NCBI RefSeq assembly: GCF_013201705.1
Contig: NZ_CP053837.1
Coordinates: forward strand, 62,001 to 126,000
Length of the DNA stretch: 64,000 nucleotides
Reading direction: 5' to 3'
DNA from: Aliarcobacter faecis
Lineage (GTDB): Bacteria; Campylobacterota; Campylobacteria; Campylobacterales; Arcobacteraceae
This document shows positions 1-64,000 of this stretch, piece after piece. The notes under the pieces were generated by a model that had not been told where the DNA came from, ran no database searches, and saw nothing but the letters and a program-made list of their open reading frames with translations. The translations under genes were made by a program, and so were the position numbers. Position 1 is the first letter of the stretch, and each line of letters begins with the position of its first letter.

Positions 1-684
1 TGAAAGAAAAGTATTTATATTTTTTTCTTCATCTAAAGTACTATCCATTATAGAAAAGACTACACCTTTATTCTTTGCTAAGATTGTATAATCAATACAA
101 AATAGTGATAATCTGAAAATCTCAAGATTTCTTTCACATACTAAATATATTTGAGCATCTATCTTTTCTGCTATTTTTGGAATATGTCTTCCTAATAGTG
201 TACCTAGAAATATAAATTTATCAATTCTTTTTAATCTTTTTTTATTATCTTCTAAAAAATCATTTAGATTTGATGAGTAAGAATAAATATCTCTTTGTGT
301 TAAAAAGTTTGATTCTCCTAAATGTTCCATATTGAATTTATCAATGATTTTATCTTGATTAAGAATTTTAGTAGTATATATTGTTTCTAGTGTAAAGATA
401 GATTCTTTTTCATCAAATTGAACTTTTCTAATAAATTCATTATTCTTTTTTTTTGGAGTTCTATTATATAAATATTTGTCATTTACTATGTCATATATAT
501 CAAAATCTCCATCTTCCATAATAAAATCTAAAGCATATTTTTCTTCATAAGTACCATTTTCTATCATTCTTGAAAGTTCATCTACCCTATGGTATAGTTT
601 ATTGTCATATTCACTTAAAAATGTCAAATTTGCTAAGAATGTAGTTGTAAGTGCATTTTGTAGTTGAATTTGTGCTTCTGTCAT
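1..684 (-). CDS. Maf-family flagellin glycosylation protein, 3' end cut by window edge
   Basis: The first 228 codons of a protein that runs off the window edge. It starts at ATG 684-682 after an AAGAGGA ribosome site. It is homologous to the divergent neighbour at 827: residues about 132-165 contain DKFIFLGTLLGRHI followed by RNLEIFRLSLFCIDY, matching NKFIFIGTLLGVHI and PNIEIFRLSMFMTDY there. These are N-terminal features of the Maf (motility accessory factor, MptE-like/DUF115) family. In Campylobacter and Helicobacter these proteins are needed to attach nonulosonic acids to flagellin. The catalytic central domain lies outside the window, so activity cannot be judged. The adjoining pseudaminic acid operon supports the role. 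Confidence 0.8.
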   Translation of the reverse strand, partial: MTEAQIQLQNALTTTFLANLTFLSEYDNKLYHRVDELSRMIENGTYEEKYALDFIMEDGDFDIYDIVNDKYLYNRTPKKKNNEFIRKVQFDEKESIFTLETIYTTKILNQDKIIDKFNMEHLGESNFLTQRDIYSYSSNLNDFLEDNKKRLKRIDKFIFLGTLLGRHIPKIAEKIDAQIYLVCERNLEIFRLSLFCIDYTILAKNKGVVFSIMDSTLDEEKNINTFLS

Positions 685-826
685 AAGATTTTCCTCTTTT
701 TAGATTGAGATTTTTATAAATAAGAATAGTTATTAAAAGTTATAATGTAATCTTCATTTAATTTAGTTATTATTATACTTAATTATGATAATTAAAAAAT
801 AAAAAGATTAGGTAAAGTTAAACATA
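685..826. promoter_or_regulatory. Divergent promoter region between two maf genes
   Basis: A 142-bp AT-rich spacer separates two divergently transcribed maf genes. A TATAAT hexamer at 741-746 reads toward the gene at 827, and a second weaker TATTATACT lies at 771-779. No clear -35 box is seen, as is common for the main sigma factor in this phylum. I found no convincing flagellar sigma-28 or sigma-54 site. Confidence 0.3.
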
Positions 827-2677
827 ATGGATAATTCAAAACAATTGGAAGAGTTGCAAAAGACATTAAATACTATTTATATAAAAAATTTAGAGTTTTT
901 TAAAAAAAGTGTTCCAAATATATATAATAAGATTTTGGAGTTTGAAAAACTTAATATTGAAAATTACTCTTTAGAGTTTAGAGATAATAATTTTTGTTTA
1001 ATTTACTTAGAAAATAGTTTAAATTTATATGAAGTAGAACCATTTACAGATTCTATAAATAGAGTAAATAATTTTAGTGTAAGTTCTGCTTTTAATTTAA
1101 TAAAAATTGAGCATTTAAAAAAAAGAAATCATTATAACAATGAAATAAATGCTTATGAATATTTAAATCAATTTATAGATAATTTCCAAAATATTGATAT
1201 AAATATAAATAAATTCATTTTTATAGGTACTCTTTTGGGAGTTCATATAAATGATTTTCATAAAGTTTTAAAAGCAAATACATATTTGATAATTGAACCA
1301 AATATTGAAATATTTAGATTATCTATGTTTATGACTGATTATGAAATATTATCAAAAGATTCTAAATTATTTTTTGCAGTTAGTGAAAATAGTATAGAGT
1401 TAAATAAAATAATAAAAGATTTTATGAAATATAAATATGAGTTTAATAATTTTATACACTATGAATTGGTATATAAAAATAATGAAGAGATTATTAATGA
1501 ACTTATAAAATCTTTTACTTATTTAGGGGAGATGAGATATCCATTCTCAGAATTCTTAATTAGTCTAAAAAGAGGATATGACTATTTCTTTGAAGAGAAA
1601 AATATATTAAATCTTAGTCAAAAATACTCTTTTCTAAAGAATAAAAAAGTACTGTTCTTAGGTGCTGGAGTATCTTTGGAGAAAAACTTTGAATGGCTAT
1701 ATTTAAATCAAGAAAAATTTATCATAGTAGCTTCAAGTGCTGTTTTAAAACATCTTAAAATTTTAGATATTGTTCCAGATATTATTTTGGCTATTGATGG
1801 GCAAAAAGATGTAATGATAGAACAGTTTAATACAGCTCCTGAAATGTATAAAAATTCTATAATTTTAGTTTCAATAAAATTAGATTATGAACTTTTTAGT
1901 ACAAAATTAAAAGATACTAAAATATTTTTTATGCAAAATGCTTTGGAGTTATTTGCAGGATTCGGATTTTTAAGAGGAGTTACTGTAGGAGACTTAGGTG
2001 TTGATATTTTGGCAAAGCTTGGAAGTAATGAAATATATCTTTTGGGAGTTGATGCAAGTATTGATGGTGAAAGTGGAAAAACTCATATTGGAACTCATAA
2101 CTCTTCAAGAAAAATAGATTTAAATAAAAAAGATAGTGGAAATTTTAGAGATGATATAGTCTATACTAAAGGAAATTTTGAGAAGTTTGTACCTACATTT
2201 AGAGAATATCTCGATATGATAGATAGTCTTGAAGAGATAATTTCTAATCATAAAAATAGTTTAAAAGTTTATAATCTTGGTTCAGGAGCCTATTTTAAAG
2301 GTTCTTTTCCTTTAAAAGTAGATAATTTTAATTATGAAAAGATAGATAAAGAGATATTTAAAAATGAATTTTTAAGTAGTTTGAGAAATATTTCAAAACA
2401 AAAATTAGATAGTATTGATATAAAAGATATTCAAAAAGAGAAAAAAGTATTAAAAAAACTAAATGGTATAAAAGTAGATAATTTTTATAAAGAGTTTAAA
2501 ATAGTTTTCGAAAACTATCCAAACTCTATGATATGTAATATTTTTGATAGATTCTTTAAACTAGTTTTACCATATTTTTATATGTTAAAAGATAGAGATT
2601 TAGCAAATGAGATTTTAGAAAAACAAATTTACGAAATTTTGAATAGTTTTAACAGTATATTCGATAAAATAAAATAA
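827..2677 (+). CDS. Maf-family flagellin glycosyltransferase
   Basis: A 616-residue protein of the Maf/MptE-like (DUF115) family, close to the usual full length of about 600-650. The N-terminal Maf domain includes FIFIGTLLGVHI near residue 137. The central domain begins near residue 278 with KKVLFLGAGVSLEKN, a nucleotide-sugar-type glycine-rich loop, followed by VASSAVLKHL and PDIILAIDG. Maf proteins transfer pseudaminic or legionaminic acid from the CMP-sugar to Ser/Thr of flagellin in the cytoplasm before export. The pse operon on the opposite strand would supply the donor. I saw no long poly-G or poly-C tract of the sort that phase-switches maf genes in Campylobacter. The family call is firm; the exact sugar is inferred from the neighbours. 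Confidence 0.85.
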   Translation: MDNSKQLEELQKTLNTIYIKNLEFFKKSVPNIYNKILEFEKLNIENYSLEFRDNNFCLIYLENSLNLYEVEPFTDSINRVNNFSVSSAFNLIKIEHLKKRNHYNNEINAYEYLNQFIDNFQNIDININKFIFIGTLLGVHINDFHKVLKANTYLIIEPNIEIFRLSMFMTDYEILSKDSKLFFAVSENSIELNKIIKDFMKYKYEFNNFIHYELVYKNNEEIINELIKSFTYLGEMRYPFSEFLISLKRGYDYFFEEKNILNLSQKYSFLKNKKVLFLGAGVSLEKNFEWLYLNQEKFIIVASSAVLKHLKILDIVPDIILAIDGQKDVMIEQFNTAPEMYKNSIILVSIKLDYELFSTKLKDTKIFFMQNALELFAGFGFLRGVTVGDLGVDILAKLGSNEIYLLGVDASIDGESGKTHIGTHNSSRKIDLNKKDSGNFRDDIVYTKGNFEKFVPTFREYLDMIDSLEEIISNHKNSLKVYNLGSGAYFKGSFPLKVDNFNYEKIDKEIFKNEFLSSLRNISKQKLDSIDIKDIQKEKKVLKKLNGIKVDNFYKEFKIVFENYPNSMICNIFDRFFKLVLPYFYMLKDRDLANEILEKQIYEILNSFNSIFDKIK

Positions 2678-2792
2678 TTTTTACTATATTTAGTGGTATC
2701 TTTAGATATCTTTTGAGAAATAGTTAATTTTTACTTGCTACAAAAATAATATATTACCTATGTTGATATAAAATTATAAGTTAAACAGATTT

Positions 2793-3866
2793 TCATTCTA
2801 TCCATACCAAACTATTCCCAGCTCTTTGGTTATTTTTTGAACTATTTTTTAGCTCTTCTAACTCTATTTTATTTATATTATAATCTTCAAATTCTGTAGA
2901 GATATTTAATTTTTTTAACATATCTCTTAGTGGTTTTGAGCTTAACTCTTCAAATATCTCAATCAAAGTTTTATCTATAAAATTATATTTTCCTATAATA
3001 TTATCTATTAGCATTGGAAGTGTAAAACTACAAGCAAGACCGTGAGGAACACCTTTATTTGCTGTTATATAGTAACTCATGGCATGTGCGAGTGCTGTTT
3101 GTGTATTTGAAAAAGCAAGTCCTGCATACATACAAGCCTTTAAAATCTCTGTTCTATACTCTAAATTTTGTAAATCATTAGCAAGTTTTGGTAAATATTC
3201 CATAATTAGTTTTGATGAATTTACTGCATAGTTTATAGTTATAGGATTTGCATTTTTATTCCATATTGATTCCAAGGCATGAGATAAAGTATCAAGCCCA
3301 GTTTGAATAGTAATATCTTTTGGAAGACTTAAAGTTAGTTTTACATCGTATATAGCTATTTTAGGAAAAAGTTCAGACAGATGAAGTGAATACTTTTTCT
3401 TTTCATCCATATCCCAAATAGTTGCCCAAGGAGTTATCTCACTACCTGTCCCTGCTGTTGTAGGAAGAGAGATTATAGGAATAGTTTTATACTTACATTC
3501 ATTAATTATTTCTTTTGTAAGATTTGTTACAAAGTTTGAATCTTTTTCTTCATTATAAATAGAGAAATACTTTGAAGCATCAAGTACACTTCCACCACCA
3601 ATAGCTAGGATTTGTTCAAACTCATATTTATGTATATCCTCATAAGCAAGTTCTAAATCTTTAAATTCTGGATGAGATTTTACATCACTAAATGTATATA
3701 CTAAACAAGAAGTAAGAGATTTTATTTTATCTTCCAATCCTCTTTTTATAAATCCACTTGATGTTACAAGTAGAGTTTTTTTACCATCTAAATATTTATC
3801 AATATTTTCTAGTTCATTTTCACCAAATACAATTTTTGTAGGCATATAGTATGAAAAATTAGTCAA
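2793..3866 (-). CDS. Iron-containing alcohol dehydrogenase, probable phosphonoacetaldehyde reductase
   Basis: A 357-residue group III (iron-type) alcohol dehydrogenase. Visible features are the nucleotide loop AIGGGSVLDASK near residue 89, LPTTAGTGSEITPWA near 135, and four likely metal ligands: Asp and His in GLDTLSHALE, His in ALAHAMS and His in VPHGLACS. It is the last gene of the long minus-strand operon and overlaps phosphonopyruvate decarboxylase by 8 bases. Family members in phosphonate clusters reduce phosphonoacetaldehyde to 2-hydroxyethylphosphonate. No 2-aminoethylphosphonate transaminase is visible here, so this alcohol is the likely product. The enzyme class is clear; the substrate is inferred from context. 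Confidence 0.8.
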   Translation of the reverse strand: MTNFSYYMPTKIVFGENELENIDKYLDGKKTLLVTSSGFIKRGLEDKIKSLTSCLVYTFSDVKSHPEFKDLELAYEDIHKYEFEQILAIGGGSVLDASKYFSIYNEEKDSNFVTNLTKEIINECKYKTIPIISLPTTAGTGSEITPWATIWDMDEKKKYSLHLSELFPKIAIYDVKLTLSLPKDITIQTGLDTLSHALESIWNKNANPITINYAVNSSKLIMEYLPKLANDLQNLEYRTEILKACMYAGLAFSNTQTALAHAMSYYITANKGVPHGLACSFTLPMLIDNIIGKYNFIDKTLIEIFEELSSKPLRDMLKKLNISTEFEDYNINKIELEELKNSSKNNQRAGNSLVWIE

Positions 3867-4932
3867 ATTTATTTACCTCCACAACTTCAAGTGGTGGTCT
3901 TGGTGTTTCATCATCAAATCCACACTTAATATGTAAAAAGTTTAATGATTTTTTTACTTTTATATCATCTACTGTTTTATTAAAATCTTTTAAAGATATA
4001 ATAGTTTTTTTTACAACATTAAATCCACTTGCTTTTGCAATAGCAATATAATCAATATGTTTTTGATATGTATTTTGTCCACCTGTACTCTTGTTTGTTT
4101 CATTATCAAATAAAATATAAGTTAAATCAACTTCATCTTTATATCTTCCTGCACTTGTAAGTCCACCCATATGCATTACAAACTCAGCATCTCCACCACA
4201 AACTATTACTTTTTTACCTGTTTTTGCTGCTCCTAAACCAAGGCTCAAAGCTCCACCCATATTTCCAGCCATATAGAAGTTATTTGTATTTGGCATAAAG
4301 CTATACATCTCTCTTGCAGTATTTCCTGTTGTTCCTATAAAAAGTGTATTATCATTTTTAAACTTCTCATCTAAAGAGAGCAAAAACTTACTCCTAGGAA
4401 CATAATTTGACAAATCTAGTTTATGCTCATCATCTAGCTCTACTTTTGTGAAGCTATCTTTTTTTATTATTGCAATTGTATTTGTATTATTACAAAGTTC
4501 TATTTGCTCTATTGTATTAGTTAAATTTTTATTATCTAAAATCAGACTTTCATATCCATAAGCGTGAATTAAAGTTGGAAGTTCAGTTGCAAGATGCTTA
4601 TGTTGTATTTCGCTATCTGGTGCTTTATATGTTCTCCAGCTTGTAAGAATTGGAAATGTAACTCCATAAGGTTTTAGCAAGCTTGTTATACAGCTTCCCA
4701 TATTTGTAACACCACTTGATTGAACAATAACTATTGGTTTTGCTCCAGCCATTTTAAGTCCAGCTGCAATACTACAAGCAACCGCTTCACTAGCACTTGG
4801 AAGATACTCTATTTTAGGATTATTTATAGCTTCATTTATAACATCTTTTGCAAAGCTACAAGGAACTACACAAAGGTGTGTGTAGTTTTCTTCTATAAGT
4901 GAATTTATAAAATCTTTTGTATTTAATGCCAT
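3859..4932 (-). CDS. aepY: Phosphonopyruvate decarboxylase
   Basis: A thiamine-diphosphate enzyme of 357 residues, about the family length. It converts phosphonopyruvate to phosphonoacetaldehyde plus CO2, the irreversible step that pulls the unfavourable PEP mutase reaction forward. The N-terminal pyrimidine-binding domain holds the conserved Glu in SASEAVACS near residue 48. The C-terminal diphosphate-binding domain has GGDAEFVMHMGGL near 245 and then FDNETNKSTGGQ, close to the NxxxxSTGGQ motif of known phosphonopyruvate decarboxylases. Its ATG shares one base with the stop of the upstream PEP mutase fusion (TAATG), so translation is probably coupled. It is the only decarboxylase for the two PEP mutases in this window. 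Confidence 0.9.
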   Translation of the reverse strand: MALNTKDFINSLIEENYTHLCVVPCSFAKDVINEAINNPKIEYLPSASEAVACSIAAGLKMAGAKPIVIVQSSGVTNMGSCITSLLKPYGVTFPILTSWRTYKAPDSEIQHKHLATELPTLIHAYGYESLILDNKNLTNTIEQIELCNNTNTIAIIKKDSFTKVELDDEHKLDLSNYVPRSKFLLSLDEKFKNDNTLFIGTTGNTAREMYSFMPNTNNFYMAGNMGGALSLGLGAAKTGKKVIVCGGDAEFVMHMGGLTSAGRYKDEVDLTYILFDNETNKSTGGQNTYQKHIDYIAIAKASGFNVVKKTIISLKDFNKTVDDIKVKKSLNFLHIKCGFDDETPRPPLEVVEVNKFD

Positions 4933-6221
4933 TATCTTGTACCTGGAATTAAATCTAATATCTCTTTAATTGATAGTAGTTTCTCTTCAGCCTCTTGGCT
5001 TCTATCATTTTCTAAAATAGAAAGTGCTACATTTTTCATTCCTGGATATGCAGCTCTTAGCATATGATTTGCATAGATTACTATATTAACTCCTGCTTGA
5101 CTTAGTTCTTTTGCTGTGATTTGATTAAAGCTTGTAGGAACTACAACTATTGGAATATTTTCATTATACTCTCTTAATATTTTACAAAATTCCAAAATCT
5201 CATTTGGGCTTTTTTGTCTTGAATGAATCATTATTCCATCTGCACCAGCTTCAATATATGCTTTTGCTCTAGTTATTGCATCAATCATTCCTTTTTTTAA
5301 GATAAGGCTTTCAATTCTAGCAATAATCATAAAATCATCTGTAATTTGTGATTTTTTACCAGTTCTAATCTTTTCACAAAAATTCTCTATACTATCTTGA
5401 GTTTGTTCTACTTCATTTCCAAATAGAGAGTTTTTCTTTAAACCTGTTTTATCTTCTATAATTACTGCACTAACACCTGTTCTTTCTAAACTTCTAACTG
5501 TAAAAGCAAAGTGTTCAGCAATTCCACCTGTATCTGCATCATAAATCATAGGTTTGGTAGTAACTTCAAATATCTCATTTATTGTATTTATTCTAGCAGT
5601 AACATCAACTGTTTCAATATCTGGTTTTCCCTTTGAAGTACTATCAGTAAGAGAACTTGACCACATTCCATCATACTCTATACCATTATTGGCTTTTATA
5701 TTTTCAACTATTAATCCACTTAAAGCATTATGAGTCTCCATAATTCTTACAATCTCTTTTGAGTCTATTAATCTTCTAAGTCTAGATCTTCTAATATCTG
5801 GAGTCGTTCCAAGTTCCTTTAAAGATTTATTTAGTTGTGTAGAAGATATTCCATCTGTATAAGAAGGTTCTATTAGTTCTCCACCCCATTTGGCTAAAGT
5901 ATCAATAACTTGTTGTCTAGTTTTTGCTTGGATTCCCTCTTTCCAATCATCCCCATGAACAACAATATCTGGTTTTACAAGTTCTAAATTTGGTCTATAA
6001 TCTAAAGTATCTTGAGGAATTACCTCTTTTACACCTTTTATATTTTCAATTACAGCTTTTCTTTGTTCATAAGTCATATAAGGAAGTCTTTTATAACTTG
6101 CTATTGCTTTATCTGTAAGTAGTCCTACTATAACTTCTCCTAACCCTGCTGCTATTTTTAATATATTCATATGACCTGGATGTACCAAATCAGCACTCAT
6201 TCCTACATATACTTTTTTCAT
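4932..6221 (-). CDS. aepX: Cytidylyltransferase-PEP mutase fusion (PntC-PepM type), copy 1
   Basis: A 429-residue two-domain enzyme. Residues 1-135 are a cytidylyltransferase with HPGH at 14-17, VVHGDDWK at 87-94 and ISST at 125-128, the usual CTP-binding signatures. Residues from about 155 are phosphoenolpyruvate mutase, with WSSSLTDS at 187-194, DADTGG at 228-233 and the gating loop [10 protein letters not shown] at 256-265. PEP mutase forms the C-P bond of phosphonopyruvate. Fused cytidylyltransferases of this type are known to activate phosphonates as CMP esters for transfer to glycans or lipids. It lies 24 bases downstream of a LicD-like gene and is coupled to the decarboxylase. A paralogue is at 10796-12097; the mutase domains are much more alike than the cytidylyltransferase domains. 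Confidence 0.92.
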
Positions 6222-6245
6222 AACTTATATTTTCTACTTATCTTA

Positions 6246-7148
6246 TTATGAATTTGAATAATAGTCAATATTTGTATATTTACTGTAATGCCAATTTTTA
6301 ATAACCTTTTTCCAATTACCATACAGCTTTTCTAAATATATAACTTCATCATTTGGTATTTTTATTATTTTATTTTTGAAAATATACTCTTTTGCTGGAA
6401 AGCAGATTTCTTTTTTAGAGTTTAATCTTCTTTTTGAAACCATCCAATACAATGTATCATTATGTTCATATTTGAAAGCTAAGTCTAAACCTAACACTTC
6501 ATTATTTATATTAGAGGTACTTATACTATTATATATAGTCAAAATCATAGGAAGTTCTTTTTCTTCATTTCCAATTACAATATCTCGAATCTTTATATCT
6601 ATCTTCCAATTGTTATCTTCGCAATACTCATTTTTATAGCTAGGTAAATAACTAGATAATAGCTTTTTGATTTTTTCTATTTCTAAAGCAGGAACTGCAA
6701 AATCTATATCTATATCCCAAGGTAATATTTTATTATCTCGTATAATACCCAAAAGAGTTCCATGATCAACATGGTACACAATGTCATTTTGATTAAATAA
6801 TTCAGCAATATCAAACATTAACTGCTCTGCTATTTGTATATTTTTATTATCTTTAAACTGTAACTCTTCAGTATTAGAATAAAATATATTAACTTTATTT
6901 TTAAAAATACCCATACTTAAAAGTTGTTTTTCTATTTCAAATTCCCATGAACTAGCAATAATTATTTCATCATAATCTAGCTTTTCTAAAGATTCAGGAG
7001 AATAGATATTTTTATCAAATAACTTTGTATTATGTTTTTTAATATCATTATCACAAAAACCAATAACATTAAAATCTTGTTTACCTTTTAAATGATTAAA
7101 AACTCTTTCGCCAAACTTACTAGCTCCAAAAATTATTATATTTTTCAT
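6246..7148 (-). CDS. Rossmann-LicD fusion, probable phosphonate transferase, copy 1
   Basis: A 300-residue protein in two parts. Residues 1-90 look like a Rossmann-type domain (IIIFGASKFGERVF at the start, then VIGFCDNDIKK), similar to the dinucleotide or CoA-binding domain seen in PglD-like proteins. Residues 105-300 resemble the LicD nucleotidyltransferase fold, with HGTLLG at 129-134, the metal-binding DIDIDF at 145-150 and a C-terminal YLEKLYGNWK. LicD proteins transfer phosphocholine and related groups from CDP- or CMP-activated donors to glycans. Sitting directly before a cytidylyltransferase-PEP mutase fusion, this one probably transfers an activated phosphonate. It overlaps the upstream dehydrogenase gene by 4 bases (ATGA). 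The acceptor is unknown. Confidence 0.7.
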   Translation of the reverse strand: MKNIIIFGASKFGERVFNHLKGKQDFNVIGFCDNDIKKHNTKLFDKNIYSPESLEKLDYDEIIIASSWEFEIEKQLLSMGIFKNKVNIFYSNTEELQFKDNKNIQIAEQLMFDIAELFNQNDIVYHVDHGTLLGIIRDNKILPWDIDIDFAVPALEIEKIKKLLSSYLPSYKNEYCEDNNWKIDIKIRDIVIGNEEKELPMILTIYNSISTSNINNEVLGLDLAFKYEHNDTLYWMVSKRRLNSKKEICFPAKEYIFKNKIIKIPNDEVIYLEKLYGNWKKVIKNWHYSKYTNIDYYSNS

Positions 7149-8314
7149 ATATTAACCTTGATAATTTTCTCAATTAATAAATTGGCTACTTCATCAATCT
7201 CATTAAAGTGTATTTTTTTTGGTAAGTTTATATTAAAAACATCTTTTACTTTGTTTATAAGCTCATCAGTATAGTAAAGTGTTGCATCTTCTATTTTTTC
7301 TATACCGTCTAAATATAAAGAGTTTTTATTATGATTTCTCATATCATCATATGAAAAATAACTTTCATCAAAACTTATTTCTTGAAGATTACCATCAATT
7401 TTTATTGGATAACCACCAATTTCTCCAAAAGCACCTGGTGAATGAAAAGTTAGAGATTTTTTTTCTCTTAATGCTTTTATAATCTTTACTACTATCTCAA
7501 AATTACTACTAGCATTCATCATATTTCTTTTTTGATCTGTAGGCATATTTATTGCACAAGCTTTATAGATTTTATTTATATCCAAAATAACATCTTTTTT
7601 GTTTACTGTAATATTAAGAAGTGGATTTATGCCCTCCGTTTGTCCTTCTTTAGATATTACAACGTCATGAAAATGACTTGTAGAGATTATTACATTTATC
7701 TCATCTTTTATTGATAATCCTAGTTCTTGTTTTACTGCAAATTTTATTCTAGGTATTAAGTGGTTTAAATTTCCACTACCAAAATCTGGATAATTGAGTC
7801 CTGATGATTTTAACCAAGCATTCACCGCATCAGAATATGAAGTGTTTATAACTATTGCATCGCTAGAAGCTTTTTTATGAGCAAGCATAATATTTTTTAT
7901 AATACTTATTGATAATGGTGTCCATATTCCATATGCTCTAATATTATGCCAAGAAATTCCACCATATTTTATTCCACTATAAGCTCTTGAAGAATTAACA
8001 ATAAAATCTGGATTTTCTTCTTTTAAAATATCTACTATATTTTCAATATTATTAAAATCTACTTTTTTTACTATAATATTAGAGAACAATTCTCCTCTAA
8101 TAGATGCTGCGACAGTAGCTATATTTACATCTTGCTCTAACTTCTCTATATTTCTACCCAAAACTAAAATTTCTATTTGAGAATCTTTTAGAGATAAAAA
8201 ATAATTTAGTAAATAGTTACCAACACTCCCTAATCCAAATATAGCTATTTTTATTTTTTCATTATTATTAATTTTTTTTGCTAAACTTTTTACTTTGTTA
8301 TTTGTAGAATTCAT
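7145..8314 (-). CDS. Rossmann-fold dehydrogenase, lactate/malate-dehydrogenase-like, unassigned
   Basis: I do not recognise a named family. The 389-residue protein has a dinucleotide-binding start at residues 20-40 (IKIAIFGLGSVGNYLL) and a second strand VLGRNIEKL. Around residue 175, INTSYSDAVNAWLKSSGL and then GSGNLNHLIPRIKFAV resemble the region of lactate/malate dehydrogenases that reads NPVD...SGL...GSGT.LDSARFR. The later TSHFHD could supply the catalytic His. The start is ATG 8314 after AAGGAG, overlapping the upstream gene by 17 bases. Lying between a nucleotidyltransferase and the phosphonate genes, it may oxidise or reduce a 2-hydroxy or 2-keto acid, conceivably phosphonopyruvate. 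That substrate is speculation. Confidence 0.55.
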   Translation of the reverse strand: MNSTNNKVKSLAKKINNNEKIKIAIFGLGSVGNYLLNYFLSLKDSQIEILVLGRNIEKLEQDVNIATVAASIRGELFSNIIVKKVDFNNIENIVDILKEENPDFIVNSSRAYSGIKYGGISWHNIRAYGIWTPLSISIIKNIMLAHKKASSDAIVINTSYSDAVNAWLKSSGLNYPDFGSGNLNHLIPRIKFAVKQELGLSIKDEINVIISTSHFHDVVISKEGQTEGINPLLNITVNKKDVILDINKIYKACAINMPTDQKRNMMNASSNFEIVVKIIKALREKKSLTFHSPGAFGEIGGYPIKIDGNLQEISFDESYFSYDDMRNHNKNSLYLDGIEKIEDATLYYTDELINKVKDVFNINLPKKIHFNEIDEVANLLIEKIIKVNI

Positions 8315-9041
8315 TTGATACTCCTTGCTTGTAATTATCTATTGTATTACAATTATACCAATTTCTGATTTTTATAAAATCTACCAAATTAGTTTCGATT
8401 TTAGAAAAATATTTATCTATAGTTTCAAGATTGGTATAATTTAAATTTTCTTGTGTAAATATAGCAGAAATCTTTTTTAAAAGTTTAAAGTCTATAAACT
8501 TCCAAATCTGAGCAGAGTTTTTAATAGAAACAAAAGGTTCATTTATCTCTAAAAATTCATGACCAGTATCATACTTATATACTATTTTATTTTTTGTATT
8601 GATATAAAAAATAACAGATGTTTTTGCATCTATTTGTTCAGTATTGTATGTAATTACATTTTTTTTGCTATCTACAACTGCTTGGAAAGAATTTTTATCA
8701 ATAATTAAATCTCCTTCTATAAAAAGTACCTCATCATATTTTTTATCTAAGGCTCTAATTCCACACAATAATGATTCATTACTTCCAAACATATAATTAC
8801 TATTTTTTACCAAAACTATTTTATCATTATATAAACTATTAATATAACTTTCTAGTTCATCAAATTTATATCCCCCAACAATTACAATAGTATCAAACAA
8901 ATCAAGAGAATAATTTAATAAAATATCTAGTATAGATGGGTATTCTTCTTCTTTGTACATAGATTTTAAAATATCCTTATTTATACTTTTCCTAAACCTT
9001 TTTGACTCACCAGCTATGGTAATAATTATTGCTCTATTCAT
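8298..9041 (-). CDS. GT-A-fold nucleotidyltransferase (MobA/LicC-like)
   Basis: About 247 residues from ATG 9041, chosen because AAAGG lies just upstream and the protein then begins with the family's first strand, NRAIIITIAGESKRF. The glycine loop AGESKRF is a loose version of the usual GxGxR. Later pieces fit the fold: TIVIVGGY, GSNESLLCGI and the metal-site-like FIEGDLII. Relatives load CTP or another nucleotide onto a sugar phosphate, choline phosphate or alcohol phosphate. The ATG overlaps the stop of the epimerase gene by 8 bases. With two LicD-like transferases nearby, a CDP-alcohol or NDP-sugar donor is likely. The substrate cannot be read from sequence. Confidence 0.6.
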   Translation of the reverse strand: MNRAIIITIAGESKRFRKSINKDILKSMYKEEEYPSILDILLNYSLDLFDTIVIVGGYKFDELESYINSLYNDKIVLVKNSNYMFGSNESLLCGIRALDKKYDEVLFIEGDLIIDKNSFQAVVDSKKNVITYNTEQIDAKTSVIFYINTKNKIVYKYDTGHEFLEINEPFVSIKNSAQIWKFIDFKLLKKISAIFTQENLNYTNLETIDKYFSKIETNLVDFIKIRNWYNCNTIDNYKQGVSNEFYK

Positions 9042-10029
9042 TATTTTTAACCTTTGTATTAATACACATATCAAGCCCCATATTAAGTGTTATGGTTTCT
9101 TTCCAATTTGTCTTAGCTTTAATTTTATCAGTATTTAAGAGCCTTCTAATAGGATCATTTTCTCTATATCCATCATAGTAAATTTGTAAGTTTTTAATAT
9201 TCATTTTATTTGCAATTTTTTGTACAAGTTCTAATATTTGTATCTCTTCTTGTGTACCAACATTATAAACACTTCCATCTAATGCTTTATCACTTTCTAA
9301 AAGAGATATAATCGAAGAACAACTATCATAATTGTGTAAAAAAGTTCTGCTATTTATTTTTGAATTTTCAAGTAGTGTTATACAGTTATTACTTTTTAGC
9401 TTATCAATTATATATGGTATTATGTGTTCACTATATAGTTCATCATTACTATATACATTAGCAAAACGAATAGAGCAACCTTGTATTAAATCTTTTAATA
9501 CAGCATCTTTAATAAAAAATTCTGTTAATAATTTTCCTGTTGCATAACTTGTTCTTTGTGAGTTTTCTACCGTTGCAAGTGTTATGGAGTCTTCTTCTTT
9601 TACACCCTCTTTTTTCCAAGATTGCATAGAATAAACTTCAGAAGTACTACAATTTATAAATTTTTTGGCTCTTAATCCGATTGCCATATCTAAAAAACTT
9701 TTCATTCCTAAAACATTAGTTTCAAATGTATCATTTACATTATAAAAATGTTTAGTATGTACTACTGCTGCACAATTAATAAAATATAAATTATAATCTT
9801 TATAATTAAGCTCTAAATATTTTTGTAATTTTCTCATCTGCTCTATATTATTTATATCATATTCAAAAAAGGTAAAATGCTTATTACTTTCTAAATCTGA
9901 TACACTTCTTATCGAACTAGCAAAAAAATTATCAAACCCAACTACATTTACTCCTTTATTCACATATTGTCTTGCGAGTTCATTGCCAGTCATTCCTGTA
10001 ACACCACTAATAACTATAACTTCTCTCAT
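9034..10029 (-). CDS. Extended short-chain dehydrogenase, NAD-dependent epimerase/dehydratase family
   Basis: A 331-residue extended SDR protein. The NAD loop SGVTGMTG is at residues 8-15, INCAAVVHT is near residue 85, NCSTSEVY near 127, and the catalytic YATGK near 162. IRFANVYS and the C-terminal region fit nucleotide-sugar epimerases or dehydratases. It abuts the phosphoesterase gene upstream with no gap and overlaps the nucleotidyltransferase downstream, so the three are probably one step group. It is not one of the pseudaminic acid genes, all of which are accounted for elsewhere in the operon. The sugar is unknown. Confidence 0.75.
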   Translation of the reverse strand: MREVIVISGVTGMTGNELARQYVNKGVNVVGFDNFFASSIRSVSDLESNKHFTFFEYDINNIEQMRKLQKYLELNYKDYNLYFINCAAVVHTKHFYNVNDTFETNVLGMKSFLDMAIGLRAKKFINCSTSEVYSMQSWKKEGVKEEDSITLATVENSQRTSYATGKLLTEFFIKDAVLKDLIQGCSIRFANVYSNDELYSEHIIPYIIDKLKSNNCITLLENSKINSRTFLHNYDSCSSIISLLESDKALDGSVYNVGTQEEIQILELVQKIANKMNIKNLQIYYDGYRENDPIRRLLNTDKIKAKTNWKETITLNMGLDMCINTKVKNNE

Positions 10030-10764
10030 TTATACACCCTTTTCAAGTCTATCTTTATAATATTTATCAATGTTATAGTTCTTATATGCTTCTTGTTCTT
10101 TTTTTATGTCATAAGAGACTTTACAAAATTGTATATTATTTGTAAGAGTATCGAAAATTGCATATTGAGAAGAATTATCTAAATTTCTTGGTTGTCCAAC
10201 AGAGCCAGGATTTATAAAAATTGTTTTTTTTCTTTCTTTTAACTGTGAATTTTCATCTTTATAAAAAATCTCAAAAAAATGTGGTTTATGAGAATGTCCT
10301 GAAAATACAACATCATACTCTTTATATAGGTTTTCATTTATATTTGAAGGATTTATTGTACCCCAAAAAATATCATCTAAAGACCCATGAATAAATAGAT
10401 ATTTTTTACCATCTATTATTTTACTAACAAAAGATTTTGTAAAAATATTTTTAATATAGTTACTATTTTCAATGCTTATATTGTCTTTGATTATATTTAA
10501 AGCATCTTTACCTCTTTGTGATGAAAAACGATTATCTTCAATACCAAGAAAAGCCATTTCATGATTACCTGCAAGTAAAACTTCAGTAATTGGTTCTATG
10601 GCTTTTAATTCTTCTAAAACTTCATTGGTATGTACACCATAATTTATTACATCCCCTAAAATACAAAAACGATATTTAGAAAGATTTTTATCTTTAATAT
10701 CCTTTAAAACAGAAGTTAATGCTTCTAAGTTCGCATGAATATCAGAAAGCAAGATTAAGTACAT
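10030..10764 (-). CDS. Calcineurin-like metallophosphoesterase
   Basis: A 244-residue protein with the whole dinuclear metal set: SDIHAN at 7-12, GDVINYG near 38, GNHE near 71, FIHGS near 129, GHSHKPH near 161 and a closing NPGSVGQPR. This pattern is typical of YfcE/MJ0936-type phosphodiesterases. It lies 31 bases after the second PEP mutase fusion and directly before the epimerase. In a glycan operon it could remove a phosphate from a biosynthetic intermediate or hydrolyse a nucleotide-linked by-product. Both ideas are inference; only the family is supported. Confidence 0.75.
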   Translation of the reverse strand: MYLILLSDIHANLEALTSVLKDIKDKNLSKYRFCILGDVINYGVHTNEVLEELKAIEPITEVLLAGNHEMAFLGIEDNRFSSQRGKDALNIIKDNISIENSNYIKNIFTKSFVSKIIDGKKYLFIHGSLDDIFWGTINPSNINENLYKEYDVVFSGHSHKPHFFEIFYKDENSQLKERKKTIFINPGSVGQPRNLDNSSQYAIFDTLTNNIQFCKVSYDIKKEQEAYKNYNIDKYYKDRLEKGV

Positions 10765-10795
10765 TTGTAAACCTTATATTTATTATTTATACTCA

Positions 10796-12097
10796 TTATC
10801 TAGTTCCTGGAATTAAATCTAAAATCTCTTTTATCTCCATACAATCAGATTCTGCTTCAAAACTTCTTTTATATTTTAATATTGATTTAGCGACTTTCAT
10901 CATTCCAGGATATGCAGCTCTTAGCATATGATTTGCATAAATTACTATATTTACACCCATCGCAGCAAACTCATTAGTTGTTACACTATTAAAAGAAGTT
11001 GGTACAACTACAAGTGGAGTATCTTTATCATTTTCTCTAAATAGTGTAATAAACTCTATAATCTCTTTTGGATCTTTATATCTTGAATGAATCATTATTC
11101 CATCTGCACCAGCAATTACATATGCTCTTGCTCTAGCTATTGCATCATCCATACCTTTATCTAAAATTAAGCTTTCAATTCTTGCAATAATCATAAACTC
11201 ATCTGTTATTTGTGCTTTTTTACCTGCTTTTATTTTTTCACAAAAGTTTTTAATACTATCTTGTGTTTGTTCTACTTCTGTACCAAAAAGTGAGTTTTTC
11301 TTTAATCCAGTTTTATCTTCTATTATTACTGCACTTACTCCTGTTCTTTCAAGTGTTCTAACAGTAAATTCAAAATGTTCTTGCTTTCCACCTGTATCTG
11401 CATCATAAATCATAGGTTTTGTAGTAACTTCAAAGATTTCATTTATAGTAGTCATTCTAGCTGTTGTATCAACTGCTTCAATATCTGGCTTTCCTTTTGA
11501 TGTACTATCTGTTAGAGAACTTGACCACATACCATCAAAAGTCACTATCTCTTCATCTGCTGTTTGTTCACTTGCATTTTCTGCAATTAGACCACTTAAA
11601 GCATTATGCACTTCTAAGATTTTTACAATAGGTTTTGCTTCAATTAATTTTCTAAGTCTTCCTAATCTTGCTGTACTAGTAATTCCAAGTTTTTGTTTCT
11701 CTTCTTTTATTTTAAGATCTGAGATATCACTACTATACGGAATTTCTATTAATTTGCCATCCCATTCTTTAAGTAGTTCAATTACTTCTTCTCTATATTT
11801 TTTTTGATAACCACTTTTCCAATCATCACCATGAACTACAAAATGTGGTTTAAGTTTCAATAAATTATCCTTATAACTAGCACTATTTTGTGGAATAATT
11901 TTTTTTACCATTGAAAAGCTTTCAAGTACTTCTTTTCTTTTATCATAATCTAAGTATGTTATATCATTTACTTCACCACAAGCTTTTAATGTCCACAATC
12001 CAACAATCACTTCTCCATGTTTACTTGCTTCTTTTAATACTCTTATATGCCCCGCATGTACTAAATCAGCCATTAAGCTTACATAAACTATTGTCAT
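10796..12097 (-). CDS. aepX: Cytidylyltransferase-PEP mutase fusion (PntC-PepM type), copy 2
   Basis: A 433-residue paralogue of the gene at 4932-6221, ending in the same [10 protein letters not shown]. The mutase half keeps WSSSLTDS at 191-198, DADTGG at 232-237 and [10 protein letters not shown] at 260-269, and matches copy 1 at roughly three quarters of positions by eye. The cytidylyltransferase half (1-150) matches at only about half. It keeps HAGH at 14-17 and VVHGDDWK at 87-94, but where copy 1 has GISSTQL it reads DISDLKI, losing the usual Ser/Thr pair. It may therefore activate a different phosphonate, or be altered in activity. It follows a LicD-like gene by 3 bases, repeating the layout around copy 1. 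Confidence 0.9.
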   Translation of the reverse strand: MTIVYVSLMADLVHAGHIRVLKEASKHGEVIVGLWTLKACGEVNDITYLDYDKRKEVLESFSMVKKIIPQNSASYKDNLLKLKPHFVVHGDDWKSGYQKKYREEVIELLKEWDGKLIEIPYSSDISDLKIKEEKQKLGITSTARLGRLRKLIEAKPIVKILEVHNALSGLIAENASEQTADEEIVTFDGMWSSSLTDSTSKGKPDIEAVDTTARMTTINEIFEVTTKPMIYDADTGGKQEHFEFTVRTLERTGVSAVIIEDKTGLKKNSLFGTEVEQTQDSIKNFCEKIKAGKKAQITDEFMIIARIESLILDKGMDDAIARARAYVIAGADGIMIHSRYKDPKEIIEFITLFRENDKDTPLVVVPTSFNSVTTNEFAAMGVNIVIYANHMLRAAYPGMMKVAKSILKYKRSFEAESDCMEIKEILDLIPGTR

Positions 12098-12100
12098 ACT

Positions 12101-12991
12101 TTATACTCCCTTTTCCATAAACTCTTTTAGCTTATAGTTTGATAATAATATATTTCCATAATCCAAATAAGACCATTTTTTAGCTGGAGTTCTCCAACTT
12201 TTACCATAAGCTTGTTCAACATATTTTTCAGCATCTTTAGGAATTTGAAGTATAATATCTTTATAATTAAAATTTCTTCCACTATCTACAAACTCTTTAT
12301 TGTAGTAGTGATAAGACTCCTCTTCATAATCAAGTATATAATACTTTCCTATGTCACTTGCTAGATTTATATCTATAATTGTTGGTTCGGTTTTTATGTT
12401 TTGGTCATTACTCTTTACTATTATTTTGTTTATTTCCCCTTTTTTTGTGAGGATTTTATCATTTTTATAAACAACTTTTATTAGTTGTTGGTTTTTAAAA
12501 ATTTCACTTTGATTTAAAACTTCCCAAATTTCTTCTATATCTTTTTTTGATGTTACTAATATATCTACATCTGAAACATCAGATAAATTTTGCCCTCTTA
12601 ATAAACAAAGTAAAGAAGAACCTTCTATATAGTAAGAGATATTTGATTGTTTCATAAGATTTGCAAACTCTTTTATAAGAAAATCTGTTGTTTTGACTCT
12701 TTCTTTGCTAGAAAATAAAAGCTCTGTATCTTCTACAAGCCATATTTTTTCTTTTGGTATATTTAAAGCTATTAACTGTTTTTGCATCTCCTCTATCCAC
12801 ACTCCAGAAATTGCAATTTTATCAAACTCTATACTACTAATTTTATCAATATACTTTACTACTATATCATCATAAAATGTATCTTTTAGGTTTTTATTAC
12901 TATCTACAAAAGCTATGATATTGTGCTTGTTTTTAAAAGTTCTATATATAGCTCTTCCTGCTGCTCCTGTACCAAAAATAACTATTTTCAA
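12101..12991 (-). CDS. Rossmann-LicD-like fusion, probable phosphonate transferase, copy 2
   Basis: A 296-residue protein built like the one at 6246-7148 but strongly diverged. Residues 1-90 form a Rossmann-type domain (KIVIFGTGAAGRAIYRTF, then IIAFVDSNKN). From about residue 100 a nucleotidyltransferase-like domain carries EGSSLLCLLRG at 123-133 and DVSDVDIL at 138-145, with C-terminal YVEQAYGKSWRTPAKKW, which resembles the LicD closing motif YG..W..P. It lacks the exact HGTLLG and DIDIDF of copy 1. The gene overlaps the ligase upstream by 4 bases and precedes PEP mutase copy 2. The likely role is transfer of that enzyme's CMP-activated product; the acceptor is unknown. Confidence 0.6.
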   Translation of the reverse strand: MKIVIFGTGAAGRAIYRTFKNKHNIIAFVDSNKNLKDTFYDDIVVKYIDKISSIEFDKIAISGVWIEEMQKQLIALNIPKEKIWLVEDTELLFSSKERVKTTDFLIKEFANLMKQSNISYYIEGSSLLCLLRGQNLSDVSDVDILVTSKKDIEEIWEVLNQSEIFKNQQLIKVVYKNDKILTKKGEINKIIVKSNDQNIKTEPTIIDINLASDIGKYYILDYEEESYHYYNKEFVDSGRNFNYKDIILQIPKDAEKYVEQAYGKSWRTPAKKWSYLDYGNILLSNYKLKEFMEKGV

Positions 12992-14331
12992 ATATTCTCC
13001 TTCCTTCTAATTTTTTTAAATCTATCACTAAAATTTGTTTTTTCCACAATATTTACTTTTGTTGGGATTTTAAAAGTATCTAGCTTATCCTTACAAAAAA
13101 GTCGTATAGTTTTTTTGATATTATCTATTTCCTTATTTAAAACTACATCACAAACAACTGTTTGTCCTGTTATCGCATTTTGTTCAGCATAAACCATACA
13201 ATCATCTACACAATCAAGATTTAAAATTAGACTTTCAACTTCACTTGGGTTTACTTTTTGCCCACCTACATTTATAATCTCTTTGCTTCTTCCAATGATT
13301 TTTAGATAACCATCTTCAAGCTCTTCGACTAGGTCTCCAGTTTTAAACCAACCATCTGATGTAAAACTATCCATTGAAGCATTTAAGTAACCTAAAACTT
13401 GAGTAGTGCTTTTAAGCCACAACTCATTTTCTACTATTTTATACTCACAATTTATATCTTCAAGTTTCATAAATAGCGAGTTTGAAGATTTTGAACTAGT
13501 AGTGCTAATTCCTGTTTCACTTGTTCCAAAAGTTTGTAAAAATTTTACTTTTGGAAAAGCTTTTTTGAGTTTATCTAAAAGAGATTGTGGCATAGTTTCA
13601 GTTCCATAAGTAATCATTCTTAAACTACTTAAATCATAACTTTTATACTCTTCGGAAATTAAAATTAGATTTAAAAAAGTAGGACTACTTGGAAGTACCA
13701 TGATTTTATATTTATCAATTAATTGACAAATATTTTTTGCATCTCTATTTTTTGGTATTATCAAACAAGCTCCCATAAACAGTGTATTAAAAACTGTATT
13801 TAATCCACCAATATGGTCAAACATTAAAAAAACCAACATATTCATAGATTTCTCTTTTTTATCTTTGTAAGAGTTTATAAGATTATCAAGATTATGTATC
13901 ATCGCTTTTGGTTTTCCTGTACTTCCACTTGAAAATAGAACTAATCCAGAGCTATTTTTTTCTTTTAAACTATCTATCATAGTATGAGAATTTGTTTGCT
14001 TTAAATTGGAAATTATTAATTCATTTTTAGAAGTTTTTATGCAAATTTGGCAAAATGACTCTTGTAAATACTCATCTTGTATTTTTTTTATATTTGTAGT
14101 AATAGGAACTATAATATTTTTTGTTTCATATAAAGCAAAAAATAGTGCAAGATTGTAAAAAGAGTAATCTCCTAAAATTGCTACAACTTTTGAATTTATT
14201 TGGTCTTCATTTAAAGTTTTTATATACTTTTCTATTTGTTTTATAAAATTTTCATAAGTGTATGAAGTTTCGTCAAATATTAGTATAGGTTTTAAAGAAA
14301 AACTTTTAAATTTATCTAATAAAAAACTCAT
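12988..14331 (-). CDS. AMP-forming acyl/amino-acid ligase (ANL superfamily)
   Basis: A 447-residue adenylate-forming enzyme. It has the P-loop-like LVLFSSGSTGKPKAM near residue 130, TFGTSETG near 270, GWFKTGDLVEELEDGYLKI near 330, and GRSKEIINVGGQKVNPSEVE near 350. A C-terminal Lys in RFKKIRRK is the likely adenylation lysine. It activates a carboxylic acid as acyl-AMP and then loads CoA or a carrier protein. Its ATG overlaps the SDR stop by one base, and the carrier protein gene is two genes upstream, so the carrier is the natural acceptor. Similar ligase/carrier sets occur in Campylobacter flagellar glycosylation loci. The acid is not predictable from sequence. Confidence 0.82.
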   Translation of the reverse strand: MSFLLDKFKSFSLKPILIFDETSYTYENFIKQIEKYIKTLNEDQINSKVVAILGDYSFYNLALFFALYETKNIIVPITTNIKKIQDEYLQESFCQICIKTSKNELIISNLKQTNSHTMIDSLKEKNSSGLVLFSSGSTGKPKAMIHNLDNLINSYKDKKEKSMNMLVFLMFDHIGGLNTVFNTLFMGACLIIPKNRDAKNICQLIDKYKIMVLPSSPTFLNLILISEEYKSYDLSSLRMITYGTETMPQSLLDKLKKAFPKVKFLQTFGTSETGISTTSSKSSNSLFMKLEDINCEYKIVENELWLKSTTQVLGYLNASMDSFTSDGWFKTGDLVEELEDGYLKIIGRSKEIINVGGQKVNPSEVESLILNLDCVDDCMVYAEQNAITGQTVVCDVVLNKEIDNIKKTIRLFCKDKLDTFKIPTKVNIVEKTNFSDRFKKIRRKENI

Positions 14332-15029
14332 TAATTTACTCCACCAAGATAGATTATTTGCCCTGTAATAAAACCACTTTTATCACTACTAAAAAAATCT
14401 ACCACATTTATAATATCTTCAAAAGTACCAAACCTTTTTACTGTTTGTTTATTTAAAAGTTCATCAATTTTTTCTTTTGGTATAGCTTTTATCAAATCTG
14501 TTTGTATTGGTGTTGGACCTATTGCATTTACAGTGATATTAAAAGGGTTTAACTCTTTTGAAGCTGTTTGTGTAAAACTCTCAATAGCAGCTTTGCTTGA
14601 AGCATAAATAGCCTCTCCTTCAAGTTTTAAAGGTTTTGCAACTGTTGTAAAATTTATAATTCGTCCACTCTTTTTTTTCATCATTACTTTTGATACTTCT
14701 CTTGTAAATAAAAAAGTTCCCAAAAAATTTGTATTAAAAAGTTTTGAAATAGTTTCAAGTGAAGTTGTCAAAATATGATTCATAGATGCAATTGCTGCAT
14801 TGTTTATTAAAATATCAATATGACTAAACTCTTTTTTTATCTCTCTTATCATACTTACAACGGCTTTTTCATCATTAACTTCTAGTGAAAAATGCCTATA
14901 ATTTTTATGATTTATCGAAGCTTTGCTTCTGCTACAACCAATTACAATACAGTTTTTAGATAAATAGTGTAAAGCTAAAGCTTCTCCTATCCCTTTTGAA
15001 GTTCCAGTTATAACTATGATTTTATTCAT
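14331..15029 (-). CDS. Short-chain dehydrogenase/reductase, FabG-like
   Basis: A 232-residue classical SDR with the NAD(P) loop TGTSKGIG at 8-15, NNAA at 76-79 and the catalytic YASSK at 142-146. The position normally held by the catalytic Ser is in INFTTVA near 125-131, where Thr appears in its place. Start and stop each share one base with a neighbour (TAATG), placing it tightly between the carrier protein and the ligase. It is probably a beta-ketoacyl-carrier reductase acting on the carrier-bound group. A sugar or steroid-type substrate cannot be excluded. Confidence 0.75.
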   Translation of the reverse strand: MNKIIVITGTSKGIGEALALHYLSKNCIVIGCSRSKASINHKNYRHFSLEVNDEKAVVSMIREIKKEFSHIDILINNAAIASMNHILTTSLETISKLFNTNFLGTFLFTREVSKVMMKKKSGRIINFTTVAKPLKLEGEAIYASSKAAIESFTQTASKELNPFNITVNAIGPTPIQTDLIKAIPKEKIDELLNKQTVKRFGTFEDIINVVDFFSSDKSGFITGQIIYLGGVN

Positions 15030-15319
15030 TAATTTTCCAATAAATCTTTAATATATAAAGTTAAACTCTCTATATTTCTAAAAGGAGAAGTTTTTGAACT
15101 CATAGCTTTTTCATCTGCTAAAACGATATTTTTTGAAAACTCATCTGAAATTTTATCTTCTAAATCAGCAATAAAACTAACTAATGCTAAAGAGTCTAAG
15201 CTATCATTTCCACCATAAAGTTTTGTTTTTAAGCTTGGGTTTTCAAAGGCTTCATTTTCTAACTCTTCATTTAGCTCTTTTAATGTTTCATATATGATAT
15301 TTTCAATCTTTTCTCTCAT
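15029..15319 (-). CDS. Acyl carrier protein-like
   Basis: A 96-residue acidic helical protein. The segment GNDSLDSLALVSFIADLED at residues 37-55 matches the acyl carrier consensus around GxDSLDxxxLV, so Ser40 is the likely phosphopantetheine site. The N-terminus is longer than in housekeeping AcpP, which has about 78 residues. It begins the carrier-reductase-ligase trio between pseH and the first LicD-like gene, and its stop overlaps the SDR start by one base. It probably holds an acyl or aminoacyl group destined for the glycan. A dedicated phosphopantetheinyl transferase was not seen in the window. Confidence 0.78.
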   Translation of the reverse strand: MREKIENIIYETLKELNEELENEAFENPSLKTKLYGGNDSLDSLALVSFIADLEDKISDEFSKNIVLADEKAMSSKTSPFRNIESLTLYIKDLLEN

Positions 15320-15322
15320 CTT

Positions 15323-15856
15323 CTAATCCTTAAATTGATACTCTATTTTATCTAAATATCTTTTAATTGGTTTTAGTAGTTTTGAATTCTTTTGATTTTG
15401 CCAATCTTTATTCGATAGTTTTAAATATATAATCTCTTCGTCTTCTTTAAAACTTTTAAATCCAAAATTTTTATTAAAGTTCAATGCAACAATATTACTT
15501 TTTTTTACAAAAGAGTTTATCTTTTCATCAAATTTATTAAAAATATACTCTAAAAAAAGATATGTTGTACAAGATTTTAAGATAGGATTTATTTCTTCTT
15601 TAAAATACAATCCCCAGATAAGCTCTTTATTTTTTATAAAGTTTAAGGAACCTATTATCTCATTTCCTTCTAAAATAGCAAAATATTTTCTATCTTCTAA
15701 AGTTTTTAAAGAGTTGATAAAGTTTATATGATTTTCTAAACTTATATTTTCTCTATTTAACATATTATCTTTTATATATTTTTGATTTCTAAGTTCTAAA
15801 ATCTCTTTACTTTCATTTTCATCTAAAAAGATAAAATCTTTAAAAACTATTTTCAA
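15323..15856 (-). CDS. pseH: UDP-4-amino-4,6-dideoxy-L-AltNAc N-acetyltransferase (PseH-like)
   Basis: A GNAT-fold protein of about 177 residues. The early segment ILELRNQKYIKDNM fits the PseH start, where R.W/RN..I...M is typical. EGNEIIGSLNF and NFNKNFGFKSFKED fit the acetyl-CoA and C-terminal helix regions. PseH adds the N4 acetyl group in the third step of pseudaminic acid synthesis. I chose TTG 15856 because GGGGA lies just before it; another TTG four codons upstream is possible. The gene overlaps the end of pseI by 17 bases. Its divergence is normal for this family, and the position in a complete pse operon makes the call likely. Confidence 0.72.
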   Translation of the reverse strand: MKIVFKDFIFLDENESKEILELRNQKYIKDNMLNRENISLENHINFINSLKTLEDRKYFAILEGNEIIGSLNFIKNKELIWGLYFKEEINPILKSCTTYLFLEYIFNKFDEKINSFVKKSNIVALNFNKNFGFKSFKEDEEIIYLKLSNKDWQNQKNSKLLKPIKRYLDKIEYQFKD

Positions 15857-16871
15857 CTCTATCCCCAAATTTATAATCTTTTTTAGCAGTTTTACCTAAA
15901 ATATCTTTTAAGTGTTTTGGGTGAAGTCCATAAAAAGGACGAACACTTTTTATATTCTCTTCGCTAAATTTTTCACCAACTTTTACATCTTTACAAATAT
16001 ATAAACTTCTAGCAAATCGTCGCTGTTTTTTTCGTTTTTCATTTAAACTATAATCAACAATTCCAAGTAGTTTTTCACTATCTCTTACAGCTTTTACTAA
16101 CTCACTAAACTCTTGTTTATCAAGGCTAAATCCACTATCAGCTCCTCCAATAGATTTATCTAAAATAAAGTGTTTTTCTATAACTTTTGCACCCAAAGTA
16201 ACTGCAACAATAGGAGCAATATGTCCTAAGGTATGATCAGAAAATCCAACTTCAACACCAAAAGTTTCTTTCATATTGGGGATAGTTTTTAGATTTGCTT
16301 CTTCTAGCTTTGCTGGATATTCACTAGTACATTTTAATAATATAATATTCTCATTCCCAACACTTTTACAAATATTTACTACATCTTGTATTTCATCAAT
16401 AGTTGCTATTCCTGTACTTATGATTATTGGTTTTTGTTTACTTGCAGTATATCTTACAAGCTCATAATCAGTTATCTCAAAAGAGGCAATTTTGTAAGAT
16501 GTTGGATTAAACTGTTCAAGAAAATCAACGGCACTTTTATCAAAAGGTGTTGAAAAAATATCAATATCTAAACTTCGTGCATAATCAAACAACTCTTTGT
16601 GCCACTCCCAAGGAGTATAAGCTTCTTGATATAGTTCATATAGATTTTTACCATCCCAAAGTGTTCCACCATCTATCATAAAATCGGGATTTTTACTATT
16701 TAAAGTGATAGTATCAGCTGTGTATGTTTGAAGTTTTATAGCATTTGCACCTATTTCTTTTGCTGCTTTTATAGTTTCAAGTGCTGTTTGTAAACTTCCA
16801 TTGTGATTTGCACTAAGTTCTGCAATGATAAATGTCCCATCTTTGTTTAAATCAAAATTTCCTATTTTCAT
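15840..16871 (-). CDS. pseI: Pseudaminic acid synthase
   Basis: A 343-residue NeuB-family enzyme that condenses 2,4-diacetamido-2,4,6-trideoxy-L-altrose with PEP to give pseudaminic acid. The N-terminal barrel contains IIAELSANHNGS near residue 15, AIKLQTYTADT near 44, FSTPFD near 106, KIASFEITD near 132 and GFSDHTLG near 206. The C-terminal SAF (antifreeze-like) domain contains RSLYICKDVKVGE and RPFYGLHPKHL. The Pse-type wording of these motifs, especially ADTITL and LYELYQEAYTPWEW, separates it from NeuB and LegI. It overlaps pseG by 4 bases. Confidence 0.93.
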   Translation of the reverse strand: MKIGNFDLNKDGTFIIAELSANHNGSLQTALETIKAAKEIGANAIKLQTYTADTITLNSKNPDFMIDGGTLWDGKNLYELYQEAYTPWEWHKELFDYARSLDIDIFSTPFDKSAVDFLEQFNPTSYKIASFEITDYELVRYTASKQKPIIISTGIATIDEIQDVVNICKSVGNENIILLKCTSEYPAKLEEANLKTIPNMKETFGVEVGFSDHTLGHIAPIVAVTLGAKVIEKHFILDKSIGGADSGFSLDKQEFSELVKAVRDSEKLLGIVDYSLNEKRKKQRRFARSLYICKDVKVGEKFSEENIKSVRPFYGLHPKHLKDILGKTAKKDYKFGDRVENSF

Positions 16872-17776
16872 ATTTTTTTCTCCAAAAATAGTTTTATGTA
16901 TTTTTTTAGCCTTTTTTTATCAAAATTTTTTATAGTAAAATAGCCATTTTTTGTAAGGTACTTATACATCTTTTTTTGATTTTGTGCTGTTTTTATAACA
17001 ATAAAAGGCAATTTTAAATAATAAGCTTCATTTGCAGTAACACTAGGAGTTATTATAGCAAAATGGCTTTTATTCATAAGTTTTGCTATTTCATTTGAAT
17101 TTATATATAAATTGATTGATTTTTTATCTTGACAATACTCTTTTAATTTTTCTAAATTTTTATTTGAAGTTGTAGTTACAAGATTTATTTTTATATTTTT
17201 AGAAACTTTTTTTATAGTTTTTAGTATTTTAATATTTAGGTTCTTCTGGTCAGTTCCACCCATTGCTACAAATATTGTTTTAGTTTTTGATTTTTTGATT
17301 TTTTGATTTTTTGATTTTAAAAACTCATCTCTTAAAAGTGTATATTTTGCTCCACATCTCAACTCACTTTTATTTGGCACTAAGTTTCTATACCTTTTTT
17401 TATCTGCATAGATATTATGGTTTAACAAAATATCACAATAATGTTTTTCATATATATCGTCAAATACAAAGATTTTTAGTTTTGGATTTTGTTCTTTTAA
17501 TTTTTTTTCAAATTTGTAGTCTATATTATAGTTATCGATTACTATCATCTCTATATTTAATTTTTTTATAAGTTCATTTAACTCTTCAAAATTATTGCTT
17601 TTTAAAATTTCTAGTTCATATCCAGCATCTTTTATCTTATGATTTATGTTACCTTCTAAATCTTGTGTAGCAAAGATAATATTATCTTTATCAAATTGTT
17701 TAGTTAAAACTAAATCTCTCATAATATGTCCAGTTCCAATATCTGAAGAAGAATCAGCTCTTATTAAAATATTCAT
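16868..17776 (-). CDS. pseG: UDP-2,4-diacetamido-2,4,6-trideoxy-L-altropyranose hydrolase
   Basis: A 302-residue GT-B-like nucleotide-sugar hydrolase. The N-terminus MNILIRADSSSDIGTGHIMR carries the conserved GxGHxxR. Later marks are VIDNYNID near 79, FDDIYEKHYCDILLNHN near 105, VAMGGTDQKN near 170 and ITPSVTANEAYYL near 240, the donor-binding site. It removes UDP to release the free sugar for PseI. Residues 153-165, the Lys-rich linker between the two domains, are encoded by an 8-bp tandem repeat that could cause frameshifts by slippage. As written here the frame is open. Confidence 0.9.
   Translation of the reverse strand: MNILIRADSSSDIGTGHIMRDLVLTKQFDKDNIIFATQDLEGNINHKIKDAGYELEILKSNNFEELNELIKKLNIEMIVIDNYNIDYKFEKKLKEQNPKLKIFVFDDIYEKHYCDILLNHNIYADKKRYRNLVPNKSELRCGAKYTLLRDEFLKSKNQKIKKSKTKTIFVAMGGTDQKNLNIKILKTIKKVSKNIKINLVTTTSNKNLEKLKEYCQDKKSINLYINSNEIAKLMNKSHFAIITPSVTANEAYYLKLPFIVIKTAQNQKKMYKYLTKNGYFTIKNFDKKRLKKYIKLFLEKKI
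17284..17318. repeat. 8-bp tandem repeat inside pseG
   Basis: A 35-base tract of period 8, unit TTTTTTGA on the plus strand, about 4.4 copies. The GA steps fall at 17289, 17297, 17305 and 17313, with three complete units at 17291-17314. The unit length is not a multiple of three, so gain or loss of one unit would shift the pseG frame. The tract encodes a lysine-rich linker. Confidence 0.85.
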
Positions 17777-17778
17777 TT

Positions 17779-18487
17779 TTATTTTTCCATATTTTTAGAC
17801 TTTTCATCTTTTTTTAGAGCTTCATACATAAATTCAGCTCTAGTCCAATCTTCCAAAGTATCTATATCTTGAACTAAATATCTAGGTAAAATTATAGGGA
17901 TGCTATCTTTACCAAAAATTATATCATCTGATTTTACATTTAAATTTGTCCAATAGAATTGTCCTGCATCTTGGAAAGCCTCTTCTAAATCTTGGCTTCT
18001 TTTTGAAAAATTTTCTTTCCAAAACATTTCACATCTTTCATCTGGTGTTATTTTAAAAGTTCTTTGAATTGGAAATGGCATAGAAGTACATGAAAAAGCA
18101 TTTTTAGCATTTGAGTTTTTTAACTTTTCAAAACCTTCAATCAGATATTCTTCTTGTAAAAAAGGAGCAGTTGCATAGATAGTACAAATAAAATCTATCT
18201 TTTCTCCTTTTTCTTTTAAAAAATTTATAGTATGTTCGATAACTGCTCCTGTTCCTATAAAATCATCACTTAACTCTTTTGGTCTTATAAATGGAACACT
18301 TGCACCAAAACTTTTAGCTATTTTAGCTATTTCCTCATCCTCTGTTGAGACTATAACTTTATCAAAAAGATTTGATTTTAAAGCAATTTCTATACTATAA
18401 GCAATTAAAGGTTTTCCATGAAAATCTTTTATATTTTTTCTTGGAATTCTTTTACTCCCTCCACGAGCAGGAATTATAGCTATACAT

Positions 18488-18495
<8 letters not shown>
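17779..18495 (-). CDS. pseF: Pseudaminic acid cytidylyltransferase (CMP-Pse synthetase)
   Basis: A 238-residue CMP-sugar synthetase. The CTP-binding start is AIIPARGGSKRIPRKNI at residues 6-22, followed by FHGKPLIAYSI and VIVSTEDEEIA. CTIYATAPFL near 103 and DAGQFYW near 175 are typical of PseF/NeuA proteins, with QDIDTLEDW close to the C-terminus. It activates pseudaminic acid as CMP-Pse, the donor for Maf proteins. The start overlaps pseC by 8 bases and pseG follows after 2 bases. Lys/Glu-rich residues at the C-terminus (KDEKSKNMEK) carry no recognised domain. Confidence 0.92.
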
Positions 18496-20643
<2,148 letters not shown>

Positions 20644-20712
20644 CTAATTTTATATTTTAATTAACTATATGTAATAATATAAAGATTAGATTTGTTAAGA
20701 AGGTTTATAAAA

Positions 20713-20922
20713 ATGGAAAATTCAATACCGCAAGATATTTTAAAAATACAAAAAAAGCTTGCAACTTTTGAAAAAAATTCAAGAAATTATAAAAAATATA
20801 CAAAAATTTTGGCAAATCATATAAAAACTTATACTATGCAAAAGAGAGTAAATTCTCATATAAAATCAATTGAAGTTGTAGAAAATATTCAGAAAAATGG
20901 TGTTGATAATATTTTAAAATAA
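20713..20922 (+). CDS. Small basic protein of unknown function upstream of recA
   Basis: A 69-residue protein from ATG 20713, chosen over an in-frame upstream TTG because AAGAAGG lies about 8 bases before it. It is rich in Lys, Ile and Asn, with no Cys, signal peptide or membrane segment, and looks wholly helical (PQDILKIQKKLATFEKN, then YKKYTKILANHIKTY). I do not recognise a family. It is divergent from the pse operon and 86 bases upstream of recA on the same strand, so it may share a transcript with recA. Confidence 0.6.
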   Translation: MENSIPQDILKIQKKLATFEKNSRNYKKYTKILANHIKTYTMQKRVNSHIKSIEVVENIQKNGVDNILK

Positions 20923-21008
20923 AAAGTATTACAAATTGCAATATTTTTTATAACTTCTAAAAAATTCTGCTAAGATTTCAAAATAAAATAAAAGATGAGG
21001 TAAAAATT

Positions 21009-22058
21009 ATGGATGAAAACCAAAAAAAATCACTTGAACTTGCAATAAAACAAATAGATAAAGCTTTTGGAAAAGGGACATTAATAAGACTTGGAGATAA
21101 AGAGGTAATTCCCACAGAAGCTATAAGTACAGGTTCTTTAGGGCTTGATTTAGCTTTAGGTGTTGGAGGACTTCCTAAAGGAAGAGTTATTGAAATCTAT
21201 GGACCAGAGAGTTCAGGAAAAACAACTTTAACTTTACATGCTATTGCTGAAGCTCAAAAAGCTGGAGGAGTTTGTGCCTTTATTGATGCCGAACATGCAT
21301 TAGATGTAAAATATGCAAAAGATATAGGTGTTGATACTGATAACTTACTAGTATCTCAACCAGATTTTGGAGAGCAAGCTTTAGAAATTCTTGAAACTGT
21401 TATTAGAAGTGGAGCTGTTGATTTAGTAGTTGTGGACTCTGTTGCAGCTTTAACTCCAAAAGTTGAGATAGATGGTGATATGGATGACCAACAAGTAGGA
21501 GTTCAAGCAAGACTTATGAGTAAGGCTTTAAGAAAAGTAACAGGTCTTTTAAGCAAGATGAATTGTACTGTTATTTTTATCAATCAAATAAGAATGAAAA
21601 TAGGAATGACTGGTTATGGAAGTCCAGAAACTACAACAGGTGGAAATGCACTTAAATTCTACTCATCTGTAAGACTTGACATTAGAAGAATTGCAACACT
21701 TAAACAAGGTGAAAACTCTATAGGAAATAGAGTAAAAGTTAAAGTAGTAAAAAATAAAGTTGCAGCTCCATTTAAACAAGCTGAATTTGATATTATGTTT
21801 GGAGAGGGTATTTCTAAAACAGGAGAGCTTGTGGATTATGGAGTAAAGCTTGATATTATTGATAAAGCAGGAGCTTGGTTTAGTTATGGAGATACTAAAA
21901 TAGGACAAGGTAGAGAGAATTCAAAACAATTTTTATTAGATAATCCTACTATTGCAAAAGAGATAGAGGATAAAATTCTTAGCTCTATGGGTATAAATGA
22001 TGCTATTATTGCTGGTGGAAGTGATGATGGTGATGAAGTTGCAGGACTTGATGATTAA
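21009..22058 (+). CDS. recA: DNA recombination and repair protein RecA
   Basis: A 349-residue RecA of normal length. The Walker A loop GPESSGKTT is near residue 65, FIDAEHALD near 91, the Walker [16 protein letters not shown] near 138, the DNA-binding loop 2 area [27 protein letters not shown] near 195, and an acidic C-terminus rich in Asp. It forms the strand-exchange filament and triggers LexA-type cleavage where LexA exists. The ribosome site is GAGGT before ATG 21009. The order recA then eno is shared with Helicobacter and Campylobacter. No LexA box was noticed upstream. Confidence 0.98.
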
Positions 22059-22088
22059 AAATAGTTAAAACTCTTCAAAGATTCTAAA

Positions 22089-22116
22089 TTGGCAGGGATT
22101 TATTTCCCTTTGCCAA
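22089..22116 (+). terminator. Hairpin downstream of recA, possible terminator
   Basis: An imperfect inverted repeat 31 bases after the recA stop: TTGGCAGGGA pairs with TCCC and GCCAA around an AT loop. It is followed by a T-rich but interrupted stretch rather than a clean T run, so termination may be partial. A separate eno promoter lies downstream. Confidence 0.4.
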
Positions 22117-22169
22117 ACTACATTTATTTAAATTTTCCTTACAAAAGCAAACAACAAATTTTTTTTAGC

Positions 22170-22175
22170 TATAAT
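22170..22175 (+). promoter_or_regulatory. -10 box for eno
   Basis: A perfect TATAAT preceded by a T-rich run with no -35 box, the usual main-sigma promoter form in this phylum. It sits 30 bases before the eno GTG start, with AGGAGA at 22196-22201 as the ribosome site. Confidence 0.6.
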
Positions 22176-22205
22176 CTTAAGAAATTATAAATTTAGGAGA
22201 CCTAA

Positions 22206-23482
<1,277 letters not shown>

Positions 23483-23483
<1 letters not shown>

Positions 23484-23725
23484 TGAAGAAAAAAAGAAGT
23501 GGTTTAGGGATTTTTTTGTTAATAGCGATTTTATCGCTATTAGCAACAATATATTTTTCATATTATGTAACAAATGTTCTTTTTGGTGATAACTCTTTAC
23601 AAGTTTATAACTCTTTGCAATATAAAAAAGAGTATCTTGAAAATGAAATTTTAAGATTACAAAAAGAGAATGCCTATTTACAAAAAGAGTATTTTGAACT
23701 AAAAAATTTGGAGCCAGAAGAATGA
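23483..23725 (+). CDS. FtsB/DivIC-like septum protein
   Basis: An 80-residue protein with a single N-terminal membrane segment (LGIFLLIAILSLLATIYFSYY, residues 8-28) after a KKKR start, then a short coiled coil (YLENEILRLQKENAYLQKEYFEL). This is the FtsB/DivIC layout: a bitopic protein that links early and late divisome proteins in the periplasm. It shares TAATG with eno and ATGA with the following AMIN gene, so the three are translated together, as in Helicobacter. The sequence is short, so the family call rests on layout and synteny. Confidence 0.75.
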
Positions 23726-24423
23726 GAACTCTATTACTATCTACAACAATAGCAGCTTTTTTAAGTTTATCTTTACAAGCTAGAGAGAATCCTTTTATTT
23801 TATATGAAGAGAAGACAGGAAAAGTTATTGAATCATCTTCAAAATCTAAAAGTATAACAGATTTGGAAGAGGAACAGTTTATAAGAGATTATCAAAATAG
23901 CTCAAAAAAATCATCAACACAAGAAGTTGAAAAAAGAGCACCTACTCAAGTAGAAGAGAAATCTTATTCCAAAAAAGAGGTTGATTCTTTGATGTTAAAA
24001 ACTAAGTATGAAGCTGAACAAAAAGCAAAAGCATTAGTTAAAAAAGAGTTAAGCAAAGAACCAGAACAAGTTGTTTATGTAAAGCCTAGAGCAGATGTTT
24101 TAAATGATGAGACGCTTATATCAAAAAATATTTTACCTTTTGTAAAAGTGGATTATAATGACAATAAGCTTTTAATTAGCACTCAAGATGTAGTTTCAAA
24201 AAAATTTTCAATCAATAAAGAGAATAAGTTGGTAATTGATTTTAAAGGGAAAAGAAATTTTAGTGGGACTAGATACACTTTAAATTCTAGTAATTTTAAA
24301 GCTGTATCAACAGGAAATCACTCTTCAAATGGTTTTTATAGAGTTGTTGTAGAACTTTCTTCTAAACCAGATAATTATAATTTTGATTATAGTGATTCTA
24401 TTATTTCTATAAGTAAGAAATAA
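23722..24423 (+). CDS. Periplasmic AMIN-domain protein
   Basis: A 233-residue protein with a signal peptide (MRTLLLSTTIAAFLSLSLQA, cleavage before RENPF). A charged, repetitive middle (residues 35-125) is rich in Lys, Glu and Ser and looks disordered or coiled. A C-terminal beta-rich AMIN-like domain runs from about residue 140 (VKVDYNDNKLLISTQ, FSINKENKLVIDFKG, YRVVVELSSKP). AMIN domains target proteins to the septum or peptidoglycan and occur in secretin and amidase systems. The position after the FtsB-like gene suggests a cell-envelope role. Confidence 0.7.
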   Translation: MRTLLLSTTIAAFLSLSLQARENPFILYEEKTGKVIESSSKSKSITDLEEEQFIRDYQNSSKKSSTQEVEKRAPTQVEEKSYSKKEVDSLMLKTKYEAEQKAKALVKKELSKEPEQVVYVKPRADVLNDETLISKNILPFVKVDYNDNKLLISTQDVVSKKFSINKENKLVIDFKGKRNFSGTRYTLNSSNFKAVSTGNHSSNGFYRVVVELSSKPDNYNFDYSDSIISISKK

Positions 24424-24445
24424 ATAAGAGTTTTTACTCTTATTT
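24422..24445. terminator. Bidirectional intrinsic terminator between AMIN gene and bioB
   Basis: A perfect 9-bp stem, AAATAAGAG paired with CTCTTATTT, around a TTTTTA loop, between two convergent genes. It begins inside the stop codon of the plus-strand gene and ends at the bioB stop. T- or A-rich flanks on both sides allow it to work in either direction. Confidence 0.65.
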
Positions 24446-25292
24446 ATTGATGACAGGCTAAAGCTATTTCGTATCCTAAAGCTGTAACTGCTTTTATATC
24501 ATCTTCAGCACTAGCCCCACCAGTTGTTAAATAATCTCCAACAACAATAGCATTTGCTCCATGTTTAAATACATCATATTGATTTTCGCCAAACATTAAC
24601 TCTCTACCACCTGCAATCATAAGCATTTGATTTGGTAGATAACTTCTTGATAACTCAACTAATTTAAATGCTTCCTCTTTAGATAAAGGATTTTTAACTA
24701 TAGGTAAAGCTTCATTTGGATGGAAGAAATTAATTGGAACAGACATTGGCTCTAGGCTTGCAATTGATTCAAGCATAGAAATTCTATTTTCTTGTGTTTC
24801 ACCAAGCCCAAAAATCCCTCCAGTACAAAGATGAAGACCAGCTTTTTTTGCATCCAAACAAGTGTTATATCTATCATCCCAAGAGTGAGTAGTACAAATT
24901 TGATTATAAAACTCTCTTGCTGTTTCTAAATTGTGATTATAGTTTTCAACACCATGCTTTTTTAACTCTTTTAATTGCTCATAACTAGCTATTCCATTAC
25001 AAGCGATAAGTGAAATATCAGGAACTGCTTTATGTACAGCAGCTGCAGCTCTACATACATAATCAAGTCTTTTATCATCAAGCCCTGTTCCAGCAGTTAC
25101 AAGGCAAAATCCAACAGCTTTATTTTCTCTTGCTCTTTTTGCCTCTTCAACTATTTGCTCTATCTCTTTTCTTCTATATCTTTGAATATCTGCTTTGTAC
25201 TTTACACTTTGTGTACAAAACTTACAATCTTCATTACACGTTCCACTTTCAATATTTGATATTGCACATAAATATATTTGATTATTGCTCAT
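24444..25292 (-). CDS. bioB: Biotin synthase
   Basis: A 282-residue radical SAM enzyme that inserts sulfur into dethiobiotin. The SAM-binding [4Fe-4S] cysteines are C19, C23 and C26 (CNEDCKFC). Further marks are VTAGTGLDDKRLDYV, NHNLETAREFY near 120, GGIFGLGET and the C-terminal AIVVGDYLTTGG. It is shorter than the 346 residues of the E. coli enzyme, as in other Campylobacterota. The start overlaps the 3' end of the phosphodiesterase gene by 11 bases, so it is co-transcribed with that gene and topA. Confidence 0.93.
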   Translation of the reverse strand: MSNNQIYLCAISNIESGTCNEDCKFCTQSVKYKADIQRYRRKEIEQIVEEAKRARENKAVGFCLVTAGTGLDDKRLDYVCRAAAAVHKAVPDISLIACNGIASYEQLKELKKHGVENYNHNLETAREFYNQICTTHSWDDRYNTCLDAKKAGLHLCTGGIFGLGETQENRISMLESIASLEPMSVPINFFHPNEALPIVKNPLSKEEAFKLVELSRSYLPNQMLMIAGGRELMFGENQYDVFKHGANAIVVGDYLTTGGASAEDDIKAVTALGYEIALACHQ

Positions 25293-25794
25293 ATTTAAAC
25301 TCTTCTTTCATAAAATTATTTTCATTATTTTTCTTAAAATAGTGTGTGATTATATACTCATTTGCATTAATCTCAAGTTTTGCACACTCTATAAAGGGTT
25401 TTTCTCTAGCACATACCTCTCCAGAGTTTATATAAAGTTTTTTATTTTTATATTCACAATGAAATTTGTGAGTATGTCCAAAAATAATAATATCTGTATC
25501 AGGAGATAGGTGAAGTGGTAAGTGCATAAGTTTAAAGCTAATATTATCTATTTTAAAATAGTATGGTTCAGCTTTTATATTATATTTATCACTAAATTCA
25601 AAAAGATTTCTATCATTGTTTCCAAAAACTGCTATATATTTTAAAGAGGAGTTTTTTAAAATTTCTAAACCCTCTTGAGAGCAAATATCTCCAGCATGGA
25701 TTAAATATTCACAACCCTCCTCTTTTAAAAAATCAATACACTCTTTTAAATAGAGAGTTTTGTGATGGCTATCTGAAACTATTGCTATTTTCAT
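25282..25794 (-). CDS. YfcE-type metallophosphoesterase
   Basis: A 170-residue small phosphodiesterase with SDSHHK at 7-12, HAGDICS near 37, FGNNDRN near 57, LMHLPLH near 90, GHTHKFH near 106 and NSGEVC near 122. This metal-ligand set marks the YfcE/MJ0936 family, which hydrolyses phosphodiesters in vitro; the natural substrate is usually unknown. It abuts topA (1-base gap region) and overlaps bioB. The Ser before GEV in place of Pro is a mild departure from the NPGS motif. Confidence 0.8.
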   Translation of the reverse strand: MKIAIVSDSHHKTLYLKECIDFLKEEGCEYLIHAGDICSQEGLEILKNSSLKYIAVFGNNDRNLFEFSDKYNIKAEPYYFKIDNISFKLMHLPLHLSPDTDIIIFGHTHKFHCEYKNKKLYINSGEVCAREKPFIECAKLEINANEYIITHYFKKNNENNFMKEEFKYEQ

Positions 25795-28116
25795 CTACTC
25801 TTTTTTTGCTTTTGTGGTAGCTTTTTTAGTAACTGTTTTTTTTGCAGGTTTTTTAGAGCTTTTATTATCTTTTTCAATAATTTCTAAACACTCTTCTAGT
25901 GTTAAACTCTCTGCAACTTTTCCTTTAGGAATTTTGAAATTCTTTCTACCTTGTTTTATATATGCTCCATATTGACCATTTAAGATTTGGATTTTCTCTT
26001 TTGTAAACTCTTTTATTAAAGCTTTACTTTTTGCTTCATCAATATCACTAATAATCTCTTTTGCTCTTTTTTCATTAACAGTATATGGGTCATCAGTTTT
26101 TAAAGAGTAGTATTTTGTTTTTACTTGTAAATAAGGACCAAATCTTCCAATATTTGCTTTAATCTCATTTCCATTATCATCAACTCCAACAACTCTTGGA
26201 AGAGTAAATAAAAATAGTGCCTCTTCAAGAGAGATTGTATCCATATTCAAATTATCTGGAATTGCAACAAATTTTGGTTTATCTTCATCCTCTTTTGTTC
26301 CAATTTGAACAAAAGGACCAAATCTTCCAACTCTTGCACTTACAGGCTTTCCTGATTTTGGGTCAATTCCTAATTCTCGAACTTGAACATAGTCAGATTT
26401 ACTGATATTCTCTTCTTTATCTTTGATTGTATCTTTAAAACCTGTATAGAAGTTTTTCATAACATCTACCCAAATCTTTTTGCCATCGGCTATTTCATCA
26501 AACTCTTCTTCAATTTTTGCTGTAAACCCTAAATCTATAATATTTGAGAAGTGGTCAGTTAAAAAACTATTTACAATTTCTCCAGTAGGAGTAGGTGAAA
26601 GTTTTTTATCTTCAGTTTTTACTACATATTCCCTTGCTTGAATAGTTGAAATTGTTGGAGCATAAGTTGATGGTCTTCCAATTCCTTCACTTTCAAGTTT
26701 TTTAACTAATGAAGCTTCAGTGTATCTTGAGGGTGGTTTTGTAAAGTTTTGCTCACTACTTAAATTTTCTAACTCTAAAATAGTTCCAACTTTGATATTT
26801 GGTAATATTTTTTCAACACTATCAAGAGCAGCTTCTGGATTATCACTCCCTTCTGTATAAGCTTTCATAAATCCTGCAAAAATAATTCTTTGTCCTTTTG
26901 TTTGAAACTCAAACTCTTTTTTTGCACCAGCTTCTATTTTATATGTAGTATTTGCTATTTTTGCTTGACTCATTTGAGTTGCTATTGTTCTTTTCCAAAT
27001 AAGGCTATAAAGCTTATATTGTGCAGAATCTAAATACTCTTTTACCATTGATGGCTTCAAACTCATATCAACAGGTCTTATCGCTTCGTGTGCTTCTTGA
27101 GCACCTTTTGCAGTTGATTTAAAAGTTCTTGGTTTTGCCAGAGCATAATCTTTTCCATACTCCTCTTCAATTACTTTTTTAGCCATAGATGTAGCAATTG
27201 ACGAAAGATTTAAAGAGTCTGTTCTCATATAAGTAATCAAACCACCAGTATGATTTGGAATATTTGCAGTATTTCCTTCGTATAGTTGTTGTGCTATCAT
27301 CATAGTTTGAGCAACACTAAGTCCTATTTTTCTTGAAGCTTCTTGCTGTAAAGTTGAAGTTGTAAATGGAGCTGCTGGATTTCTTAGGCTCTCTTTTTCT
27401 TCTATATCAACTAAAGTAAAAATTCCATTATTTATTGAAGCTTCTATCTCTCTAGCTTCTTTCTCATTTCTTACTTTGATATTTTTACCATCTTTTTTTG
27501 CTAGTTCACTTGAAAGTTCAGGATTTATAAAATCAGCTTTTATCTTCCAAAACTCTTCTGGTTCAAATGCTCTAATTTCATTCTCTCTATCAACTATTAT
27601 TTTAACTGCAACGCTTTGAACTCTTCCAGCACTTAAACCATATCTTACTTTTTTCCATAAAAGAGGAGATAGTTCATATCCAACTGCTCTATCTAATATT
27701 CTTCTTGCTTGTTGTGCATCAACTAGATTTTGATCAACATCTCTTGGATTTTCTAAGGCTTTAAGTATTGCATCTTTTGTAATTTCGTGAAAAACTATTC
27801 TTTTTATAGGATTTTTTTCTATTTTTAATGCAGGAATTAAGTGCCAAGCAATAGCTTCTCCCTCTCTATCTTCATCGGCTGCTAGGTATATAGTTGTATC
27901 TTTTGTAATTTGCTTTTTTAAATCGGCAATTACTTTTTTCTTATCTGTACTTATTTGATAGTTTGGTTTAAAATTATCTTCAGGGTCAAAACCCAAAGTA
28001 GATTTAGGTAAATCTCTTACATGCCCCATAGAAGCCATAACGGTAAAATCTTTACCCAAGAATTTTGAGATTGTTTTTGCTTTTGCTGGAGACTCTACTA
28101 TTACTAAATTTTTCAC
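25795..28116 (-). CDS. topA: DNA topoisomerase I
   Basis: A 773-residue type IA topoisomerase, starting at GTG 28116 after AAGGTAG. The Toprim domain opens with LVIVESPAKAKTISKFLG and holds AADEDREGEAIAWHL near residue 108. The active tyrosine is in GGLITYMRTDS near 290. Three topoisomerase C-terminal repeat segments follow (for example GRFGPFVQIG, GRFGPYLQV and GQYGAYIKQG). The protein ends in a Lys/Ala/Thr tail resembling a histone H1 tail, likely for nonspecific DNA binding. It relaxes negative supercoils. Confidence 0.97.
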   Translation of the reverse strand: MKNLVIVESPAKAKTISKFLGKDFTVMASMGHVRDLPKSTLGFDPEDNFKPNYQISTDKKKVIADLKKQITKDTTIYLAADEDREGEAIAWHLIPALKIEKNPIKRIVFHEITKDAILKALENPRDVDQNLVDAQQARRILDRAVGYELSPLLWKKVRYGLSAGRVQSVAVKIIVDRENEIRAFEPEEFWKIKADFINPELSSELAKKDGKNIKVRNEKEAREIEASINNGIFTLVDIEEKESLRNPAAPFTTSTLQQEASRKIGLSVAQTMMIAQQLYEGNTANIPNHTGGLITYMRTDSLNLSSIATSMAKKVIEEEYGKDYALAKPRTFKSTAKGAQEAHEAIRPVDMSLKPSMVKEYLDSAQYKLYSLIWKRTIATQMSQAKIANTTYKIEAGAKKEFEFQTKGQRIIFAGFMKAYTEGSDNPEAALDSVEKILPNIKVGTILELENLSSEQNFTKPPSRYTEASLVKKLESEGIGRPSTYAPTISTIQAREYVVKTEDKKLSPTPTGEIVNSFLTDHFSNIIDLGFTAKIEEEFDEIADGKKIWVDVMKNFYTGFKDTIKDKEENISKSDYVQVRELGIDPKSGKPVSARVGRFGPFVQIGTKEDEDKPKFVAIPDNLNMDTISLEEALFLFTLPRVVGVDDNGNEIKANIGRFGPYLQVKTKYYSLKTDDPYTVNEKRAKEIISDIDEAKSKALIKEFTKEKIQILNGQYGAYIKQGRKNFKIPKGKVAESLTLEECLEIIEKDNKSSKKPAKKTVTKKATTKAKKE

Positions 28117-28148
28117 TTAAACTACCTTCATATTTTCTAAAAGTTTGC

Positions 28149-28154
28149 ATTTTA
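28149..28154 (-). promoter_or_regulatory. Possible -10 box for topA
   Basis: On the minus strand the sequence reads TGATAAAATGC, an extended -10-like element (TAAAAT) 33 bases before the topA GTG. The same TGATAAAAT occurs at 48311-48319 before the lipoprotein gene at 48347. Confidence 0.35.
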
Positions 28155-28248
28155 TCATAAAACTTGTAAGGTTTTCTTAATTGTTTATCTATTATTTTGT
28201 GAAATATTAATTTTAATAAATAATTTTTTATCTAAAAGCAAGAAAAAC

Positions 28249-29457
28249 CTAACTCTTTTTTATATATTTATGTATTTTAAAAAATATAAATAAAACAACT
28301 ACTAATAAAAGAATTATTAGTTCAACTTTTGAAATTAAACTTATCTCTAGTGAATGCTCTTTTCTAAAATCTATATTTATAAAATCTATAATTCCTTGAC
28401 TAACAGAAATAATTGTAAGAAGTGTTAAAAATACTAAAATATATTGAACTGTTTTAGCAGATTGTGTTTTTTCATTTGACTCTACTGCTTCGCAAATATC
28501 TAAATAATTCTTTTCTGACTTTTCAAAAATCTCTTTTAAAGTATCAAATTTCTCAATATTTTTTTGTATATATACTAAACCATCTATATTTTCAATAGAA
28601 TTAAGTTTTGCGAAATTACATTTTTGTAAAAAATAACTATTGATTTTGTGCATTTCTACAAGGGTATTTGAATTTACTTGTAATCTTTTTTTAAAATCAA
28701 TTTTATACATTAGGTCTGTATATAATTCGCCAGCTTGTTTATAAATAACACTTTCATTCATAGTATTTGAATCTATATCTAAAAGTTCACTTACTTCAGA
28801 TAATTCTATTTCTTTACTAAACCATAAAACAGAATCTTTATATATTGTAGCTTCATAAAGATCTTCATCAACTTCAACAATTGTATTTTCTGATTTCACC
28901 TTCTCTTTTAAGTAGTACTCTGATATTTTTTTATAATTCTCTTTATCTGATGTAAAGTAATGAACTCTGAATAAATATGAGTTATTAAAACTATCAACAG
29001 AAGAGTTTTTATCTAGGATTAGAGTTGAAAACTTAAAGTTTTCAGGAAGAGTTAAAAAGCCATTTTTATTTAAATCCATATTTAATTCATAGATTAAATC
29101 AAAAATCTCTTTTGAATAATTTTCAATAAAGCTATCCAAATATTTATCAAAAGCTGATTCTAATTTATTTGGTAATTTAAAATATATTTCAACAGAAGTT
29201 ATCCCTGTAAGATGAACTTTTATAGTTAGTTTCTCAACTTTTTTATCAATATCTTTTTTAAATACTTTTTCACTATTTTTAAAATCAAATTCTATATATT
29301 TATAGCTGTTCCCATAAAATTTACTAAACCAATAAGTTTTTAAATTAGAATTTGTAAGTTTAGTAATTTGTAAAGGATTTAAATTTTTATTAGAAGTTAT
29401 CTTCTCAATATGTAGTTTTCCACAAGTATAAAAAACCATATTTGCAACAATATACAT
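28249..29457 (-). CDS. Unknown protein with two C-terminal membrane helices
   Basis: I do not recognise this 402-residue protein. There is no signal peptide. A long soluble region (1-335) of mixed sheet and helix ends in a Glu-rich stretch, followed by two membrane segments: VQYILVFLTLLTIISVSQGII near 340 and VELIILLLVVVLFIFFKI near 378, with a short KYIKKS tail. The topology suggests a cytoplasmic domain tethered to the inner membrane. The start ATG follows AAGGA by 7 bases. It stands alone, with 132 bases to topA and 104 bases to murB, so it likely has its own promoter. Confidence 0.7.
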   Translation of the reverse strand: MYIVANMVFYTCGKLHIEKITSNKNLNPLQITKLTNSNLKTYWFSKFYGNSYKYIEFDFKNSEKVFKKDIDKKVEKLTIKVHLTGITSVEIYFKLPNKLESAFDKYLDSFIENYSKEIFDLIYELNMDLNKNGFLTLPENFKFSTLILDKNSSVDSFNNSYLFRVHYFTSDKENYKKISEYYLKEKVKSENTIVEVDEDLYEATIYKDSVLWFSKEIELSEVSELLDIDSNTMNESVIYKQAGELYTDLMYKIDFKKRLQVNSNTLVEMHKINSYFLQKCNFAKLNSIENIDGLVYIQKNIEKFDTLKEIFEKSEKNYLDICEAVESNEKTQSAKTVQYILVFLTLLTIISVSQGIIDFINIDFRKEHSLEISLISKVELIILLLVVVLFIFFKIHKYIKKS

Positions 29458-29561
29458 TTCATTTTCCTTAAGATATCATTTTTGTGTATCTTGCCAAATG
29501 AAGGGTATATTAATGCTTAATTATATCTCTTTTAATTTTGTAAAATAAATTAGTAAAGTTA

Positions 29562-30356
29562 TTACTCAAAAATTATAATCTCTGTTTCTAACTCTATATT
29601 AAACTCTTTTTTTACTTTTACTTTTGCTAGATTTATCAAATATATAGCATCATCAAATGTTCCATTTTGATGGTTTACCAAAAAGTTTGCATGAGTGCTT
29701 GAAAACTCCATATCTCCAACTCTATAACCCTTTAGTCCAACAGCTTCTATAAGTCGCCCTGCAAAATCACCTTTTGGATTCTTAAAACAGCTTCCAGCAC
29801 TTGCCATTTGAGGTTGATTGTCTCTCATTCTTACAAATTCATCTTGTTTCTCTTTGCTAAAACCTCTTTTGATATTAAAAATAGCTTCATAAATAATAGA
29901 GTCAATATTTGTATGTCTATATGAAAAGTCTAAATCTTTTTTTAGAATATATTCATCTTTTGTCTTTATAGAGTGGATATAGTTAAAAATCTCCCAAGAT
30001 TTAAGCCCTGCATTCATTTTAACTAAACCACCTAAATTCCCTGGAAGTTTTGCTAAAAACTCTAAATCTGCAATATTGTTTTTTCTAGCATATGTTAAAA
30101 GTTTTCCGCTACTTGTTGCACAACCAACATACAATAATTCATTTTCTTCTTTTATATAATCAAAACTATCACCTAAAATGGCAAATCTTTTTTCACAATT
30201 TGGTGAAATTAGTAGATTATTTCCTCTTCCAATTATTTGATAATCTTTATAATCACCTAGCTCATTTATGACCAAAACCTCTTTTATTCCACCAATATGA
30301 ATAGAAGAGTATCTTTTAAAATCTACTATTTTTACTTCATTTATATTTTGATTCAT
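29562..30356 (-). CDS. murB: UDP-N-acetylenolpyruvoylglucosamine reductase
   Basis: A 264-residue MurB, short as in Campylobacter. The FAD-binding part has YQIIGRGNNLLIS near residue 40 and LAKLPGNLGGLVKMNAG near 84. The substrate part has YRHTNID near 125 and the catalytic region ASAGSCFKNPKGDFAGRLIE near 190, then THANFLVNH. It reduces UDP-GlcNAc-enolpyruvate to UDP-MurNAc using NADPH. Its ATG overlaps the mqnD stop by 4 bases. Confidence 0.95.
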   Translation of the reverse strand: MNQNINEVKIVDFKRYSSIHIGGIKEVLVINELGDYKDYQIIGRGNNLLISPNCEKRFAILGDSFDYIKEENELLYVGCATSSGKLLTYARKNNIADLEFLAKLPGNLGGLVKMNAGLKSWEIFNYIHSIKTKDEYILKKDLDFSYRHTNIDSIIYEAIFNIKRGFSKEKQDEFVRMRDNQPQMASAGSCFKNPKGDFAGRLIEAVGLKGYRVGDMEFSSTHANFLVNHQNGTFDDAIYLINLAKVKVKKEFNIELETEIIIFE

Positions 30357-31231
30357 CTACTTCTTAACTCTTCATATTCACTTGGGATTAAGAAATCTTG
30401 GGCTTTGATTAAGTTTTGGTAATGTCCATTTTTATAGCCTAATTCAAACAGTTTATCTATTGCTTTATATTGAATTTCACTCATTTTAACTGAATTATCA
30501 TTTGCATAAAGGTCTAAATATTTATCTAAAGTAGTTGCATCAACTCTTATAAGCCCTTTTTCTAGTAGCATTGGTGCTAAAGTTTTTCTATTTTTATTTG
30601 CCACATCAACAGCTTTTATAAGTGCATTTTCATATTTTATAGCATCATTAAGTGGAATTGAACGACGAAGGCACATTCCACCAAGTGGAAGTGGTAAGTT
30701 TTCTCCTTCACATAGCTCAACCCAAATATCCCAAATCTCTCTTTCAACTTCAAGTTCACTACTATAAGTTAAAATTGATTCATGAATTAAAACTCCCGCA
30801 TCAACAACTCCATCAAGAACTGCTTTTTCAATATCTAAAAAGTTCATATATGAAATTCGAGCATTTGGATATGCTATTTTAAAAAGTAGGGCATTTGTAG
30901 TAAACTCTCCACTAAGTGCTACTTTAAAATTCTTTTTAAGGTTTGTGCCCTTTTTTTTGATAAGTTTTGGTCCATACCCCTCGCCAAATGAAACAGCAGT
31001 TTTAAGTAAGGCAAAATCATCTTTTACAAAAGGGTATAGAGCAAATGAGATAGCACAAATATCGTAAATACCTTTTAGAGTTGCCTGATTTAAAGTCTCT
31101 ATATCAGCTGCAATATTTTGAAATTTACTATCTTTTATATCTATCCAACCAAATTTAATAGCATAATACATAAAAATATCATCTGCATCTGGTGAGTGAG
31201 CTACACTTATATTTTTGATTTGTTTTATCAA
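30353..31231 (-). CDS. mqnD: 1,4-dihydroxy-6-naphthoate synthase (futalosine pathway)
   Basis: An enzyme of 292 residues that converts cyclic dehypoxanthine futalosine to 1,4-dihydroxy-6-naphthoate in menaquinone synthesis. It has a periplasmic-binding-protein-like fold with VAHSPDADDIFMYYA near the start, ISFALYPFV near 70, VSFGEGYGPKLI near 85 and LPLGGMCLRR near 205. The start is taken as TTG 31231 because AAAGGA lies 8-9 bases upstream. A longer reading from 31333 would run through the rpsU terminator and adds a stretch with no family match. MqnD-type menaquinone synthesis is standard in Campylobacterota. Confidence 0.92.
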   Translation of the reverse strand: MIKQIKNISVAHSPDADDIFMYYAIKFGWIDIKDSKFQNIAADIETLNQATLKGIYDICAISFALYPFVKDDFALLKTAVSFGEGYGPKLIKKKGTNLKKNFKVALSGEFTTNALLFKIAYPNARISYMNFLDIEKAVLDGVVDAGVLIHESILTYSSELEVEREIWDIWVELCEGENLPLPLGGMCLRRSIPLNDAIKYENALIKAVDVANKNRKTLAPMLLEKGLIRVDATTLDKYLDLYANDNSVKMSEIQYKAIDKLFELGYKNGHYQNLIKAQDFLIPSEYEELRSR

Positions 31232-31286
31232 TTTTTGTCCTTTTAAATTCTTGGCAAAGATTGTATCAAGATTGGCTTTAAAATAA

Positions 31287-31318
31287 AAAAAGCCCAAACC
31301 AAAAGGTCTGGGCTTTTT
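31287..31318 (-). terminator. Intrinsic terminator of rpsU
   Basis: A strong hairpin: GCCCA-ACC paired with GGT-TGGGC around an AAAA loop, with one mismatch. A run of T on one strand and of A on the other flanks it. On the minus strand it comes about 20 bases after the rpsU stop and just before mqnD. Confidence 0.85.
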
Positions 31319-31336
31319 CTTCGGAAATAACAAATC

Positions 31337-31549
31337 TTATAATCTTGATTCGTATCTTCTTAACATGTATAGTTTTTTTAACATTTTTTTTCTAGCAGAA
31401 ATTTTTTGTTTTTTTCTGATTTCAGTCATTGGTTCAAAATATCTTCTAGCTCTTGCTTCAGTAACGATTAGGTTTCTGTCACACTGTTTTTTAAATCTTC
31501 TATACGCTTCGTCAAAAGATTCATTATCTCTAACTTTAATGCCTGGCAC
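31337..31549 (-). CDS. rpsU: 30S ribosomal protein S21
   Basis: A 70-residue S21. The start is GTG 31549, giving [20 protein letters not shown] as in other S21 proteins; AGAGGG lies just upstream. An ATG three codons further upstream would add an untypical MIL. The C-terminal half is Lys/Arg-rich ([14 protein letters not shown]), typical of this small basic protein that helps initiation on the 30S subunit. It has its own promoter and terminator. Confidence 0.95.
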
Positions 31550-31585
31550 TAAAATCACCCTCTTTCTTTTAAAATTTAGGGTTGG

Positions 31586-31591
31586 ATTATA
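31586..31591 (-). promoter_or_regulatory. -10 box for rpsU
   Basis: A perfect TATAAT on the minus strand, 37 bases before the rpsU GTG, in an AT-rich context with no clear -35 box. It lies in the 114-base divergent spacer shared with moaC. Confidence 0.55.
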
Positions 31592-31663
31592 TTTAAACTA
31601 TTCTTAATATCTATTTAACCTACATTTTTATAGAATAAAATATAAATTTTATAAGGATAAACT

Positions 31664-32134
31664 TTGAATTTAACACATCTTGATAATAATAATAGACCAA
31701 AAATGGTAGATGTCTCAGAGAAAAGTGATACAAAAAGAGTAGCAATTGCAAGTGGAAAAATTACAATGAGTAAAGAGGCTTATGAGGCTATTATCGGAAA
31801 TGTTGTAAAAAAAGGACCAGTTTTACAAACAGCCGTAATTGCAGCAATTATGGGAACAAAAAAGACAAGTGATTTAATTCCTATGTGTCATCCTCTTTTA
31901 TTGGCAGGGATTAATTGTGATATTCAAGAAAATTCAGAAGAAAATAGTTTTAAACTCTTTGTAACAGCTAAACTAAATGGTCAAACAGGAGTTGAAATGG
32001 AAGCACTAACTGGTGTTAGTATAGGGCTTCTTACAATTTATGATATGGTAAAAGCTATTGATAAATCAATGGTTATTTCAAATATTCAGCTTGAAGAAAA
32101 AAGCGGTGGGAAAAGTGGAGATTTTAAAAGATGA
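31664..32134 (+). CDS. moaC: Cyclic pyranopterin monophosphate synthase
   Basis: A 156-residue MoaC starting at TTG 31664 after AAGGATA. It begins [18 protein letters not shown] and contains [20 protein letters not shown] near residue 65 and [23 protein letters not shown] near 105. The closing [10 protein letters not shown] is a family signature. It makes cyclic pyranopterin monophosphate in molybdenum cofactor synthesis. The stop overlaps the DUF493 gene by 4 bases. Confidence 0.95.
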
Positions 32135-32394
32135 TAGATTTAAGTAATAAAAAACTGGAGTTAAATTACCCTTGCTCTTGGGAGTATAAACTTGTTGTTT
32201 TAGAAGATTGTAATGTAAAAAAATGTGTAAAAGAGATTGTTTTTGAAAGAGAACATAGTATAAATGCTTCAAAAACAAGTACAAAAGGAAAATTTAAAAG
32301 TTATAATTTAAAACTTCTTGTGCATAATGAAGATGATAGAGTTGAACTTTTTAGACTTTTAGGAGAGCATAAAGAGATAAAAATGGTATTATAA
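32131..32394 (+). CDS. DUF493 (YbeD-like) family protein
   Basis: An 87-residue ACT-like small protein of the YbeD/DUF493 family, recognised from [13 protein letters not shown] near residue 11 and the closing pattern [17 protein letters not shown]. The function is not established; E. coli YbeD sits near lipoate genes. Here it is coupled to moaC through an ATGA overlap. Its last 6 bases overlap the end of the convergent gene at 32389. Confidence 0.8.
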
Positions 32395-32874
32395 TTTATA
32401 CTCATTTTTTAGTTTTTTTATAATTTCTAAGATAGATTTTGCATAAAGATAACCAGTGTCACTTTTATATGAAAAACCAGTATTATAACTTGACCAAATT
32501 TTAACCCAATTATCTTTATGTACACTTCTCCAATACTCTAACTCTATAATTGCATTTGCAGTTGCAAAACCAACATCATTAATAAGTTTTAAAGCAAAGT
32601 ATTTTCTATTTGCTGGAGTATCATTTATATATTGTCTACTTAAAACAGTTTTTATATTTGATTGAAAAAGTCCAAAATCGTTACTACTAAAATTTGCTAT
32701 ATTTTTGCCTACACTTGACTCTTTTATAGCTATTGCCATTAAAGAGTATTTCATAATTGGTTCATCCGTTAAAGATTTAATCTTATTTAAAATCACTAAA
32801 TCAGTTTTTGTAAGATTTAAAGAGTTTGCAAAAGTAAAATTTAGTAAGAGTAAAAATATAGTTATAAATCTCAT
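32389..32874 (-). CDS. Exported lysozyme-fold (SLT-like) protein
   Basis: A 161-residue protein with a signal peptide (MRFITIFLLLLNFTFANS). The body resembles a small lytic transglycosylase: AIAIKESSVG near residue 48, with a candidate catalytic Glu, then FGLFQSN near 67 and WSSYNTGFSYKSDTGYLYAKSI near 128. Such enzymes cleave peptidoglycan. It is the last gene of the nuo operon and shares TAATG with nuoN, so it is made together with complex I. A role in letting a large complex pass the wall is not obvious. The fold call is moderate. Confidence 0.6.
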   Translation of the reverse strand: MRFITIFLLLLNFTFANSLNLTKTDLVILNKIKSLTDEPIMKYSLMAIAIKESSVGKNIANFSSNDFGLFQSNIKTVLSRQYINDTPANRKYFALKLINDVGFATANAIIELEYWRSVHKDNWVKIWSSYNTGFSYKSDTGYLYAKSILEIIKKLKNEYKL

Positions 32875-34373
32875 TAAAATATAGTATCCTTTAAATAGTG
32901 TTCAATTATATTTAAAAGTGGTTCAACTAATAAAATTGAGATTATTGAAAGTATTACAACAAGAGCTATTATTGACTTTGTAACATTTGTTGCATTGCTC
33001 ATAAACTCTTTTTTTGTAAATTCATCTGGGTCTTTTAAAAACATTGCTCCAACAGGTCTTAGATAGTAAAATGCTGCAATTACAGAGTTTATTACAATAA
33101 TAATTGCTAAAGCTATTTCATTTGCATTTATTGCACTTCCAATTAGATACATTTTTGCCCAAAATAGTGAAAATGGTGGAAGTCCAGCAAGAGAAAATAG
33201 AAACATTCCTAAAATAATTGCAGTTGCAGGAGATACCTTTACAAAACCACTAAAGTGTTTGAAGTGATATGGAGAGGTATAATCTGTGTAGCCTTTTCCT
33301 CTATTTACCCAAAGCATTCCAAAAGCACCGATATTTGTAATTGCAAAAAGTATCCAATATAAGAAAAGTGTAACTGCTGCTTGATGAGTTGCTATTACTA
33401 AAGTAGCCATTGCCATTCCTGTATTTGCAATAGATGAGTATGCAAGCATTCTTTTTACATCAGTTTGGTGAAGGGCTATTAAATTTGGAATAGTCATAGT
33501 TAAAACTACAATAGTATAAAGTAGGGCATTTATAATTTGGTCATTTACTTGTATAAATATTTCAAAAAACCTTAAAGCTACAATAAAAACAGCCATTTTA
33601 GGAACAATAGATAAAAATCCAGCCATAACTGAAGTTGAACCTTGATAAACATCAGGAACCCAGATATGAAATGGGAAAAGAGAGAGTTTAAATCCTAAAG
33701 ATACTAACATAAAACAAAATGCAGTTAAAACTAAAATATAGTTTGAAAAATTATCTTTACTTAAAAAATTTTCTGTTGTAAGAATGGTTGCAATACTATC
33801 AAGTTCAAGAGAACCTGTAACAGTGTATAAAAGCATACAAGCAAATACAAAACAAGCACCACCAATTGCTCCCATTGTAAAATATTTTAAGCTAGCTTCT
33901 AAACTAGCCATTTTATTGTGCATTGCTATTAAGACATAAAGTGCTAAAGATGAACTCTCAAGAGCAATAAATATTAAGATTAGAGAGTCACTACTAACCA
34001 TAAATTGAAAAGAGGCAATTATAAATAGATAAAGTGCAAAATATTCAGCCATTCTATATTCTTGAAATCTAAGTTTTGACATAGCAAAAAATATAAATAT
34101 AATCGCACTTAAAATAATAATTATTTGAGATAAAATTGCTACTCCATCAAGAAGTATCAAATCAAAGACTCCTCTTTGTTCACTATTAAAAGCTATAAGA
34201 GTAAAAAGGTCAAATACTAAAAAGAGAACTACCAAAAAAACATATAAAGATTTATGTAGATTTTTATTAAAAATATCTGTTAGAATAATACTTAATGCAC
34301 CAATAATAGCTATTGCCATAGGAGCAATTGAATTTAGATTTAAAGATTCTAAACTAATATTAATCTCATTCAT
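32874..34373 (-). CDS. nuoN: Complex I membrane subunit NuoN
   Basis: A 499-residue polytopic protein with about 14 membrane helices, one of the three antiporter-like proton-pumping subunits. It contains ALYVLIAMHNKMASLEASLKYF near residue 140 with the conserved Lys, SLFPFHIWVPDVYQGS near 225 and DVKRMLAYSSIANTGM near 305. It overlaps nuoM by 8 bases and ends the set of nuo genes. Confidence 0.95.
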   Translation of the reverse strand: MNEINISLESLNLNSIAPMAIAIIGALSIILTDIFNKNLHKSLYVFLVVLFLVFDLFTLIAFNSEQRGVFDLILLDGVAILSQIIIILSAIIFIFFAMSKLRFQEYRMAEYFALYLFIIASFQFMVSSDSLILIFIALESSSLALYVLIAMHNKMASLEASLKYFTMGAIGGACFVFACMLLYTVTGSLELDSIATILTTENFLSKDNFSNYILVLTAFCFMLVSLGFKLSLFPFHIWVPDVYQGSTSVMAGFLSIVPKMAVFIVALRFFEIFIQVNDQIINALLYTIVVLTMTIPNLIALHQTDVKRMLAYSSIANTGMAMATLVIATHQAAVTLFLYWILFAITNIGAFGMLWVNRGKGYTDYTSPYHFKHFSGFVKVSPATAIILGMFLFSLAGLPPFSLFWAKMYLIGSAINANEIALAIIIVINSVIAAFYYLRPVGAMFLKDPDEFTKKEFMSNATNVTKSIIALVVILSIISILLVEPLLNIIEHYLKDTIF

Positions 34374-35895
34374 TTGGTGCTCCTTTTATAGAATTTAGTT
34401 CATCTAATTTATCTTTTGTCTCAATCTTTATAGCTTTATTTTGCATAATTTGAAGATGATTTGTAACAGAGACATTTAATGGGTCTAAAATTATTTTTGG
34501 ATAAATACCTAAATATAATATAATAATAACAAGTGAACCTAAGGCTACTAGCTCTCTTCCATAAATATCTTTTAAATTAAGATTTATCTTTTTTAATCTT
34601 CCAAAAAAAGTTTGTTTATACATATTTAGCATATAAATAGCACTTAAAACTATTGTTAAAACAGTAATTGAGGCTAAAATAGGAGAATATTTAAAAAATC
34701 CTAAAATAGATAAGAACTCTCCTACAAATCCAACAGTCAAAGGAAGACCAATAGATGCCATTAGAACAATTAAGTAAAAGCTAGCAAAAAGTGGCATATT
34801 ATTAGCTAGTCCTCCAAAATTTTTTATAAGTTTTGTTCCTGTTTTATCATATAAAAGCCCAACACACATAAATAAAGCTCCTGATACAATACCATGCCCA
34901 ATCATCAAAAAAACAGCTCCAGAAATTCCCTCAACATTTAAAGCAAAAACTCCAATAGTTATAATTCCCATATGAGAAATTGAAGAGTATGCAATTAGTT
35001 GTTTCATATCCTCTTGAGCATAAGCAATCATAGCAGCATAAATAATTGCAATTATCCCTAAAGTTGCAAGAAGTGGTACAAAATATACACTAGCATCGGG
35101 AAAAAGTCCTAAAGAGAATCTTATAAATCCATAAGTTTCCATTTTTAATAAAATTGCTGCTAAAACAATAGAACCAATAGTTGGAGCTTGACCATGTGCT
35201 AAAGGTAACCATGTATGAAATGGAAACATTGGCATCTTTACAGCAAATCCAAAGAAAAAAGCGATAAATAGCCATAGTTGTAAATCAAAAGGTAGATTTA
35301 TATTCATCCAATCATATAAAGCAAAACTCCAAACCCCAGTTGTTTGATAATATACATATCCAAAATATAGTATTCCAATAAGCATTATTAGTGAACCTGT
35401 AAAGGTATATAAAAAGAATTTAACAGCTGCATAAAGTCTTTTATTATATCCCCAAAACCCAATAATATAAAACATTGGAATAATAGTAAGTTCCCAAAAT
35501 ATATAAAATAGAATTACATCAAATGCTGCAAAAACTCCAACCATTGTCATTTCTAAAAATAGCATTGTAATGATGAGGTTTTTTACATCTCTTTTTTCAG
35601 TTAATCCTATAACTGCAATCATTGTCATAAAAGTAACCATAATTATTAAAAAGAGAGAAATTCCATCAACACCTATTAAATAGTTTATTCCATAAGAGCT
35701 AATTATTGGGATATTTACCATAAATTGGACATCAGCACTAGATATATCAAAGTTATAGTATAAAATAATAGATAAAACAAATTCAACAAAAGTAACCACT
35801 ATTGCAAATTGTCTCATAGACTCTTTTTCTATTAAAAATCCTAAAATTGCTGCAACTGCTGGAAAAAATATAAGCATTGTTAAAATATGTTCCAT
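34366..35895 (-). CDS. nuoM: Complex I membrane subunit NuoM
   Basis: A 509-residue antiporter-like subunit. Key places are the conserved Glu in FYIFWELTIIPMFYIIGFWG near residue 130, KMPMFPFHTWLPLAHGQAPT near 222 and DMKQLIAYSSISHMG near 297. It pumps protons in the membrane arm between NuoL and NuoN. The C-terminal 40 residues are charged and cytoplasmic or periplasmic. It follows nuoL by 9 bases. Confidence 0.96.
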   Translation of the reverse strand: MEHILTMLIFFPAVAAILGFLIEKESMRQFAIVVTFVEFVLSIILYYNFDISSADVQFMVNIPIISSYGINYLIGVDGISLFLIIMVTFMTMIAVIGLTEKRDVKNLIITMLFLEMTMVGVFAAFDVILFYIFWELTIIPMFYIIGFWGYNKRLYAAVKFFLYTFTGSLIMLIGILYFGYVYYQTTGVWSFALYDWMNINLPFDLQLWLFIAFFFGFAVKMPMFPFHTWLPLAHGQAPTIGSIVLAAILLKMETYGFIRFSLGLFPDASVYFVPLLATLGIIAIIYAAMIAYAQEDMKQLIAYSSISHMGIITIGVFALNVEGISGAVFLMIGHGIVSGALFMCVGLLYDKTGTKLIKNFGGLANNMPLFASFYLIVLMASIGLPLTVGFVGEFLSILGFFKYSPILASITVLTIVLSAIYMLNMYKQTFFGRLKKINLNLKDIYGRELVALGSLVIIILYLGIYPKIILDPLNVSVTNHLQIMQNKAIKIETKDKLDELNSIKGAPNE

Positions 35896-35904
35896 AAAAA
35901 ACCT

Positions 35905-37758
35905 TTAATAAACTAATAAAACTATGATAAATATAAGGGCTACTAAAAGTCCAAATACCATAAGTCTTAATGATGTTGATAAATTTCCAGATTGAATAGG
36001 TCTTAGTTTTGCTCCTAAATCATAAGCAAAATAAGCAATTTTATCTATAGTATTATCTATTAATTTTGTCTCAATATAGATATTGATAAATTTTGAAAAT
36101 CTATAATATGGTTTTACTAAAACTTCTTTATAAATCTTTGGAATGTAATACTCTTTTAGTAAAATATTTTGTAGAAATCCTACTTCTTTCTCTTTTCTTT
36201 CCTCTTTTTTATACTTGAAAGTTGCAAGTAAGATTCCAAAAATAGATATAAAACTAGCTATTAAAATTAGAAGCCAAACAACTTCATAGTTTAGATTTAT
36301 TGTAAATGTTGGAAGAACTCTTGTTGTAAACTCTTCAAAACTTTTTTCAAACCAACCTGAAACTATTGCTAAAAATAATAAAGGAGATATAGAGATTAAT
36401 GCTAATTTTTTTGCATCGTGAATAGAAGAGTTTGTTTCCTCATAGTTTGCTTTTACAAAAAATACCCTCATAATAAGTCTAAAAGAGTAAAAGGCTGTTA
36501 AAAAGGCAGTTATTAGTAAAGTTGTATATAAAATTAGGTAATTTTGACTATAAACACTCTCTAAAATTTTATCTTTTGAGAAAAAACCAGCAAGAGGAAA
36601 AATACCACTTAAAGCTAAGGAAGAGATAATCATAATAAGAGCAGTTAGCTTCATTTTTGGATATAAATTTCCCATTTTCCTAATATCTAAATTACCATTT
36701 GTTGCATGCATTACATTCCCTGCTCCTAAAAATAGAGCTGATTTAAAGAATGCGTGAGTAAATAGATGAAATAGGGCAATACTATAAGCCCCAATTCCAG
36801 CTGCAACAAACATATATCCTAATTGAGATAGAGTTGAATAAGCAATTATTCGTTTTAAATCATTATTTACTAAAGCCATAGAAGCTGCAAAAATTGCAAC
36901 AAAAGAGCCTAAATAAGCAATTATTAGACCTAGATTTGGAATTAAAAGATATATTTCATTACATCTAATTATTAAGTAAACTCCCGCTGTAACCATTGTT
37001 GCTGCATGAATCAAAGCAGAAACAGGAGTTGGTCCTTCCATCGCATTTGCAAGCCAAGTATGTAGTGGGAATTGAGCAGATTTTCCCATAGCTCCAATAA
37101 AAAGAAAAATACCTATTAATAAAGTGGTGCTATTATCTAAATATGAAATAGTTTTAAAAACTATATCGAAATTTAGGCTTCCTATATTCCAATAGATTAA
37201 AAACATAGCAATCATTAAACCCATATCCCCAATTCTATTTACAATAAATGCCTCATTTGCAGAAGCTGAAGCTTTTCTTTTTTTATAATAAAACCCTATT
37301 AAAAGATATGAACAAACACCAACACCTTCCCAACCTATAAATAAAACAGCAAAGTTATCAGCTAAAATTAAAACTAGCATTGAAAAAACAAAAAGTGATA
37401 AATAGCTAAAAAATCTATTAAATCCAATATCTTCACTCATATACCAAATAGAGTAAAAATGAACCATTGTAGAAACTATGGTAACCACTAAAAGCATAAC
37501 AGCACTAATATGGTCTAAAATAAAAGAGAAAGCTAAATCTAAATTTCCAATTACTATCCAATCGAATAGAACTATCTCTACAGCAAAATTATTTTCATAA
37601 ATATAAGAGAAAAGATAAAAACTACAAAGCATAGAGATAAAAATAAGTAAAGAGTTAAAATAGCCAATAATTCTTAAAGGTTTAAAAAATGCAAAAATAG
37701 CTGATATTAAACTAGCTATTAAAGGAGCAAAAAGAGCTATATATAAGAATTTCTCCAT
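35905..37758 (-). CDS. nuoL: Complex I membrane subunit NuoL
   Basis: A 617-residue subunit with about 16 membrane helices and the long C-terminal lateral helix typical of NuoL. It contains FIGWEGVGVCSYLLIGFYY near residue 140, GKSAQFPLHTWLANAMEGPTPVSALIHAATMV near 225 and DLKRIIAYSTLSQLGYM near 300. It is the most distal proton pump of the membrane arm. One base separates it from nuoK. Confidence 0.97.
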   Translation of the reverse strand: MEKFLYIALFAPLIASLISAIFAFFKPLRIIGYFNSLLIFISMLCSFYLFSYIYENNFAVEIVLFDWIVIGNLDLAFSFILDHISAVMLLVVTIVSTMVHFYSIWYMSEDIGFNRFFSYLSLFVFSMLVLILADNFAVLFIGWEGVGVCSYLLIGFYYKKRKASASANEAFIVNRIGDMGLMIAMFLIYWNIGSLNFDIVFKTISYLDNSTTLLIGIFLFIGAMGKSAQFPLHTWLANAMEGPTPVSALIHAATMVTAGVYLIIRCNEIYLLIPNLGLIIAYLGSFVAIFAASMALVNNDLKRIIAYSTLSQLGYMFVAAGIGAYSIALFHLFTHAFFKSALFLGAGNVMHATNGNLDIRKMGNLYPKMKLTALIMIISSLALSGIFPLAGFFSKDKILESVYSQNYLILYTTLLITAFLTAFYSFRLIMRVFFVKANYEETNSSIHDAKKLALISISPLLFLAIVSGWFEKSFEEFTTRVLPTFTINLNYEVVWLLILIASFISIFGILLATFKYKKEERKEKEVGFLQNILLKEYYIPKIYKEVLVKPYYRFSKFINIYIETKLIDNTIDKIAYFAYDLGAKLRPIQSGNLSTSLRLMVFGLLVALIFIIVLLVY

Positions 37759-37759
37759 T

Positions 37760-38059
37760 TTAACCTCTCATCTTTGCAATATCATCAAGATTTAAAGAGC
37801 CACTTCTTTTATACCATAAAATCAAAAGTCCAAGCCCAATAGCAACTTCACTAGCAGCAACAGCTATTATAAAAAATGCAAACATTTGACCACCAAGGTC
37901 ATTATAATACTTTGAAACTGCTACAAAACCAATATTTACAGCATTTAACATAATCTCTGTTGAGAAAAATAGCATTAAGAGGTTTTTTCTTCTAATTACT
38001 CCAAAAACTCCAATAAAAAATAGAATGGCACTAAGGATTAAATAGTAGTTTAAACTCAT
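37760..38059 (-). CDS. nuoK: Complex I membrane subunit NuoK
   Basis: A 99-residue three-helix protein of normal length. The conserved Glu residues of the central proton path are in FFSTEIMLNAVNI near residue 31 and VAASEVAIGLGLLI near 67. Its start overlaps nuoJ by 4 bases. Confidence 0.96.
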   Translation of the reverse strand: MSLNYYLILSAILFFIGVFGVIRRKNLLMLFFSTEIMLNAVNIGFVAVSKYYNDLGGQMFAFFIIAVAASEVAIGLGLLILWYKRSGSLNLDDIAKMRG

Positions 38060-38637
38060 ATTTCACCCCTTTTTATAGCTTCATTATCTTTTAATAGTTT
38101 ATCAATTTGTTTCTCCTCAATCTCTGAAAATGAGATATTCATCTTTTTACTTGCTAATACTATTGCTCCAATCATAGCAATTAAAAGCATTAAAGCTGCC
38201 ATTTCAAAAGGTAAAAGATATTTTGTAAATAGGGTTAATCCTATATTCACACTATTTGAAACTTCGCTATTTACTGGATTTTGTACTTCTATATTTTGTC
38301 CTAAAACGGGAGCTATTAAAATAATTACAATAATTAAAGCAATAGTTCCTGATAGAAAAAAGCTTAGTCGTGGATTATTTATTTTCTCTTCAACTTCACT
38401 TAAAGTATCAAAAAACATCATTCCAAAAGCATATAAAGCCATAACAGCACCACTATAAACAACTATTTGAACAACTCCTAAAAACTCTGCATCAAGTAAG
38501 AAGAAAAATCCTGAAATAAAAATCATTCCAGCTGCAAGTGAACTTAGTGCATATAGAGTGTTGTTGGTTAAAACAGTTATTAAAAACATTGAGATTGTTA
38601 AAATTGAAAAAATTGTAAAAGCTACTATTTCAAACAT
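38056..38637 (-). CDS. nuoJ: Complex I membrane subunit NuoJ
   Basis: A 193-residue subunit with five predicted helices. GVVQIVVYSGAVMALYAFGMMFF near residue 54 contains the TM3 region whose pi-bulge helps couple quinone reduction to pumping. The charged C-terminal tail (EEKQIDKLLKDNEAIKRGEI) is cytoplasmic. It lies 8 bases after nuoI. Confidence 0.95.
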   Translation of the reverse strand: MFEIVAFTIFSILTISMFLITVLTNNTLYALSSLAAGMIFISGFFFLLDAEFLGVVQIVVYSGAVMALYAFGMMFFDTLSEVEEKINNPRLSFFLSGTIALIIVIILIAPVLGQNIEVQNPVNSEVSNSVNIGLTLFTKYLLPFEMAALMLLIAMIGAIVLASKKMNISFSEIEEKQIDKLLKDNEAIKRGEI

Positions 38638-38645
38638 TTTTTATC

Positions 38646-39239
38646 CTAATAAGATAGTGGAGTTTTTTTGATTTTTTTGTCAGCATCTTTTGAAACACTT
38701 CCAAAACCATCATACTCGATTTGCCATTTTATACTATCTTTAGGAGTTAGAATATCCTCTTTTAGTGTAAAATGGGCTCTTTGTTCACTTGCATTTTCAT
38801 ATCTTTGTCCATGAACAATAGCAAGTTCTGGGCAAACTTCTGCACAATATCCACAAAAAATACATCTTCCCATATTTATTGTATATTCTAAAACCTCTTT
38901 TCTTGAAGTTTCATCTATTCTTGTATCCATTTTTATACATTTTGAAATACAAATTTTTTCACAAAGTCCACAACCAATACATCTCTCATTTCCTGATTCA
39001 AGTAGCCTTAAAAGTTTATGAACTGCTCTATATCGTGGGCTTAGAGGAAGTTTCTCTTTTGGATAGTGGACTGTTGCACTCTCATTTTTAAATAGTGTTC
39101 TATAAAATATCCCTAGAGTTATCTTAAGCCCAATAAAAAGCTCTCCTTTAATTGATCTTTTTACAATTTGTTTGAAAATATCCCAATTTGATTTAGGATA
39201 ATCATCTTCTAAAACTATTTTATAATCTTTTTCGTTCAT
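38646..39239 (-). CDS. nuoI: Complex I iron-sulfur subunit NuoI
   Basis: A 197-residue ferredoxin-like subunit with two [4Fe-4S] motifs: [15 protein letters not shown] near residue 80 and [15 protein letters not shown] near 119. These are clusters N6a and N6b, which pass electrons toward NuoB. An amphipathic N-terminal helix region anchors it on NuoH. It is standard in length and follows nuoH by 9 bases. Confidence 0.96.
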
Positions 39240-39248
39240 CTTTTTTTC

Positions 39249-40238
39249 CTAAAACATAAGGGCAAAGCCCGTAATCAAAATATTTAAGAATGCTAAAGGC
39301 ATTAAAATTTTCCAACAAAGCCACATTAATTGATCAGGTCTAATATGTGGCCAAGTTGCTCTTGTCCATAAAAAAACAAAGATTAAAAACATAACTTTTA
39401 AAACTATTGCAATACCACCAGGTATAAACCAAAGAGGATTAAATCCACCTAAAAAAATAAGTGCTATTAAAAATGAAATTGTATATAAATTTGCATATTC
39501 ACCTATAAAAAACATTCCCCATCTAAGTCCTGAATACTCTGTTGCATATCCTGAAACCAACTCAGCTTCATGTTCTAATAAATCAAAAGGAGTTCTATTT
39601 GTTTGAGCAAATCCAGAGATTACAAAAAGAATAAAAGCTAAAGGTTGAGAAAAAATTAGCCATGAGAAAACTCCTTCACTTTGAAAATTGTTTATATCAA
39701 TTAATGATAGACTTCCTACTAGCATAAGAGGAGAAATTAGTGCAAGTCCAGATACAACTTCATAAGATAAAAGTTGAATTGTTGTTCTAGCTCCTCCAAG
39801 TAATGCCCATTTTGAAGCACTACTCATTCCTCCAAGTAGTGCTCCATAGTGTCCAGCTGAAGAGACTGCTAAAACAAATAGAAGTCCTACATTAATATCA
39901 CTAATTATTGGTTTTATTGTATATGAGAATATTGTAAACTCTGGTAAAAATGGTACAGCACTCATTGCTATAAAAGCTGTACTAACTGTAATTAGTGGAG
40001 CTATCATAAAGATAGTTTTATTTGCATTAGAAGGTACGACATCCTCTTTTGTAAAGAGTTTTATTCCATCTGCAATAAGCTGAAAAAGCCCATAAGGACC
40101 TACAAGATTTGGTCCAACTCTTCGTTGAAAAAATGCTAGAATTTTTCTTTCAATATATGTTGTAAAACCTGCAAGAAAGCTAAAAACAGCAAGAACTACA
40201 AAGATTTTTATAAGAGTTTCAATGATTATTGCTTCCAT
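39249..40238 (-). CDS. nuoH: Complex I membrane subunit NuoH
   Basis: A 329-residue subunit with eight or nine helices that forms the quinone tunnel with NuoB and NuoD. Conserved pieces include TYIERKILAFFQRRVGPNLVGPYG near residue 28, RTPFDLLEHEAELVSGYATEYSG near 213 (acidic E-channel residues) and RATWPHIRPDQLMWLCWK near 293. One base separates it from nuoG. Confidence 0.97.
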   Translation of the reverse strand: MEAIIIETLIKIFVVLAVFSFLAGFTTYIERKILAFFQRRVGPNLVGPYGLFQLIADGIKLFTKEDVVPSNANKTIFMIAPLITVSTAFIAMSAVPFLPEFTIFSYTIKPIISDINVGLLFVLAVSSAGHYGALLGGMSSASKWALLGGARTTIQLLSYEVVSGLALISPLMLVGSLSLIDINNFQSEGVFSWLIFSQPLAFILFVISGFAQTNRTPFDLLEHEAELVSGYATEYSGLRWGMFFIGEYANLYTISFLIALIFLGGFNPLWFIPGGIAIVLKVMFLIFVFLWTRATWPHIRPDQLMWLCWKILMPLAFLNILITGFALMF

Positions 40239-40239
40239 T

Positions 40240-42567
40240 TTAAACCTTTTTTATCTTTGCTATTTCATATCTATTCTCTAAAAATAGTTTTTTGTTTTCA
40301 TTTTTTAAGAAAGTTGAAATATAGGGTATTTTTCCAGCTAATTGAATATCTATATAAGCATTTAAAATAAGAGTTTTATATTGTGTTGTTACTTCAACTT
40401 TTGCACCTTTTTCAAGATTTAACTCTAAAAATAGCTCTTTAGAGAAGAAAATCCCATCTTCTAAATTATTTTTAAACTCTTTTGAGACACTTGTAAACTC
40501 ATTTACTTGATTTAATGGATTTTTTCTATATACATATAACTCATTTTCTTGTAAATTTAAAGCTTCAATTTTCGGAATTTCTATACTATTTTCAAGATTT
40601 ACACTAAAACTATTTAGTAAGTAACCTCTATTTTCTAAGCCACTATTTAAAAAATCATTTGGCAAACTATCAAACTCTTTTTTGCTAAATCCACTATTTA
40701 TTGGAAGCTCTTTTGTATACTCTATAGTATATTCAATATCTTTATTTAAAAGAGTATTTGATATATCATTTAAACTATAACCATTATATTTTAATGCTGC
40801 ATTTGTAGGAACAACTCTTTTATCTAAATTTGTAAAAGTTCCCTCTTGTTCAAGAAGTGTTGGCATATCTAAATCTTTTTTCCCAAAAGAGGCTAATGTA
40901 AAATCTGCAATTTCATTGTATCCAACTGTAAAGCCATCAACTCTATTTTCTAAACTACAAATTAAAGATACTCCTAAAGAGTTTGTTTTTGGTGGAATTA
41001 TTAGAACTTTGAAGTTTGTATATTTTGCAATTAGCCCAATAATTTTTGCTAAAAACTCTGCATTTTTATGTGTAATAATATCTTCACCAATTACTAAAGT
41101 AAAACTATCTTTATCTTTACTATAACTATTAAAAAGCTCCAATAGACTCTCATCTTTTTCTAATTTCTCAAGTAAAAAGCTATCTTCAAAATTTATTAAA
41201 TGCTCAAACTCTTTTGGAAGATTATTTGAATAAAGTTTCAGTAAGAGTATAAAAATATACTCTTCAAGTTTTGGTTTATGATAGATAAACTCAGTATTTC
41301 TTCCTTTTTTACCAACTAACTCTAAATTTGTATCAATTAAAGGGTGAAAAAATAGTGCTGTTGCTTTATTTACTTTTACACTATTGTTTATTGTATTTTT
41401 AATTGAAGGAGCATCAGTTTTTAAAGCACTTCCAATGCTTACTATAAATTGGCTATTTTTTATCGTTTCTAAAGAGCCATTATAAAGTGAACTACCACTT
41501 GTTTTTGAGTAGTTCTCTAAAAATTCTTTATACAATTTTGCTTCATTATTTACAAGTTTTGCATCTGTAAAGTTTGCTATTTTTTGCAGAATTAAAGCTT
41601 CTTCATTTGTAATAAATGAGTTGAAAACTATATTTTTTGCCTTTTTAAAAGCTTCTATTGCACTATCAAAAGCAAGTTTATCTTTTAGGGCATCTTTATT
41701 TTCATAATCAAAACAAAATCTAGCAGCACCACAAAGGTCTTGAAAATGGAACTCATTTGTAACTCTATAAACTTTTTTTCTAGTTTCATCAATACTTGTT
41801 TGTTTTACTTCATAAAACATAAATGAACAATCACTATAAAATGGATTTGCAGCTGGAACTTTTTCTAACTCCCAAGCATTTGAAGTGTATTGAAAATTAT
41901 TACTAATCATTGCTCCTGTTGGACAAACAGCAATACACTCTCCACAACTAATACAAGAGTCACTATCATGAGTTATTAGAGATTTATTTAGTTTATTCCA
42001 CATAGAGTAAGCATCTTTTGGCATACTATCTTTTAGGCTTTTATCAAGCTCTTCACCACCTCTTTTTGTGGTACTTAAAGAGTTAGAACCAATAATATCA
42101 CTACAAACAGTTACACATCTTTCACAAACTATACATAAAGCTGGGTCATAGTTCATAACTCCCCATTTTTGCTTTGGTTTATGTGTATCTTTTATTGAGT
42201 AATTTTGATTAGTTACTTGCATATATAAAGTGTAGTTTTGGAGTTCACACTCGCCACTTTTATCACAAACTCCGCATTGCAAAGGATGATTTACACAATA
42301 AACTTGCATTATTGCATTTCGCTCTTTTTCAATATTAGCATTACTTGTAATAACTTGTATATTCTCTTTAGCTTTTGCATTACAAGCATAAACTTGTTTT
42401 CCATCAACTTCAACTAAACAAAGCCTACAAGCAAGAGTTGCAGAGCAAGAGTTTAAGTAGCAAATTGCAGGAATAAATATATTATTTCTTCTTGCAATAT
42501 TTAAGATAGTTTCGTCAGGATTTGCTATAAACTCTTTGCCATTTATTGTAAGCTTTATTTGGCTCAT
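40240..42567 (-). CDS. nuoG: Complex I iron-sulfur subunit NuoG
   Basis: A 775-residue subunit. The N-terminal [2Fe-2S] domain has cysteines in ICYLNSCSATLACRLC near residue 34 and a fourth in YACNAK. Next is the His-Cys segment HPLQCGVCDKSGECELQNY near 94, then two [4Fe-4S] motifs, CIVCERCVTVC near 143 and CISCGECIAVCP near 204. The C-terminal half is a degenerate molybdopterin-oxidoreductase-like domain. With no NuoE or NuoF in the operon, electrons must reach these clusters from another donor; in Campylobacter flavodoxin is the reported one. It abuts the NuoF-position gene, whose sequence resembles its C-terminal domain. Confidence 0.93.
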   Translation of the reverse strand: MSQIKLTINGKEFIANPDETILNIARRNNIFIPAICYLNSCSATLACRLCLVEVDGKQVYACNAKAKENIQVITSNANIEKERNAIMQVYCVNHPLQCGVCDKSGECELQNYTLYMQVTNQNYSIKDTHKPKQKWGVMNYDPALCIVCERCVTVCSDIIGSNSLSTTKRGGEELDKSLKDSMPKDAYSMWNKLNKSLITHDSDSCISCGECIAVCPTGAMISNNFQYTSNAWELEKVPAANPFYSDCSFMFYEVKQTSIDETRKKVYRVTNEFHFQDLCGAARFCFDYENKDALKDKLAFDSAIEAFKKAKNIVFNSFITNEEALILQKIANFTDAKLVNNEAKLYKEFLENYSKTSGSSLYNGSLETIKNSQFIVSIGSALKTDAPSIKNTINNSVKVNKATALFFHPLIDTNLELVGKKGRNTEFIYHKPKLEEYIFILLLKLYSNNLPKEFEHLINFEDSFLLEKLEKDESLLELFNSYSKDKDSFTLVIGEDIITHKNAEFLAKIIGLIAKYTNFKVLIIPPKTNSLGVSLICSLENRVDGFTVGYNEIADFTLASFGKKDLDMPTLLEQEGTFTNLDKRVVPTNAALKYNGYSLNDISNTLLNKDIEYTIEYTKELPINSGFSKKEFDSLPNDFLNSGLENRGYLLNSFSVNLENSIEIPKIEALNLQENELYVYRKNPLNQVNEFTSVSKEFKNNLEDGIFFSKELFLELNLEKGAKVEVTTQYKTLILNAYIDIQLAGKIPYISTFLKNENKKLFLENRYEIAKIKKV

Positions 42568-43344
42568 TTATTCACTCTTTTCAATTTTTGCTAGTTTGTA
42601 TCTATACTCTTTTGAAAGCTTATCTACACCTAAAAGAGCAATTGTTCCAAGAAGATTAGAATCTAATTTAGTAACTCTTTTATAGTTTTGATTTTTTGTA
42701 AAAATCTCTATAGAGTCTCCTTCTTTTATTTTTGCAATATTTAAAAAAGTTTGACTAGCAACTAAATATTTTTCATCATCAACTATCTCATAAATGATTG
42801 TTCCATTAAATGATTTTAAATTGTCAATATCTTCTAAAACTTCATCTTTAAAATGCTCTATTTTTTTCTCTAACTCTTCATCTAAAATAATAATTGAAAG
42901 TTCTGTAAATTTTTCCACTCTTCCAATTAACCTTGCTATATTCTCAATTCTTGGATGATTTTTTATATCATCTCCAATAATTAAAACTTTATTATTAGCT
43001 TCAAAGCTTAAATCGCAGGCTTCTTCAAACTCCTCTTCCCCAGCACTACTTTCAGCAGATAAATATCCTAAATCTAGTTCATCTAAAAACTCTTTTGTTT
43101 TTGTATCTAAATGGTCTGCAAAAGCATTTAAAAGTAGGGTAATAACTGCTTCTTCACTTCCTGCTTCATATTTTATAAATTGATTGTAGCTATTTTTTAA
43201 TAGATGATTATCAATAGGAGACATATATACAAAATTTATATTTTTTGCTCTATTTAAGACTATATTTTTTAAACTCTCTTCTTCGAAAAAAGTTCCAATT
43301 GAGATTATATAATCACTATTTTTTAACTCTTCAATTCTTTTCAT
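42568..43344 (-). CDS. Complex I accessory subunit in the NuoF position (Cj1574/HP1264 type)
   Basis: A 258-residue protein where nuoF would normally lie. It has none of the NuoF marks: no FMN loop, no NADH-binding glycine loop and no Cys ligands. It instead resembles the C-terminal domain of NuoG next door: SDYIISIGTFFEEESLKN parallels SQFIVSIGSALKTDAPSIKN, and the ends EYRYKLAKIEK and ENRYEIAKIKK match. In Campylobacter jejuni and Helicobacter pylori the equivalent genes replace NuoF, and complex I there does not use NADH directly. It overlaps the NuoE-position gene by 14 bases. Confidence 0.8.
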   Translation of the reverse strand: MKRIEELKNSDYIISIGTFFEEESLKNIVLNRAKNINFVYMSPIDNHLLKNSYNQFIKYEAGSEEAVITLLLNAFADHLDTKTKEFLDELDLGYLSAESSAGEEEFEEACDLSFEANNKVLIIGDDIKNHPRIENIARLIGRVEKFTELSIIILDEELEKKIEHFKDEVLEDIDNLKSFNGTIIYEIVDDEKYLVASQTFLNIAKIKEGDSIEIFTKNQNYKRVTKLDSNLLGTIALLGVDKLSKEYRYKLAKIEKSE

Positions 43345-43603
43345 TTGCTATCTCCTCTTTTGATATTTTTATTTCGGGTTTTATATTTTTTATAACAACT
43401 GTCCAATCTTTTTCATTGAATTTTAGTGAATTCATAAGAGTGAATTCATTTTCATAAATAAAATCTGCAACTCTTTGAATATGAGAGAAGTCTCCTATTT
43501 CAAATAGAAAAATAATAACTTCTTCATTTTCTAAAGTTTTTAAAATCTCTAACATTTTTTCATAAAAATTATCTTTTAGCTCTCTTAAATCTACTCTTTT
43601 CAT
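43331..43603 (-). CDS. Complex I accessory subunit in the NuoE position (Cj1575/HP1265 type)
   Basis: A 90-residue protein between nuoD and the NuoF-position gene. It has no cysteine, so it cannot carry the [2Fe-2S] cluster of true NuoE. It reads as two short helices and strands ([29 protein letters not shown], then [12 protein letters not shown]). The place and size match the NuoE substitute of Campylobacter and Helicobacter. Its start overlaps the nuoD stop by 4 bases. The biochemical role is not established. Confidence 0.75.
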
Positions 43604-44826
43604 CTATCGATCTCACCAAAAACAATATTTAAGTTTCCAATTATAGTAACCACATCAGCTAATTGGCAACCAATAAGTAACTCTTCAAGTAAAGCAGTAT
43701 GAAAATAGCTAGGTGCTCGAACTTTTACTCTATATGGATATTGGCTTCCATCACTTTTTATATAAAATCCCAGCTCTCCTTTTGGAGATTCCGTTGCTAC
43801 ATAAACTTCTCCAATTGGTGGGCGAAGTCCTTGCGTAACAAGTACAAAGTGTTGCATCAAAGAGTAGTTTTGAGTCATAACATCTTCTTTTGTAGGACTT
43901 ATATATCGTGGATCATTTGTCATTAATTCGCTAGTTGTTTCATAATATTTAGGAAAAACTTGCTCTATTATTTTTATTGACTCTTTCATCTCTTCAATAC
44001 AAAGTCTATATCTTCCATAAGAATCACAACTATTTGAAATAGGAACTTCAAATTCAAGTTCATTATAGATGCTATAAGGAAGCTCTTTTCTTAAATCCCA
44101 TTTTATTCCACTTCCTCTTAAAGCGACTCCTGAAACTGCAAAATCCTTTGCCATCTCTTGAGTGATTACTCCAACATTTTCAAGCCTCATTCTCCAAATT
44201 CTATTCTCATTTAGAAGATTTTCATAGTTTTGTATCTCTTTTTTTAGATTATTTAAAAATATTGTGCAGTTCTCTATCCAATTATTTGGTAAATCCAAAG
44301 GAACTCCACCAATTCTAATAGCACTATGAGTAAGTCTTGCTCCACAATAATCCTCTATTAAATCAAGTGCATACTCTCTTTCTCTAAAGCAGTATAGAAA
44401 CATAGACATTGCTCCCACATCAAGAGCATGAGTTGCAAGCCAAAAAAGATGAGAAACAACTCTATTTAGTTCTAGTAAAATTACTCTAATACACTCTGCT
44501 CGTCTTGGAATTTCTAAGCCTAAAAGCTCTTCAACAGCTTTTGCATAAGCGTAGTTATTTGAAGTTGCAGCGATATAATCCATTCTATCTGTTGTTGGTA
44601 AGAACTCATTATAAATCATATTTTCTGCCATTTTTTCCATACCACGATGTAAATAACCAATCATTGGTCTTGCTTTCACAACCTCTTCACCTTGTAATTC
44701 TAAAACAAGTCTTAATTGACCATGTGCTGATGGGTGTTGAGGTCCAAAGTTTACAGTCATAGTATTATCATCTCTTTGGAAATGAATATTTTCAAAAAAT
44801 GGTTTAAGTCTATTTGCTGTTTGCAT
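43600..44826 (-). CDS. nuoD: Complex I 49-kDa subunit NuoD
   Basis: A 408-residue subunit related to the large subunit of NiFe hydrogenase; it forms the quinone site with NuoB. It contains [21 protein letters not shown] near residue 27 with the quinone-site His, [12 protein letters not shown] near 58, [10 protein letters not shown] near 170 and EAPKGE-like [13 protein letters not shown] near 323. It is a separate gene from nuoC, and its ATG shares one base with the nuoC stop (TAATG). Confidence 0.97.
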
Positions 44827-45617
44827 TATTTTCTTCTTTCCAAAGTTTTTGTTTTATTTGGGTCAAGATTTTTTACAAGTTTTTGATTCTCTTCTTGATA
44901 TTTTATATCTGTTTTTTCCTCTTTTGCTTCAAAACCATAAGGAACTTCATGTCCAAGTCTCGCAAATCTTGTAGTATCATATCTATCTATACTTGAACTA
45001 TCTCTAATTTCTGGACCAATAATATCTCTTGCACTTTTACCAAAAATTTTATCAACTTCATACCAAGAAGCAGTTTCATCACCTTGAAGAGGATAAGATT
45101 TTTTAAGTGGGTGGTCATACCAATCATCTGGCATTAAAAGTCTTTTTAAATTTGGATGATTTAAGAATTTTACCCCAAACATATCATAAACTTCTCTTTC
45201 ACTCCAATTTGCACTTTTAAAAAGTTTTGAAACAGACTCTATATTTTCATCTTTTAAAATAGTAGTTTTAACTCTAACTCTTTTCTTTTTTTTGATTGAT
45301 AGAAGTTCATAAAAAATTTCAAAAGAGTTTTTTTGTGCCAAATAATCAACACAAGATAGTTCAACTAAAATATCATATTCAAGTTTTTTTAGCTCTTTTA
45401 AAAGAGTAAAAATTCCGCTTTTTTTTATTTCTAAAACTAAATGAGTGTGGCAAATATATGATTTGTCTATATTTAAATTGTTTTCTAAAACTCCTAAATC
45501 TTTAGCAAAAATAACATCACTATCTACATTAGAAATCTCTTGAGTAGGGCTAATAAAAAATCTATCATTATAGTAAGACTTTTTTTGTACATCATCTTTT
45601 TTACTATATTCTCTCAT
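44826..45617 (-). CDS. nuoC: Complex I 30-kDa subunit NuoC
   Basis: A 263-residue NuoC, longer than many (about 200) because of N- and C-terminal additions. The family signature is [43 protein letters not shown], from about residue 132; its core reads EREVYDMFG and HPLKK. The C-terminal 60 residues are charged and low in complexity ([15 protein letters not shown]). It overlaps nuoB by 4 bases. Confidence 0.94.
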
Positions 45618-46123
45618 ATTAGCCTCTTGTTTTTTATATTTCTAAAAATAGACTCTTTTTTAATCTTTTGTTGAAGCATCATTAAAGCATATTGTAAAGT
45701 TTCTGGTCGTGGAGCACAACCTGGAAGATAGATATCAACAGGAATAATTCTATCTGCTCCTTGAACTGTTGCATAAGTGTTAAACATACCACCTGTATTT
45801 GCACAAGACCCCATAGAGATAACCCATTTTGGATCAGGCATTTGGTCATATAATCTTCTTAAAAATTCTGCATGTTTTTTTGTTAAAGTTCCAGCAATAA
45901 TTAATACATCAGATTGTCTAGGACTTGCTCTGAAAATTGTTCCAAACCTATCAAAATCATATCTTGAACCACCTGTTGCCATCATCTCAATAGCACAACA
46001 AGCAAGTCCATAAGTCATTGGCCAAAGAGAGTTACTTCTTCCAAAATTTACTATTTTATCAATAGTTGTAAGTTTTATAGCAGCTCCATTGTCTTGAAAG
46101 TAGTTTATCTTATGCTGTGCCAT
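45614..46123 (-). CDS. nuoB: Complex I iron-sulfur subunit NuoB
   Basis: A 169-residue subunit that binds cluster N2, the last before quinone. The tandem Cys pair is in [11 protein letters not shown] near residue 36, and the others in MGSCANTGG near 102 and [10 protein letters not shown] near 132. The start is taken as ATG 46123 because AAGGAG lies 8 bases upstream; a start 7 codons earlier is open but has a poorer context. It overlaps the end of nuoA by 19 bases. Confidence 0.95.
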
Positions 46124-46494
46124 TGTAAAGCTCCTTTTTTCCAAGCATATAAAAAGCCAATTGCTAAAATTAGTAAAAACATAAGCATTTCAATAAAGCC
46201 AAACCAACCAAGTGTTTTAAAGTTTATAGCCCAAGGGAACATAAAAATAATCTCAACATCAAAAAGTATAAATAAAAGTGCCACTAAATAAAATTGAGTT
46301 GATATCTTATTTGGTTGTTTAGTAACTTCTACTCCACACTCATAAATCGTTGTTTTTAGTTTTTCTGTATTTAATCTAGCTATTTTTCTACTTATAAATC
46401 TTGAAAGAAATAAAGCTGTTCCAAAAATAGTAAAGCTTAAAATAAACATCATAAAAGCACCAAAATATGGATGTGCAAAATCTATATGTGTCAT
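46105..46494 (-). CDS. nuoA: Complex I membrane subunit NuoA
   Basis: A 129-residue three-helix subunit. The loop after helix 1 contains [17 protein letters not shown] near residue 47, and helix 2 holds [17 protein letters not shown] near 72, the standard NuoA signature. It is the first nuo gene; the AAA+ ATPase gene ends only 10 bases before it, so the operon promoter may lie upstream of that gene. Confidence 0.95.
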
Positions 46495-46504
46495 AATTTA
46501 CCTT

Positions 46505-48238
46505 TTAAAAAAATCCAACTTTATTTTCACTATCAAATTGACCTTTTTTCTCTTTGCTTATTTGCTCTTCGAAATCACTTAATTTAAAAATAGCATCATC
46601 TAAAACAGCAAGTTTATAAGCAGTATTTTTTATAACAAGTTCTATTTGACCACCTGTTAGCTCATATTTAGCTATTTTTTCTATATCAAAATCAGTTTCT
46701 AGTGGAAGATTTGCTGGAAGTAGTTTTTTCCATAGAGCAACTCTTTGTTCAAAATTTGGTTTTAAAAACTCAATTTTATAGTTAAATCTTCTTGAAAATG
46801 CCTTATCAAGATTTTCAAGTAAGTTTGTTGTAGCTATTAAAATTCCATCAAATTTTTCAATCTGTTCTAAAAATATATTTTGCATTTGATTATGCATTTT
46901 ATCTGCACTACTTCCCGTTCCACTGCTTCTTGAACTTAAAAACTGGTCAGCTTCATTTAAAAGTAAAACAGGTTCACTTTTTGTTTGCTCTTTTATCTCA
47001 TTGTATTTATCAAAAATATTTCGTACATTTTTTTCACTTTCACCTATATACATAGATAAAATTTTTGAACAATCAAAACTCAAAACATCTTTTTTTAAGG
47101 ATTTTGCTAAAGCTAATGCAGTTAGGGTTTTCCCTGTTCCAGCAACTCCATAAAAAATTATTTTTGCATCAATACCTCTTTTTTTATCTTTTATTCCCCA
47201 AGCTTTAAGTCTATTTATCACATTTTTATCAACTTGCTTTAAAAGTGAATCTAAAGTCTCTTTTGTTTTTGGTGCTAAAACAACATCATCTAAAGTTTTT
47301 GTTGTGCTAGTTAGTTCAAAAATCTCTTGCTCTTTTATAATATTTCCAAGCTTTATTTTTGTAACTGTAGAGCCTTTTTTTGTTGGATGAGAGATTTTAT
47401 ATAAAACTTCATCAGGAATATAAAAGTTTCTATTAATCCCTCCAAAAGGTGTTAAAACTTCATCATAATCGATTAGGTTTTTTGAGATTAAAGTAGAGCT
47501 TTCTTCAAGTAAACTTCTATATTTTATCTTCTCATAATCATCATTTGAGATTAAATCTATTAAATAATTCATCTCTCTTAATGTTCCATCTCCTCCACTA
47601 TACTCCTCTTTTAAAAGAGCTAAAAATAGTGTTTGTTCTTGAAGAGTTAGATTATTGTCTTTGAAAAAATCTTCAAGCATAATAGGGCTTGTTGTTGCAC
47701 TTATTCTATCTTTTATTCTATTTTCTAAAAGAACTTGTTTTGATTTTAATCTACTTAAACTAGGACTATTTGTATCAAAATTCTTTTTTACAATATTTAG
47801 TTGTTGAGCTAAATCTATCTTTAAAAATTGGTCTTGTAAATATTCAAGATGATCCCCATAATTTTTGATTTCAGGTAAGATAAAATCACTACTACCACTC
47901 TCTAACATCTTTAAGTAAGAGCTTGAAAGAGTTACATTTGAGTTTATTAGTTCTAGTTTTGAGGCTTCATTTAGTTTTACTTGATCAAATGAGGCTTGAA
48001 CTATCCAACCATACTCTAAAAGTGATTTTATAATATCAAGTTTTTCTAAATGTTCATATTTCTCAATACTATAAAATTGTCCTAAAACATCAATTACATT
48101 TAAGATATCTCTACCATTTATATACTCTTTTGATAGATATTGTAAAATCTTTGCTTCATCAATAGTGCATTTTAATTGTTCATAAAATTTTGTTTCTTCT
48201 ATATTTTTTGCTTTTAAAAAGTCGATTACTTCTAACAT
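46505..48238 (-). CDS. AAA+ ATPase upstream of the nuo operon
   Basis: A 577-residue protein. Residues 1-330 are an all-helical region with no family I recognise. A single AAA+ module follows: Walker A GVAGTGKT near residue 367, SMYIGESEKNVR near 395, and Walker B VLLLNEADQF near 424. In Walker B, Asn replaces the usual Asp before the catalytic Glu. Sensor ATTNLL is near 453, followed by the arginine-finger region SRRF. The layout is like FtsH/Cdc48-related remodelling ATPases without a protease domain. Lying 10 bases before nuoA, it may help assemble complex I. That role is inference. Confidence 0.75.
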   Translation of the reverse strand: MLEVIDFLKAKNIEETKFYEQLKCTIDEAKILQYLSKEYINGRDILNVIDVLGQFYSIEKYEHLEKLDIIKSLLEYGWIVQASFDQVKLNEASKLELINSNVTLSSSYLKMLESGSSDFILPEIKNYGDHLEYLQDQFLKIDLAQQLNIVKKNFDTNSPSLSRLKSKQVLLENRIKDRISATTSPIMLEDFFKDNNLTLQEQTLFLALLKEEYSGGDGTLREMNYLIDLISNDDYEKIKYRSLLEESSTLISKNLIDYDEVLTPFGGINRNFYIPDEVLYKISHPTKKGSTVTKIKLGNIIKEQEIFELTSTTKTLDDVVLAPKTKETLDSLLKQVDKNVINRLKAWGIKDKKRGIDAKIIFYGVAGTGKTLTALALAKSLKKDVLSFDCSKILSMYIGESEKNVRNIFDKYNEIKEQTKSEPVLLLNEADQFLSSRSSGTGSSADKMHNQMQNIFLEQIEKFDGILIATTNLLENLDKAFSRRFNYKIEFLKPNFEQRVALWKKLLPANLPLETDFDIEKIAKYELTGGQIELVIKNTAYKLAVLDDAIFKLSDFEEQISKEKKGQFDSENKVGFF

Positions 48239-48346
48239 TTATCCCCAAATATTTATATTTAATTGTTATATATTATCTTTTTATCTCTTAACTGCAAATG
48301 AATAAAAAAATGATAAAATAGTTGCATTTCAAATAAAAGAGGCAAA

Positions 48347-48955
48347 ATGACTAGAATTTTAAAACCATTAACACTTACTTTTATGCTACTTTTTTTAGCT
48401 GCTTGTTCAAATACAAAGGTAATTGAAGCAGTAGGAAATGAGCAAGAAATTGCAAATGAGTGTAGAAATCAGAATTTTAATGTAGAACTAGATTGTTATG
48501 ATTTAATTGCCCATAAAAATAGTTTTGCACAATTAAGATTAGGTATTGATGCCCAATATAAAGGTAACTTTAAAGAGGCAATGAATAGATTTGAAATAGC
48601 AAAAAAACAGAAAAACTTTTATGCAAATGCCTTAATTGCAGAGCTTTATATAAATGGTTTTGGTGTTGAAATGGATGATAAAAAAGCAATTTCTCTTTTA
48701 AAAGAGACAAGAAAATTAGACCCAATAGCAGCTTATAAACTATCACTTTTTTATTTAAAGGATAATGAAATAAAAGATGCAATTGAGCTTTTAGAATTTG
48801 CTGGTGAGAATGGGGTAAGAGATGCACAAAGTCAATTACAAATTCTTTATTCAAATTCTCAATATATTGATCCTGATTTTGAAAAGAGTATATATTGGCA
48901 ATCAAAATTAGATGAAAATAATAAAGATTTTATAAAAGAGATTTACGGAAGATAG
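48347..48955 (+). CDS. Sel1-like repeat lipoprotein, first of a tandem pair
   Basis: A 202-residue protein with a lipoprotein signal peptide ending in FLAAC (Cys20). The mature part contains tetratricopeptide/Sel1-like helical repeats: NSFAQLRLGIDAQYKGNF near residue 57, NALIAELYINGFGVEMDDKKAISLLKE near 90, and AYKLSLFYLKDNEIKDAIELLEFAGENGVRDAQ near 123. Sel1 proteins act as protein-binding scaffolds. The neighbour directly downstream is a diverged copy of the same layout. A TGATAAAAT element 28-36 bases before the ATG may be its promoter. Confidence 0.75.
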   Translation: MTRILKPLTLTFMLLFLAACSNTKVIEAVGNEQEIANECRNQNFNVELDCYDLIAHKNSFAQLRLGIDAQYKGNFKEAMNRFEIAKKQKNFYANALIAELYINGFGVEMDDKKAISLLKETRKLDPIAAYKLSLFYLKDNEIKDAIELLEFAGENGVRDAQSQLQILYSNSQYIDPDFEKSIYWQSKLDENNKDFIKEIYGR

Positions 48956-49597
48956 ATGAAAAAAAAGATTTTAAGTTCAACAATTATAGCTTTAATGTTT
49001 ACGGCATGTTCTTTTAAAATGCCTGAAATGTTAAGTTTTGGTTCTAGTGATAATTATGAAGAACCATTAAAAGAGGCGAATATTTGCCAAAAAATGGAAA
49101 AAGATAGTGAGAAACTTCTTTGTTATAAAAAAATAGAGAATACAAACTCTTTTGCACAAATAAGATTAGGGACATATTATGTAGATAAAAAAGATTATAC
49201 AAATGGTGTAAAATATTTAAATATTGCAAAGAAGAATGGAAATATCTATGCAAATCTTCCAATCTCTTTTTTATATTATAAAGGAGAAGGAGTAAATAAA
49301 GATGTTAATAAATCTTTTGAACTTCTAAAAGAAGCAAGTAGTATTGACCCAGTTGCTGCATATCAGCTTTCAAGATTTTATCTTCAAGGGATAAATACAA
49401 AAGTCGATATAGAAAAAGGTTTGGAGTTGCTTGATTTTGCAGGGCAAAAAGGCGTAAGACAAGCTCAAGAGATGCTTTCAAATATATATAAAACTGGACT
49501 TTTTGAACAATCAAGAGATCAAGTTAAATATCAGTTTTGGCAAAAAAAGCTTAAAGATAATATAGAAGATTTTAACCACAAAATATATGTTTTATAA
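48956..49597 (+). CDS. Sel1-like repeat lipoprotein, second of a tandem pair
   Basis: A 213-residue lipoprotein (FTAC, Cys18) homologous to the preceding gene. NSFAQIRLGTYYVDKKDYTNG matches NSFAQLRLGIDAQYKGNFKEA, and the block IDPVAAYQLSRFYLQG...GLELLDFAGQKGVRQAQ matches LDPIAAYKLSLFYLKD...AIELLEFAGENGVRDAQ. The ATG follows the upstream stop with no gap. The two copies are clearly diverged, so the duplication is old. An outer-membrane or periplasmic scaffold role is inferred from the lipid anchor and repeats. Confidence 0.75.
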   Translation: MKKKILSSTIIALMFTACSFKMPEMLSFGSSDNYEEPLKEANICQKMEKDSEKLLCYKKIENTNSFAQIRLGTYYVDKKDYTNGVKYLNIAKKNGNIYANLPISFLYYKGEGVNKDVNKSFELLKEASSIDPVAAYQLSRFYLQGINTKVDIEKGLELLDFAGQKGVRQAQEMLSNIYKTGLFEQSRDQVKYQFWQKKLKDNIEDFNHKIYVL

Positions 49598-49639
49598 TTT
49601 AAAATAAGGTCGCAAATCCTATTTTTATAAGAGTAAAAA

Positions 49640-51265
49640 ATGATGAAAAATAATATTTTATCAGGTCTTACAGTTGGAATAATAGCTTTGCCTCTATCTA
49701 TGGCACTTGCTATTGCAACAGGTGTTCCTCCTCAACTTGGTCTTTATACAGCTATTATTGCAGGAATAATAGCTGCTATTTTTGGAAGTAGTAAGGTAAA
49801 TATTTCTGGACCAACCGCTGCTTTTATAGTAATTTTAATTCCAATAGTACAACAATTTGGAATTACTGGACTGCTTTTATGTGGACTTATGTCAGGAGTT
49901 ATTTTAATAATTGTTGGGCTTTTAAAACTTGGAAATTTAATAGAACTTGTACCTTATCCCGTAACTGTTGGATTTACTTCAGGAATTGCAGTAGTAATTG
50001 CAACTTTTCAAATAAAAGATTTTTTTGGGCTTACAATAGAGAATTTTAGTGGAACTTATATTGACAAAATTGTTTTACTTTTTAACTCTTTTAATACTTT
50101 TAATCTTTATGAATTTTTAACTGCTAGTTCTACTCTTTTGATTTTAATTTTATGGAAAAAAACAAAAAGTAAGATTCCTTCAGCTTTAGTTGCTCTAGGT
50201 ATTATAACGCTCTTTGTTGCCTATTTTAATTATAAATTTGGTTTAAATATATCAACAATAAATTCAACTTTTACTTATGATATAAATGGGGTAAGTGGAA
50301 ATGGAATTCCTCCTATTCCTTTACAATTCTCTTTTCCTTGGGAATTTTTACCATCTCATGAGATAAATATTGACCTATTTTTAAAACTTCTACCACACTC
50401 TATAGCAATAGCAATTTTAGGAGCTTTAGAGTCACTTTTATGTGCTGTTATTAGTGATGCAATGACAGGAAATAAAACAGATCCAAATAAAGAGCTAATA
50501 GGTCAGGGTATTACAAATATGGTAGTTCCATTTTTTGGAGGAATTCCAGCAACTGCCGCAATTGCAAGAACAGTTGCAAATATAAACTCAGGAGGAACTA
50601 TTAAACTCTCTTCTATAGTTCACTCTTTATTTATTTTAGCTTCAATTTTATTTATTGCTCCATATATATCTTATCTTCCAATGGCAAGTCTTTCAGCACT
50701 TTTAATAATGGTTGCTTGGAATATGAGTGAAGTTAAACACTTTTTTAATATTTTAAAAACAGCACCAAAAGATGATATTTATGTATTACTTACATGTTTT
50801 TCTTTGACAGTTTTAATAGATATGGAGGTTGCAGTTGCAGTTGGAATAGCTTTGGCATCTATTTTATTTATAAAAAGAACTATTGATTTATACTCTATTG
50901 AACTTGTAAGTAGTAGTGAAATTAATTATCCAGATTTACCAAAAGAGATTTTAATATATAGTATTAATGGTCCAATGTTTTTTGGAGCAGCTCAAAAGGC
51001 TTTAAAAACTCTATTAAATGTAAATGATGAAAAAAATATAGTAATTCTTGATATGAGAAATGTATCAATGATGGATATGACTGCTATGGTTGCTTTGAAA
51101 TCTATTATTGATGGTTTTGAAGTAAAAAATAAGAAACTTATTTTTTCTGGTTTGAATAATAGAGTATTCAAAAAGATAGAGAGAGCAAAAATAGATTATG
51201 TTACAAGTTTCTCCTCAATAGAAGCTGCAATAGATTATGCAAAACATTTGAAAAATGTTTTGTGA
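49640..51265 (+). CDS. SulP-family anion transporter with STAS domain
   Basis: A 541-residue transporter. The SLC26/SulP core includes GLTVGIIALPLSMALAIATGVPPQLGLYTAIIAG at residues 9-42 and NISGPTAAFIVILIP near 54, with about 12-14 helices. A cytoplasmic STAS domain follows from about 430 (ILIYSINGPMFFGAAQKALKTLL, VILDMRNVSMMDMTAMVALKSII). Bacterial SulP proteins carry sulfate, bicarbonate or dicarboxylates. The substrate cannot be told from sequence, and no carbonic anhydrase gene is next to it. Two ATGs stand in a row; the first is used. Confidence 0.88.
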   Translation: MMKNNILSGLTVGIIALPLSMALAIATGVPPQLGLYTAIIAGIIAAIFGSSKVNISGPTAAFIVILIPIVQQFGITGLLLCGLMSGVILIIVGLLKLGNLIELVPYPVTVGFTSGIAVVIATFQIKDFFGLTIENFSGTYIDKIVLLFNSFNTFNLYEFLTASSTLLILILWKKTKSKIPSALVALGIITLFVAYFNYKFGLNISTINSTFTYDINGVSGNGIPPIPLQFSFPWEFLPSHEINIDLFLKLLPHSIAIAILGALESLLCAVISDAMTGNKTDPNKELIGQGITNMVVPFFGGIPATAAIARTVANINSGGTIKLSSIVHSLFILASILFIAPYISYLPMASLSALLIMVAWNMSEVKHFFNILKTAPKDDIYVLLTCFSLTVLIDMEVAVAVGIALASILFIKRTIDLYSIELVSSSEINYPDLPKEILIYSINGPMFFGAAQKALKTLLNVNDEKNIVILDMRNVSMMDMTAMVALKSIIDGFEVKNKKLIFSGLNNRVFKKIERAKIDYVTSFSSIEAAIDYAKHLKNVL

Positions 51266-51313
51266 AAGATTAAATAATATTGATAGTTTTAGATTATAAA
51301 AGTACGTAAATAT

Positions 51314-51565
51314 CTATTTTTCAAAAAACTTTTTAATATCTACATCTAAAACTTTTGATATTTTTGCTAGATGAACTAAATTAAAGCGGTGATTATCCTT
51401 TCTTATCTCAGCACGACCTAAATAAGCACTTCCACTCATACCAATTTCAAGGGCCAATTGTAATTGTGTTAAACCTTTCTTTTCTCTATATTTTTTAACA
51501 TTAGATGAAACAATATTTAATATCTCTTCACTATAAGTTTCTAAATCTACAACTACATCACTCAA
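51314..51565 (-). CDS. XRE-family transcriptional regulator
   Basis: An 83-residue protein that is essentially one helix-turn-helix of the Cro/C1 type: KKYREKKGLTQLQLALEIGMSGSAYLGRAEIRKDNHRFNLVHLAKISKVLDVDIKKFF. The N-terminal 20 residues are acidic. The recognition helix region carries SGSAYLGRAEIRKD in place of the common S.S.IS..E. The promoter region holds two copies of AACGATATATA, one within a palindrome, which may be its operators. It is divergent from a small unknown gene. Confidence 0.8.
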   Translation of the reverse strand: MSDVVVDLETYSEEILNIVSSNVKKYREKKGLTQLQLALEIGMSGSAYLGRAEIRKDNHRFNLVHLAKISKVLDVDIKKFFEK

Positions 51566-51578
51566 TAAAATTCTTCCT

Positions 51579-51649
51579 AACGATATATATATCTAAGCCG
51601 TGGATAATATAATTTTTGCTAATATTTAAACAACGATATATAAGTCGTT
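51579..51649. promoter_or_regulatory. Repeated operator-like sites between XRE gene and divergent small gene
   Basis: The 11-mer AACGATATATA occurs at 51579-51589 and again at 51632-51642. The second copy is half of the palindrome AACGA-N8-TCGTT at 51632-51649. Both lie in the 105-base divergent spacer and would suit autoregulation by the XRE protein. Confidence 0.5.
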
Positions 51650-51670
51650 AATAAATATATAGAAGTTTTT

Positions 51671-51952
51671 ATGTATCATCAACAATCTTTAAAAGAACTT
51701 TCAAATTTAAATATTGCTACAAACAAAAAAGATGAATATAATAAAATATTTGAAATATTAATTTCTTCAAACTCTCTAAAATCTGCAAGTGAGATTTTAG
51801 ATTTATTTAAAAAGCTAGTTAATAAAAAATATATAGAAAAAGAGATTTTTAATGATTTCTTAGAAAGTGGAGATTTTTTATTTTATATTAAAAAATATTT
51901 ACAACATTCACAAATTGATATTACTGATATCAAAAATCATATTTTAAGTTGA
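51671..51952 (+). CDS. Small helical protein of unknown function
   Basis: A 93-residue soluble, helix-rich protein that I do not recognise. It has no Cys, signal peptide or membrane segment. KEIFNDFLESGDFLFYIKKYLQH makes an amphipathic stretch. It is divergent from the XRE regulator across the repeated AACGATATATA sites, so the two may be coregulated. The last 9 bases overlap the end of the convergent MFS gene. Confidence 0.6.
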   Translation: MYHQQSLKELSNLNIATNKKDEYNKIFEILISSNSLKSASEILDLFKKLVNKKYIEKEIFNDFLESGDFLFYIKKYLQHSQIDITDIKNHILS

Positions 51953-53143
51953 GATATTTTTTTTATTTGTAAAAACTATATAAGTAAATAAGAATGATAA
52001 AAGAGTTAAAATAAATAAGAATCCTAACCAATAAAAAATAGAGATTTCTACTAAATATCCTGCTATTAAAGTTGAAGTTGCTGGAAGTAAAAGTTGTAAA
52101 GAGCCTAGTAAGGCAGCAGTTGCACCTAAAGAAGTTTTTTGTGAAGACATAGCTATTGAAAATAGACTAGCTTCTGCTAAACCTAAACCAAAAAATGAGA
52201 TAAAAAATCCAATTACTATACCATCTAAACCAATCATAGGTATATTTGCACTTATAAAACTTATTATTGAACCAAAAATTATAATAGCTGAACCAGTTAT
52301 TGAAAGTTGTTTCATATTTAAAATTTGTAACAATTTTGTAGATAACAAAGCTCCAAATAAAAGTGCACTTCCAGTTGCTCCAAATACTAAACCAAATGTT
52401 TTTGAATCAAGATTAAAAATCTCTTTATATGAGAAAGAAGCCCCTGCAATATAACCAAATACAAACATATACATCAAACAAGTTGCAATAGCAGGAATTA
52501 GAAAATTGCTATTTTTTATGATATTAAAATATATAACAAAAATATTTTTAAAATCTATAATAACCTTTTTTTCATCTTTTAATGTCTCTTGAAGTATAAA
52601 AAAAGACAAAATTACAATTAAAATAGCTAAAGTAAATAAGAGATAAAATACTGCTTTCCAACCAAAAACTTGGTCTATATAACCACCTATTGCTGGTGCT
52701 AAGATAGGTGTTATAGCTCCTATTGTTATTAAAATAGCAAATATTTTTGCAGCTAATTTGCCTTTTGATACATCTCTTACCATACTAATTAAACAAACAT
52801 ATATTAAAGCAACTCCCAAACCTTGGATAATTCTATATAATAAAAATAACTCTATATTCGATGCAGTTGTAATAGCAAAAGAGCATAAAGCATATAAAGA
52901 AATTCCAAATAATAGAGGTATTTTTCTTCCAAAATAGTCAATAATTGGACCAAAAAATAGCTGTCCAATACCCATTGCAAATAGATAAAAAGTGAGTGAT
53001 AATTGTACTTTTGAATAAGAAGTTCCAAAATATGCAGCAATATCTGTCATAGAAGCTAAATACATATCAACAGCCATATAACAGAGAATTTCAATTAGAG
53101 CAATAGCCATAATAAATTTAAAGTTAATTATTCTTTTTTTCAT
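51944..53143 (-). CDS. Bcr/CflA-type MFS drug efflux transporter
   Basis: A 399-residue twelve-helix transporter. It has DMYLASMTDIAAYFGTS near residue 26, GQLFFGPIIDYFGRKIPLL near 61 (the motif A region between helices 2 and 3), and YRIIQGLGVALIYVCLISMVRDV near 102. ITPILAPAIGGYID near 146 is the motif C antiporter signature. These mark the DHA1 Bcr/CflA group, which exports drugs such as bicyclomycin or chloramphenicol by proton exchange. It lies 63 bases downstream of the TetR gene on the same strand, with a palindrome in between. Confidence 0.87.
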   Translation of the reverse strand: MKKRIINFKFIMAIALIEILCYMAVDMYLASMTDIAAYFGTSYSKVQLSLTFYLFAMGIGQLFFGPIIDYFGRKIPLLFGISLYALCSFAITTASNIELFLLYRIIQGLGVALIYVCLISMVRDVSKGKLAAKIFAILITIGAITPILAPAIGGYIDQVFGWKAVFYLLFTLAILIVILSFFILQETLKDEKKVIIDFKNIFVIYFNIIKNSNFLIPAIATCLMYMFVFGYIAGASFSYKEIFNLDSKTFGLVFGATGSALLFGALLSTKLLQILNMKQLSITGSAIIIFGSIISFISANIPMIGLDGIVIGFFISFFGLGLAEASLFSIAMSSQKTSLGATAALLGSLQLLLPATSTLIAGYLVEISIFYWLGFLFILTLLSFLFTYIVFTNKKNIST

Positions 53144-53165
53144 AAAAATCTTTCAAAATATATTA

Positions 53166-53181
53166 CAATACAAGTGTATTG
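53166..53181. promoter_or_regulatory. Palindrome before the MFS gene, possible operator
   Basis: CAATACA-AG-TGTATTG is a perfect inverted repeat with 7-base arms, 23 bases before the MFS start. Its ATACA/TGTAT half-sites also occur in the larger palindrome at 53821-53836, so the nearby TetR protein may bind both, though the spacing differs. Confidence 0.4.
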
Positions 53182-53206
53182 AGATGGAAAGTGTAGCAAA
53201 AAAAAC

Positions 53207-53746
53207 TTAAAGTAAAAATTTCTTTAAGTCATCAAAGATATCTTTTTGCTCTTTATCAGATAAATCTATATATTTTAAAGTTATTAGGGTAAACATTGCT
53301 TCAGAAAATAAAAAAGCCAATCTTAGTTTTTTACCTTCCTCTGTATTTGTATCAATAGATTCTAAAGATGTTTTATACCAATTTTGTAAGCTTTCTAAAA
53401 CAAATTTTTCTTGTAAAAGAATGGTGATAATTTTAGATATTTTATCAAATTCTTTAGTACTATTATGATTTGAAATATATTCAATATGTGCTTTTAATTG
53501 AGAGTATTTAGAAGTATCATCTTTTGATAAAATCTTTATTTGATGAGTATAATCTTCTTCATTTTTTTCTAAAACAGCTTTTATCATCTCTTCTTTATTT
53601 CCAAAGATATATTGAACTCCACCTATTGAAATATTTGCTTTTGAGGCAACTTTTCTAATACTTAAACCTGAGAGACCATCTTCTAAAATAATCTCTTCTA
53701 TAATACTTATTAAGTGATTTTTATCTATCTTACTTTTTGTACTCAA
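53207..53746 (-). CDS. TetR/AcrR-family repressor
   Basis: A 179-residue regulator. The N-terminal helix-turn-helix is at residues 10-55 (IIEEIILEDGLSGLSIRKVASKANISIGGVQYIFGNKEEMIKAVL), with the C-terminal ligand-binding helices after it. It is divergent from the RND pump genes and followed by an MFS efflux gene, the usual setting for a local efflux repressor. The perfect palindrome at 53821-53836 in the shared spacer is a likely operator. Confidence 0.87.
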   Translation of the reverse strand: MSTKSKIDKNHLISIIEEIILEDGLSGLSIRKVASKANISIGGVQYIFGNKEEMIKAVLEKNEEDYTHQIKILSKDDTSKYSQLKAHIEYISNHNSTKEFDKISKIITILLQEKFVLESLQNWYKTSLESIDTNTEEGKKLRLAFLFSEAMFTLITLKYIDLSDKEQKDIFDDLKKFLL

Positions 53747-53820
53747 TTTATAACTCCTATTTAATTACATAGTATTTAATTAAAATTTAATACTTCTTTA
53801 AATACTATTCCGAATATTAA

Positions 53821-53836
53821 ATACATACGTATGTAT
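53821..53836. promoter_or_regulatory. Probable TetR operator upstream of the RND pump
   Basis: ATACATACGTATGTAT is a perfect 16-bp palindrome 12 bases before the membrane-fusion gene. It is close to the TACAT..ATGTA sites of AcrR-like repressors of efflux pumps, and binding there would block initiation. Confidence 0.6.
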
Positions 53837-53848
53837 TATAAAGGTTAA

Positions 53849-55006
53849 ATGATGTATTTTTACTTAAAAAGAATATTTTTATTATTATTTATTGTTTTAT
53901 TGATTGGATGTAATAGTGAAAAAGTTAGTGAGTCTTCAATAGAAACACATGAGATTGAAGTTGGATATATAATACTAAATAAACAAGAAGTTCCATTACA
54001 ACAAGAGTTATCAGGAAGAATAAAATCAATTTATAAATCAGAAGTTAGACCACAAATTGATGGAATTATAAAAGAACAACTTTTTAAAGAGGGGAGTTAT
54101 GTAAAAAAAGATGATGTTTTATATATTATTGATTCAGATTCATATCAAGCTATTTATGAAGAGACTTTAGCAAATTTAAAAAATTCAGAAGCAAATTTAA
54201 TAAAACTAAAATTAAAAAATGATAGATATGAAGAATCTGTAAAATTTAATGTAGTATCAAAACAAGAAGCAGATGATGCAAAAGCTGAATATTTACAAGC
54301 CTTAGCTTTAGTTGAGCAAAATAAAGCCTTAGTTAAAAGTGCTAAGATTAATTTGGATAGAACAAAAATAAAAGCACAAATTTCAGGGTTTATTGGAATA
54401 TCTAACTATACTGTTGGAGCATTAGTTTCTCAAAATCAAGTAAATGCATTAACTACAATTAGAGATACAAGTAAAGTCTATGTAGATTTAAGTCAGTCTA
54501 ATAATCAATTATTTAAATTAAAAAAATTAAATAAAGATAGTTTAAAACAGAATAATATAAATGTAAACATCATTTTACCAGATGATACAATATATAAACA
54601 TACTGGAAAACTAAAACTTCAAGAAATATCAGTTGATGAAGATACAGGATATGTAACTTTAAGAGCAGAATTTTCAAATCCAGATGGTGAACTATTAGAT
54701 AATATGTTTGTAAATACAATAATAGAAAATGGTAATTTTAATGCCTTTTTAGTTCCTCAACAAGCTGTTACTTTGGATGCAAAATCAAATTATATAGTTA
54801 CTGTTATACAAGATGATAATAGTATTAAAATAAAAAATATAACCGTAGAAAGAGCAATAGGAAATAAATGGCTTGTAACAGATGGTATTTTGGAAACAGA
54901 TAAAATTATAATTGAAGGTTTGAGTAAGATAAGTGAAAAAAGTATAGTTATTCCAAAAAATGTTAATAGTTTATATTTAAATAATTCAGAAGAAGAGATA
55001 AAATGA
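53849..55006 (+). CDS. RND efflux periplasmic adaptor (membrane fusion lipoprotein)
   Basis: A 385-residue AcrA/CmeA-type adaptor with a lipoprotein signal ending in LLIGC (Cys21). The barrel-sandwich/lipoyl halves are VRPQIDGIIKEQLFKEGSYVKKDDVLYIID near residue 68 and KINLDRTKIKAQISGFIGISNYTVGALVS near 167, with a coiled-coil hairpin between them. Two ATG codons stand together (53849 and 53852); the second has better spacing from AAGG. It bridges the inner pump and the outer channel. The last 4 bases overlap the pump gene. Confidence 0.9.
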   Translation: MMYFYLKRIFLLLFIVLLIGCNSEKVSESSIETHEIEVGYIILNKQEVPLQQELSGRIKSIYKSEVRPQIDGIIKEQLFKEGSYVKKDDVLYIIDSDSYQAIYEETLANLKNSEANLIKLKLKNDRYEESVKFNVVSKQEADDAKAEYLQALALVEQNKALVKSAKINLDRTKIKAQISGFIGISNYTVGALVSQNQVNALTTIRDTSKVYVDLSQSNNQLFKLKKLNKDSLKQNNINVNIILPDDTIYKHTGKLKLQEISVDEDTGYVTLRAEFSNPDGELLDNMFVNTIIENGNFNAFLVPQQAVTLDAKSNYIVTVIQDDNSIKIKNITVERAIGNKWLVTDGILETDKIIIEGLSKISEKSIVIPKNVNSLYLNNSEEEIK

Positions 55007-58000
55007 TAGCTAGATTTTTTATTCATCATCCTATCTTTGCTTGGGTTATATCTTTAATTATAATGTTAGTAGGGATACTTTCTATAAAAAATCTAGCTGT
55101 AGAACAATACCCTGATATTGCCCCTCCAACTATCGAAATAAGAGCAACTTATTCAGGAGCAACAGCTAAAACTATTGAAAATAGTATTACTCAAATTATA
55201 GAGCAAGAGTTAAGAGGATTAGATGGATTATTATATTTTTCTTCTACAAGTGGTTCGAGTGCTTCAACAATAAATGTTGTTTTTGAAAAAGGAATAGATC
55301 CAGATATTGCACAAGTTCAAGTAAACAACAAAGTCCAACAAATTTTACCAAGACTTCCTGAAGATGTTAGAAAAGAAGGAGTTAGTGTTGTAAAAGCTCA
55401 AACTGATTATTTAATGATACTTTCTATTCATGATGAATCAGGAAAATCTAGCGAAAATGATATCTCTGATTATATGATTAGTAATATAAAAGATGGACTT
55501 TCAAGAGTAGATGGTGTTGGTGGAGTTGAACTTTTTGGTGCAGAATATGCAATGAGAATTTGGCTAGATCCTAAAAAATTAAAATCATATAACTTAATGC
55601 CATCGGATATAAATAGAGAAATTGCTATACAAAATACACAAGCATCAGGAGGAAGTATTGGTGCAAGACCACACTTAAAAGACCAAGAGTTAAATGCTGA
55701 TGTTGTATCTAGAACAAAATTAGAAAATGTAAGAGAGTTTGAAGATATTGTAGTAAAAAGTAATATAAATGGAGCAAATGTACTTTTATCTGATGTTGCA
55801 AGAGTTGAATTAGGAAGTCAAGATTACTCATTTATATCAAAAGTAAATGGTTATCAAGCAAGTGGTATAGGTATAAAGTTATCCTCTGGTGCAAATGCTA
55901 TAGAAACAGCAAAAAAAGTTAAAGAGTATATATCTTCATTTGAAAATTATTTACCAAGTGGTTACAAAATCTCATATCCTTATGATACAACTATTTTTAT
56001 TGAAGCATCTATCAAAGAAGTTGTAAAAACACTTTTTGAAGCAATATTTTTAGTTGTTATTGTAATGTTTGTGTTTTTAAATAGTTGGAGAGCAACTATA
56101 ATTCCTGCTATTGCTGTTCCTGTTGTAATTTTAGGAACATTTGCCATTTTAAATTTTTTAGGATTTTCTATAAACTCTTTGACAATGTTTGCTATGGTAT
56201 TATCTATTGGATTACTGGTTGATGATGCTATTGTTGTTGTAGAAAATGTTGAAAGAAATATGAGAGAGAAAAAACTTCCAGCAAAAGAGGCAACTATTAT
56301 TGCTATGAGTGAAATAACAAGTGCTTTAATTGGTGTTGCTACAGTTCTTTCAGTTGTATTTTTACCAATGATATTCTTTAGTGGTTCAACAGGAATTATA
56401 TACAAACAGTTTGCAGTTACAATTATCTCTTCAATGGTTTTATCTGTTATTGTAGCAATCACTTTATCACCTGCAATTTGTGCAACATTTTTAAAACCTC
56501 ATAAAGAGGATAAAGAAACTGGTCCAATAATCTGGTTTAATAAGAAATTTGATAATTTGACAAGAAAATATAAAATGAGCATTTTTAATTTTCTAAATAA
56601 ACCTATAAAATGGATGGTTGCTTATATTGTAATAATTGCCGTAACAATTCTATTTTTCCTAAAATTACCAACAGGTTTTGTACCCTCTGAAGATCAAGGT
56701 GATTTGATGCTTCAATTTACTCTTCCAGTTGGAGCTAGTGCAACTCGTTCTGAAAATGTTGAAAAAATAATAAGAGACTATTTTTTAATAGAAGAGAAAA
56801 ATAGTGTTAATTCTATTTTTACTATAGTTGGATTTACATTTACTGGAAATGGACAAAATGGTGGTTTAGGTTTTATTGAATTAAAAAATTGGAGTAAAAG
56901 AGAGAGTAAAGATAATTATGCAGATGCTATTGCCCAAAGAGCAATGATAGCTTTTTCTGATAGTAACTCAAAATATTTTATAAGAGATGCTGAAGTTTAT
57001 GTAATGAATCCATCTTCTATTCCTGGGCTTGGAAATTCAGATGGGTTTGAGTTTCAACTACAAGCAGGTGCAAATATGACAAGAGAAGAGCTACTTAAAG
57101 CAAAAGATTCTTTATTAGAAACTGTAAAATCAAGTGAAATAATAGTTGGAGCAAGAGTTGAAGGTACAGAAGAGACACCAGAGCTAAAACTTAATTATGA
57201 TAAAAAGAAGATATATTCATTAGGTTTATCTTATGAAGATATTGATAATACTTTAGGTGCTGCTTGGGCTGGAAATTATGTAAATGATTTTATTGATAGG
57301 TCAAGAGTAAAAAGAGTTTATGTTCAAGCAGATGCACAATTTAGAGCAAAACCAGAAGATTTATATCAATGGAATATTAGAAATAATGAAAATAAAATGG
57401 TATCTTTTGAAGAGTTTACTAATATCTCTTGGCAACCAGCTGAAAAATCATTAACAAGATACAATGGTTTAGCCTCTTATTTATTTCAAGGACAAGCAAA
57501 TTATGGAGTAAGCTCTGGAATTGCAATGGATGAGATGGAAAGACTAGCTAAAGCTAATAATCCAGATACTACTTTTTCTTGGAGTGGATTATCTTATCAA
57601 GAAAAATTATCAGGTGGACAAGCAATATATTTGTATAGTTTATCTTTGTTAGTTATCTTTTTATGTTTAGCTGCTTTATATGAAAGTTGGAGTATCCCTA
57701 TATCTGTATTGTTAGCTGTTCCCCTAGGAATTATTGGTGCTGTTGTAGCAGTCTATTTTAGAGAATTAAATAATGATGTATATTTTCAAGTTGCACTTTT
57801 AACTACAGTTGGTCTTGTTGCAAAAAATTCTATTTTAATTATAGAGTTTGTTGAAACTGCCTATAAAAATGGAAAACCTCTAATTAAATCTGCAATTGAG
57901 GGAGCAAGTTTAAGATTTAGACCAATAATTATGACTTCATTAGCTTTTATTGCTGGAGTTATACCTTTAGCAATTTCAAGTGGAGCAGGAGCAAATAGTA

Positions 58001-58167
58001 GAATTGCAATAGGTACTGGAATTATAGGAGGAACTTTAACAGCTACTATTTTAGCAATATTCTATGTTCCACTTCTATTTGTTTTAATTAAAAAAATATT
58101 TACAACACAAAGCGAACAAGCGAAGCTTGTAAGAAAAAAAGAGCAAAAAGGTATAAAAGATGCTTAA
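55003..58167 (+). CDS. RND multidrug efflux pump, inner-membrane subunit (AcrB/CmeB type)
   Basis: A 1054-residue HAE1-type transporter of normal length. It has ARFFIHHPIFAWVISLIIMLVGI at the N-terminus and the proton-relay pair Asp-Asp in LSIGLLVDDAIVVVENVERNM near residue 405. The porter domain includes FVPSEDQGDLMLQFTLPVGAS near 560. The conserved Lys is in VGLVAKNSILIIEFV near 940, and Thr in RFRPIIMTSLAFIAGVIPLA near 965. It exports diverse drugs and detergents using the proton gradient. The gene overlaps its adaptor by 4 bases and its outer-membrane partner by 8. Confidence 0.96.
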   Translation: MIARFFIHHPIFAWVISLIIMLVGILSIKNLAVEQYPDIAPPTIEIRATYSGATAKTIENSITQIIEQELRGLDGLLYFSSTSGSSASTINVVFEKGIDPDIAQVQVNNKVQQILPRLPEDVRKEGVSVVKAQTDYLMILSIHDESGKSSENDISDYMISNIKDGLSRVDGVGGVELFGAEYAMRIWLDPKKLKSYNLMPSDINREIAIQNTQASGGSIGARPHLKDQELNADVVSRTKLENVREFEDIVVKSNINGANVLLSDVARVELGSQDYSFISKVNGYQASGIGIKLSSGANAIETAKKVKEYISSFENYLPSGYKISYPYDTTIFIEASIKEVVKTLFEAIFLVVIVMFVFLNSWRATIIPAIAVPVVILGTFAILNFLGFSINSLTMFAMVLSIGLLVDDAIVVVENVERNMREKKLPAKEATIIAMSEITSALIGVATVLSVVFLPMIFFSGSTGIIYKQFAVTIISSMVLSVIVAITLSPAICATFLKPHKEDKETGPIIWFNKKFDNLTRKYKMSIFNFLNKPIKWMVAYIVIIAVTILFFLKLPTGFVPSEDQGDLMLQFTLPVGASATRSENVEKIIRDYFLIEEKNSVNSIFTIVGFTFTGNGQNGGLGFIELKNWSKRESKDNYADAIAQRAMIAFSDSNSKYFIRDAEVYVMNPSSIPGLGNSDGFEFQLQAGANMTREELLKAKDSLLETVKSSEIIVGARVEGTEETPELKLNYDKKKIYSLGLSYEDIDNTLGAAWAGNYVNDFIDRSRVKRVYVQADAQFRAKPEDLYQWNIRNNENKMVSFEEFTNISWQPAEKSLTRYNGLASYLFQGQANYGVSSGIAMDEMERLAKANNPDTTFSWSGLSYQEKLSGGQAIYLYSLSLLVIFLCLAALYESWSIPISVLLAVPLGIIGAVVAVYFRELNNDVYFQVALLTTVGLVAKNSILIIEFVETAYKNGKPLIKSAIEGASLRFRPIIMTSLAFIAGVIPLAISSGAGANSRIAIGTGIIGGTLTATILAIFYVPLLFVLIKKIFTTQSEQAKLVRKKEQKGIKDA

Positions 58168-59545
58168 GTTTTTATCTATCTTAACAACTATTTTTATATT
58201 TTCTGGTTGTAGTTTAAAGCCAGATATTAAATATGATAGTTCAGTAATACCAAAAGAGTTTAAAAATAGTACAAATAATAGCAATTTAGAATATATACAA
58301 CCAAATTGGGAAGAGTTTGTAAAAAATGATAAGTTAAAAGAGTTGATTAAATTAGCTATTGAAAATAATAAAGATTTAAAAATAGCTATTTTAAATATAG
58401 AATCAGCAAGAGCAACTTATAGAGTAGAAACATCAAAATATTTTCCATCTATTGATGCAAAAGCAAGTAATACAAATGCAAGAGATGTTACTTCAAATAA
58501 TCAAACAGAAATTTCTCGTACATACTCAGCAAAATTTGGAGCTTCTTACGAGGTTGATTTATTTGGAAAAACAAGAAGTTTAAATGACTCTGCATTAGAG
58601 AGCTATTTAGCTACAAAATTTGCAGCAACTTCAACAAAAATTAGTTTAATATCAGAAGTTATCAATCTTTGGAATACTTTTTCATCTAATATTGAACAAA
58701 TAAAACTATTAGAAAATAGTATAAATAATTTAAAATTAAATGCTGAATTAACACAAAAAAAGTTTGATATGGGAATTATTTTAATTGATGATGTTTTTAG
58801 TTCACAAACAAATTTAAAAGAAGCAGAAGTTAATCTGTTAAATCATTTAACAATTATTGAAAAAAATAAAAATGCTTTAGAACTGTTAGTATCAACAACT
58901 ATTTCTAATGATTTATTGCCAACTGGTTTTAAAGATAGTGAAAATAGTTTGATGTTAATAGAAGCTGGGATTTCATCAGAAGTTCTTTTTTCTCGTCCTG
59001 ATATTGTTGAAGCTGAACACAATTTAAAATCAAAAAATGCAAATATAGGAGTTGCCAGAGCTGCATTTTTTCCTTCAATTACTTTAACAGCAGATTATGG
59101 TCTTGCTAGTAACTCTTTGAGTTCTTTATTTAATGGAGGTTCTCAAACTGTATGGTCTTTTATTCCAAGTATAAATCTGCCAATATTTAAAGGTGGAGAA
59201 AATAGAGCAAATTTAGATTATGCAAATGCTCAACAAAAAATAGCTCTTGCACAATATGAAAAAACTATACAAACAGCATTTAAAGATGTATCTGATGCTT
59301 TAGTTGAAAGAGCAAATATAAGTAAACAATTATATGCACAAGAAGATTTAGTAAATACAGCTAAAAAAAGTTATGAAGTGGCATTAAGTTCATATAAATA
59401 TGGTTTAGGAAATTACTTAAATGTTTTAGTAACACAAAAAATATTATTTGATACACAAAGAGCTTTAGTAGATATGAAACTAATTGAATTGATAAATAGA
59501 GTAAGTTTATATGCTTCTTTAGGAGGAAATGAGAAAATAGATTAA
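58160..59545 (+). CDS. RND efflux outer-membrane factor (NodT/CmeC type lipoprotein)
   Basis: A 461-residue TolC-like channel with a lipoprotein signal ending in FSGC (Cys17). It has the two OEP repeats. One holds LIKLAIENNKDLKIAILNIESARATYRVETSKYFPSID from about residue 70. The other holds RPDIVEAEHNLKSKNANIGVARAAFFPSITLTADYG from about 277. EKTIQTAFKDVSDALVERANI and YKYGLGNYLNVLVTQ are also typical. It completes the tripartite pump with the two upstream genes. Confidence 0.93.
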   Translation: MLKFLSILTTIFIFSGCSLKPDIKYDSSVIPKEFKNSTNNSNLEYIQPNWEEFVKNDKLKELIKLAIENNKDLKIAILNIESARATYRVETSKYFPSIDAKASNTNARDVTSNNQTEISRTYSAKFGASYEVDLFGKTRSLNDSALESYLATKFAATSTKISLISEVINLWNTFSSNIEQIKLLENSINNLKLNAELTQKKFDMGIILIDDVFSSQTNLKEAEVNLLNHLTIIEKNKNALELLVSTTISNDLLPTGFKDSENSLMLIEAGISSEVLFSRPDIVEAEHNLKSKNANIGVARAAFFPSITLTADYGLASNSLSSLFNGGSQTVWSFIPSINLPIFKGGENRANLDYANAQQKIALAQYEKTIQTAFKDVSDALVERANISKQLYAQEDLVNTAKKSYEVALSSYKYGLGNYLNVLVTQKILFDTQRALVDMKLIELINRVSLYASLGGNEKID

Positions 59546-59555
59546 ATCTATTTTC
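59533..59555. terminator. Bidirectional terminator between efflux operon and nfo
   Basis: GAAAATAGATT-A-AATCTATTTTC is a perfect inverted repeat with 11-base arms and a single central base. It contains the stop codon of the outer-membrane factor and lies just before the end of convergent nfo. Confidence 0.6.
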
Positions 59556-59559
59556 TTAC

Positions 59560-60402
59560 TTAATTGATAAAACTATATAAAGTTTCTATCTCTTGTGCCC
59601 AAATTGATTCATCAATAGTCTCCAAAATCAAAGGAATATCATTCATTCTAGAATCATTAGCTAAAAATCTAAAAGCGTCCCAACCAATTTGTCCAGCTCC
59701 TAAACTATCATGTCTATCAACTTTTGCTCCCAAAGGTGGTTTTGAATCATTTATATGCATTCCACTTAAATACTCAAATCCAACTATTTTTCCAAACTCA
59801 TCCCAAGTTTTATCATAAGTCTCTTTTGTTCTTATATCATAACCAGCTGTAAACATATGACAAGTGTCAATACATACACCAATACGACTTTTATCTTCTA
59901 TCTTATCAATTATATAAGCAAGATGTTCAAATTTATAACCCAGATTACTTCCTTGTCCTGCAGTGTTTTCAAGGACTAGTTTTACACCACTTGTTTTGTC
60001 TAAAACTCTATTTAAAGAGTCTGAAATATTATCTAAACACTCATCTTCACTTATCTCTCTAAGATGGCTTCCTGGATGGAAATTTAGTTTATCAAGAGCT
60101 AAAATTTCACATCTTTGAACCTCTTCTATAAAGCTATTTAATGATTTTTCTCTAGCTTCATTATCTGGATGACCTAGATTTATTAAATATGAATCGTGAG
60201 GTAAAATATGTTTAGTTTCAATTTTACTTTTTTCAAGATTTAAAAACCACAAATCTATAGTTTTATTATCTAAAGCTTTTGCATTCCATTGTCTTTGGTT
60301 TTTTGTAAAAAGAGCAAAAGCTTTTGCTCCAATTTTTATAGCATTCAAAGGTGCATTATATACTCCTCCACTAGCACTTACATGAGCACCAAAATATTTC
60401 AT
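59560..60402 (-). CDS. nfo: Deoxyribonuclease IV (endonuclease IV)
   Basis: A 280-residue AP endonuclease from ATG 60402, selected because GGAGTAAAG lies directly upstream and the protein then opens with [17 protein letters not shown] as in the family; an ATG ten codons earlier is less likely. Metal ligands are seen in [18 protein letters not shown] near 145, [15 protein letters not shown] near 175, [27 protein letters not shown] near 213 and LILETID near 263. It cuts DNA at abasic sites with three zinc ions. Confidence 0.95.
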
Positions 60403-60584
60403 CTTTACTCCTACTATTTCTAAAAGTAACATATATAAACATTCTAAAAAAGAATTTTATAGATATTTGTTACTTTTTATCATATCCTAAAAGAGCTAAT
60501 TATAGAATTACGTATTATTATTCTGTCCAAATTAATACAAAAATTTGTACTAACAATCAATTAAAATTTAAAGGTTTATCTTAT

Positions 60585-61784
60585 ATGAAGAGAGTCGTAG
60601 TAATCGGTGGAGGATATGCAGGAATTTATGCATTAGGCGAATTGGTAAAAAATAAAAATATAAAAATTACTTTAATTGATAAACATACATATCATAATTT
60701 ACAACCTGAAGTTTATGATTTAATAGCAAATAATTCAACTTTTGCAGATGTAACAATAGATTTAACAACACTTTGTAAAGGGTTTAATCATAATCATTTG
60801 GAGTTTAAAAACTTAAAGGTTAGAAAAATTGACCAAACTGCAAAAAAAATATATACAGAAGAGCAAGAGACTGTAGAGTTTGATTATTTAATTATGGCAG
60901 CAGGAACAAGAACATTCTTTCCTCAATCAATTCCAGGATTAAATGATGCTGATGATATTAAAAAATTACATAGAGCAATTACATTTAAGCAAAGCTTTGA
61001 AAGACAACTTTTTGCAAAAGTAAGAGATGAGTTAAAACAGTGTGCAGATACTCATATTGTGGTTGTTGGAGCTGGTTTATCTGGAGTTGAAATAGCAGCT
61101 GAAATGGCTCATTATTCAAATAAATTTTTTCAAAGAGGGAATTTCTCTTGTGATAATTTACAAATCTCTTTAATAAGTAGTTCATCTTCTATTCTTCCTG
61201 GATTAAAGGAGGATTTAATAAATATTTCTCAAAAAAGATTAAAAGATTTAGGAATAAATGTAATAACTGGAATCAAGCTTCAAGAAGTTGGAGATGGTTA
61301 TTGTAAATTCTCAAATGGAACAAAAATTCAGCACTCTTTTATAATATTTACAGGAGGAATTGAAGCTTCAACGATTTCTAGTGAATTAGATGTTGCTAGA
61401 AATGGTAGAGGACAAATTATTGTAAATGAGTTTATGCAAACTGATAAATATGATAATATTTTTGCTGTTGGAGATATTGCAGAGATTAAAAATAGTAAAG
61501 GCGAAATAATGCCTCCAAATGTAACAATTGCAAGAATTAGTGGAACAAATGCAGGAAAAAATGTATTAAGATTGATTGATGAAAAACCTTTAATAAAATG
61601 TGATCCAAAATTAGATGGTATTCTAATTGCTCTTGGTGGGAAATTTGCAGCAGGGGATATTTATGGGCTTTTAACTGTAAAAGGAAGATTGGCTTATGAA
61701 ATTAAAAAATATGTATTTAGTTCATATAGAAGACCTTTATTAAAATTGATTAAAAAAGGGTATGCAAAACTTAAAAGATTATAG
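60585..61784 (+). CDS. Type II NADH:quinone oxidoreductase (NDH-2-like)
   Basis: A 399-residue FAD enzyme with two Rossmann folds: RVVVIGGGYAGIYAL at 3-17 for FAD, and HIVVVGAGLSGVEIAAEM near 157 for NADH. The second FAD motif is NIFAVGDIAEI near 297. The C-terminal part (VKGRLAYEIKKYVFSSYRRPLLKLIKKGYAKLKRL) is basic and amphipathic, fitting peripheral membrane attachment. The Ndh family passes electrons from NADH to quinone without pumping. Sulfide:quinone reductase was considered but the Cys pattern is missing. It could be the main NADH oxidase if complex I here does not take NADH. Confidence 0.82.
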   Translation: MKRVVVIGGGYAGIYALGELVKNKNIKITLIDKHTYHNLQPEVYDLIANNSTFADVTIDLTTLCKGFNHNHLEFKNLKVRKIDQTAKKIYTEEQETVEFDYLIMAAGTRTFFPQSIPGLNDADDIKKLHRAITFKQSFERQLFAKVRDELKQCADTHIVVVGAGLSGVEIAAEMAHYSNKFFQRGNFSCDNLQISLISSSSSILPGLKEDLINISQKRLKDLGINVITGIKLQEVGDGYCKFSNGTKIQHSFIIFTGGIEASTISSELDVARNGRGQIIVNEFMQTDKYDNIFAVGDIAEIKNSKGEIMPPNVTIARISGTNAGKNVLRLIDEKPLIKCDPKLDGILIALGGKFAAGDIYGLLTVKGRLAYEIKKYVFSSYRRPLLKLIKKGYAKLKRL

Positions 61785-61853
61785 AAGTTTTTCCTTTTGG
61801 AGATAAAACTTTCTATATAATTTGATGTTAAAAGAGTTAGGGATTTTAGATTT

Positions 61854-62240
61854 TTAATCCCTAATGATTTTAATTAAAACACCATTTTGATTATCTTTAT
61901 GAATTACCTCTTTTTCACCCTTGTCAAAAAGATTTTTTAAGAAATTTTTTGGATAAGTAGGGCTTAAATTTTCACTATTGAATACTTCAATATCTTGACA
62001 TTTAAAAGTGCTTTTACAAACTTTATCTTCATAAATTTTCATATCTAAAATAGCAACTCCTGCATTAAATATTTGAACTTGTGTATAATCTTTATATTTA
62101 AAAATAAAACCTTTATCGTGAAACTTCATTTTAGGAGTTTTAAATAAAATTGTCGCACTATTTGAGCTTAATTGAGGCTCTTTTTGGCTACAACCAGTGA
62201 TAAAAAATAGAATAATTGTTAGGAATAGTATGTTTTTTAT
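61854..62240 (-). CDS. Putative lipoprotein with apparent AUA start codon
   Basis: The reading frame continues upstream of the only ATG (62129) through an intact lipoprotein signal, IKNILFLTIILFFITGCSQK, with Cys at position 17. No ATG, GTG or TTG exists in that upstream part before an in-frame stop. The best start is ATA 62240, six bases after AAAGGA and 34 bases after a TATAAT. The mature part of about 112 residues is rich in Lys and Phe and has no family I recognise. Either initiation at AUA is used, or an ATG has mutated to ATA and the protein is poorly made. Starting at ATG 62129 would give a 91-residue cytoplasmic remnant. Confidence 0.55.
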   Translation of the reverse strand: MKNILFLTIILFFITGCSQKEPQLSSNSATILFKTPKMKFHDKGFIFKYKDYTQVQIFNAGVAILDMKIYEDKVCKSTFKCQDIEVFNSENLSPTYPKNFLKNLFDKGEKEVIHKDNQNGVLIKIIRD

Positions 62241-62268
62241 TGGAAATCCTTTATTTAAAAAATTTTAA

Positions 62269-62280
62269 CTATAATTATAG
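62269..62280. promoter_or_regulatory. Overlapping divergent -10 boxes for queH and the lipoprotein
   Basis: The palindrome CTATAATTATAG gives TATAAT on both strands: 62270-62275 toward queH (41 bases before its TTG) and 62279-62274 toward the lipoprotein. The two boxes overlap by two bases, so the two promoters probably exclude each other. Confidence 0.5.
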
Positions 62281-62315
62281 CTTATTTATTTAAAACATTT
62301 TAAAAGGATTTATTT

Positions 62316-63392
62316 TTGTTAGTTCATATTTGTTGTGCAGTTGATAGCCATTATTTTTTAGAAAAGATAAAAGAAGAGTATCCAGATGAAAAGCTTGTAG
62401 GATACTTTTATGACCCAAATATTCACCCTTATAGTGAATATAGATTAAGATATTTAGATGTTGAATACTCTTGTAAAAAGTTAAATATTCCTTTACTTGA
62501 AGGAGCTTACAATTTAGAAGAGTGGTTAAAAAAAGTAAAAGGGATGGAACATTTACCTGAAAAAGGAGATAGATGTACTGTTTGTTATGATGATAGATTA
62601 GAAAATAGTGTTATAAAAGCCAAAGAGTTAGGTTGTGATAAATTTACAACGACTCTACTTATATCACCAAAAAAGTCTCAAGAAAAATTAGCAATTATTG
62701 GAGATAATCTAACAAAAAAGTATGGAGTTGATTTTATTTTCAAAGATTATAGAAGTGGAAATGGTGGAGAAATTCAAGGACTTAGAGTAAAAGAAAATAG
62801 TCTTTATAGACAAAATTATTGTGGTTGCCTTTTTGGATTAACAGCTCAAAGAGAGAATCAAAAAAAGATTATGGATGAGATGTTTAATCCTATTTCAAAC
62901 CAAATTCTGCCAGAATCAATAGAGCAAAGATTAGAACTTTATAAGAAAAGAAATCGTTTTGAAGATGAAAAAAAAGAGTATAAAATAATTAAACAAAAGT
63001 TTCTAAATTATAGGCTAATGAGTGGAAAAGTTATAGTAAATAAAGAGGTAATTCCTTCATATGTTTTTGCATATTCAGTGATAAATAACAAGGGTTTTAC
63101 AAATGGAAAAGTAGAGCTTGAAAAAGATGAAATTTTCTATTTTAATCGAGATGAGATAAAATTTATAACTTTAAAAACTTTTAATAATTTTGCAAAAACT
63201 AATTATAAATCAACAAAAGAGCTTATTTATAAGCCTTTAGATTTTTGTGAAGAGGTAAAATTAAGATATGAAATTTTGAAAAATCCTTATGATTTAAGTG
63301 CTTTGATTGTTGTTGATGAAGTTATTGACTCAAAATATGAGATTTTTATAAATAGTGTAACTTATGAAGATATAAAAGAAGAGATAGTATGA
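62316..63392 (+). CDS. queH: Epoxyqueuosine reductase QueH with C-terminal extension
   Basis: A 358-residue protein starting at TTG 62316 after AAAGGA. The first 200 residues are QueH (DUF208). They hold the paired Cys in LVHICCAVDSHYF at 2-14, YFYDPNIHPYSEY near 31, GDRCTVCYDDRLE near 83 and YCGCLFGL near 167, the iron-sulfur and metal cysteines. It reduces epoxyqueuosine to queuosine in tRNA, replacing QueG. Residues 200-358 are a Lys/Glu-rich extension absent from the minimal enzyme, with beta-like segments (KVIVNKEVIPSYVFAYSVINN). The stop overlaps lpxB by 4 bases. Confidence 0.88.
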   Translation: MLVHICCAVDSHYFLEKIKEEYPDEKLVGYFYDPNIHPYSEYRLRYLDVEYSCKKLNIPLLEGAYNLEEWLKKVKGMEHLPEKGDRCTVCYDDRLENSVIKAKELGCDKFTTTLLISPKKSQEKLAIIGDNLTKKYGVDFIFKDYRSGNGGEIQGLRVKENSLYRQNYCGCLFGLTAQRENQKKIMDEMFNPISNQILPESIEQRLELYKKRNRFEDEKKEYKIIKQKFLNYRLMSGKVIVNKEVIPSYVFAYSVINNKGFTNGKVELEKDEIFYFNRDEIKFITLKTFNNFAKTNYKSTKELIYKPLDFCEEVKLRYEILKNPYDLSALIVVDEVIDSKYEIFINSVTYEDIKEEIV

Positions 63393-64000
63393 AAATTTTA
63401 GTAAGTGCAATGGAGACTTCATCAAATGTTCATTTAAAAGAGTTAAAGAAATATTTACCAAGCCAGATAGAGTTCGTTGGAGTTTTTGATAAAGAGCTAG
63501 GAAATCCCCTTTATGATTTGAGTTCATTAGCAATCATGGGTTTTGTTGATGCTTTAAAAAAGTTAAGGTTTTTCTTTAAACTTAGAGATGAACTTGTAAA
63601 TTTAGCAAAAGATTGTGATAAAGTTCTACTTCTTGATAGTTCAGGTTTTAATCTTCCATTAGCAAAGAAATTGCGACAAACATATCCAAATAAAGAGATA
63701 ATTTATTATATCTTACCACAAGCTTGGGCTTGGAAAAAAGGAAGAGTAAAAGTTTTAGAAGAGAATTGTTCCAAACTTTGTTCTATTTTACCTTTTGAAA
63801 GTGAACTTTATAGTAATAAAGAGAAAATATCTTATGTAGGGCATCCTCTTTTAGATGAGATAAAAGAGTTTAAAACAGAGCTTTCAAACTCTAATAAAAT
63901 AGTTTTTATGCCAGGCAGTAGAAAAACAGAGATTACAAATCTTATGCCAATTTTTAAAGAGCTTGTAAAAAGAATACCAAATAAAGAGTATATTTTAGTA
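63389..64000 (+). CDS. lpxB: Lipid-A-disaccharide synthase, 5' part cut by window edge
   Basis: The first 204 codons of LpxB, a GT-B glycosyltransferase that joins UDP-diacylglucosamine to lipid X in lipid A synthesis. It has ILVSAMETSSNVHLKEL at the start where typical LpxB reads AGE.SGD, then IMGFVDALKKL near 50, LLLDSSGFNLPLAKK near 80, YILPQAWAWKKGRVK near 110, CSILPFESELY near 129, YVGHPLLDE near 148 and MPGSRKTEI near 172. The ATG overlaps the queH stop (ATGA). The donor-binding C-terminal part lies outside the window. Confidence 0.93.
   Translation, partial: MKILVSAMETSSNVHLKELKKYLPSQIEFVGVFDKELGNPLYDLSSLAIMGFVDALKKLRFFFKLRDELVNLAKDCDKVLLLDSSGFNLPLAKKLRQTYPNKEIIYYILPQAWAWKKGRVKVLEENCSKLCSILPFESELYSNKEKISYVGHPLLDEIKEFKTELSNSNKIVFMPGSRKTEITNLMPIFKELVKRIPNKEYILV

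Follow-up and report, generated by a model that had tools for sequence, protein, structure and literature searches.

The window analysed here is a 64-kb stretch of a 2.45-Mb genome of Aliarcobacter faecis, and it raises the question of why one gene run carries two copies of a pair that consists of a LicD-like gene and a gene for a cytidylyltransferase (CyT) fused to a PEP mutase (PepM). In agreement with an earlier note on this DNA, the pair was located twice on the minus strand (12991–12101 with 12097–10796, and 7148–6246 with 6221–4932), with four other genes between. The run was longer than that note stated, since 19 minus-strand genes extend from PseB (20607) to an iron-containing alcohol dehydrogenase, Fe-ADH (2793), with intergenic gaps of −41 to +31 nt. 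It starts with the pseudaminic acid genes PseB, PseC, PseF, PseG, PseI and a PseH-like gene (15323..20607), which scored over the cut-offs of TIGR03589, 03588, 03584, 03590 and 03586, the PseH-like protein staying below its own (63.6 bits, cut-off 93.1). These are followed by an acyl carrier protein (ACP)-like gene of 96 aa (15029..15319), a small ORF with a DSL stretch that was named by look, a FabG-like reductase (14331..15029; TIGR01830, 169.1 bits, below the cut-off of 297.75), and an AMP-binding acyl ligase (12988..14331; PF00501, 116.3 bits). The order continues with LicD-A, CyT-PepM A, a phosphoesterase, an epimerase-like protein, a DUF6564 protein, a dehydrogenase, LicD-B, CyT-PepM B, Ppd, and Fe-ADH. 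A flagellin gene and two Maf genes adjoin the run, namely a Maf flagellin glycosyltransferase on the plus strand (827..2677; above cut-off for PF01973 and PF20157), a second, partly included Maf gene crossing the left end of the window on the minus strand (1..684; L208:10639-12684), and the flagellin gene beyond that end (L208:9599-10564). From this gene content we somewhat favour reading the run as a locus for pseudaminate-flagellin glycosylation that carries two stacked head-group modules.

The pair at the lower coordinates was readily assigned. CyT-PepM B (4932..6221) is a Fom1-like cytidylyltransferase fused to a PEP mutase, and both mutase halves were identified as PEP mutase by TIGR02320 (A, 422.9 bits; B, 418 bits; cut-off 319.55) and contain the EDKxxxxxNS motif, which bears out the near-identity of their catalytic motifs described earlier. 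HxGH, a lysine, and a GIST-type motif have catalytic roles in this cytidylyltransferase family. CyT-B aligned with the Fom1 CyT structure 5x3d at 197.7 bits and keeps HPGH, YKR, and GISST, that is, the HxGH, K-R, and GISS(S/T) motifs of Fom1-type cytidylyltransferases for 2-hydroxyethylphosphonate (HEP). LicD-B (6246..7148), composed of a Rossmann domain and a canonical LicD domain (HGTLLG..WDIDID), passed the Pfam cut-off of PF04991 (50.9 bits, cut-off 22.6). The two remaining genes each gave a phosphonate family as the best NCBIfam match, both under the curated cut-offs: the phosphonopyruvate decarboxylase, Ppd (3859..4932; TIGR03297, 187.9 bits, cut-off 312.5), and Fe-ADH (2793..3866; TIGR03405, 337.1 bits, cut-off 423.7), a probable phosphonoacetaldehyde reductase. 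A single-module cassette of Pse genes, ACP, FabG, ligase, LicD, CyT-PepM, Ppd, and Fe-ADH is present in L150, which belongs to the same genus and whose Ppd is 80% identical to that of the window, and also in L152 and L153. Similar company surrounds CyT-PepM in two Alteromonas loci (L105 and L110), which contain relatives of the ligase, FabG, ACP, PseI, and Fe-ADH, and in Nitrincola L062, where relatives of the ligase, FabG, PseI, and Fe-ADH were found and ACP was not detected. By its sequence, module B looks like a HEP-type module of an already known kind. PepM-B would convert PEP into phosphonopyruvate, Ppd would decarboxylate it to phosphonoacetaldehyde, Fe-ADH would reduce this to HEP, CyT-B would form CMP-HEP, and LicD-B would move the HEP group onto the glycan.

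The second pair differs in both of its members. CyT-PepM A (10796..12097) is 64% identical to CyT-PepM B overall, with 74% in the mutase part and 47% in the CyT part, and its CyT domain aligned with that of Fom1 at 127.1 bits. CyT-A has ND instead of KR and DISDL instead of GISST, while HAGH and HGDDW are kept, so that, judged by motifs, the absence of K-R and GISS(S/T) places it outside the Fom1-type HEP cytidylyltransferases. LicD-A (12101..12991) has a Rossmann domain followed by a divergent LicD/FKRP-fold domain (GSS..SDVD); it gave no Pfam match, staying below the PF04991 cut-off. Its LicD-like label is based on the alignment to LicD-B, a partial weak NCBIfam match, and the predicted fold, in which an FKRP-like nucleotidyltransferase fold was recognised. 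The two LicD-like proteins are strongly diverged, as had been noticed before, being 25% identical (E 6e-20 in a single comparison). The accompanying idea of a paired duplication did not hold, because A and B are not sisters in the mutase tree or in the LicD tree; a tandem duplication of one pair was rejected with AU p-values of 1.24e-134 for the mutase and 1.97e-08 for LicD, the latter tree carrying a long-branch warning.

The four genes between the pairs encode a metallophosphoesterase (10030..10764; PF12850, 69.8 bits), an NAD-dependent epimerase/dehydratase-like protein (9034..10029; PF01370, 90.9 bits), a DUF6564 protein (8298..9041; PF20202, 219.5 bits), and a Rossmann dehydrogenase resembling LDH/MDH or saccharopine dehydrogenase (7145..8314), all on the minus strand. 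Comparison with the related contig L198 makes 9041, rather than 9074, the probable start of the DUF6564 gene. Its product is a probable LicC/PntC-like nucleotidyltransferase: it showed weak matches to NTP-transferase models, and one of three PntC-like proteins matched it at E 1.4e-4 (22 bits, with a cut-off of 25). Invariant residues of DUF6564 (R26, K33, and K37 in the numbering of the comparison) may form its nucleotide site. It gave no match to PF12804 (NTP_transf_3) or another Pfam NTP-transferase family and no PDB sequence match; a PHROGs search with three proteins also gave no match.

From the gene content, motifs, trees, and recurring order observed here, a set of reactions, substrates, and an acceptor can be proposed for module A. 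PepM-A, with its CyT domain vestigial, would form phosphonopyruvate from PEP, and the shared Ppd would convert it into phosphonoacetaldehyde. The phosphoesterase, the epimerase-like protein, and the dehydrogenase may transform phosphonoacetaldehyde into a second phosphonate, which DUF6564 would couple to a nucleotide, likely CMP, and LicD-A would move to a second site or acceptor. Pseudaminate or the acyl chain on it (ACP-FabG-ligase set) is the probable acceptor of the head groups, on flagellin via Maf. We put forward tentatively, as somewhat short of an even chance, that module A represents an undescribed pathway whose phosphonate differs from both 2-aminoethylphosphonate (AEP) and HEP, that a member of a new family of nucleotidyltransferases for phosphonates activates it, and that the strain joins it with HEP on flagellin pseudaminate, giving one glycan with two C-P head groups. 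Module A in the window has no Ppd of its own, which counts against the two-module explanation. Of the earlier model the proposal retains that there are two phosphonate modules, that they probably yield two products, and that a separate LicD-type transferase in each module would act on a surface or flagellar glycan.

The same gene set was found at two other places. At L204, from another family of the order, a LicD-A-type gene (37%), an ORF that looks methyltransferase-like, CyT-PepM, a Ppd-like gene (28%), the phosphoesterase (46%), the epimerase (60%), DUF6564 (42%), the dehydrogenase (54%), and another LicD-A-type gene (37%) follow each other, and relatives of the ligase, FabG, and ACP adjoin on the opposite strand. 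In genome G492, the 8.5-kb contig L198 contains PseI (74%), LicD-A (41%), CyT-PepM (73%), Ppd (69%), the phosphoesterase (58%), a C-methyltransferase-like gene, the epimerase (65%), and the first part of DUF6564 (66%), and on a second contig (L207) a Maf relative neighbours the dehydrogenase (69%). The phosphoesterase and epimerase occupy corresponding places in both. These gene sets indicate that the window block from LicD-A to the dehydrogenase is one module that lost, or shares, its Ppd, and on this sequence evidence the four genes between the pairs belong to module A. The CyT-PepM of L204 lies outside the A clade of the mutase tree, K-R is present in its CyT domain, and the Ppd there has only 28% identity to that of the window, so that what the loci share is gene content rather than one inherited block. 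The LicD-A subfamily has five other members in four loci, each locus with a DUF6564 or NTP_transf_3 protein. It counts against the proposal that the nearest relatives of LicD-A (L196 and L197) are from genomes without CyT-PepM. Module A appears to be a recurring, undescribed module, whose product is so far predicted from genes.

This gene company also bears on the alternative that both mutases feed one HEP pool, CyT-B alone makes CMP-HEP, LicD-A and LicD-B serve two acceptors, and the genes between make a sugar. A single Ppd and a single Fe-ADH in the run are consistent with it; epimerases, phosphoesterases, and NTP-transferase-like proteins are also common in sugar pathways, and no AEP transaminase reached the cut-off in the genome (best match to TIGR03301, L158, 138.4 bits, cut-off 360.8), a result by which a plain AEP module was rejected for module A as well. 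However, at L204 and L198 the company of these genes includes a Ppd and a CyT-PepM that has lost its motifs, Fe-ADH being detected at neither locus, so the genes there do not look like an add-on to the HEP route; the LicD-A type is moreover found with GT-A-type nucleotidyltransferases. We consider this alternative unlikely.

The distribution of the module was also examined. CyT-PepM A gave a match at E ≤ 1e-60 in 8 of 104 genomes of the family and 30 of 398 of the order; a fused CyT-PepM gene is present in 2 of 31 genomes of the genus, and the A type in no other of these 31. Decay of one pair in most relatives, a test named beforehand by the earlier note, was not seen: in 8 of the 398 order genomes the sole CyT-PepM is of the A type (74–81% identity) and contains no stops. 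DUF6564 was found in 1 of 248 order genomes and 2 of 397 phylum genomes, the third case, G492, being reached via LicD-A; a search of 398 genomes from the phylum of a Motiliproteus genome gave 0, and since that search matched nowhere, absence is not implied. A relative of the dehydrogenase occurs in 2 of 248 order genomes, the source genome itself and one with only 23% identity. A mobile origin of the four genes between the pairs was rejected: no DUF6564 relatives were found in plasmids, nor in viral contigs with a single-protein query, which reaches close relatives only; LicD-A had no relatives in plasmids; and dehydrogenase relatives of 24–30% identity were on 15 plasmid records, of which the 3 examined have unrelated neighbours. 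The G+C contents of the module A genes (22.5–30.0%, 27.3% for the window) also do not mark them as foreign.

Absence of the A-type CyT-PepM from the others of the 31 genus genomes searched would suit a recent, incomplete import of little effect, as would the Ppd that both other copies of the module contain and module A lacks. The frames of module A are nevertheless open and its mutase motif is intact, a Ppd is supplied by module B in the same run, and LicD-A is also present in two other genomes of the genus; we regard such an import as rather improbable.

The activation step of that second route was evaluated from the CyT motifs of relatives. A total of 113 loci were compared, excluding the window's own pair; 33 were fetched, and 80 named loci, found via two CyT peptide patterns, are the best 80 of 491 relatives ranked against B. 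A fused gene is present in 111 of the loci, giving 104 distinct proteins; the motif sorting omitted L179, whose gene is split in two, and L184, whose gene has an in-frame stop. With the named loci being the best 80 of 491, K-R and GISS(S/T) are both kept in 92 and both lost in 12 of the 104 distinct CyT-PepMs. Inclusion of HxGH and later addition of L198 and L204 gave 92 intact and 14 motif-lost proteins, a ratio that is not a frequency, because sampling by CyT patterns and likeness to B favours intact CyTs. Neighbouring genes were counted as detected when they scored ≥50 bits with any of a small set of probe proteins, which misses more distant or farther genes, in loci that span 3 to 21 kb and often end at contig ends. 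On this basis, and again with the best 80 of 491 as named loci, a separate nucleotidyltransferase (the CyT-PepM gene itself excluded) was detected at 3/92 intact versus 13/14 motif-lost loci, a relative of the AEP transaminase at 1/92 versus 10/14, and Fe-ADH at 78/92 versus 0/14; the Fe-ADH count becomes 74/92 by a rule that keeps one domain score per probe. Of the ten AEP-transaminase relatives, those of L142 and L149 exceed the TIGR03301 cut-off and that of L156 falls just short of it. The only motif-lost locus lacking a separate nucleotidyltransferase is L147, a 10.6-kb contig without any of these genes.

A mutase-only tree of 56 rows, 26 of the 80 named loci among them, shows three changes of motif state: in the clade of A (10 rows), in that of L156, L168, L171, and L180, and in L204, where the loss is of another kind (HPGL and GIDQT, with K-R kept). 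L204 and L180 are on long branches, a sign test cannot reach significance with three changes, and Fisher tests on the above counts, which treat rows as independent, should not be read literally. HxGH is kept in 13 and HGxxW in all 14 of the 14 motif-lost CyTs, suggesting that some activity may remain. The kept HAGH and HGDDW and the 73% identity of CyT-A to its nearest relative, much for a dead domain, would favour the earlier model, in which either phosphonate is activated by the CyT of its own fused protein. That model is improbable, since CyT-A lacks both motifs kept by Fom1 and 92 relatives (named loci being the best 80 of 491), a further nucleotidyltransferase was detected at 13 of the 14 motif-lost loci, and HxGH itself is altered in L204. 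As the two motifs are kept or lost together in 104 of 104 relatives and CyT-A has neither, module A is probably activated by DUF6564 in place of CyT-A, whose domain is probably vestigial. We suggest as a rule that K-R plus GISST in a PEP mutase-fused CyT separates Fe-ADH (HEP-type) loci from loci with another nucleotidyltransferase, and the gene set around DUF6564 is named as a candidate for a phosphonate of undescribed chemistry.

Two CyT-PepM genes in one genome were found only in the source genome among 398 order genomes; two adjoining matches in G294 are pieces of one gene. Among 48 genomes searched from the named loci (best 80 of 491), two have two CyT-PepMs, on separate contigs. One locus of each class is present in Helicobacter sp. 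11S02596-1, in which L180 has relatives of the AEP transaminase and PntC and L181 has Fe-ADH, so that two phosphonate routes per bacterium are not unique. Two such routes in one gene run were seen only in this locus. None of the open-licence matches listed deals with a pair of CyT-PepM genes in one operon or with pseudaminate-borne phosphonates, and the word DUF6564 was not found in the open-licence papers searched. The earlier note knew of no described system with such a paired duplication; fusion of CyT with PepM as such is known from Fom1 (PMC6697681).

The view given in PMC8931226, where marine phosphonoglycans are discussed, is that phosphonates borne by surface sugars account for a large but poorly known share of marine phosphorus. 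The present locus makes flagellin pseudaminate a place to seek phosphonates in Campylobacterota and Alteromonas-like bacteria. A precedent is the flagellin of Clostridioides difficile, on whose glycan 2-AEP was identified by mass spectrometry (PMC8861647); that glycan is GlcNAc-based and, according to a survey cited in the same paper, the species has no pepM, whereas in the present locus the phosphonate is predicted from genes. Fom1 of fosfomycin biosynthesis is a fused CyT-PEP mutase that makes CMP-HEP, as described in PMC6697681 citing the Fom1 work. Module B resembles it in the two-domain protein, the CyT motifs, and the nearby Ppd and Fe-ADH; the locus differs in that LicD transferases and pseudaminate genes adjoin, and a second CyT-PepM lacks the two CyT motifs. 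With respect to LicD/FKRP transferases, both LicD-A and LicD-B have an N-terminal Rossmann domain, and LicD-A has GSS..SDVD where HGTLLG..DxDxD is canonical. For the Pnt pathway, example clusters in PMC6697681 have ppm-fused and nearby nucleotidyltransferases, and the PntCs tested there make CMP-AEP. Unlike these, the present locus has no AEP transaminase over cut-off in its genome, DUF6564 would replace PntC, and two modules stand in one run; it nevertheless shares with the Pnt/PntC pathways the logic of a PEP mutase, a nucleotidyltransferase, and a LicD-like protein for surface phosphonates.

The flagellin gene was located 1.4 kb left of the window at L208:9599-10564 (G000:C1:59599-60564), in the own-genome stretch L208 that reaches past the window's left end, and a second gene for Maf, the flagellin glycosyltransferase, spans that end (L208:10639-12684). 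This arrangement places the glycosylation locus beside its probable target, the flagellin. Further left, approximately 6.3 kb (L208:3289-9598) contained no ORF of at least 150 aa, and this is perhaps an rRNA operon. Within the window, the module A gene for the DUF6564 protein, a probable nucleotidyltransferase, is listed at 8298-9074 with a TTG start that is probably too early; an ATG at 9041 agrees with its relatives.

Relatives of LicD-A, the divergent LicD-like protein of module A, were detected in two other genomes, at 69% in L196 and 58% in L197. In both segments (L196:9992-14422 and L197:6887-10466) the next genes encode an AEP-transaminase-like class V enzyme (below the cut-off) and an NTP transferase, and the L196 segment also has two methyltransferases. 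Both genomes are devoid of CyT-PepM, and these gene sets perhaps decorate the same acceptor with a phosphate head group. PseG is split into two pieces in L196, where two small genes, a putative toxin–antitoxin pair by resemblance, lie between ACP and FabG (L196:7402-7931).

In L142-L145 and L149, a motif-lost CyT-PepM is adjoined by a CyT domain–AEP transaminase fusion, and CyT activity seems to have shifted from one fusion to another. Helicobacter sp. 11S02596-1 carries AEP-type (L180) and HEP-type (L181) CyT-PepM loci on separate contigs. Fe-ADH and relatives of AEP transaminase and PntC occur together, among intact-motif loci, only in L169. Since PseI, ligase, and FabG relatives accompany LicD, CyT-PepM, and Fe-ADH in Alteromonas (L105, L110) and Nitrincola (L062), the HEP–pseudaminate cassette seems to cross phyla.
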